Program-made: the position numbers and the translations under genes
The notes under the pieces: generated by a model
Seen by the model: the letters and a program-made list of their open reading frames with translations, nothing else
What the model was told of the DNA's origin: nothing
The model's database searches: none
Assembly (NCBI GenBank): GCA_945787125.1
Contig: CALZHW010000024.1
Span: 1 to 32,267, forward strand
Length of the DNA: 32,267 nt
Direction: 5' to 3'
Source of the DNA: an uncultured Ectothiorhodospiraceae bacterium
GTDB taxonomy: Bacteria; Pseudomonadota; Gammaproteobacteria; S012-40
Shown here: piece by piece, positions 1-32,267 of the stretch
How the letters are laid out: every line of letters starts with the position of its first letter
Position numbering within the stretch: the first letter of the stretch is position 1

Positions 1-1679
1 TCTTTCATTTCAACAGCAGCAAGCATTGCGTGACGCGCATGTTCTTCGTCAGTTAATGGTGCACCCCAGAAAGCCATGATGGCGTCACCGATATACTTAT
101 CAACTGTGCCTCGATGTTTATGAATTATTTTCGTCATTTCAGTGAGATATAAATTCATCAATGCCGTTAATGATTCAGGGTCAAGCGTTTCAGACAGACT
201 GGTAAAACCACGAATATCTGAAAACAATACCGTCATTTCTCTGGTTTCACTTTTTAATGAAATTTCTTTAAAATTCTTATTCATTTCATCAACTAACTCG
301 GGAGGAACATATTGTCCAAAAAGTCCTTTGAGTTTTCGTTTGTTGTGGTTCTCGATAAAATAACCATAGGATATATGTAAAATGAAAAGCATCACGATCA
401 TGAGTAACGGAGAAACGATTGATGTCACTAAATTTAATTCCTGCCAGGTATAATAATTTATAGTTATCGCCAGTGATATTAAACCGAGTGTTACCAACAC
501 GCTATACATTAGTTTGAGTGTTCGCAAAGCCAAAATTAAAATCAAACCTAAAATTAAATGAGTAATGAAGTCCAAACCTTGAACATCAAACGGCTTAAGT
601 TTAATCGTATTATCTAGAATGCCGGATACCATATTGGCATGTATTTCAACACCTGGATAAATATTCTGTACGGGTGTTGCTCGCATATCAAGCAAACCCG
701 CTGCAGACGTTCCCATAAGTACAATCGTACCTTCCAGTGTTTCCATTTTCACCGATTTATTCAATACATCTTCCGCTGAAACATACTGATAACTTGGGTA
801 CTCTCCTCGATAAGGAATATACGCTACACCTTGGGGTGTAACAGGTATTTCAAAATCATCAAATTTGATAGCTTCAAGAATAGCTTCACCATCTGCAGCT
901 ATTTCACTCACTAGCATTGCCTCAAGTGGAGGCGAGCCGAGTAACGCTCGGGTTAACGCCAGGGAAAGACTTTGGTAAACCTTGCCTTCGTACATTTGAA
1001 TCAGAGGCACAGCGCGTACAATACCGTCTTTATCTATGGTCGGGATATCAACGAAACCGCCATTCAGTGCAGCGTTTTGAAAAAGCACCATGTTCCCACC
1101 AAAACCGGTTGGACTAATCAAGCTATTTTTTAAATGGGAGAATGGAATGGTTGTTTCTACTGGCAGCGGTAAGATGCCTGTATTCAGTTTTTCTGCATCC
1201 ATGTTGAGTTGATTACGAAAAAAATAACCGGTAATAATATCTCTATCTTTTAATGCATTAGCAAAATTTTGATCATAATTGAGTTCTTCCTTCATCTGCT
1301 CAAATATCGACAAATAATCTTCATTGTGTTGCAAAGGACCATTTGCCATCGCATTTAAGGTAGATAGGCCTGAGCTATCATCCGGTTCTGCAAATAGAAT
1401 ATCAAATCCCAACACTTGAATCGCATAATGATCAAATAACGTATCAACGATTTCAGCCATGACTTTTCGATTCCACGGCCATCGCCCAATACTTTTTAAA
1501 CTCTTCGCATCAATGTCTAAAATAACAACACGCTCATCCTTGGTCTTTGGCATCGTAAGATTTAAGCGTACATCGTACATTTTATTCTCAAGTGATGACA
1601 TCCACGAATACTGGAAAATATTCGCCGATTGAAGGAGAAAGAAGCTGATGATTGCAAGATTAAGAATTATTCGTGTCAT
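1..1679 (-). CDS. CHASE2-domain class III adenylate cyclase, C-terminus beyond window
   Basis: The gene reads leftward and is open at base 1, so the protein is cut at about residue 559. After a short N-terminal hydrophobic segment comes a CHASE2 sensor region (roughly residues 25-330, including VVILDIDAKSLKSIGRWPW and the end motif VLMGTSAAGLLDMRATPV). Two or three membrane segments follow (about 345-440), then the start of a class III nucleotidyl cyclase domain. Visible cyclase motifs are VLFSDIRGFTSLSE, with the first metal-binding Asp, and VDKYIGDAIMAFWGAP, with the second Asp and the Lys typical of ATP-specific enzymes. The family makes cAMP at the inner membrane in response to an extracytoplasmic signal. 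I translated the frame codon by codon through CHASE2 and found no stop. The start is the ATG at 1679; its ribosome site is weak. The final part of the catalytic domain is outside the window. Bases 1680-1868 upstream hold nothing recognisable beyond a presumed promoter. Confidence 0.93.
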   Translation of the reverse strand, partial: MTRIILNLAIISFFLLQSANIFQYSWMSSLENKMYDVRLNLTMPKTKDERVVILDIDAKSLKSIGRWPWNRKVMAEIVDTLFDHYAIQVLGFDILFAEPDDSSGLSTLNAMANGPLQHNEDYLSIFEQMKEELNYDQNFANALKDRDIITGYFFRNQLNMDAEKLNTGILPLPVETTIPFSHLKNSLISPTGFGGNMVLFQNAALNGGFVDIPTIDKDGIVRAVPLIQMYEGKVYQSLSLALTRALLGSPPLEAMLVSEIAADGEAILEAIKFDDFEIPVTPQGVAYIPYRGEYPSYQYVSAEDVLNKSVKMETLEGTIVLMGTSAAGLLDMRATPVQNIYPGVEIHANMVSGILDNTIKLKPFDVQGLDFITHLILGLILILALRTLKLMYSVLVTLGLISLAITINYYTWQELNLVTSIVSPLLMIVMLFILHISYGYFIENHNKRKLKGLFGQYVPPELVDEMNKNFKEISLKSETREMTVLFSDIRGFTSLSETLDPESLTALMNLYLTEMTKIIHKHRGTVDKYIGDAIMAFWGAPLTDEEHARHAMLAAVEMK

Positions 1680-1868
1680 ATAAGAAACATTAGCGCCAAT
1701 ATCAATAGTGATCAAAAATGAGAGGTGTATCACAGTATATTGGCAGATAAGCGTGAATCTTAAATAATCGGGGGAATTAGAGAATATTCTGGAACAAATC
1801 CAAAATTGAACAATTGCGCTGTATCGCTAAAATATTCAGCGTTTTGTTTGAATAAAGATCAGTTCGAC

Positions 1869-1875
1869 TCTATAA
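1869..1875. repeat. 7-bp direct repeat TCTATAA, left side of island
   Basis: TCTATAA lies immediately outside the left inverted terminus at 1876. An identical TCTATAA lies immediately outside the right inverted terminus, at 7125-7131. The position and exact match are what a target-site duplication looks like. A chance match of seven bases at one fixed position is about 1 in 16,000. Confidence 0.6.
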
Positions 1876-2013
1876 CTCACAACCGGAATTCAAACTATTT
1901 CCCGCAATCAGCGCTCGTGGTGGCAAGGCTTTATTTTATAGAGAGTCGAGTGTGTTGGCAGCATGGGTGCTGCCACCAAGCCGACATGGACGTATTCACG
2001 GCGTCTCTCGGTA
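1876..2013 (+). mobile_element. Left part of small inverted-repeat element (family 2)
   Basis: The segment begins with the terminus CTCACAACCGGAATTCAA. It is collinear for about 138 bp with the complete family-2 element at 10795-10992. Shared parts are the block around CAGCGCTCGT, a hairpin (GGCAGCA / TGCTGCC) and ACATGGACGTATTCACGGCG. Homology stops at 2013, exactly where the ISAs1 remnant begins, so the element was interrupted there. It encodes no transposase; an open frame across it is fortuitous. Confidence 0.75.
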
Positions 2014-2130
2014 CACGGCTAATTCACGCTAAGGCCTAAGTAACCGTAATCGGATTGGAGTTTCGCGTCATTTTAAGGAAATCAAAAACAGCCCGTGTAT
2101 TGAATGTTAGTTCTTTCATCATTTCAGGGA
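2014..2130 (-). mobile_element. ISAs1-family remnant, left copy (3' end of transposase)
   Basis: About 117 bp nearly identical to 6148-6265, differing at only a handful of positions. Read on the minus strand it encodes the last ~30 residues of an ISAs1-type (H-repeat-associated) transposase, ending TRAVFDFLKMTRNSNPITV-T and a TAG at 2036-2038. Just upstream an extra C relative to the right copy shifts the frame, and homology ends near 2130. The outer end CACGGCTAATTCACGC is shared by both copies and is probably the terminus of the element. Confidence 0.8.
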
Positions 2131-2204
2131 ATACAGCTCCACCGGCTAGAGCGGGTTAAAAATGAAAAAATACAAATAATAGGTAAGTTGTCTAATAACA
2201 ATTA

Positions 2205-2714
2205 CTACTGACTCCATCTCTCCACCCGCTTTTTCATTAATGCCTCAACATCACAAATAGGAGTTTTTAAATATTTCTCGTGCTCACTAAGGTATTCCAC
2301 ATTAACATTATCTATTAGCCAACTATTGTTATTCACATACGTGATATAAAGTGACACACGTTCGTTTTTCCTGTTCGTTGTATTAATTAATAAACAGCTA
2401 TTATCTTTGTTGTTGGTTTCATAGTGGGATAAAGTGTTTATTAGATCTAGTGGTGTACTAAAATAATGAATAATCAGATGCTTAATCACCTCAGTTGACG
2501 GCTCCCTGCCGTTTAATACTTCGGTCTGGTATCTAGGAGTAAAGTGATTAAATAAATTATCAAGTTCCTTATCAGTGTAGTCACCACTCGCTTTCAGTTT
2601 TGCAGAATAATCGCCATACATGCTGTATAAACTATTTTCCGTAATTAGTAGTGAGCAGCCCGAAAGTAAAACAAAACTACATAAGTAGATCAATAATTGG
2701 TATTTTCTTGACAC
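2205..2714 (-). CDS. Hypothetical lipoprotein (169 aa)
   Basis: A signal peptide with lipobox LLSGC (Cys about residue 20) predicts a lipid-anchored envelope protein. The remaining ~150 residues are polar and mixed in character, with no motif I recognise. The start is a GTG at 2714, preceded by AGGAAG inside the tail of the upstream gene. The preceding frame stops only 2 bp away, so the two are very probably one translationally coupled operon. The location inside an RHS island, and the habit of many toxin-immunity pairs of pairing a small protein with an envelope lipoprotein, make an immunity role conceivable. Nothing in the sequence proves it. Confidence 0.75.
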   Translation of the reverse strand: MSRKYQLLIYLCSFVLLSGCSLLITENSLYSMYGDYSAKLKASGDYTDKELDNLFNHFTPRYQTEVLNGREPSTEVIKHLIIHYFSTPLDLINTLSHYETNNKDNSCLLINTTNRKNERVSLYITYVNNNSWLIDNVNVEYLSEHEKYLKTPICDVEALMKKRVERWSQ

Positions 2715-2716
2715 AG

Positions 2717-3136
2717 TTATCTTCCTATTGAAGCGTTTATCGATTTATCAATCATGTGCGCTCGATTTTTAAGTGCTCTGGCAGCGATACAAAGTAAGCC
2801 GCTGCAATTTAAAATTAAGTTTTCAACGTCGAGAACGCCGCTCACCGTAATGGTTGCACCAATTCCAGCAGATGCTTTGTAGGTAATCATGCCGTGTCGG
2901 TTACCGCTGAACATGATGCTAGCATATCTGAAATCCGCACCGTATTCTTTTAGTTCATCACTCACGGAAAATTTAACAACACCCGCTTTTCCAGAGAGGC
3001 TTGCGTTGCCATTATTGTCAATACTGAGTGAAAAAGGACCTTTATCTCGAATTAAAGCCGTTGTTATATCACCGCTTGTTTTGTAAGCGATTTCAATGAA
3101 ATTGATTATTTTGATTTTAAACTCTGTATTGGGCAT
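2717..3136 (-). CDS. Hypothetical protein (139 aa), upstream partner of the lipoprotein
   Basis: The start is an ATG at 3136 with a good ribosome site (GAGG, 7 nt upstream). The protein has no N-terminal signal. The first ~100 residues look beta-rich with alternating hydrophobic positions (for example GPFSLSIDNNGNASLSGKAG). Residues ~100-139 include a Cys-containing hydrophobic patch (NLILNCSGLLCIAARAL) and a basic tail. I recognise no family. It ends 2 bp before the lipoprotein gene. It could be a small effector with the lipoprotein as its partner, or an unrelated accessory protein. Confidence 0.7.
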   Translation of the reverse strand: MPNTEFKIKIINFIEIAYKTSGDITTALIRDKGPFSLSIDNNGNASLSGKAGVVKFSVSDELKEYGADFRYASIMFSGNRHGMITYKASAGIGATITVSGVLDVENLILNCSGLLCIAARALKNRAHMIDKSINASIGR

Positions 3137-3743
3137 AAGTACCTCGTTAATTTATATGTAACCGCCGGTGTATAAATATCGTCCTATAGGGCTATTTACT
3201 TAGTGCTTACTGATTAATAGCCGATCAATTTGATGAGCGTGGTCGTTAGAAGTGACTAATCTCTTGTTTATGTTAGCGGGAAGAACCGCGCAGGAATATA
3301 ACCAGCGCAAATTGCGAAAGGGTGGCATTCTGGGAAGATCGATATCACGCAACTGCAGTAGATACAGAACAACAATTCTTTCGATGCCAGACCTATATCG
3401 ATTTGAATATTGTGCCGCGCAGGTGTGGTAAAGCATCCACTAGATTGGATACACAGCGGCTATAGAAACATTAAGTGCACTATCAAAGGGAACACCGAAT
3501 AATATTCAGCATCGTGAAAATAGTCTGTCGCCCACTACCTCGATGCATGACATGATAGCAGGCACCTTCGTATTCTAAGCGTAATGGGCGTGGCATTTAA
3601 GTAGTCTAGCGGATAATTAAAAATGATTCAATATACCCGACCCCTTTACCTTTTCCGACCCCTTTACCTTTTTTTATCTCGATAGATGCTTGCTACCCGC
3701 TGGAATAATCGACCTTGCTCGGCCGCACACCCCCTTTATTTTT
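3137..3743. other. Long non-coding stretch between two accessory operons
   Basis: About 600 bp with no gene I can support. The right-hand part carries an 18-bp tandem repeat (3637-3672) and a related CACCCCCTTTATTTTTT string just after the DUF4279 stop. The first ~60 bp should hold the promoter of the leftward hypothetical/lipoprotein pair. A 78-codon minus-strand frame at 3200-3436 has atypical composition and no recognisable domain and was not called. Confidence 0.5.
3637..3672. repeat. Perfect 18-bp tandem repeat, two units
   Basis: CCGACCCCTTTACCTTTT occurs twice head to tail (3637-3654 and 3655-3672). A degenerate third version is at about 3728-3743. On the other strand it reads AAAGGTAAAGGGGTCGG. 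Strings of this kind are scattered between genes in many gammaproteobacteria, often near REP-associated elements. No function can be assigned. Confidence 0.8.
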
Positions 3744-4169
3744 TTAATTCACTGTAATCCTTAAATCAAGTCCTAAATCTCCTAATTGAGTTAAGACATT
3801 ATTATCAAGCCTGCACTCATAACTTTTGGCTAACACAGAATTATTATTAGAGAGACCAAGATATAAATCCAATATCACTATCTGAACACTATCGATCTCT
3901 TTAAGATTTTTTCCCTCTAATATTTTTAGGAGAGAATTTAGTTCATTCTCAAATGAGAACTCTACTACTCTTTCAAATACCCATATTCCAAGTTCTTTAG
4001 GTGCCGCAGTCTTTCCGCTAGAAAGCTGCTTCCTATAACCTTTTTCATACGAGTAACTGGGCTCAAAACCAAGAGCATCTGTAACTAGTTGAGGTTTAAG
4101 CTGCTCCCCCCAAAGCCTAAGAGAAAAGCGAATAAGTTGAGAATCACACATATTATCTCTTTTAGTCAT
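3744..4169 (-). CDS. DUF4279-like protein, probable RHS immunity protein
   Basis: A 141-residue cytoplasmic protein without signal or membrane segment. The N-terminus (FSLRLWGEQLKPQLVTDALG, then EPSYSYEKG and a W-containing strand near residue 83) resembles the DUF4279 fold, which often accompanies polymorphic toxin loci. Its ATG (4169) lies 8 bp inside the end of the RHS gene, so it is translationally coupled to the toxin-bearing frame. That is the classic position for an immunity gene. An in-frame ATG at 4152 is an alternative start. What is seen is the overlap and the family resemblance; immunity function is inferred. Confidence 0.72.
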   Translation of the reverse strand: MTKRDNMCDSQLIRFSLRLWGEQLKPQLVTDALGFEPSYSYEKGYRKQLSSGKTAAPKELGIWVFERVVEFSFENELNSLLKILEGKNLKEIDSVQIVILDLYLGLSNNNSVLAKSYECRLDNNVLTQLGDLGLDLRITVN

Positions 4170-6150
4170 TCAAATTATCGTAAACATCGCCATTGGGGTC
4201 ATAAATATCACCGGTACCTGGATCAACCGACCAATCTTCCTTGCCACCAGGCCAAGGGCTATTTTGTTTAGAATCGTGAAATTTATCTCTCCCATTCCTA
4301 CCACCTCCATTTTTTCTATCCCATTCCCTTGCTCCAGCATCAGCAGGCCAAGCATTTGGGGGACGTTTAGAATAATAAGGTGCAGGTGGTTCGTTTGATG
4401 ATGAGCAACTCTTGGCAATAACATAGCCAACCCCTGCACCTACTACAGTGCCGACTGCTCTACCTACGACTGCTCCAACCGGGCCACCTAAAGAACCAAT
4501 ACCCGTACCAATATTACCGCCCCATGTTGCCCCCGCTGTCGCACTTTCACCAGTTGGATCTATATGCGTAAGTGGATTGGATAAGGCATATCCATAGATA
4601 TTCAGTCCACCATCCAACCCAATCGGATCACTTGTGATATACCTCCCTATTGAAGGATCATAATACCGAAAGTAGTTATAATGCAACCCCGTCTCATCAT
4701 CATAATACTGCCCGGGAAAACGCAAGTTAATATTTACTGCTTGGCCATCGCCATCTACATCAGATTCAGCGGCAGTATTGCCAAAGGCGTCACCTTGCCA
4801 ACGCCATACAATGCGGTCTGCTTGATTTGTCGCTACCCGCGGGGTGCCCAAATGATCGCTGTGTAAATAATGAATATTTTGTATGGCGCCGTTAGGGCCA
4901 GGTGTTTTTAAGAACATATTCTTGAATAGTGTCAAATCAAAAGTGTTAACAAATCCATCGCCATTTAAATCTGCATGAATATCATTCGTGAAAAAATGTT
5001 GTTTAAAATAGGTTAAATCTATGCTATTGATTCTAAGATCATTGTTAAAATCTGCATCACAGATATTACCGAAACCGTCACCATCTGTATTCCGTTGGTC
5101 ACCGTTAGCAACCAGTGTGCAATTGTCTAGACTATCAATCACGCCATCGCCATCAGTATCGACATTTGAATCAGATGGACTTACCATCGCGACGGGCATA
5201 TTACCTAAATAAACGTAGGAGCGAAGCACGTTCCCGAACGAATCGCTTTCTTCGATCATATTGCCATTGGCATCATAATGAAAATAGATTGTAGCGCCAG
5301 GCATCACTTTTCGCACTCGTTGCCCATGAGTATTGTAGGCATACGTTGCCAGTACTTGCCCATTTTCTATGACTTGAGCTAACCGGCCTGCGTTGTTGTA
5401 GACAAATTCACGTTCACCATTTTTATCAAATCGTCGATTCCCCGCTCCATCTCGAATAAAATCACCATCGCCGACTTTGCTTAATTGATTGCTATTAGGA
5501 TCATACACATAATTTTCTTCAGTGCTGTTCAGTGATTCAGTCGTACGATTTCCGTTAGGGTCATATCCAAAAGACCGCGTTTCCCCTAAGCCACTGTAAT
5601 CAGTAAGGCGGTATAAGGCATCATAATCGAAATCTTGAAGCGCTGTGGAATTACTGACATCGTTAAAGGCAATGATTTGCGCCCGATCGTCATACTCAAT
5701 AGCGTGAGTTTTGGATTTTAAGGTATAACTCGTTGGAAAACCGCCGAGGTCATAGGTTTTTGTTACCGAACTACCATTACCCCAGGTCCAGCCGGTAATA
5801 GGCCCAAAGGGATCGTAGCGCACTTTATTCAATAGAACTTGGCTATCGATTTTAATGCTATCAATTTGGTTGCGCTTGTAATTATAGTCAACCACGGCAC
5901 CTGAAGGATATTGCATGCTATCCAGTAAACCATTAGCATCATAGTGATACGTGACAGTAAATGTTTGGCCAGTGATTGATTGGGATGTAGTGGCTAATTC
6001 ACCGAAAGCGGTATAGGTGTAACTCGTTGTGCCAATTGCATCGGTAATTGACTGCAACTTACCAACACCATTACTCGCCGTATCATAGTGAAACGTGGCC
6101 TGACTATTATCATCATAAGTGATTGTGGTTATCGCGCCATTAGCGGCCAC
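4162..6150 (-). CDS. RHS/YD-repeat protein, 5'-truncated, with variable C-terminal (toxin) domain
   Basis: 662 codons remain. Residues ~1-325 are YD repeats (YDPNGNR, HYDANGNMIEE type). Residues ~331-420 are an inserted calcium-binding segment: DTDGDGVIDSLDNC (thrombospondin type 3), then two dockerin-like EF loops, DFNNDLRINSIDLTYFKQHF and DLNGDGFVNTFDLTLFKNMF. The RHS core resumes at YLHSDHLGTPRVATN and ends in GLNIYGYALSNPLTHIDPTG (residue 534). The last 128 residues start with a glycine-zipper stretch and end in a small polar domain (AREWDRKNGGGRNG ... YDPNGDVYDNLND) that I cannot assign to a named toxin family. In this class the C-terminus is normally a toxin released inside the shell. 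The native N-terminus is missing: the only start is a GTG whose bases belong to the end of the adjoining ISAs1 remnant, with a stop a few codons upstream. It may be a pseudogene or a silent cassette. Confidence 0.88.
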   Translation of the reverse strand: MAANGAITTITYDDNSQATFHYDTASNGVGKLQSITDAIGTTSYTYTAFGELATTSQSITGQTFTVTYHYDANGLLDSMQYPSGAVVDYNYKRNQIDSIKIDSQVLLNKVRYDPFGPITGWTWGNGSSVTKTYDLGGFPTSYTLKSKTHAIEYDDRAQIIAFNDVSNSTALQDFDYDALYRLTDYSGLGETRSFGYDPNGNRTTESLNSTEENYVYDPNSNQLSKVGDGDFIRDGAGNRRFDKNGEREFVYNNAGRLAQVIENGQVLATYAYNTHGQRVRKVMPGATIYFHYDANGNMIEESDSFGNVLRSYVYLGNMPVAMVSPSDSNVDTDGDGVIDSLDNCTLVANGDQRNTDGDGFGNICDADFNNDLRINSIDLTYFKQHFFTNDIHADLNGDGFVNTFDLTLFKNMFLKTPGPNGAIQNIHYLHSDHLGTPRVATNQADRIVWRWQGDAFGNTAAESDVDGDGQAVNINLRFPGQYYDDETGLHYNYFRYYDPSIGRYITSDPIGLDGGLNIYGYALSNPLTHIDPTGESATAGATWGGNIGTGIGSLGGPVGAVVGRAVGTVVGAGVGYVIAKSCSSSNEPPAPYYSKRPPNAWPADAGAREWDRKNGGGRNGRDKFHDSKQNSPWPGGKEDWSVDPGTGDIYDPNGDVYDNLND

Positions 6151-6915
6151 GGCTAATTCACGCTAAGGCCTAAGTAACCGTAATCGGGTTGGAATTTCGC
6201 GTCATCTTAAGGACATCAAAAACAGCCCGTGTATTAAATGTTAGCTTTTTCATCATTTCAGGAATAGTTTTCTTGGTTTTTTTGCTTTTGAGCAAACCGA
6301 TGGAAAACCGTCTCAAGCGAGTGATATTTTCCGGTCCAAATCCGGTGCGAATCTGGCTCCGATCTTCATCATAATTCCAGTCGTTCATATAGTGACAGCT
6401 TTCTACAGTCCAATGCTTACGATTGTCTTGAAGTATCCTTTCAGGTGTTGCTTGACAGATCGTGGCGCTAGTAATGCCGTAAACGGTCTCGTGACTTAGG
6501 GACGTGCATGAAACAAATTGGACATCTGGCGCTCATATTTAGTTTGTATTGGCACGTTCTGAAATCACAAAAGTGCATTAGGGCAGGACGCCCGTAAGTA
6601 GAATAACGCAGGAGCAGTTATCGAGGATATAGTCGCTCTATTTCGAGCTTTTATGATTGAATAACGTGCCAAAACGGGCTGAAGATGAGATGCAAGATGG
6701 GTAATTTATTTCATGCACGTTCCTTTTCTCACTGGTTTTTTTGTCGATAGATTCTCAACTAATCATGAACGTCTGTCCCAGATGAGGAAAATCGATATAC
6801 AAATTTAACATTGTTGTCGTCCAGATCTTCCGGGGTTCAATTCGGCCATGCTCACCCTGGCCTGTCTGGATGTAATCGGCCTTCAACCTAGATTAATCAG
6901 TTGAGCCACGATTTC
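6148..6915 (-). pseudogene. ISAs1-family transposase remnant, right copy
   Basis: Minus-strand pieces line up with the ISAs1 (H-repeat-associated) transposase. In order they are EIVAQLINLG, a frame break, LKADYIQTGQGEHGRIEPRK (the GxHGRIExR block), YIDFPHLGQTFMIS, a TGA, ESIDKKTSEK, the 225-bp small element, SHETVYGITSATICQATPE, NRKHWTVESCHYMNDW, the conserved IRTGFGPENITRLRRFSIGL, and the C-terminus RNSNPITVT with a stop at 6170-6172. Removing the inserted element restores continuous homology (TSEK-SHETVYG). The remnant is therefore non-functional: it has a stop codon, an internal deletion and an insertion. Its outer end (from 6148) matches the left copy at 2014, and it cuts off the RHS gene. 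Confidence 0.85.
6499..6723. mobile_element. Small inverted-repeat element, family 1 copy A (225 bp)
   Basis: The ends are inverted copies (GGGACGTGCATGAAAC at left; GGAACGTGCATGAAAT on the other strand at right). An inner inverted repeat (TTGGCACGTT ... AACGTGCCAA, with ATCACAAAAG-type arms) makes the whole unit foldable. It is flanked by TTA on the left and TTT on the right. It matches 9033-9209 throughout, apart from an extra ~48 bp in the middle (GCAGGACGCCCGTAAGTAG region). It has no coding capacity. It interrupts the ISAs1 transposase remnant, so it arrived after that insertion. This is a MITE-like non-autonomous element; the mobilising transposase is not in the window. Confidence 0.85.
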
Positions 6916-7078
6916 TACCCACAGGGCACTCGGTAGCACAAGCTCTTGATGCACCTAGCAAATTCAAAAATATGCTGATCTCCAATAAGGTGACCATGCA
7001 ATTCTTGAATTCACTATGCACTTCAATATCTCGCCTCAAGCGCCTACTGTTGGTGCACTACCGAGTGCCCTCTGGGTA
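6916..7078. mobile_element. Small inverted-repeat element, family 3 (163 bp)
   Basis: The outer ~21 bp are inverted copies of each other with one mismatch (TACCCAnAGGGCACTCGGTA, from 6916 and, on the other strand, from 7078). The interior has no coding capacity. The element abuts the end of recognisable ISAs1 homology. No clear target duplication is visible. It is the only copy in this window, so its mobility is inferred from its structure. Confidence 0.7.
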
Positions 7079-7106
7079 AAAATTCGCGCCATTTGATTAT
7101 TCCAGG

Positions 7107-7131
7107 TTGAACTCTGATTGTGAGTCTATAA
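7107..7131. repeat. Right terminus of family-2 type plus TCTATAA direct repeat
   Basis: TTGAACTCTGATTGTGAG (7107-7124) is the inverted counterpart of the terminus at 1876-1893 (15 of 18 positions). It also matches the right end of the complete copy at 10975-10993 with one difference. TCTATAA at 7125-7131 repeats 1869-1875 exactly. Upstream of the terminus the sequence does not follow the complete family-2 element, so only the end itself is shared. Confidence 0.65.
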
Positions 7132-7144
7132 TTAGGACTGAGAT

Positions 7145-7822
7145 TTAAACCACTCTCCTTGCGAACCAAATAATGTGCCGCGAACCTTTCGTCCCATGGG
7201 CACGTACACGCATTTCTTCCACTTCGAATCCCACTTTCCGCAGTCGTTGAAAAAAGTTTCGATCCGGACCGGCGGACCACACGGCCAACAATCCCTTCGG
7301 CCGCAACGCGGAATATGCCGCGTTTAATCCGTTTATGCTATAAAGCCAGTCGTTTTTCTTACGCGTTAGACCTTCAGGGCCATTATCTACATCCAGTAAA
7401 ATTGCATCGTAATCTTGCTTTCCGGTTTTAATCAGTTGTGCAACATCTGCCTCACGCACGATGACACGCGGATCAAGCAGTGGGTGACCTGAATGCTCAC
7501 CAAGCGGCCCCTTGTTCCATTGCACGACTGCGGGTATGATTTCAGCCACCACCAATTGCGCTTGATCATCGAGATGACGAAGAGCCGCCGCTAAGGTAAA
7601 CCCCATACCCAAGCCACCAATCAGTAATCGCGGCTGTAAGTTACTCGCCAATCGACTGCAAGTATGCTCCGCTAGCGCATCTTCAGAGCCATGAACACGA
7701 CTGTTCATGAGCTCACCTTGGCCCATAATCTTGATCGAAAAATCATTGCCACGCTGATATAATCGCAGCTCCCCATTGTTGTCAGGTATAGGTGCAGAAT
7801 CAAGTAAAATCCATGGAGTCAT
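7145..7822 (-). CDS. Spermidine-synthase-like methyltransferase-fold protein
   Basis: 225 residues with a Rossmann-type SAM/dcSAM-binding fold. The glycine loop is LLIGGLGMGFTLAAAL (about 65-80), followed by an acidic residue in VVAEIIPAVVQWN (end of strand 2) and DYDAILLDVDNGPEGLT (strand 4). This is the pattern of spermidine synthase homologues. It is shorter than true SpeE (~280) and lacks the N-terminal beta domain, so the substrate is uncertain. The start is the ATG at 7822, with a poor ribosome site. It is followed at 66 bp spacing by another leftward gene upstream and may be co-transcribed with it. It is the first intact gene to the right of the RHS island. Confidence 0.82.
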   Translation of the reverse strand: MTPWILLDSAPIPDNNGELRLYQRGNDFSIKIMGQGELMNSRVHGSEDALAEHTCSRLASNLQPRLLIGGLGMGFTLAAALRHLDDQAQLVVAEIIPAVVQWNKGPLGEHSGHPLLDPRVIVREADVAQLIKTGKQDYDAILLDVDNGPEGLTRKKNDWLYSINGLNAAYSALRPKGLLAVWSAGPDRNFFQRLRKVGFEVEEMRVRAHGTKGSRHIIWFARRVV

Positions 7823-7888
7823 AAATAGTGTCCGGGTTAGTCTTGCAAATAATATTTAATGTTGTCTGAACATATTGTATTGCTGTTA

Positions 7889-8200
7889 CTATATTTCATC
7901 TCCCGTTTCAACTTCACCACTCCAGCCAGCCGCCCTGGCTTGCTCGATGGCAGCATTGTGAATTTTTTGGTGGCGATCAAACAGCTCTTTGGGCAAACGG
8001 CTAACCATACAACCATACTTATCCCACTCGACATTGACCTTCTGCAACAAAGCGTCAATCCCGGCAATGTTCCAGCCTTCGCAGGTTTCTGTTTCTGGAA
8101 TCAATTCAAACACCCACGCATCACGAATAATTTTGCCAATGTTCGTCATACCGCCATTGAGTTCATTGTTAATACCGACGTACTTATTTGGTCTTGCCAT
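7889..8200 (-). CDS. Conserved hypothetical protein (103 aa)
   Basis: A soluble 103-residue protein beginning MARPNKYVGINNELNGGMTN, with a Trp/Glu/Cys-rich middle (WVFELIPETETCEGWNIAG) and an acidic tail. The composition and even codon use look like a genuine conserved gammaproteobacterial protein, but I know no function or domain name. The start is the ATG at 8200. It shares direction with the spermidine-synthase-like gene 66 bp downstream. A terminator-like hairpin lies only ~23 bp upstream of its start, leaving almost no room for its own promoter. Expression may depend on read-through. Confidence 0.75.
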   Translation of the reverse strand: MARPNKYVGINNELNGGMTNIGKIIRDAWVFELIPETETCEGWNIAGIDALLQKVNVEWDKYGCMVSRLPKELFDRHQKIHNAAIEQARAAGWSGEVETGDEI

Positions 8201-8222
8201 AATTACTTTTCGACTCCATGTT

Positions 8223-8259
8223 AAAAAAGCCCCTGGCCAAATTTTATTGACCAGAGGCT
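8223..8259 (-). terminator. Rho-independent terminator, leftward
   Basis: On the minus strand the stem AGCCTCTGG / CCAGGGGCT (one mismatch) is followed by TTTTTT. It would end leftward transcripts from the cytochrome b561-type gene. It lies just before the start of the next gene, so it could also act as an attenuator for that gene. Confidence 0.65.
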
Positions 8260-8321
8260 AGTTTTAGATTGATTTAGCGGGCTAATTATACAGGCTTTCC
8301 ACGGTAGATAACCATCAATGC

Positions 8322-8359
8322 TTTTAGCCTGGGTATTTCATGAATTATCCGGGCTAAAA
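8322..8359. repeat. 38-bp imperfect palindrome
   Basis: TTTTAGCCTGGGTA and TATCCGGGCTAAAA form a long hairpin around TTTCATGAAT, 21 bp past the stop of the cytochrome gene. It has A/T arms on both sides and so could serve as a bidirectional transcript end or be a small interspersed palindromic repeat. Confidence 0.6.
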
Positions 8360-8379
8360 TCGCTCTCAAATTTCTTCAA

Positions 8380-9012
8380 TTAATTACGGTTAATCCTTTC
8401 CTCAACAAAAACTATTGAATCTGTTTCAGTAATTTCATCTTTTTTGAAACTAAACATTTTCTCAAGTACATCCTTACCTCTAAAGTGATGAAGCAAGCCT
8501 ATTCCACCATGCCCTAACCAGTAAACCCACACAAAGCTTGCTATTCCTTCGTGTAATTCCAGAAATATTTCTGTCAACTGATCAGGCTTGCCAACCTCGG
8601 GTAATGTGAAAAATATAATTGCTCCTGTTAGCGCCATACCAGTCACAGCCAATAAACCTAAACCATGAATCAGCCCGGCAAGCCCACCTTTTTCGTCTGC
8701 TGCCGGCAATTGCCCTTTAAAAACACTTTGCAGATCACTCTTCACTTGTTGGCGACCTGCTGCATTCCAGGGAAACAAACGTTGCAAACCACCATCGGCA
8801 TGGCTAATAATTGACCAGATCCAGTGCGCCAATACTATGCACAATGCCGTTAAGCCGACTAATTCATGTGCTTCAAACACTGCACGTCCTAACGAACCTC
8901 CCTTGTCATCTGGCGCCACCATGAACAAACTAATCAATAATTGTACGGTTATGGTGAGAACCAGTCCCAGATGCAGAAAACGTGTGCTTATACTCCAGTT
9001 TTTTGATTTCAT
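8380..9012 (-). CDS. Cytochrome b561-type diheme membrane protein
   Basis: 210 residues with four membrane helices (about 12-32, 45-68, 112-136, 150-176) and histidines placed as heme ligands: H14 in RFLHLG, H49 in EAHE, H63, H116, H154 in ELHE and H168/H175. This is the prokaryotic cytochrome b561 / Ni-Fe-hydrogenase-type cytochrome b fold, which passes electrons between the quinone pool and a periplasmic partner. The partner is not evident here. The start ATG at 9012 has GGAAGA as ribosome site. A small transposable element begins only 20 bp upstream of the start, so the original promoter has been displaced. A sensor kinase gene is divergently placed beyond that element. Confidence 0.85.
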   Translation of the reverse strand: MKSKNWSISTRFLHLGLVLTITVQLLISLFMVAPDDKGGSLGRAVFEAHELVGLTALCIVLAHWIWSIISHADGGLQRLFPWNAAGRQQVKSDLQSVFKGQLPAADEKGGLAGLIHGLGLLAVTGMALTGAIIFFTLPEVGKPDQLTEIFLELHEGIASFVWVYWLGHGGIGLLHHFRGKDVLEKMFSFKKDEITETDSIVFVEERINRN

Positions 9013-9032
9013 TGCTATCTTCCGTTAGTTTA

Positions 9033-9209
9033 GGAGCGTGCATGAAACAAATTGGACATCTGGCGCTCATATTTAGTCTGTATTGGCACGTTGTGAAATC
9101 ACAAAAGTGCAGGAATAGTCGTTCTATTTCGAGCTTTTGTGATTGAATAACGTGCCAAGACGGGCTGAAGGTGAGATGCAAGATGGGTAATTTATTTCAT
9201 GCACGTTCC
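9033..9209. mobile_element. Small inverted-repeat element, family 1 copy B (177 bp)
   Basis: The termini GGAGCGTGCATGAAAC and (other strand) GGAACGTGCATGAAAT are flanked on both sides by TTA (9030-9032 and 9210-9212), a good 3-bp target duplication. The interior carries the same nested inverted repeat as copy A but lacks ~48 bp of its centre. It has no coding capacity. A TTA duplication resembles what some IS5-group elements make, but no parent transposase is present. It lies directly in front of the leftward cytochrome gene. Confidence 0.88.
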
Positions 9210-9404
9210 TTAATCATTAATGAGTTGTTTCAACGATTGTCGAAACTGCTGGGAACATTATTGTGCTTAAACCTTTCATCGGGTTTGCTAACAAATTAAT
9301 ATTTAGTAATGTTAATACTCATCGATTCAGGCTATTATTTGGGCGTAGAGGCAAAATGAAGTGAGGATAATGAAGACAGCAACAGGTAAGCGAGAAAAAA
9401 ATCA

Positions 9405-10787
9405 GTGAAACTCATTAATACCACGGTTTTTCGCTTAGCAATTCAATTTGCCGGTGTATTTGCGATCCTTTCTGTTTCTACTTTGCTCTCTGTTTATTAC
9501 ATCACTATTCACGAGATTGAAGAGCAAGCTGAAGCAGAACTGATTCACGAACTCACTGAACTAGCAACGCACTACAATAACAACGACAATAACTATGAAT
9601 CACTCATAGAACTCATCAAACTGCGTAATCAATATGGGCAGCCCTTACATCACTATTACGCTCTCACGGATTCCAACAACCAGTTAATCGCTGGCAATCA
9701 ATTATTACACAATAAAAAACAAAAACCAGACTCTATAAAATACGGTTTTTCATTCTATAACATTACCGAACATGTCGGTGTTGATGACCACGAAGTACTC
9801 ATACTACTTGCAGAGAAGCCATTAGCCGACAATATAGTTTTAGTTGCCGGCCAGGCACAAAATTCATTAACCGAATTGCGTGAACATACCTTTACCGCGT
9901 TATCCTATGCAGTAATTATCACAATAATTTTAGCGCTGCTAATCGGCACCTACATGGGCAGCACTGTACTAACAAGAATCCGCCGCATCGATTTAGGCCT
10001 GGAAAACGCGATTAACTCCGACTTCAAGCAACAGTTATCCGTGCTCAGCCAAGAAGACGAGTTTCAGGCCTTGACCTTGAAATTAAATGTCATGCTAAGC
10101 CGTATCGAAAACCTGATTAAAGGCATGCGGCAGGTAACAGACAATATTGCCCATGATTTACGCAGCCCCCTGACTCGAATGCGAAGCCGCCTGGAAGTGA
10201 CATTATTAAAAAATCGTGATGAAGCCGAATACCGCCAGGCTATGCAGCAATCCGTGGATGATTGCAATGCGTTACTCAATACCTTCAATTCGCTACTAAG
10301 TATTGCTCAAGCGGAATCCGGTGTATTTCGAGGAGATGTGGAAAGCATTGATCTAAGTGCGCTGGCAGATGAGCTTGCCGATCTTTACCGTGCCGTGGCT
10401 GAGGATAGCGGGCTGAATTTTATCTGGCTTAAACCCGACAGCAGCTTTGTACAAGGGAGTCGGCAGCTGTTGGCACAGGCGATAAATAATTTATTGGAAA
10501 ACGCTATAAAATACACACCTAAAGGCGGCACGGTAACAATGCAAGTCATAAGTAATAAGAATACCACCAGCCTGACATTAAGTGATAGTGGGCCAGGCAT
10601 TGCCAAAAAAGACCGGCAACGTGTATTAGAACGATTCCAACGCCTGGATGCCGCGCGTAGCGAAATGGGTAATGGACTCGGTTTAAGCATGGTTAATGCA
10701 GTGGTCAAATTGCACAAAGCTCAACTCACACTCTCCGACAATCACCCGGGCTTGAAAGTGACTATAGCATTCCCCGGCATGGGCTGA
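9405..10787 (+). CDS. Sensor histidine kinase, orphan
   Basis: 460 residues. Two membrane helices (about 13-33 and 165-187) bracket a ~130-residue periplasmic sensor region. A HAMP-like linker follows, then the H box DNIAHDLRSPLTRMRS (His250), N box NNLLENAIKYTP (Asn366), G1 DSGPGIA, F box RFQRLDAARS and G2 GNGLGLSMV. All catalytic motifs are intact. No response regulator gene is present on either side. The chosen start is a GTG at 9405 whose TGA (GTGA) overlaps the stop of a 12-codon open frame from ATG 9370. Such an overlap is usual between a response regulator and its kinase, and may be the trace of a lost partner or a leader peptide. It may once have controlled the divergent cytochrome gene. 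Confidence 0.9.
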   Translation: MKLINTTVFRLAIQFAGVFAILSVSTLLSVYYITIHEIEEQAEAELIHELTELATHYNNNDNNYESLIELIKLRNQYGQPLHHYYALTDSNNQLIAGNQLLHNKKQKPDSIKYGFSFYNITEHVGVDDHEVLILLAEKPLADNIVLVAGQAQNSLTELREHTFTALSYAVIITIILALLIGTYMGSTVLTRIRRIDLGLENAINSDFKQQLSVLSQEDEFQALTLKLNVMLSRIENLIKGMRQVTDNIAHDLRSPLTRMRSRLEVTLLKNRDEAEYRQAMQQSVDDCNALLNTFNSLLSIAQAESGVFRGDVESIDLSALADELADLYRAVAEDSGLNFIWLKPDSSFVQGSRQLLAQAINNLLENAIKYTPKGGTVTMQVISNKNTTSLTLSDSGPGIAKKDRQRVLERFQRLDAARSEMGNGLGLSMVNAVVKLHKAQLTLSDNHPGLKVTIAFPGMG

Positions 10788-10794
10788 TTAAATA

Positions 10795-10992
10795 TCACAA
10801 TCGGAGTTCAATCCATTCCCCGTAATCAGCGCTCGTAGTGGCAAGGCATTATTGAGATTGCTGGCGAGAGTGTCGGCAGCAGGGATGCTGCCGTCAAGTC
10901 TACATGGACGTATTCACGGCGTCTCTCGGTAAGGTTTTGCTGCTACGAGTGTTGGAAGGTGGCACTTTCAAAGTTTTGAACTCCGATTGTGA
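10795..10992. mobile_element. Small inverted-repeat element, family 2, complete copy (198 bp)
   Basis: Perfect 17-bp terminal inverted repeats (TCACAATCGGAGTTCAA at 10795 and its complement ending 10992). The interior has a strong hairpin (CGGCAGCA / TGCTGCCG) and a second inverted pair (CTCGTAG / CTACGAG). It is collinear with 1876-2013 for the first ~138 bp. It has no coding capacity. It lies 8 bp after the kinase stop and runs directly into a family-1 terminus on its right. Confidence 0.85.
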
Positions 10993-10993
10993 G

Positions 10994-11011
10994 TTATTTC
11001 ATGCCCGTTCC
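10994..11011. repeat. Solo terminus of family-1 element
   Basis: TTATTTCATGCCCGTTCC matches the right end of copies A and B with one change (CCCG for CACG), followed by the expected TTA (11012-11014). The rest of that element is missing and the family-2 element abuts it, so one element probably inserted in or deleted the other. This fragment encodes the end of the GIY-YIG gene. Confidence 0.75.
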
Positions 11012-11265
11012 TTAACAAGAGTGCTCATATTAATAAGCTGCTGCTTTTTCTTTTGACTTAATTTCTTTATCTCAAGCTCCCGCCGGGTTGCAGTAGCGCG
11101 TGTGTGGCCTGGTTCGGTAAACAAGATCCTCAATGGCTTTTTTGAATAAAAATACTTAGCGCCTTTTTTCATTAAATGCTGATTAAAACGCTTCTCCACG
11201 TCGGTGCTAATTCCTGTGTATAGGGAATCGTCACTGCACAAGATAATATAAACTGTCCAATTCAT
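10999..11265 (-). CDS. GIY-YIG superfamily protein (UPF0213 type)
   Basis: 88 residues, the usual size of UPF0213 single-domain GIY-YIG proteins. The signature is present as VYIILCSDDSLYTGIS (the GIY and YIG positions), followed by R26 and H30 in EKRFNQH and the catalytic-type Glu in TRRELEIKKLS (E63). The family is thought to cut or bind nucleic acid; the biological role is unclear. The last four residues (KERA) and the TGA stop are encoded by the inverted terminus of a family-1 transposable element, so the native C-terminus has been replaced. The catalytic core is unaffected. Start: ATG 11265. Confidence 0.85.
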   Translation of the reverse strand: MNWTVYIILCSDDSLYTGISTDVEKRFNQHLMKKGAKYFYSKKPLRILFTEPGHTRATATRRELEIKKLSQKKKQQLINMSTLVKERA

Positions 11266-11581
11266 AATTTTTCACAAATCATTACGTTTATCCATACACC
11301 CAAAGCCTGTAAATCCTATCAGTCCAGCGTTTTTCAGCAAAATTGAGAACTAGTCCACATTGCCTCAGTGAATTCTATCACATTAAATATGTGATTCATT
11401 TCTCACTTCTTAGCAAAATGTGAAGTAACGCAAGATTTACTTGTGAATACGCTTCCAGAATCTATATAGCGCTCTTTAAGATTTTTTGCGTGTGACGATA
11501 ACCTAGGTAACACAGCTTAACAACACAATGACTAAGCTGTTTGATGACAACTTACACCCACAATACATTAGGAGAATTAAC
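11266..11581 (+). promoter_or_regulatory. Promoter region of flp / tad cluster, with a dyad
   Basis: This 316-bp AT-rich gap separates the divergent GIY-YIG gene and flp. At 11377-11395 is a 19-bp dyad, ATCACAT-TAAAT-ATGTGAT, with perfect 7-bp arms. It is a likely protein-binding site, though it has the opposite polarity to a CRP site (TGTGA-N6-TCACA). The flp ribosome site AGGAG is at 11570-11574. I could not fix a -35/-10 or -24/-12 pair with confidence. Confidence 0.45.
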
Positions 11582-11749
11582 ATGTTAGACACCATCAAAA
11601 CTTTCTTAAAAGACGAAGACGGCTTAACCATGATTGAATATGCAGTTGCTGGTGGTCTAGTAACACTCGGTGCAGTATTGGCATTCACCAATTTAGGTAC
11701 CGCAATCACAACAAAAGTAGACTCTATAGCTACTACTGTTTCAGGCTAA
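11582..11749 (+). CDS. flp: Flp-type type IVb major prepilin
   Basis: 55 residues: a short leader, then the Flp processing motif G14 / LTMIEY (cleavage after Gly, Glu at +5 and Tyr at +6), then a ~20-residue hydrophobic helix and a short polar tail. This is the usual layout of the major pilin of Tad/Flp pili, processed by the neighbouring CpaA-type peptidase. The ATG at 11582 follows TAGGAG at ideal spacing; an upstream in-frame ATG (11528) would add 18 residues without a ribosome site and is rejected. It is the first gene of the cluster, as expected. A strong hairpin follows it and probably sets its expression above that of the downstream genes. Confidence 0.95.
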   Translation: MLDTIKTFLKDEDGLTMIEYAVAGGLVTLGAVLAFTNLGTAITTKVDSIATTVSG

Positions 11750-11761
11750 TTAACGCGGTTG

Positions 11762-11788
11762 GGTGGGTAGCGTTTTCTGCTACCCACC
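11762..11788 (+). promoter_or_regulatory. Intercistronic hairpin after flp
   Basis: A perfect 10-bp stem, GGTGGGTAGC / GCTACCCACC, with a GTTTTCT loop. No U-run follows, so it is not a full intrinsic terminator. It more probably stabilises the short flp message or partly attenuates transcription into cpaA, 31 bp downstream. Confidence 0.7.
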
Positions 11789-11818
11789 TAAATAGTTCAT
11801 ATACAGGGAAGAATTATA

Positions 11819-12367
11819 ATGTTTGAACTAAATCTACCCTTTGCGATTTTAACGGTCATCTTAGTTTTATCAACCATTACTGATGTAAAAGAACATCGCA
11901 TACCTAATATACTCAGTTTGGGTGGCGTACTTATCGGAATAATCGTTCTCACTAGCACACAAGGATTTGCTGGCTTATTTTCAAGTCTACAAGGTATGGC
12001 CTTGGGACTAGTCCTATTCCTTCCCTTTTATCTATTGCGAGGTATGGCTGCCGGAGATGTAAAGCTCATGGCTGCTGTTGGGGCGTTTATTGGACCAAGC
12101 CTTACATTGGCGGCCGCCGCAGCGACGTTAATTGTCGGTGCAGTCTTGGCCATTGCTTATGCTGTATATATCGGTGGCGCCGGATTACTACTCAAACGTT
12201 ATAGCGATATGGCAAAAAATATGGTTGCCACACATCAATTCACCTATTTTAAGCCATGTGAAAATGATGCAGGAAGTCAACGTTTTCCCTATGCTGCTGC
12301 GATTCTTGTTGGGACTTATGTCGGCACCTGGTGGTTCAATCAATCATTCCCTTTACTGTCTTCCTAA
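11819..12367 (+). CDS. cpaA: Prepilin peptidase of the Tad system (A24 family)
   Basis: 182 residues of mostly membrane helices. The two catalytic aspartates of the A24 (GXGD-type) aspartic peptidases are visible: D22 in ITDVKEHRIPN and D80 in GMAAGDVKLMAAVG. It is the short, peptidase-only TadV/CpaA form without an N-methylation domain. It cleaves the leader from Flp and the TadE/F pseudopilins in the inner membrane. The late RFPYAAAI segment is also typical. The start is the ATG at 11819, preceded by AGGGAAG. Confidence 0.93.
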   Translation: MFELNLPFAILTVILVLSTITDVKEHRIPNILSLGGVLIGIIVLTSTQGFAGLFSSLQGMALGLVLFLPFYLLRGMAAGDVKLMAAVGAFIGPSLTLAAAAATLIVGAVLAIAYAVYIGGAGLLLKRYSDMAKNMVATHQFTYFKPCENDAGSQRFPYAAAILVGTYVGTWWFNQSFPLLSS

Positions 12368-12392
12368 CTCACCACATTGAGATCTGAACACT

Positions 12393-13190
12393 ATGCATGC
12401 CAATCGCACAAAAATAATGTTAGCTGTTGCCCTCTTGCTGGCAATTGTTGCTGCTTATATCGCTTATAACTGGCTGCAACAACGCGCTGATCAGACAGGA
12501 GAAGATGTCAACGTTGCAACTAAAACTGTCGTTGTTGCAGCGGTTGAAATTCCAATGGGCATAAAGGTAGAAGCGCCCCAGTTTAAGACGGTTGAGTGGC
12601 CCGCCGATTTACTGCCAGAAGGAAGTTATAGCAACATTGATGAGATTGTTGGCAAGGTTTCTTCCAGAACAATCTACCCAGAAGATGTTATCACCACGAA
12701 AATAGTGGCTGAACACGCGGGAGGCAACAACCTAGCGGCACTTATTACAAAAAACAAACGTGCTATCACCGTTCGAGTGGATGATGTTGTAGGAGTTGGA
12801 GGATTTCTGCTGCCCGGTAATCGAGTTGATGTTATTGGCGTTCGCCCTATCGAAAAAACCCGCCGCGTAGAAACAAGAATTATTATGAAAGATGTTGTCG
12901 TGCTTGCAGTGGATCAGGATATATCACCCGACGAAACAACACCTAAAGTGGTCAGAGCAGTGACACTAGAAATGCTGCCTGAGAGCACATTGAAAGTAAT
13001 GAAGGCCGCCAATGAAGGAAAAATTCAACTGGTATTAAGAAACCCTGCTGATCGTCATATTGTCGCCGCAGTAAAAAAACCGGTTAAACGTCGACCCAGG
13101 CCAAAGAAAGTGATTCCGAAAACTCCGAAACCTACTCAAATCACCGTCATTCGTGGCACTCAAGTGAATAATGAAAAACCAAATAGTTAA
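12393..13190 (+). CDS. cpaB: Flp pilus assembly protein CpaB / RcpC
   Basis: 265 residues. It has an N-terminal membrane anchor (about 7-25), a SAF-like domain (VVVAAVEIPMGIKVEAPQF, about 47-110) and the RcpC/CpaB domain (KRAITVRVDDVVGVGGFLLP ... RVDVIGVRP). The C-terminus is a basic Pro/Lys-rich tail (about 225-255). CpaB is a periplasmic partner of the CpaC secretin. It sits directly before cpaC (13 bp), as in most tad clusters. Start ATG 12393. Confidence 0.92.
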   Translation: MHANRTKIMLAVALLLAIVAAYIAYNWLQQRADQTGEDVNVATKTVVVAAVEIPMGIKVEAPQFKTVEWPADLLPEGSYSNIDEIVGKVSSRTIYPEDVITTKIVAEHAGGNNLAALITKNKRAITVRVDDVVGVGGFLLPGNRVDVIGVRPIEKTRRVETRIIMKDVVVLAVDQDISPDETTPKVVRAVTLEMLPESTLKVMKAANEGKIQLVLRNPADRHIVAAVKKPVKRRPRPKKVIPKTPKPTQITVIRGTQVNNEKPNS

Positions 13191-13203
13191 GGAAATAAAT
13201 TAA

Positions 13204-14835
13204 ATGATTATATATGGTACTGGAAGCAAAGCAGCAAAAAAAGTAGCAAGGCTACTGCTGCTTTATATGTTTTTTACCACCAGTATCGCTCACGCAACTG
13301 TGTCTGATCTGGTATTTGGTAACGCGCTTGAACATCTTGATGTGCCTATCAACCAATCCCGAATACTTGTATTCAACGACAAAATCGAAAATGTTGCCGT
13401 AGGCAACCCTGACGTTGCTGATATCGTCGTATTAGAATCCAAAAAACTCTATATATTAGGCAAAAGTCTAGGTACCACGAATATGGTTGTATGGGGGAGA
13501 AACACCCGTGGTGAACCAGAATATTCAACCCTGAATATAGACGTAGTGCATGATATTGATTCGTTAAAGGGGCATTTGCATGATTTATTTCCTGAGGAAT
13601 CACCACAAATTCGTTCCACTCAAGGCTCGATCATACTCAGTGGTGATATATCTTCCGTCGCCAAGGTTGAAGCAATCAGCAATTTATCAAAACAATTTGT
13701 TCGCAATGCAAAAAAATATAATTCTGTATCCGGTAGCGGTGATGATGATGAGAAAAAACAAGATATAGAAATAATTAATTTGATGCAGGTCGGTGGCCCC
13801 CATCAGGTAATGCTGGAAGTTAAAATAGCTGAAGTTTCACGTAGTGTATTAAAACGTTTGGGCATAAATCTCGCCGCTATGAGCCCTGGTCGGCCATGGA
13901 AGCTGGGTGCCGTTAATGGTGGTTCGAGCTTTCCTGCGGCATTAACCCAGGATGGTATGGAAGTTCCGTTATTTCCTAACGATCAAGCATGGAGCAATCT
14001 CAGTGACTCAATGATAGGCCCTGCCGTTCAATCATTTAACCCAACAACCCCCACCATCAGTGCGGCGGGTTTGTTTGCCAGCTTTTTATCGGGAAGTTCC
14101 TATTTTAATTTTATCCTAGATGCTTCAAAAGATGACGGATTAGCGAAAATACTGGCTGAACCAACACTCACCTCACTCAGTGGCGAAGCTGCAGAATTCT
14201 TATCAGGTGGTGAATTTCCTATTCCCATGTGGAGCGGCGAAGAAAACCGAGTCACTGTGATATTCAAGGAATACGGCGTTGCAGTTAAAATGCTGCCCGT
14301 CGTGTTGGAATCCAAGCGAATCAATCTAAGCCTCAATATCGGCGTGAGCGAATTATCCAATACAGCGGATATTGGTTTCAGTATTCCTAACTCCACTGTT
14401 TCATATTCTATTCCATCACTCACTACACGCAGTGCAAGCTCAACGATAGAATTAATGGATGGGCAAACAATCGGGATTGCCGGTTTAATCAGTGAAAAAA
14501 TGCGCGAGGCGATCAATAAATTTCCCGGACTGGGGGATATACCCGTACTGGGCTCACTATTCAGAAGCCAAACCTTTATCCAGGATCAAACAGAACTCGT
14601 CATGTTTGTCACGGCCCATTTGGCGAAAACCATAGATCCTAAAGATATACGCTTACCGACTGACGCTTTTAAGACACCCAGTGATGCCGAGTTTTTCTTG
14701 TTTGGCCGCATGGCGGACAAAGTAGATGATAGTTCGATTTCTTTCGGCAACATGAAATTTGCGAAATCAAATTCTGAAAAAGACGCAAACTATCCATCTC
14801 AATTTTCTGGCCCCACATTTGGTCATCAATTATAA
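13204..14835 (+). CDS. cpaC: Tad pilus secretin CpaC / RcpA
   Basis: 543 residues. A signal peptide ends at about SIAHA (31). The N-terminal pilus/secretin domain covers ~45-110 (RILVFNDKIENVAVGNPDVA), with a BON-like segment at ~115-165. The secretin C-domain (~300-480) carries LTTRSASSTIELMDGQTIGI and the near-terminal FPGLGDIPVLGSLFRS. It forms the outer-membrane pore through which the Flp pilus exits. An inserted stretch around residues 225-290 (Ser/Pro-rich) is longer than in compact family members. A ribosome site, AAGGAAAT, precedes the ATG. Confidence 0.95.
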   Translation: MIIYGTGSKAAKKVARLLLLYMFFTTSIAHATVSDLVFGNALEHLDVPINQSRILVFNDKIENVAVGNPDVADIVVLESKKLYILGKSLGTTNMVVWGRNTRGEPEYSTLNIDVVHDIDSLKGHLHDLFPEESPQIRSTQGSIILSGDISSVAKVEAISNLSKQFVRNAKKYNSVSGSGDDDEKKQDIEIINLMQVGGPHQVMLEVKIAEVSRSVLKRLGINLAAMSPGRPWKLGAVNGGSSFPAALTQDGMEVPLFPNDQAWSNLSDSMIGPAVQSFNPTTPTISAAGLFASFLSGSSYFNFILDASKDDGLAKILAEPTLTSLSGEAAEFLSGGEFPIPMWSGEENRVTVIFKEYGVAVKMLPVVLESKRINLSLNIGVSELSNTADIGFSIPNSTVSYSIPSLTTRSASSTIELMDGQTIGIAGLISEKMREAINKFPGLGDIPVLGSLFRSQTFIQDQTELVMFVTAHLAKTIDPKDIRLPTDAFKTPSDAEFFLFGRMADKVDDSSISFGNMKFAKSNSEKDANYPSQFSGPTFGHQL

Positions 14836-14848
14836 AGGCGGATAAAAA

Positions 14849-15124
14849 ATGAAATTTCTAACTTCTATCACACTGCTGATGTTAACTGCGTTAACGACAA
14901 CCGCTTGCACTACCCCTAAAATGGTAGATAAACAATTTGGAGAATCTGTGAGAAATATGGTGAAAAGTCAGGTTTATTATCCTTCAACAATAAATGATCC
15001 CAGCACTGAACAAGTGACCGGACAAAATGCGCAGAAAGCGATGTTAGATCAACAAAAAGTTTATCGCACGAGTGATGTTAGTAAAGAAAAAACCAAGCTT
15101 TCGGATATATTAGGTTCAAAATAA
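14849..15124 (+). CDS. Small Tad-cluster lipoprotein (91 aa)
   Basis: A signal peptide with a lipobox ending TTTAC (Cys about 20), then a short polar domain with QVYYPSTINDPST and a Lys-rich end. It occupies the slot between the secretin and the TadG-like gene, where alphaproteobacterial clusters have CpaD. It is far shorter than CpaD and has no obvious similarity, so it may be a secretin-associated pilotin or a lineage-specific subunit. AAGGCGG provides the ribosome site. The 13-bp gap to cpaC shows it belongs to the operon. Confidence 0.8.
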   Translation: MKFLTSITLLMLTALTTTACTTPKMVDKQFGESVRNMVKSQVYYPSTINDPSTEQVTGQNAQKAMLDQQKVYRTSDVSKEKTKLSDILGSK

Positions 15125-15147
15125 ATGGGCACCGTTGAGCAAACATT

Positions 15148-16314
15148 ATGCAGGACACTGTAACACGTCATCAAAAAGGCTCCATTATTCCCACCGTCGC
15201 CATTTCTATGCTGGCGATTATGGGTATGGCGGGCTTGGTACTGGATGCTAGCCATTTGTTTGCCAGTAAAACCCGTTTGCAAAACGTCATTGATAGCACA
15301 ACACTGGCGGCAGCCACTGTGCTGGATCAAACACGTAGCCAAGCGACGGCGCGAGAAGCAGCAAGAAAAGTATTTGATGAAACCATTGCCCAGCCAGGCA
15401 ACGGTGTCTTACAAGATCTTGGCCTGGATGCGACTAACCTGGTGATACAATTTTCAGACACCCGCAATCCCTTTATCGCAAGTCCAGCCGCCACCCGTTA
15501 CGCTCGTTTGAGAATAAACCCCGGCACGGTAGAGATAGACACGTTGATGATGAACATTGTCGGTGTTGATTCGCTCGAACTCTCCGGCAGTGCTGTCGCC
15601 GGCCCTAGCCCCGGATTAGGCGTAGTTTGCAACATCACACCTGCGCTGGTCTGCGGTGACTCATTTGTTCCACCAAACGGAAGTGGCATGTTTGGTTATA
15701 ACTTTGGTGATCAGGTAACATTGGCATTGGGAGACAAACAAAATAATAACGTCGGCCCAGGCAATTATCAATTGCTCAGCGTAGATGAAAACGCCAAAGG
15801 TGGAAATGCAATTAGAGACTATATGGCTGGCGGTTACACCGGCTGCATTTCATCCACAGAAACCATCGAAACAAAACCAGGTAAAACCAAAGGACCATTG
15901 TCACAAGGAATCAATACTCGATTCGGCATATATAGTGGGCCGGTTAGCAGTGATGAATTCCCCCCCGATCTTGTCAACGATGCTGGTGCTGCCGGATATC
16001 CTGATAGCTATGCCGAATATGTACAAGACTATCGCATGAAGAATTACGATGACCCACTAGATGGCATTGCCAAACGCCGAGTGGTTAATGTTGCTTTTGG
16101 CAGTTGCAACGGTACAGTTAATGGCCGTGGAGATGTGCCCATTCTTGGATTTGGTTGTGTTTTTCTAATCAAACCCATGGGCAATAGCGGTGCATTGGAG
16201 GGCGAACTCGTCCGAGAATGCAAAAGTGGAGGCATACCGGGGCCAGCCCCAATTGATGGCCCTGGCATCCACACCATCCAGCTCTATGGCGACCCGGATC
16301 GTTGGGATTCATGA
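15148..16314 (+). CDS. TadG-like pilus assembly protein
   Basis: 388 residues. The N-terminal TadE/TadG-like hydrophobic segment (KGSIIPTVAISMLAIMGMAG, about 10-30) is followed by LVLDASHLFASKTRLQNVID, the standard TadG start, then a periplasmic domain. The C-terminal two thirds has four to six cysteines (CNITPALVC, TGC, GSCNG, GFGCV, REC) suggesting disulfides, and is Gly/Pro-rich. I see no clear von Willebrand A metal site, so it is the short TadG variant. Role: an envelope-anchored minor component of the Tad machine. It ends in ATGA, overlapping the next gene. Confidence 0.82.
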   Translation: MQDTVTRHQKGSIIPTVAISMLAIMGMAGLVLDASHLFASKTRLQNVIDSTTLAAATVLDQTRSQATAREAARKVFDETIAQPGNGVLQDLGLDATNLVIQFSDTRNPFIASPAATRYARLRINPGTVEIDTLMMNIVGVDSLELSGSAVAGPSPGLGVVCNITPALVCGDSFVPPNGSGMFGYNFGDQVTLALGDKQNNNVGPGNYQLLSVDENAKGGNAIRDYMAGGYTGCISSTETIETKPGKTKGPLSQGINTRFGIYSGPVSSDEFPPDLVNDAGAAGYPDSYAEYVQDYRMKNYDDPLDGIAKRRVVNVAFGSCNGTVNGRGDVPILGFGCVFLIKPMGNSGALEGELVRECKSGGIPGPAPIDGPGIHTIQLYGDPDRWDS

Positions 16315-16811
16315 ACGCCATGAAGGCTATCAAGCCTAAGAAGTCAAGGCAACAGGGACTGGCAAGCATTGAGCTTGCGATCTCCTTACCCTTTCTGATT
16401 TTAATGCTCGTTATTATGGGGGAGCTAGGTTATCTCATGTTTCAGCAAACCAGCTTAACCAAATCCATCGAAAATGGCGCCATGTATGCCGCAAAAAACA
16501 CTCGCCTGGGAACAGGTCTGGTAAAGATCGAAGCGCAGACGATTCAAGATGCGCGTAATCTCGTTATCTATGGCAGCCTGGCGGGCACCGGAAATAAAAT
16601 CATTGAAAGCATTGAACCGGAAGATATCAGTCTAAGCTGCTCTTATGGTACAAAAAACGGTTTTTGTGAAAAAGAACAAGGCATTCAAACAATAACAATA
16701 CAAGCTAATGTCAACTATGACCCAGTTTTAGGCTCCCTCTTTCATGCTGTGACAGGCTACGCACTTTTTCCACTGACCTTGTCCGCTACATCTATTGTAG
16801 TCCCTATTTGA
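16311..16811 (+). CDS. TadE-type pseudopilin (first)
   Basis: A 4-bp ATGA overlap with the TadG-like gene fixes the start at 16311. A TTG nine bases upstream is possible but less likely. About 166 residues: a basic N-terminus, then the TadE signature GLASIELAISLPFLILMLVI (conserved Glu within the hydrophobic helix), then a periplasmic domain with two Cys (LSCSYGTKNGFCE) that probably pair. TadE/TadF are processed by the prepilin peptidase and are thought to form or prime the pilus base. Translational coupling with TadG is evident. Confidence 0.87.
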   Translation: MNAMKAIKPKKSRQQGLASIELAISLPFLILMLVIMGELGYLMFQQTSLTKSIENGAMYAAKNTRLGTGLVKIEAQTIQDARNLVIYGSLAGTGNKIIESIEPEDISLSCSYGTKNGFCEKEQGIQTITIQANVNYDPVLGSLFHAVTGYALFPLTLSATSIVVPI

Positions 16812-16845
16812 TTTCATTTGATTTTTAGTTGAGCAGGACTTTAAC

Positions 16846-17304
16846 ATGCAGAAACAACTTGGCACAGTAACAGTTGAACTAGCAATTGTCGGTTCCCTAT
16901 TCTTTTTACTGCTACTTGCCGTTATAGAAGTAGGCAGAGTGATGTATACCATGAATGCGCTCAATGAAGCCACTCGCCTGGGGGCGCGTGCAGCAAGTGT
17001 CTGCCAGGTACAACACGGCGTGATAAAAGACATCGCAACGTTCAATGGCGGTGGATTATTAGGCGGACTGGAGACCAGTCATATTACGGTAAATTATCTT
17101 GATGAAAATGGTAACGTCGTCGCTGACCCTAGTCCATCCAATGAATTTGGCTTTTTACAAGTCAGATACGTCAAGGTTGAAATTACGGGCTTCACCTACA
17201 ACATGATGCTCCCGGGAGTAGGTGCGCTAACATTACCAACTTTTTCAACCACGCTATCAAGAGAGAGCTTAGGAATTATACCTAATGAAGCAGCAGGATG
17301 TTAA
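16846..17304 (+). CDS. TadE/TadF-type pseudopilin (second)
   Basis: 152 residues with the same N-terminal pattern, GTVTVELAIVGSLFFLLLLA then VIEVGRVMYTMNALNEATRL, which is a canonical TadE-like domain. The periplasmic part ends in a lone Cys-containing tail (EAAGC); another Cys is in ASVCQ. Together with the preceding gene it makes the usual TadE/TadF pair. The ATG at 16846 follows GAGCAGGAC. A small inverted-repeat element separates it from cpaE. Confidence 0.86.
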   Translation: MQKQLGTVTVELAIVGSLFFLLLLAVIEVGRVMYTMNALNEATRLGARAASVCQVQHGVIKDIATFNGGGLLGGLETSHITVNYLDENGNVVADPSPSNEFGFLQVRYVKVEITGFTYNMMLPGVGALTLPTFSTTLSRESLGIIPNEAAGC

Positions 17305-17362
17305 ACCTTTATCGTGCTCTTCTCAAATTTGTTCATCGGCTGAGTAATCTGCGATGATTTTA

Positions 17363-17541
17363 GGGTTGCCCTAAAAATTAGTTTACATTTATGGGTTTTC
17401 AATCGCCATTTTAGCACCAAAAGTAGGCGCTCTTAGGCGAGGCGTGAGGAAGGCAAATAGCGAGCTATTTAACTGACGAACAACGCAGCTAAAATGAGTG
17501 AGTGAAAAGTTAGAAGTGTGAAATAATTTTATAGGCAGCCC
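17363..17541. mobile_element. Small inverted-repeat element, family 4, inside the tad cluster (179 bp)
   Basis: The left end GGGTTGCCCTAAAAATTA and the right end (other strand) GGGCTGCCTATAAAATTA are imperfect inverted repeats. TTA borders both sides (17360-17362 and 17542-17544) as a target duplication. Inside is a hairpin (AAATAGC / GCTATTT) and a block around GACGAACAACGCAGC. It has no coding capacity. It fills most of the 261-bp gap between the pseudopilin gene and cpaE, the largest gap within the cluster. Confidence 0.72.
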
Positions 17542-17565
17542 TTAGGTTAACCAATTGGAAGTAAC

Positions 17566-18765
17566 ATGGAAAAAAGGATTAATGTAAATTTGGTAGGCAA
17601 CCAAACTGATGACATAACGTCATTGGAGAATGCGCTACGAGACAACAATAATATTGAAACGTATTTCTATTCTGAAATATCCGATTATGTTAGCGACGCA
17701 AAGAATTTTTCGAACCCACGCTCAATAACAATTTTAAATCTTACTACTGACTGGCAAGAAACTCTCGATAACATCAAACAATACAGCAATCTAACTAACG
17801 GCAGCTTGTTAGTTGTTGGGCCCGAAAACACCCAGGCCATGCGTGCAACACTGCGACTTAATGCGCATGATTACTTCTCTAACCCGATTAATACAACAGA
17901 AATCAGTGAAGCGATTGAAGAGCTAACGCAAAAACTCAGTAAATCTAATGTAGAAGAAACCAAACCACAGGTCGCCACCATAATTAATACCGAAGGCGGA
18001 TCAGGCAGCTCATTTATTGCAACCAACATTGCTCATCTGTTGGCAACGGCACATCTTCAAAAAGTCGCTTTGTTAGACATGGATGTTCAGTTTGGCAGCC
18101 AATCACTGAACCTTGATCTGGCACAACAGTATGGCATTAGTGATGTACTCTCCAGCATTGGAAAATTAGATAGTATCGCATTGCCGTCTTACATGGCCAA
18201 GCATAAAAGTGGGGTACACGTATTGGGTGAAAAACTGGAAGACATCGTTATCCCCAGTGAAATTCCGCCGGAAAACATTGAAAAACTGATAACACTTTGC
18301 AGCCAAACATTTACTCATACTATCATTGACCTTCCCCGACAAATCGATTCGTTATTTGCGACAGTAGTGACAAAAAGTGATCGCGTGGTGCTGGTCATGC
18401 AACAAACCCTAGCGCACGTTCGCGATACCAAACGTTTGCTAACAATCTTAACCCAAGAATTTGAAGTGCCTAAGAATCAAATTACCCTCATTGTCAATCG
18501 TCATGATGAAAAACATGCCATCTCTAAGAAAGATATTGAAAACACGGTTGGTCACCCAACCGCATTCATTTTACCAAATGATTATGAACGCGCAGTAAAA
18601 GCCACTGAGTTAGCCAAACCCTTTGTAGACTCCGCGCCAAATACACCACTGGCAAAAGGCTTACAAGAACTTAGTCTAAAAATTCTGGGTGACAATCACC
18701 CTAAAAAAGCCAACACCCCAGCAGAAAAATTTTCCTGGGGCGGTTTGTTCGGCGGAAAAAAATGA
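17566..18765 (+). CDS. cpaE: CpaE / TadZ-like MinD-family ATPase
   Basis: 399 residues. The N-terminal ~130 form a receiver-like domain without an obvious phosphoacceptor pattern. From ~138 comes a ParA/MinD-type domain: IINTEGGSGSSFIATNIAHL (P-loop region, about 139-158), then LLDMDVQFGSQSLNLDL, then IIDLPRQ. The deviant Walker A of this superfamily normally reads KGG..; here the signature Lys is Glu and the second Lys is Ser, so ATP binding or hydrolysis may be weakened, as in atypical TadZ proteins. CpaE/TadZ places the Tad machine at the pole or a focus. It stands 17 bp before cpaF. Start ATG 17566. Confidence 0.9.
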   Translation: MEKRINVNLVGNQTDDITSLENALRDNNNIETYFYSEISDYVSDAKNFSNPRSITILNLTTDWQETLDNIKQYSNLTNGSLLVVGPENTQAMRATLRLNAHDYFSNPINTTEISEAIEELTQKLSKSNVEETKPQVATIINTEGGSGSSFIATNIAHLLATAHLQKVALLDMDVQFGSQSLNLDLAQQYGISDVLSSIGKLDSIALPSYMAKHKSGVHVLGEKLEDIVIPSEIPPENIEKLITLCSQTFTHTIIDLPRQIDSLFATVVTKSDRVVLVMQQTLAHVRDTKRLLTILTQEFEVPKNQITLIVNRHDEKHAISKKDIENTVGHPTAFILPNDYERAVKATELAKPFVDSAPNTPLAKGLQELSLKILGDNHPKKANTPAEKFSWGGLFGGKK

Positions 18766-18782
18766 TAAGTCAGGAATAAAAT

Positions 18783-20207
18783 ATGGGATTACGTGCGAGA
18801 TTATTAAAAGCGACTCAATCATCTGCAACCACTGATGATGAACTTTCGATTGATAACCAGGAGATAATGGAAGAAATTATTAATTTTTCCATGGACGAAG
18901 AAGAACCCGTTCAAAACAGTGAATATTTAAGTGATCACGAAAAAAAATACCGTGAAGAAATACTTAAAAAATTGTTTGAAGCGGTAGACATGTCACGTAT
19001 TGGTAAACTGGACAAGGAAGAAGCCAAAACGCAAATCAAACAACTGGTAGAATCCATCATCAAAGATAATGATTTCCCACTGAGCATGGATTCACGGCTT
19101 AAAATGACCCAGTTTATTGAAGACGAAATTTTAGGCCTCGGTCCTTTGGAATTCCTGATGCGGGATCCACAAATTTCGGAAATCATGGTCAATGGCGCCT
19201 CTCACATTTTTATTGAAAAATCCGGTAAGTTGCAACTTAGCAACGTGGTATTTGATAACGATGCTCACGCCATGCGAATCATCGACCGAATTGTTTCACG
19301 GGTTGGTCGCAGAATCGATGAATCCAGTCCAATGGCGGATGCTCGACTGGAAGATGGTTCCCGGGTAAATGTCATTATCCCACCCCTCGCATTAGATGGC
19401 CCCGTCATCACCATACGACGGTTTCCTGCTGATCCATTAACGCTAAATATCATGGTGGAAAAAAATGCGCTATCAATTGGTATGGCAACATTTTTAAAAG
19501 CAGTAGTGAAAATTGGTAAAAATATTTTGATATCCGGCGGAACAGGATCCGGTAAAACAACCGCACTCAATGCTTTATCCGCCTTTATTCCAGAAGATGA
19601 GCGCATCGTAACAATTGAAGATGCCGCCGAATTGCAACTGCAACAAGAACATTTGGTAAGACTGGAAACACGCCCACCAAATATTGAAGGTAACGGTGAA
19701 ATCAGTCAGCGTGAATTAGTCAAAAATGCACTACGAATGCGACCTGATCGAATTATTGTTGGTGAGGTTCGGGGAGCAGAAACAATGGATATGCTGCAAG
19801 CCATGAATACTGGACACGATGGTTCACTTACCACCACACATGCTAACACACCCCGAGATGCCCTGGCGCGAATAGAAAATCTGGTCGCCATGGGTGGATT
19901 TGAACTACCCATAAAAGCGGTGCGAGCACAAATTGCGTCAGCGATTCATTATGTCGTACAAGTACAACGACTGGAAGATGGCAGTCGTCGTATGACCAGC
20001 ATTGCAGAAATCAACGGCATGGAAGGTGAAATCATCACCATGTCCGAACTATTCCTGTTTGAACGTCGCGGTATCGACCAGAACAACAAAATCAAAGGCG
20101 TGTTTAAACCTACCGGCGCTATGCCAGCCTGTATCGATGCGCTAAAACGCCGCGGTATTGAGTTAGATGTTGATTTCTTTGACCCAGACAATGAAGTAGA
20201 AGTGTGA
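18783..20207 (+). CDS. cpaF: Tad secretion ATPase CpaF / TadA
   Basis: 474 residues. The N-terminal part is helical and acidic. The type II/IV secretion ATPase core has Walker A GGTGSGKTTALNAL (~252-265), the Asp box RIVTIEDAAELQL, Walker B MRPDRIIVGEVRGAE (~320-333) and the His box TTTHANTPRDALARIE. All catalytic residues are present. The hexameric ATPase drives assembly (and in some systems retraction) of Flp through the TadB/TadC platform. Confidence 0.96.
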   Translation: MGLRARLLKATQSSATTDDELSIDNQEIMEEIINFSMDEEEPVQNSEYLSDHEKKYREEILKKLFEAVDMSRIGKLDKEEAKTQIKQLVESIIKDNDFPLSMDSRLKMTQFIEDEILGLGPLEFLMRDPQISEIMVNGASHIFIEKSGKLQLSNVVFDNDAHAMRIIDRIVSRVGRRIDESSPMADARLEDGSRVNVIIPPLALDGPVITIRRFPADPLTLNIMVEKNALSIGMATFLKAVVKIGKNILISGGTGSGKTTALNALSAFIPEDERIVTIEDAAELQLQQEHLVRLETRPPNIEGNGEISQRELVKNALRMRPDRIIVGEVRGAETMDMLQAMNTGHDGSLTTTHANTPRDALARIENLVAMGGFELPIKAVRAQIASAIHYVVQVQRLEDGSRRMTSIAEINGMEGEIITMSELFLFERRGIDQNNKIKGVFKPTGAMPACIDALKRRGIELDVDFFDPDNEVEV

Positions 20208-20225
20208 ATGAGTGAGGCATAAGAC

Positions 20226-21200
20226 ATGGAAACAGGCTTAATAGTTTTAGTTGCAATAGTTGGAGTCGCGGTATTCCTTTTCGAGTGGGTAATGCTACGC
20301 GCGGTATATTCCCCCGAAAAAGTAGATAACCGCCGGGTTAAAGAACGTATCGCAAACCTCAAGCAACAAAAAAAAGTTGACAGTGAAGAATCACTAATCA
20401 AAGAAGATTATCTGGCGAAAAATAGTGATTTTTACCGAAAAGTTTCAGTGTTACCCGGCTTCTGGCTGTTACCATTGTGGGCCGAGCAAGCGGGTGAAAA
20501 CATTAAAGTCGAAAAATTCATCTGGTCGAGTGTAATTACCGCCAGTGTCTTTGCTATTGTCAGCTGGTTTCTGCTTTCCAATATACTAATTTCACTGGCT
20601 TTGGGTCTGAGTGCACTTTTTTTCCCGTTGATGAAGTTGATTCTAAAAAAACGTAGACGACTTAATCAGTTTGATGAGCAATTACCGGAGGCGCTGGACA
20701 TAATGACCAGAGCCTTGCGCGCTGGTCATCCATTTACTTCAACTTTGAAGTTGGTCTCTGATGAATTGACCGGCGCTATTAGTGAAGAAATGGGCCTGAC
20801 CTTTGCTGAACTAAATTTCGGTGTGACGGTGGACGTAGCACTATCGAGTTTGATACGCCGTGTACCTTCAAAAGCGTTAAAGTCTTTAGTGACAGCGATA
20901 TTGCTACAACGTGAAACAGGCGGAAATCTTGCTGAAATTCTGGAAAAAATTAGTAGCGTTGTCCGTGATACTTATAAATTTCAACGTAAACTGGTGTCAC
21001 TCTCGGCAGAAGGCAAACTCTCCGCAATTGTACTTGGCTCTGTGCCGTTAGTATTAGCTGCCGGGATAACATTGGTTGCACCTGACATTGTGTCAGAGTT
21101 AATCACCAATCCTAAAGGCCATACTCTACTTTACGGTTCGGGTTTTTTATATTTTATCGGCTTTATCTGGATCAAATCGGTCATTAAAATCGAGGTGTAA
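20226..21200 (+). CDS. tadB: Tad inner-membrane platform protein TadB
   Basis: 324 residues with a T2SS-F domain (about 155-280; DEQLPEALDIMTRALRAGHP and LLQRETGGNLAEILEKIS) flanked by membrane helices: one at the N-terminus, a pair near 100-140 and a pair at the C-terminus. The first of the two TadB/TadC platform proteins that convert ATPase motion into pilus assembly. It is 18 bp after cpaF. Confidence 0.94.
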   Translation: METGLIVLVAIVGVAVFLFEWVMLRAVYSPEKVDNRRVKERIANLKQQKKVDSEESLIKEDYLAKNSDFYRKVSVLPGFWLLPLWAEQAGENIKVEKFIWSSVITASVFAIVSWFLLSNILISLALGLSALFFPLMKLILKKRRRLNQFDEQLPEALDIMTRALRAGHPFTSTLKLVSDELTGAISEEMGLTFAELNFGVTVDVALSSLIRRVPSKALKSLVTAILLQRETGGNLAEILEKISSVVRDTYKFQRKLVSLSAEGKLSAIVLGSVPLVLAAGITLVAPDIVSELITNPKGHTLLYGSGFLYFIGFIWIKSVIKIEV

Positions 21201-21205
21201 TCAGA

Positions 21206-22159
21206 GTGGACTATTTTGCAGCAATATTGACTGAGTTTGTCGGTGATCCGGAGTTAGCCAACTGGTTGGTTGTGTTAATTATTGGCTTTGCATGCCTGCT
21301 TTTTATTGTTGCGTTTATGTTTCTAATCAGTGGTATTTTTAGCCCATTTCGTCGTCGTTTACGCGCGATACAAGGTATTAAAAAAACGGTCATCAAAAAA
21401 GATAATAATGTTGGCCTGTCGATTGGCAATATTAGCCCAGTCTTTCTCCCTAAGGATGCGAAAGAAGTCAGTAAAATTCGCTCCAAGCTGATTCAAGCTG
21501 GCTTCCGGGAAAAATCTGCCACGTCAATTTTCTTTGCGACAAAAACCATCGCGGCCATCGCCCTGCCTGCGGTTGTCGTGGTGGCAGCGCCCTTCATTCC
21601 TGGAATTGGACTCAAAGATATCATTATTTACGCCATGATTTCCACCGGGATTGGCGTGTTTGGGCCCAACATCGTATTAGAAAAGTTATTGGCTAAACGA
21701 CAGAAAAAAATTCGCCAAGGGTTTCCCGATGCACTGGATTTATTGGTGGTGTGCGTAGAGGCAGGCCTGGGTTTCGACATTGCAATCCGTCGAATCGCAC
21801 GTGAAATGCAACATTCTCATCCCGTTATTGCTGAAGAGTTTGGTATTGTGAGCGCTGAAATTGGTGCCGGTGTTGATCGCATAGGGGCATTAAAAAGTTT
21901 TGCTGACCGTACCGGCTTGACAGATATCCAAGGCTTTGTTGCCCTGCTCTCACAAAGTATCCGTTTTGGTACCAGCATAGGCGATACCTTGCGCATCTAT
22001 TCCGAAGACTTTCGTGATAAACGCATGCAAAAAGCCGAAGAAATGGCCGCTAAAGTCAGCACCAAAATGATTTTCCCCATGGTTCTTTGTTTTTTCCCCA
22101 GCTTTTTTGTCGTAGCTGGCGGCCCAATCATCCTAAGAGTGATGGATGTCTTAAAATAA
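21206..22159 (+). CDS. tadC: Tad inner-membrane platform protein TadC
   Basis: 317 residues with a T2SS-F domain (about 175-300; FPDALDLLVVCVEAGLGFDI and QSIRFGTSIGDTLRIYSEDF) and membrane helices near 15-40, 110-150 and the C-terminus. It starts with a GTG at 21206, only 5 bp after tadB, so the two are probably translationally coupled in a fixed ratio. It is the second half of the platform. Confidence 0.94.
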   Translation: MDYFAAILTEFVGDPELANWLVVLIIGFACLLFIVAFMFLISGIFSPFRRRLRAIQGIKKTVIKKDNNVGLSIGNISPVFLPKDAKEVSKIRSKLIQAGFREKSATSIFFATKTIAAIALPAVVVVAAPFIPGIGLKDIIIYAMISTGIGVFGPNIVLEKLLAKRQKKIRQGFPDALDLLVVCVEAGLGFDIAIRRIAREMQHSHPVIAEEFGIVSAEIGAGVDRIGALKSFADRTGLTDIQGFVALLSQSIRFGTSIGDTLRIYSEDFRDKRMQKAEEMAAKVSTKMIFPMVLCFFPSFFVVAGGPIILRVMDVLK

Positions 22160-22170
22160 TTGTGAAACTC

Positions 22171-22272
22171 AACACCATTTTTAGGCCTTAGCTGCCGATA
22201 CTCTAAAGGAGTACAGCAGCAGTCGTAGAAAGTCCGACAGACTGCCACACAAAGTTAATTAAAAACGGTGTT
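22171..22272 (+). promoter_or_regulatory. Structured ~100-nt segment in front of tadD
   Basis: AACACCATTTTT (22171-22182) pairs with AAAAACGGTGTT (22261-22272), closing a domain that ends 3 nt before the tadD ATG. Inside, GCTGC..TACTC pairs with GAGTA..GCAGC (22191-22220) and CAGTCG pairs with CGACAGACTG-type sequence (~22219-22244). This gives a possible three-way junction. It could be a cis-acting RNA controlling tadD translation, or another small inverted-repeat element. It does not match the GEMM c-di-GMP riboswitch consensus as far as I can tell. Confidence 0.45.
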
Positions 22273-22275
22273 ACA

Positions 22276-23235
22276 ATGAGTCAAACCAACAGTTTTTTGC
22301 ATATTATAATATTTCTAGTCTGTAGTTCACTATTGACCGGTTGCTCCAGTATGCAAACACAAGAAGGTGGTGAATACGATTTTTTCCTGGAGAACAAACA
22401 GGGTGAAAAAATCAAACCAGTCACCGCAAGTACAAGAATAAAAAGCAACAAAGAAGCGAAAGCTAAAGCTAAAGCGGCATTGCAACAAGGCGATAATGAT
22501 ACGGCATTGCTCTACTTTGTTAAAGCACTTGAGCACAATGACCATGATGCGGAAGCACTAAACGGTGTTGCTCACATTCACTTTATTCAAGGTAATAATA
22601 ACTTAGCCATTTTGGCGTTCCGCATGATACTCGCCGACGAACCTGATAACCTTAACGCGAAAGAAGGTTTAGGTCTTGCTCTCATTGCGGCGCATAAATA
22701 TAACGATGCCAGAATGGTGCTACTCGGCGCACTGAAAGACAATCCACAGCGTATAAAAATTTATAATGGTTTAGGGGTTATTTCCGATTTGCAGCGTTAT
22801 TATAGCGAAGCCAAGTGGTTTTACGCCAATGCATTGCTTATCGATAATAATTCGGCCATCACCATGACGAATCTCGGTTACTCCTATTATTTAGAAAATC
22901 AATGGGACAAGGCTGAAAAAATTTATAAAAAAGTCTTAGATAATCACCCAAATCATGTGCAGGTTCATCTAAATTATGGGCTATTGTTGGCACGTCAGGG
23001 TGAGTTATATGATTCCGTGGCTTCGTTTGAACAAGTATTAGATGAACCGCAAGCCTATAACGAAATAGGTTATATCATGATGCTCGACAAAAAATATCTG
23101 ATGGCTGAGCAACTTTTTCAAAAAGCCATATCTGCTTCACCCAGCTATTTTTCAAGAGCGCATGAAAACATGGAGAAGTTGCGCGAATTAAAAACCAAAA
23201 GGAAAACAAAAAAAACCGTAAAAAAACCGCAATAA
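22276..23235 (+). CDS. tadD: TadD-like TPR lipoprotein
   Basis: 319 residues. A lipoprotein signal ends LLTGC (Cys ~23), a Lys/Ala-rich linker follows, then about six tetratricopeptide repeats (~57-295; for example AEALNGVAHIHFIQGNNNLA and WDKAEKIYKKVLDNHPNHVQ) and a strongly basic tail. TadD acts as a periplasmic/outer-membrane scaffold needed for secretin assembly. Its start codon has a weak ribosome site within the 3' arm of the preceding structured segment. It is separated from tadC by 116 bp but is in the same direction. Confidence 0.9.
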   Translation: MSQTNSFLHIIIFLVCSSLLTGCSSMQTQEGGEYDFFLENKQGEKIKPVTASTRIKSNKEAKAKAKAALQQGDNDTALLYFVKALEHNDHDAEALNGVAHIHFIQGNNNLAILAFRMILADEPDNLNAKEGLGLALIAAHKYNDARMVLLGALKDNPQRIKIYNGLGVISDLQRYYSEAKWFYANALLIDNNSAITMTNLGYSYYLENQWDKAEKIYKKVLDNHPNHVQVHLNYGLLLARQGELYDSVASFEQVLDEPQAYNEIGYIMMLDKKYLMAEQLFQKAISASPSYFSRAHENMEKLRELKTKRKTKKTVKKPQ

Positions 23236-23251
23236 TCAGCGAGGACAAATA

Positions 23252-26200
23252 ATGCTACAAGGTCTCGTTAATACACTAAAAACACTATTTGTAACTGGCA
23301 GTTGTTTACTGATAATTTCTTGCAGCTGCAGCAATACAGCTGGTGTGAAAGGCAATGGCGACCTGATCGCGCCAAAGGTTTCTTCAACTAACCCATCGAA
23401 GTTTAAAACAAAAGTATCTCTCAATACATTTATATCCGTTTCGTTCAATGAAGAAATGAACAGTAACAGCATCACGCAACAAAGCTTTTACCTTAAAGAT
23501 AAAAATAAACGACTGATTCCTGCAGAAGTTTTTTCAAATGGTAAAAATAGTATTCTTAAACCCAGTGAAGTTCTTGAGCCTTTCTCGAGTTACAGCGCCA
23601 CTGTAGCAAGAAAGGCCGCCGACTTGAACGGCAATCTACTGACACAGGATTATCAATGGTCATTTACAACAGGAAATGAACTCGATAATACGCCGCCAGA
23701 AGTTGAAGAGATAATTCCTGGAGAAAATGAAGAAAATGTAAAAATAGATAGCAATCTCACAGTCTATTTTAATGAGCTAATAGATTATACTTCGATTAAT
23801 GAAAGCTCTTTTCGCCTTGAAAATAACGCTGGAACACAAATAACAGGCTCACTGGAAATTATTGATAATCAAATTATATTTAATCCCACTGAACCATTTA
23901 GCTTTGGAACTCAATATTCACTGACACTCACCACGGAAATACAAGATGTTTCTGGCAATAATTTAAGTAGCAATTTTACTAATTTTTTTACGACTGAATC
24001 TCTACCGGATACTACTGGTCCTTATGTCGTCAATGTCTATCCAAAAAATGAAGCACTCAATGTTGCCAGCAATTCCAGTATTTCCGTTGCATTTGACGAG
24101 GAACTAGGTAACGATGCCACCAACCCCAACAATTTTCTAGTGACCCATTCTAACGGACAAAACGTCAGTGGCATCATCACATTGAAAAACAATACGCTAT
24201 TTTTCACCCCCAGCACTGAGTTTTCTACTAAAACACAATATACCGTTAGCTTAAAAAAAGCCATTAGTGATATCAATGGCAATCCAATGTTAGCAGATTT
24301 CAGTTGGCAATTCACAACAGGTGATTTTGCAGATACATCACCACCTTCCGTCTCATTTGTCATGCCGGAAATAGACGCCGTTGATGTCGCCAATAACAAT
24401 GCGATTACGGTCACTTTTTCCGAAGCTATTGATCCCAAAACACTCGGCGTAAATAAATTTACCGTACAAGAAGGTAATACGTACATTTCAGGAGACATTG
24501 CCTATTCCGGCACGACTGCCATATTCAAACCCAATAAAATAATGGCCAACAATACAGAACATACAGTAACAATTATTAAAGGTGTCAGCGATCTGGCAGG
24601 CAACCTGACAGCCAACGACTTTACCTGGAGCTTTACGGTCGGCACCGAGCGGGACAATAATATACCTCGGGTTTCGTCGGTTTATCCCGCTAATGACGCA
24701 AACAGTTTTGCAGTAAACAGTTCGATTATCGTTCGCTTTACCGAGGCAATGAACCCGTCAACGTTGACTCCACAAACATTCTATCTGCAAGATAGTGCAG
24801 GCAATACCGTAGACGGCTTAGTGGTAACAATAGGCGCTTCATCGTCGTTTAAACCATTGACCTCACTTAATTTTGAAGAGCAATATACCGCCTTCATAAG
24901 CAACATGGCAGAAGATTTGGCAGAAAACACCATGGCAGAAACCTATAGCTGGAATTTTACTACCGCTAGCCTGGAAGATACTATCAGTCCAAGCATTATA
25001 TCGACTGTGCCATCCAGCGCTAGTCAGCAAGCGGCAGTGAATCGCGGTATTATCGTCAGTTTTTCAGAAAGCATTGATGCAGAAAGCATAAACCAGGAAA
25101 GTTTCTATCTGACTGATACAGCGAACAAATTGATCCCGGGCACCGTCAGTGTAATAGAAAATACTGCTACGTTCTGGCCGAACAATGAACTGGATTATAC
25201 AAAAACTTACGTGGTGACATTATTGAAAAGCATCACCGACCTTTCTGGCAATCCATTAAACAAAATATTCAGCTGGAATTTCACTACCAGCTCGCAACCC
25301 GACACAGTGTCGCCAACCGTTATTCTAACCGTACCCGCGGAAAATGGACTTGCTGCGATTAATCATCGACTTGCTATTCAGTTTAGCGAGGCAATGAATA
25401 CCGCTAGCTTATCAGCAGCCACTGTAATCCTCACTAAACTTGATAATACTGAAATCCCGATAAATGTAAATATCGCTGAGAGAAATGCCTACATTACACC
25501 AATAAATACACTTGATTTCGACACCTTTTATCGCATCAAAATAAGCACTGGGGTAAAAGACCTGGCAAATAACAGGATGGCAAATGAATTCATTCTAAAT
25601 TTTCAAACCAGTCTTCATCCCGACCTGGCACCACCCTTTGTTGTCAGTACATCACCCTACAGCGAAGAACCCAATGTCTTGATTACACAAAACCCCAGCA
25701 TTGTCTTCAGTGAAGCGATTAATTGTATTACGGTGACGAGTGATCACTTTCGCATACTGAATAATTCAATCCCGATCGCAGGAACGGTGCAATGCAGCGT
25801 TGACAGTATGACGTTAACATTTATTCCTAATAATCCGTTACCTACTCAAACGACTTTCACCTTACAAGCCACGACTGATATCATTGATCTTTCTGGTGAT
25901 AATTTGGAAGCGCCTTATCAATCTGCTTTCACTACTGCGGCATGGACCCAACAAAACGGTACGTTTTTATCTGATCAAACTTTTTCGATAACCGCTGATA
26001 GTAGTAACAATCTGCTTAGCGCTGGTTTTACCATGGGAAATTTTGGTGCAATAAATGCTGGCAGTGCAGATATATTTATCACTAAACACAGTAAAGACAG
26101 CCTATTATTATGGACACAACAGTTTGGTAGCGCACAAGATGACTTTGCAACAGCCGTAACAACCGATAACACTGGTAATGTTTATATTACCGGTTATACG

Positions 26201-27142
26201 TATGGGGATCTAGCAGGCAGCAACCAGGGGGCGTCTGATATTTTTATCATGAAACTAGACAGTAACGGTTTGTTATTATGGCAACAACAATTGGGCACGC
26301 TTGAAGATGATGCGGCAAATAGTATAACACTCGACAATGCTGGTAATATTTTAGTGGCCGCTTACAGCTTCAGCAGTTTTGACGGTAAACCTCACAGTGG
26401 TGAACATGATATAGTCACTCTAAAACTCGATCGTGACGGCAACAAACTTTGGAGCCAGCAATTCGGTTCACCAGCCTATGACATCCCCAATTCAATTAAG
26501 GTTGATTCTGCAAATAATATTTATCTAACCGGTTATACCGAAGGCACCTTGAATGGCAACCCCAATCAAGGTGAAGCCGATGTTTTTGTCAGTAAACTCA
26601 ATACGAGTGGTGCTCTGCAGTGGACAACATTGCTCGGCTCCGGCTCAGAAGAAAAAGCCCAGGCACTGACGTTGGACTCAGACGATAATATAATCATTAG
26701 CGGTTTTACCTTAGGTGACTTGCAAGGTGAAACCAATTTAGGAAATTTTGGTGCTGATCAGTTTGTGGCAAAAATCGCGAATGATGGGACTTTAATGTGG
26801 TATCGACAAACCGGCACGACAGTAGATGATCGCGCTTATGGTGTTGCAGTCACTGCTGAAGATGACATTATTGTAACCGGTTATACGGCTGGCGACATGG
26901 CAGGCATCAATGCTGGGAAATTTGACGTGGTGAGCTATAAACTAGGAGCGGACAACGGTAACACACTCTGGACAACACAACTTGGCACCATCGAAGATGA
27001 TGTGAGTTTTGCGCTGGCATTAGACAGCGAAGATAACATTTACCTGGGCGGTTTTACGCTAGGCAACTTAGATGCTATTGTTAATCTTGGTCAGCAAGAC
27101 TTTACCCTTTTGAAACTCAATCCAGCCGGTGACAAACAATAG
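23252..27142 (+). CDS. Giant Tad-linked lipoprotein: 8 SbsA Ig-like domains + 7 SBBP repeats
   Basis: 1296 residues. The signal peptide ends in the lipobox LLIISC (C24). Residues ~37-895 are eight tandem ~108-residue SbsA-type Ig-like (Big_5) domains. Each opens with D-x-x-x-P-x-V, carries FSEAM(N/D) or a variant and closes with W-x-F-T-T. Residues ~896-1296 are seven ~57-residue SBBP repeats (pattern D-x-x-G-N-x-Y-x-T-G-Y-T-x-G ... L-x-W-x-x-Q-x-G-T), enough for one seven-bladed beta-propeller. The architecture is that of a surface stalk with a binding head. It begins 16 bp after tadD, ends the operon at a terminator, and so probably acts with the Tad pilus as an adhesin or surface anchor. 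The role is inferred; no catalytic motif is seen. Confidence 0.88.
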   Translation: MLQGLVNTLKTLFVTGSCLLIISCSCSNTAGVKGNGDLIAPKVSSTNPSKFKTKVSLNTFISVSFNEEMNSNSITQQSFYLKDKNKRLIPAEVFSNGKNSILKPSEVLEPFSSYSATVARKAADLNGNLLTQDYQWSFTTGNELDNTPPEVEEIIPGENEENVKIDSNLTVYFNELIDYTSINESSFRLENNAGTQITGSLEIIDNQIIFNPTEPFSFGTQYSLTLTTEIQDVSGNNLSSNFTNFFTTESLPDTTGPYVVNVYPKNEALNVASNSSISVAFDEELGNDATNPNNFLVTHSNGQNVSGIITLKNNTLFFTPSTEFSTKTQYTVSLKKAISDINGNPMLADFSWQFTTGDFADTSPPSVSFVMPEIDAVDVANNNAITVTFSEAIDPKTLGVNKFTVQEGNTYISGDIAYSGTTAIFKPNKIMANNTEHTVTIIKGVSDLAGNLTANDFTWSFTVGTERDNNIPRVSSVYPANDANSFAVNSSIIVRFTEAMNPSTLTPQTFYLQDSAGNTVDGLVVTIGASSSFKPLTSLNFEEQYTAFISNMAEDLAENTMAETYSWNFTTASLEDTISPSIISTVPSSASQQAAVNRGIIVSFSESIDAESINQESFYLTDTANKLIPGTVSVIENTATFWPNNELDYTKTYVVTLLKSITDLSGNPLNKIFSWNFTTSSQPDTVSPTVILTVPAENGLAAINHRLAIQFSEAMNTASLSAATVILTKLDNTEIPINVNIAERNAYITPINTLDFDTFYRIKISTGVKDLANNRMANEFILNFQTSLHPDLAPPFVVSTSPYSEEPNVLITQNPSIVFSEAINCITVTSDHFRILNNSIPIAGTVQCSVDSMTLTFIPNNPLPTQTTFTLQATTDIIDLSGDNLEAPYQSAFTTAAWTQQNGTFLSDQTFSITADSSNNLLSAGFTMGNFGAINAGSADIFITKHSKDSLLLWTQQFGSAQDDFATAVTTDNTGNVYITGYTYGDLAGSNQGASDIFIMKLDSNGLLLWQQQLGTLEDDAANSITLDNAGNILVAAYSFSSFDGKPHSGEHDIVTLKLDRDGNKLWSQQFGSPAYDIPNSIKVDSANNIYLTGYTEGTLNGNPNQGEADVFVSKLNTSGALQWTTLLGSGSEEKAQALTLDSDDNIIISGFTLGDLQGETNLGNFGADQFVAKIANDGTLMWYRQTGTTVDDRAYGVAVTAEDDIIVTGYTAGDMAGINAGKFDVVSYKLGADNGNTLWTTQLGTIEDDVSFALALDSEDNIYLGGFTLGNLDAIVNLGQQDFTLLKLNPAGDKQ

Positions 27143-27152
27143 TACTAAAAAA

Positions 27153-27178
27153 AGCGCTGCTAGCTAGATAGCAACGCT
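27153..27178 (+). terminator. Terminator at end of the tad cluster
   Basis: The stem AGCGCTGCTA / TAGCAACGCT (one mismatch) has a GCTAGA loop and is preceded by an A-run (27148-27153). A weak T-tract follows (CTATTTA). On the other strand the A-run becomes a T-run, so it can stop transcription from both directions. Confidence 0.7.
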
Positions 27179-27203
27179 CTATTTAGTGAGAATTTAACAA
27201 AGC

Positions 27204-27323
27204 TCACTCGTTTTTTGCAAACGCTCCGGCAGCAAAAAGAAAGACTGTCGTAAAAAAAATAAAACCCCAAATTACCACATGAACCGCGAAATGATCCGAA
27301 AACCCGATGTAATCATTGTACAT
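27204..27323 (-). CDS. Small single-span membrane protein (39 aa)
   Basis: The ATG at 27323 follows TAGAGGG at good spacing. The frame encodes 39 residues: a polar start (MYNDYIGFSDHF), one ~20-residue hydrophobic helix (VVIWGFIFFTTVFLFAAG) and a short AFAKNE end. The size and design are those of a small inner-membrane subunit or regulator of a larger complex, but nothing identifies the partner and no relevant complex is adjacent. The remaining ~220 bp up to the next gene (27324-27546) show nothing else. Confidence 0.5.
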   Translation of the reverse strand: MYNDYIGFSDHFAVHVVIWGFIFFTTVFLFAAGAFAKNE

Positions 27324-27546
27324 ATGTCAGTACCCTCTAGAAATCAGTTAATTGACTATTATTAATAATTATACGAAGCCAATATTACCGCTTATTGACT
27401 TAATGTCCAGTCTAAAATAGCTGATTTGCTCAAACTATAAACACAATTTTCGTTGATTTGTCGAGTTAGTAATCAAAGTTCAACACAACCAAACCTGCCT
27501 GACCGATTTATTGTTCCTGGGTCGTTCCTGGATTATTACTGACACT

Positions 27547-27828
27547 CTATTTCATTAAGAATTTTTTGACAATTTCACTAACAGTTTGGCTGACTCGCCG
27601 CTGCACCAATAACTTTTCCCGATTACGTAAAACAAACTCTACGAATTTTTCTTCTTTAAGTAATATGCGCACGAAAAAAGGCAGTTGCGCATGCGCTGTG
27701 ATTAATATCGGGCGTAATGTGGCGTCATTTTGCACAAAGCCCTCGACTTTTTGGCCAGCCTGATCCGCTGCAACATTGACTTTTTGTGTCAAATTCTGCA
27801 GCACTTGTAAAAGCTTTTGATTTTGCAT
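27547..27828 (-). CDS. Hypothetical protein (93 aa)
   Basis: A mostly helical, soluble protein with no signal. Gln/Asn/Lys-rich first half (LLQVLQNLTQKVNVAADQAG), a central PFFVRILLKEEKFVEFVLRN stretch and a basic C-terminus. I recognise no family. A ribosome site AAAGGTC precedes the ATG. It is monocistronic, transcribed away from the cold-shock gene. Confidence 0.65.
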   Translation of the reverse strand: MQNQKLLQVLQNLTQKVNVAADQAGQKVEGFVQNDATLRPILITAHAQLPFFVRILLKEEKFVEFVLRNREKLLVQRRVSQTVSEIVKKFLMK

Positions 27829-28147
27829 GCAATGACCTTTCTTAAAACTCTAAAACGTAAGTATAACAACCAAAGAACAGAACAAGTCGAACGCTGCCCA
27901 CTGTAACAGCAAAAAAACCAGCAAATAACACCTAACGCCGATAACTGTTATGCTATGCCAATATCAAGTAAATTTCTGAAAAGCATACAAAAAAGATAGC
28001 TATAGCGCATATTTTATGGTGTAATCTTCGGCCATTGTACTTTTTCACGGTTTTATCTGGTTACTTCCAAGCCTGCTGTTCTTTTGTAAAGTTACCTTGA
28101 ATAATATGCAAACCATTTAATATCAATATCTTACAGAGGTAGTTTTA
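27829..28147 (+). promoter_or_regulatory. Intergenic region with cold-shock gene leader
   Basis: About 320 bp without a gene. The last ~125 bp (TTTTTCACGG, TTACTTCCAAGCCTGC, then ACAGAGGTAG as ribosome site) look like a long 5' untranslated leader of the sort found before CspA-family genes. No exact promoter can be fixed. Confidence 0.35.
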
Positions 28148-28354
28148 ATGATCACAGGCACAGTCAAATGGTTCAATGAATCTAAAAGACTTGGCTTTGT
28201 CACACCAACCAGTGGTAACGCAGATGAGGTTTTTCACCATTCTGCGATCCAACATGGTGGCATTCACTCATTAGCTGAAGACCTAAGAGTGACCTCTAAC
28301 GTTGAAAATAGCACAAAAGATACGCAAACCGCAGAAGTTAAAATTGACGCTTAA
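28148..28354 (+). CDS. Divergent CspA-family cold-shock protein
   Basis: 68 residues. The opening ITGTVKWFNESK and the central HHSAIQHGG are clearly cold-shock domain, which binds single-stranded RNA/DNA. The RNA-binding motifs are altered. RNP1 is KRLGFV instead of KGFGFI, with the first aromatic position changed to Leu. RNP2 is EVFHH, one residue shorter than the usual DVFVH. The second half (SLAEDLRVTSNVENSTKDTQ) lacks the usual FEVEQGPKG pattern. The gene has a good ribosome site and its own terminator, so it looks expressed, but its nucleic-acid affinity may be reduced. Confidence 0.82.
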   Translation: MITGTVKWFNESKRLGFVTPTSGNADEVFHHSAIQHGGIHSLAEDLRVTSNVENSTKDTQTAEVKIDA

Positions 28355-28378
28355 TTGCATCAATTAACATTATTCAGA

Positions 28379-28409
28379 AGCCCTTCATGGTTTACCATGT
28401 GGGGTTTTT
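28379..28409 (+). terminator. Rho-independent terminator after the cold-shock gene
   Basis: The stem GCCC..CATGG / CCATG.GGGG (TTTA loop) is followed by TTTTT. It lies between the cold-shock gene and the RRM gene, so the latter probably receives only read-through or has its own weak promoter downstream. Confidence 0.75.
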
Positions 28410-28440
28410 CTATTTCCATCACTCAAATAGTGAGAAATAT

Positions 28441-28707
28441 ATGAAAAAAATATTCGTAGGTAGTTTACCTCTCGATGCCACGCAAGACAGTGTTTCGGCT
28501 TTATTTTCCGAATTTGGCACTGTTCGCTCAATTGATCTCGCGCGAGATGTTTTTACCGGAAAATGTAAAGGATTTGCCTTTATCGAAATGGAAGGACATG
28601 AAGCGCGTGCAGCAATAGCAGGCCTTAATGGTAAAACTTTTGGTGACAAACATATAAAAGTGAAGTTTGAAGATCTCAAAAAAAGAGGTAAAGGTCGACG
28701 TCGATAA
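28441..28707 (+). CDS. RRM-domain RNA-binding protein
   Basis: 88 residues forming one RNA recognition motif: RNP2 KIFVGSLP (residues 3-10), RNP1 CKGFAFIEM (about 42-50), and a basic tail (KKRGKGRRR). This is the small bacterial RRM type (Rbp-like). The start at 28441 is preferred to an in-frame upstream ATG at 28387, because RNP2 then falls at the N-terminus and the upstream codons overlap the terminator. It follows a cold-shock gene, another RNA-binding protein, and the two may share a role in RNA metabolism at low temperature (inference). Confidence 0.92.
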   Translation: MKKIFVGSLPLDATQDSVSALFSEFGTVRSIDLARDVFTGKCKGFAFIEMEGHEARAAIAGLNGKTFGDKHIKVKFEDLKKRGKGRRR

Positions 28708-28720
28708 CCTATGTGTCAAC

Positions 28721-28888
28721 CTAGTCCTTGAGAAAATTCTTCGCACGCAATTGATCCGAAGATAAACGGTTGACCCGCTTGTCTTCGGAAAAATCACCAA
28801 CATTTTCAGTCTGCTCTAGCTCTCCGCTTCGAAACACACACCCTTGAAGTTCATAGACCTTAGGTGCTACAACAACACTTTTTATCAA
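28721..28888 (-). CDS. Possible small protein (55 aa), TTG start, uncertain
   Basis: An open frame on the minus strand with protein-like composition (VVVAPKVYELQGCVFRSGEL ... VNRLSSDQLRAKNFLKD). Its only available start is a TTG immediately after an in-frame TAG, with no clear ribosome site. It fills the gap between the RRM gene and the exonuclease gene. It may be a real small gene, the 3' remnant of a longer one, or chance. Confidence 0.3.
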   Translation of the reverse strand: MIKSVVVAPKVYELQGCVFRSGELEQTENVGDFSEDKRVNRLSSDQLRAKNFLKD

Positions 28889-28975
28889 CTATAATTGACT
28901 GCCTGTCCAAGCTGTTTAATTGCAAGAAATTATGTATTGTGCTAGAAATAGTGTTTCCATTTAAACTTAAATGAC

Positions 28976-29488
28976 ATGTTGAACAACCACTCTGCGCTAC
29001 CAAACATCATTGACATTGAAGCTTCTGGATTTGGCGCAAATGGATACCCAATAGAAATCGGAATTGCCCTAACATCGGGGGAATGCTACTGCAGCTTAAT
29101 AAAGCCAACTGAACAATGGAAGCACTGGGATGATAGCGCAGAAAAAATTCACCATATATCCAGAGATGTGTTACTTACAAACGGCAAACCCGTTACTGAT
29201 GTCGCAACTGAACTCAACCGTTTTCTTAATGGCATCACCATTTATAGTGATGGCTGGGTGCTGGACAAACCCTGGCTAATTCAATTATTTCATGCCGCAG
29301 GCATAGAACAACAATTTCGACTCAGCCCGTTGGAAATGATACTCAGTGAAAAACAAATAGCCTGCTGGGACAAAACAAAAATTGAGGTCATAAACTCGCT
29401 AAAATTACAGCGTCACCGCGCCAGCTCAGATGCTAAAATAATTCAGCAAACGTATATGCTCACACATCAGCTAACTTGCGCACAATAA
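28976..29488 (+). CDS. DEDDh-type 3'-5' exonuclease-like protein
   Basis: 170 residues with the RNase H-like exonuclease layout: D13 and E15 in IIDIEASGFG, a helix with HHIS (H59-H60), D97 in SDGWVLDKPWL, and H147...D152 in RHRASSDAKI. These match the DEDDh acidic residues and general-base His of the DnaQ/RNase T family. It is a short stand-alone exonuclease; the substrate (DNA or RNA) is unknown. It precedes ybiB by 24 bp in the same direction and may be co-transcribed with it. Confidence 0.82.
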   Translation: MLNNHSALPNIIDIEASGFGANGYPIEIGIALTSGECYCSLIKPTEQWKHWDDSAEKIHHISRDVLLTNGKPVTDVATELNRFLNGITIYSDGWVLDKPWLIQLFHAAGIEQQFRLSPLEMILSEKQIACWDKTKIEVINSLKLQRHRASSDAKIIQQTYMLTHQLTCAQ

Positions 29489-29512
29489 AATATTTGAACT
29501 TAGGAATACTAG

Positions 29513-30520
29513 ATGTCAACCGAACACCCTTTTGCACAATATATTCGAATTCTAGGCAAAGGCAAGCGTGGTTCACGCAGCTTAACTCAGCAGGAAGCAC
29601 TTGAATCAATGCGCATGATACTCAACCACAGCGTCGAAGATTGTCAGCTCGGCGCTTTTTTAATGCTGCTGCGTGTTAAAGAGGAAACACCTGAAGAAGT
29701 CGCAGGATTTGTCCAGGCTGTCAGAGAAACATTTGTCATACCAGAAAATTCCCCTGCCGTTGAACTCGACTGGTCGTCTTATGCTGGCAAACGCAGGCAT
29801 TTACCCTGGTATTTATTAACGGCACTGTTGCTGGCGGATAGTGGCATTAAGGTTTTCATGCACGGTGCCGAAGGCCATACCGCCGGGCGAATTTACACCC
29901 GCGATGTTATGCAAGCGTTGCAACTACCGGTTGCAATGTCACTCGAAGATGCAACCACTCATCTCAGCCTAGCAAATTTCGCGTACTTGCCTTTACAGCA
30001 TCTCTCTTCGAGAATGCATGACATCATTGAAATGCGGCCACTGCTAGGGTTACGCTCACCGGTGCATACCATCGCCCGTATGTTAAATCCGTTTAAAGCC
30101 AAATACGAAATTCAAGGCGTATTTCATCCCACTTATCGAGATACCCATCAGCAAGCGGCCGCCCTGCTGGGTCAACCTCATTTAGCGGTACTAAAAGGGG
30201 AAGGCGGTGAAATCGAGCGCAACCCAGATCAAATCTGTTTGGTAAAACAGGTTGATAATGGCCGAATCAGTGAAGAAGAGTGGCCAGCATTATTTAATGG
30301 GCCACGTCATTTAAAAGATGAAACCATGGATATACAGCGAATGATCAGCATCTGGGATGGAAGCGATAGCGATGAATATCCGATTGCGTCGATTACTGGA
30401 ACGGCAGCAGTCGCATTAAAATTAATGGGTAAAGCGAATACGATTCCAGCGGCAGAGGAACAAGCACGGCAGTTATGGAAAAACCGCAACTCGGATCGGT
30501 TTGGACACGTGGCTTTATGA
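29513..30520 (+). CDS. ybiB: YbiB / TrpD2 family (glycosyltransferase family 3-like) protein
   Basis: 335 residues with the anthranilate phosphoribosyltransferase fold: an N-terminal helical domain (SLTQQEALESMRMILNHSVE, DCQLGAFLMLLRVKEETPEE) and an alpha/beta domain with MHGAEGHTAGRIYTRDV and LRSPVHTIARMLNPF. The KGRGG/GTGGD motif of true TrpD is missing (YAGKRRHLPW instead), as in the YbiB group. In E. coli YbiB binds nucleic acid rather than making phosphoribosyl anthranilate. Its neighbour, an exonuclease-like gene, fits a nucleic-acid role. Start ATG 29513; convergent with cysG 33 bp away. Confidence 0.9.
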   Translation: MSTEHPFAQYIRILGKGKRGSRSLTQQEALESMRMILNHSVEDCQLGAFLMLLRVKEETPEEVAGFVQAVRETFVIPENSPAVELDWSSYAGKRRHLPWYLLTALLLADSGIKVFMHGAEGHTAGRIYTRDVMQALQLPVAMSLEDATTHLSLANFAYLPLQHLSSRMHDIIEMRPLLGLRSPVHTIARMLNPFKAKYEIQGVFHPTYRDTHQQAAALLGQPHLAVLKGEGGEIERNPDQICLVKQVDNGRISEEEWPALFNGPRHLKDETMDIQRMISIWDGSDSDEYPIASITGTAAVALKLMGKANTIPAAEEQARQLWKNRNSDRFGHVAL

Positions 30521-30553
30521 ACACGTATTTCTCATGTGGGCTTAAGGCGAAAG

Positions 30554-31936
30554 CTAAGGCTCATACCACGCAAGTTTTTCATGCAGTTTCACCACGTCAC
30601 CAATGATTATTAATGTCGGTGGCATAATCTCAGAATCATGAATAATTGACGGCATGGTAAGTAAAGAACCAAGATACACTTTTTGCTCTGGTGTAGTGCC
30701 ACGCTGAATCAAAGCAATTGGAGTATCTGCATCCATGCCGTGATTTATCAATTCAGCACAAATTTTATCAAGTCCGGTTAATCCCATATAAATGACGATA
30801 GTCTGCTGCTTCTGCACCAGCGCAGACCAATCCAGGTCGATGCTGTTATTTTGCAAATGCCCAGTAACAAACACCACTGACTGCGCATAATCCCGATGAG
30901 TTAACGGGATGCCGGCATAAGCGGCACAACCGGCCGCTGCAGTAATACCCGGCACAACTTGAAACAAAATACCTTCTTGCATTAAGGTATCAATCTCTTC
31001 CCCACCTCGGCCGAAAATAAACGGATCGCCGCCTTTCAATCGCACCACACGCTTGCCTTGTTTGGCCAATGTAACGAGTAATTGATTAATTTCATCCTGT
31101 ACTAATGTATGATCACTTTTCCTCTTGCCAACATATATCCTTTCAGCATCTTTTCTGGCTAACTCTAAAATCGGTGCAGAAACCAAACGGTCGTAAACCA
31201 CAACATCGGCTTGCTGCAACAAACGTAATGCGCGAAACGTTAATAAATCAGGATCACCCGGCCCGGCACCCACCAGATAAACTTCCCCAACATTATGTGC
31301 CTCCTCCCCCGAATCAATCGCGGCTTGCAACGCTTGTCGAGCGGCTGCATCTTGCCCGGAGAACATCATCTCCGCCACGGGGCCTTGTAATATTTTTTCC
31401 CAAAAAAAACGTCGCTGCCGAGTACTGGAAAAACGCTGCTTTACCGTCTCACGAAAACCCTTAACCAAGATCGCCAGTCGCCCGTATGAGGCTGGAATCA
31501 AGGCTTCCAGACGGGACTTCAATAATCGGGCAAGCACCGGCGACGAACCACCTGAAGAGATAGCAATAAGAACCGGCGAACGATCAATGATAGAAGGCAC
31601 GACAAAACTGCAAAGCGCTGGCGCATCAACCACATTCACCGGAATATTTCGCTGCCTGCTGTCTTCAGCGACCTGCTGATTAATGCCTGCATCATCAGTA
31701 GCAGCAATCACCAACATAACGCCCGCTAAATCGGCAGCGTCATACACACTCGCACGATGGGTAATTTCACCCTTACTGAGTAAATCCTGCAGACTGTCGC
31801 TCAACACAGGAGCAACAACATGAACCTTGCCGCCTGCCTGCCGTAAAAATCGGACTTTACGAGACGCAACATCACCACCGCCAACCACCAAACAAGGCTG
31901 ATCTTTAATATTCAGAAAAACTGGTAAAAAATCCAC
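30554..31936 (-). CDS. cysG: Siroheme synthase (trifunctional)
   Basis: 460 residues, full length. The N-terminal half is precorrin-2 dehydrogenase/sirohydrochlorin ferrochelatase: VVGGGDVASRKVRFLRQAGG (NAD site), VPSIIDRSPVLIAISSGGSS, with a dimerisation/ferrochelatase region to ~200. The C-terminal half is uroporphyrinogen-III C-methyltransferase: VYLVGAGPGDPDLLTFRALR, VVRLKGGDPFIFGRGGEEI, and VPGITAAAGCAAYAGIPLTH. Together they turn uroporphyrinogen III into siroheme for sulfite and nitrite reductases. No assimilatory sulfur or nitrogen gene is next to it here. Start ATG 31936. Confidence 0.97.
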   Translation of the reverse strand: MDFLPVFLNIKDQPCLVVGGGDVASRKVRFLRQAGGKVHVVAPVLSDSLQDLLSKGEITHRASVYDAADLAGVMLVIAATDDAGINQQVAEDSRQRNIPVNVVDAPALCSFVVPSIIDRSPVLIAISSGGSSPVLARLLKSRLEALIPASYGRLAILVKGFRETVKQRFSSTRQRRFFWEKILQGPVAEMMFSGQDAAARQALQAAIDSGEEAHNVGEVYLVGAGPGDPDLLTFRALRLLQQADVVVYDRLVSAPILELARKDAERIYVGKRKSDHTLVQDEINQLLVTLAKQGKRVVRLKGGDPFIFGRGGEEIDTLMQEGILFQVVPGITAAAGCAAYAGIPLTHRDYAQSVVFVTGHLQNNSIDLDWSALVQKQQTIVIYMGLTGLDKICAELINHGMDADTPIALIQRGTTPEQKVYLGSLLTMPSIIHDSEIMPPTLIIIGDVVKLHEKLAWYEP

Positions 31937-32267
31937 CGTTTTATTAACACTCCATCAAACGTTTAATGAGCGTAATTGTAACATTTACTACCAAGAATCT
32001 GCCTGAGAATGCTAGCTGTAACGAAGGAAAGTTGCTTTAGTACGAGTTTTTTTGATCGTTAAATGTTGAGTCATCACTATTATCTTTTGAAATGCACTTA
32101 AATAGCCCACCCATCGTAGGGTGCGCTTTACGCACCAGCAGAGCCCGTAGTTGCCCCTAACAATTAGAGCAGACCATACCCTGCTGAAAGTAATGGGGGT
32201 ATTGCCATATCAGCGTTCGGATCATTGAAAGTTTCGATGGAAGGATGAAGGTAGGCTTGGCGGCAGC
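31937..32267. other. Intergenic stretch at right edge with repeat fragments
   Basis: 331 bp with no supportable gene. It should contain the cysG promoter close to 31940-32030. At 32120-32136 is a perfect small hairpin, GGTGCG-CTTTA-CGCACC, of a type often dispersed between genes. The last ~20 bases, read on the other strand (GCTGCCGCCAAGCCTACCTT), resemble the middle of the family-2 element (GCTGCCGTCAAGTCTACATG) and may be the edge of another copy. Confidence 0.5.

Follow-up and report, generated by a model that had tools for sequence, protein, structure and literature searches.

A predicted lipoprotein of 1296 aa, encoded directly behind a tad pilus cluster in an uncultured Ectothiorhodospiraceae bacterium, is probably, judging from its sequence, an accessory member of a stalk-propeller architecture that recurs in Gammaproteobacteria. 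Pfam, repeat cutting and the lipobox agree on the organization originally predicted for it, namely, a lipid anchor followed by eight SbsA Ig-like domains and seven SBBP repeats. Since the same design recurs without tad genes, the most likely reading is that of an ordinary accessory protein for surface binding which shares an operon with the pilus genes by coincidence, and its place in the operon had by itself suggested too close a link to Tad. The analysis documents a recurring, uncharacterised class of gammaproteobacterial lipoproteins with a Big_5 stalk of variable length and an SBBP propeller. The window, that is, the whole stretch of DNA analysed, spans 32,267 nucleotides, and the genome assembly from which it comes consists of 321 contigs.

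Anchor, stalk and propeller of the lipoprotein

The gene is uninterrupted across 1296 codons, running exactly from position 23252 to 27142 on the plus strand, and the N-terminus of its product is MLQGLVNTLKTLFVTGSCLLIISC-SCSN. This was read by eye as a signal peptide (23252–23323, plus strand) with the lipobox IISC (I21-I22-S23-C24), a presumed lipidated Cys24 and Ser at +2. The lipobox argues for lipidation of Cys24, and the serine would sort the lipoprotein to the outer membrane. The length of 1296 aa is as originally given, but the epithet ‘giant’ was generous, considering the SBBP protein of ~1800 aa in the same genome and the Big_5 lipoprotein of 2113 aa in a relative. The former is the largest propeller-repeat protein seen in the window genome (G000); it has 1797 aa and at least seven SBBP repeats (contig C74, L093 11339–16732).

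The putative stalk corresponds to aa 37–897 (23360–25942, plus strand) and consists of eight Big_5 domains, in units of 107–108 aa, which Pfam recovers as eight stretches (PF13205, E=6.7e-152). When cut at the repeat period, the units share a mean pairwise identity of 29% and a mean alignment score of 125 (shuffled controls: mean about −19, maximum 28). The seven SBBP blades occupy aa 898–1296 (25943–27139, plus strand); the Pfam profile (PF06739, E=3.7e-28) covers four stretches over threshold, and repeat cutting yields seven blades of 56–59 aa each, with a mean pairwise identity of 37% and a mean alignment score of 95 (shuffled controls: mean about −19, maximum 17). In both regions, the scores lie far above those of the shuffles, indicating that the repeats are not due to chance.

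A single-sequence AlphaFold2 model of aa 893–1296 displays a regular strand pattern (mean pLDDT 69, pTM 0.73), and the closest solved structure in a Foldseek search is the propeller of CylK (E=1.7e-22, 31% identity, TM 0.70 by query), which is also the best PDB match by sequence (phmmer, E=9e-60). The predicted assignment of aa 898–1296 to one seven-bladed propeller is thus supported by repeats, model and fold comparison alike. By contrast, a Big_5 triplet was folded poorly in single-sequence prediction (mean pLDDT 46), so that the shape of the stalk is taken from the Pfam family assignment. With an Ig-like domain length of about 4 nm, eight domains would span ~30 nm, which is beyond the usual periplasm and favours surface exposure.

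The tad cluster and the position of the lipoprotein gene

The genes upstream of the lipoprotein form a complete tad cluster. Pfam, ORF and related-cluster evidence places flp, tadV, rcpC, rcpA, a small lipoprotein gene, tadG, tadE, tadF, tadZ, tadA, tadB and tadC at 11528–22159 on the plus strand, with the flp-like pilin near 11576–11749 (flp start near 11576); tadD, encoding a TPR lipoprotein recognized by Pfam TPR families, follows at 22276–23235 (plus strand). Pfam identified the prepilin peptidase, RcpC, RcpA, TadG, two TadE-like proteins, a TadZ-like ATPase, TadA and TadD, and TadB and TadC were identified through matches in other clusters. TadD is described as the secretin pilotin in P. 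aeruginosa (PMC10499894).

As originally noted, the lipoprotein gene starts 16 bp after tadD (23235 to 23252), on the same strand and at the end of the tad cluster, and the gap holds an AGGA motif resembling a ribosome-binding site. Given this short distance, the gene is probably co-transcribed with tad in this lineage, as the last in the apparent transcription unit. The ‘cluster terminator’ that was proposed behind it fared less well: a hairpin is present (27151–27180, −16.7 kcal/mol, z=−2.4), but its T-run lies on the minus strand, with none on the plus strand, so that it is terminator-like in the opposite direction. Both terminator-like and promoter-like sites around the gene occur in chance numbers and so do not define where the operon ends.

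There is no sign of recent, separate insertion of the lipoprotein gene, because its GC3 (0.38) falls inside the range of the tad genes (0.33–0.46); recent acquisition of the gene alone from a foreign source was accordingly set aside on composition. The flanking genes (cytochrome b561 and histidine kinase to the left, a ybiB-like gene to the right) are conserved in relatives, where they are separated from each other, which left no clean insertion point readable in an empty-site comparison.

Several other features of the window deserve mention. A 91-aa lipoprotein is encoded between rcpA and tadG (14849–15124, plus strand), with no Pfam match over the cut-off; five other clusters (L042, L126, L127, L129 and L131; below threshold in L130) have a match at the equivalent position, and these counterparts share with it a motif like DFGNSVRxM. 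This protein may be a component of this tad subtype that has yet to be described. By eye, we also recognized an Rhs/YD-repeat-like C-terminal portion (4162–6150, minus strand) followed by a small gene (3744–4169, minus strand) for a candidate immunity partner, and an 88-aa GIY-YIG-like ORF between the histidine kinase gene and flp (10999–11265, minus strand).

Distribution of the design inside and outside tad loci

A TadC search of 369 genomes of the class yielded 36 other clusters; one named locus, from an uncultured Marinobacterium, brought the total to 37, and in 26 of these the sequence continues for 5 kb or more past tadC. A search within one order added seven loci from six genomes; in four of these loci, over 5 kb follow tadC. 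Window-derived profiles detected a Big_5/SBBP protein in none of these 44 gammaproteobacterial tad loci, 30 of which extend at least 5 kb beyond tadC, so that the expected terminal Big_5/SBBP lipoprotein did not materialize and the protein was rejected as a core tad component. In the Marinobacterium cluster, the sole named locus matched by TadC, no such gene lies beside the tad genes. In the seven loci of the order, tadD, where present, ends the cluster with no Big_5/SBBP gene after it. Of the eight loci of the class survey whose TadC is most similar, six have tadD with no tad-like gene beyond, in L044 tadD is followed by tadF- and tadG-like genes, and L047 has no recognisable tadD. Within the family of the window genome, tadA is present in the window genome only (1 of 13 genomes). 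A plasmid search returned only partial matches, below 60% identity, and the 12 kb around the best of these (Caballeronia) contain no tad genes. Because the survey covered 369 genomes in stretches of at most about 19 kb per locus, with several contigs ending soon after tadC, the conclusion that the design is unlinked to tad elsewhere is well supported but not exhaustive.

Conversely, lipoproteins in which a lipobox and one or two Big_5 domains precede an SBBP propeller are found away from tad in at least four other genomes, two of them in the family of the window genome. Within the family, G002 encodes three such paralogues (L078, L079 and L082) and G006 encodes two (L080 and L081), all with two Big_5 domains. 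In other families, the G249 protein (L101, 655 aa) has two Big_5 domains and seven SBBP repeats, and is encoded next to glycosyltransferase-like and core metabolic genes, and the G112 protein (L102, 761 aa) has at least one Big_5 domain and seven SBBP repeats. No tad genes surround any of these lipoproteins, and neither G249 nor G112 has a TadC match at 1e-20. Five further genomes (G130, G244, G246, G345 and G359) have a tad cluster as well as a profile match, and the two are on separate contigs or more than 200 kb from each other. The original idea of a ‘pilus-plus-anchor’ system therefore finds no backing as a conserved arrangement: the gene is missing from every other surveyed tad locus, genomes that gave no tad match encode proteins of the same architecture, and homologues unlinked to tad, named at the outset as a finding that would refute the idea, argue against a tad-linked component.

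The closest full propeller to that of the window is the one from G249 (35% identical). In a propeller tree with mostly weak branches (2 of 12 starred), the window propeller is placed, with weak support, apart from the two-Big_5 proteins of its own family. Stalk length varies widely, as two relatives, G008 and G007, encode lipoproteins with ~10 Big_5 domains (L096 2505–8846 and L109 2031–5054), in which no SBBP propeller was detected. In G000, a 656-aa protein with one Big_5 domain (contig C150, L094 531–2501) is encoded just upstream of a pilT-like gene (L094 2846–3880), which was called from its N-terminus and matches tadA weakly.

Possible functions and known systems

We consider it about an even proposition that the protein is a fibrillar-adhesin-like outer-membrane lipoprotein, an accessory stalk-and-head binder which shares the tad operon and is not part of the Tad machine. 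The lipid anchor predicted from the lipobox would fix the N-terminus in the outer membrane, the eight Ig-like domains would act as a spacer, and the propeller would serve as a ligand-binding head some tens of nanometres off the membrane, aiding attachment or ligand capture while the pilus genes are on. The earlier proposal of a surface adhesin thus survives in part: anchor, Ig-like stalk and propeller head make a surface role plausible, but a conserved tad partnership is not supported. As to export, some bacteria bring lipoproteins to their surface by type II secretion, and the window genome encodes the type II component GspC, so that this system may be the route. A search for Slam (PF04575) gave no match, but its control gave none either.

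It is rather unlikely that the protein stays in the periplasm as an envelope lipoprotein, its stalk packed there and its propeller on an envelope component, such as the secretin or peptidoglycan. The default location of a lipoprotein with Ser at +2 is indeed the inner leaflet of the outer membrane, and TadD and CpaD are described as lipoproteins that belong to the Tad secretin or lie close to it (PMC10499894, PMC13170226). However, a stalk of ~30 nm would exceed the usual periplasm, and stalks that range from one to about ten Big_5 domains among relatives would be odd for spanning a fixed gap. That the gene is a chance neighbour, lying behind tadD with no functional or transcriptional tie to the pilus, is in our estimate unlikely; linkage to tad in one genome only and the many contexts of such lipoproteins speak for it, but the 16-bp gap with its ribosome-binding-site-like motif, and promoter-like sites at chance numbers only, point to one transcript.

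We regard as still more doubtful a dedicated partner of the Flp pilus, that is, a surface tether or receptor whose propeller would bind the pilus or its tip, or hold the cell after retraction. Such a partnership would suit the last gene of the tad unit, and lipoprotein and pilus would both act outside the outer membrane; furthermore, the accessory tips of Myxococcus Tad pili are exchangeable (PMC12075869), indicating that lineage-specific additions occur. Nevertheless, no other surveyed tad locus has the gene, homologues exist without tad, and we saw no pilin-like or secretin-binding feature in the lipoprotein. An elaboration of this idea, ‘reach and clamp’, in which the operon gained a dedicated anchored receptor whose ~30-nm stalk and propeller would hold on to the substrate or the tip of the pilus once the pilus has retracted, appears improbable; such a two-step attachment device is not described for Tad pili. 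The lipoprotein may act together with the Flp pilus, and, if it does, it would illustrate how one operon can control both a retractable pilus and a fixed adhesin.

Propellers of the SBBP/CylK kind include both enzymes, such as CylK, and protein-binding scaffolds. An enzyme related to CylK is nevertheless very improbable here, despite CylK topping the PDB matches by both sequence and fold, because the Ca-binding domain with Arg105 is missing and, in the best-scoring register, Asp440 stands opposite Gln909 and Tyr473 opposite a gap; since the blades repeat and other registers are possible, this apparent absence of catalytic residues (Arg105, Tyr473 and Asp440 in CylK; PMC8916777) is a strong hint rather than proof. 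A CylK-type alkylase was accordingly rejected.

The accessory stalk-and-head binder that we favour has partial counterparts among several known systems. TadD and CpaD of the Tad machine are comparable in being outer-membrane lipoproteins whose genes belong to tad clusters or accompany them, but the 1296-aa lipoprotein lacks a TPR or OmpA-like fold and is absent from other tad clusters. CylK (PDB 7ron, 7fh6), a cyanobacterial Friedel-Crafts alkylase, has a propeller built from the same family of repeats (about 31% identity) and an N-terminal Ca-binding domain with the catalytic Arg105 that is absent here, whereas the Ig-like stalk and predicted lipid anchor are absent from CylK. The LipL53-family proteins of Leptospira (NF047494) are also lipoproteins with an SBBP propeller, and their profile matches the lipoprotein at E=2.1e-44; however, the match is confined to the propeller, and its score of 152 bits is under the curated cut-off of 400, so that membership was rejected. 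Closest in design are the Big_5/SBBP lipoproteins of G249, G112, G002 and G006, which have the same order of lipobox, Big_5 and C-terminal SBBP propeller, but only one or two detected Big_5 domains compared to eight, and no tad neighbour. Our literature search on Big_5, SBBP and tad found no paper on their combination, and neither SBBP nor ‘propeller’ occurs in the main texts of two studies of fibrillar adhesins (PMC8286594, PMC9210967), so that the adhesive head is put forward here as a hypothesis. The general plan of fibrillar adhesins described in these studies, an anchor, a repetitive stalk and a distal head, is also predicted for the 1296-aa lipoprotein, in which the eight Big_5 domains provide the repetitive Ig-like stalk and the lipobox a candidate surface anchor; the difference lies in the attachment, as fibrillar adhesins are held by sortase, autotransporter or RTX retention and the lipoprotein would be held by its predicted lipid anchor.
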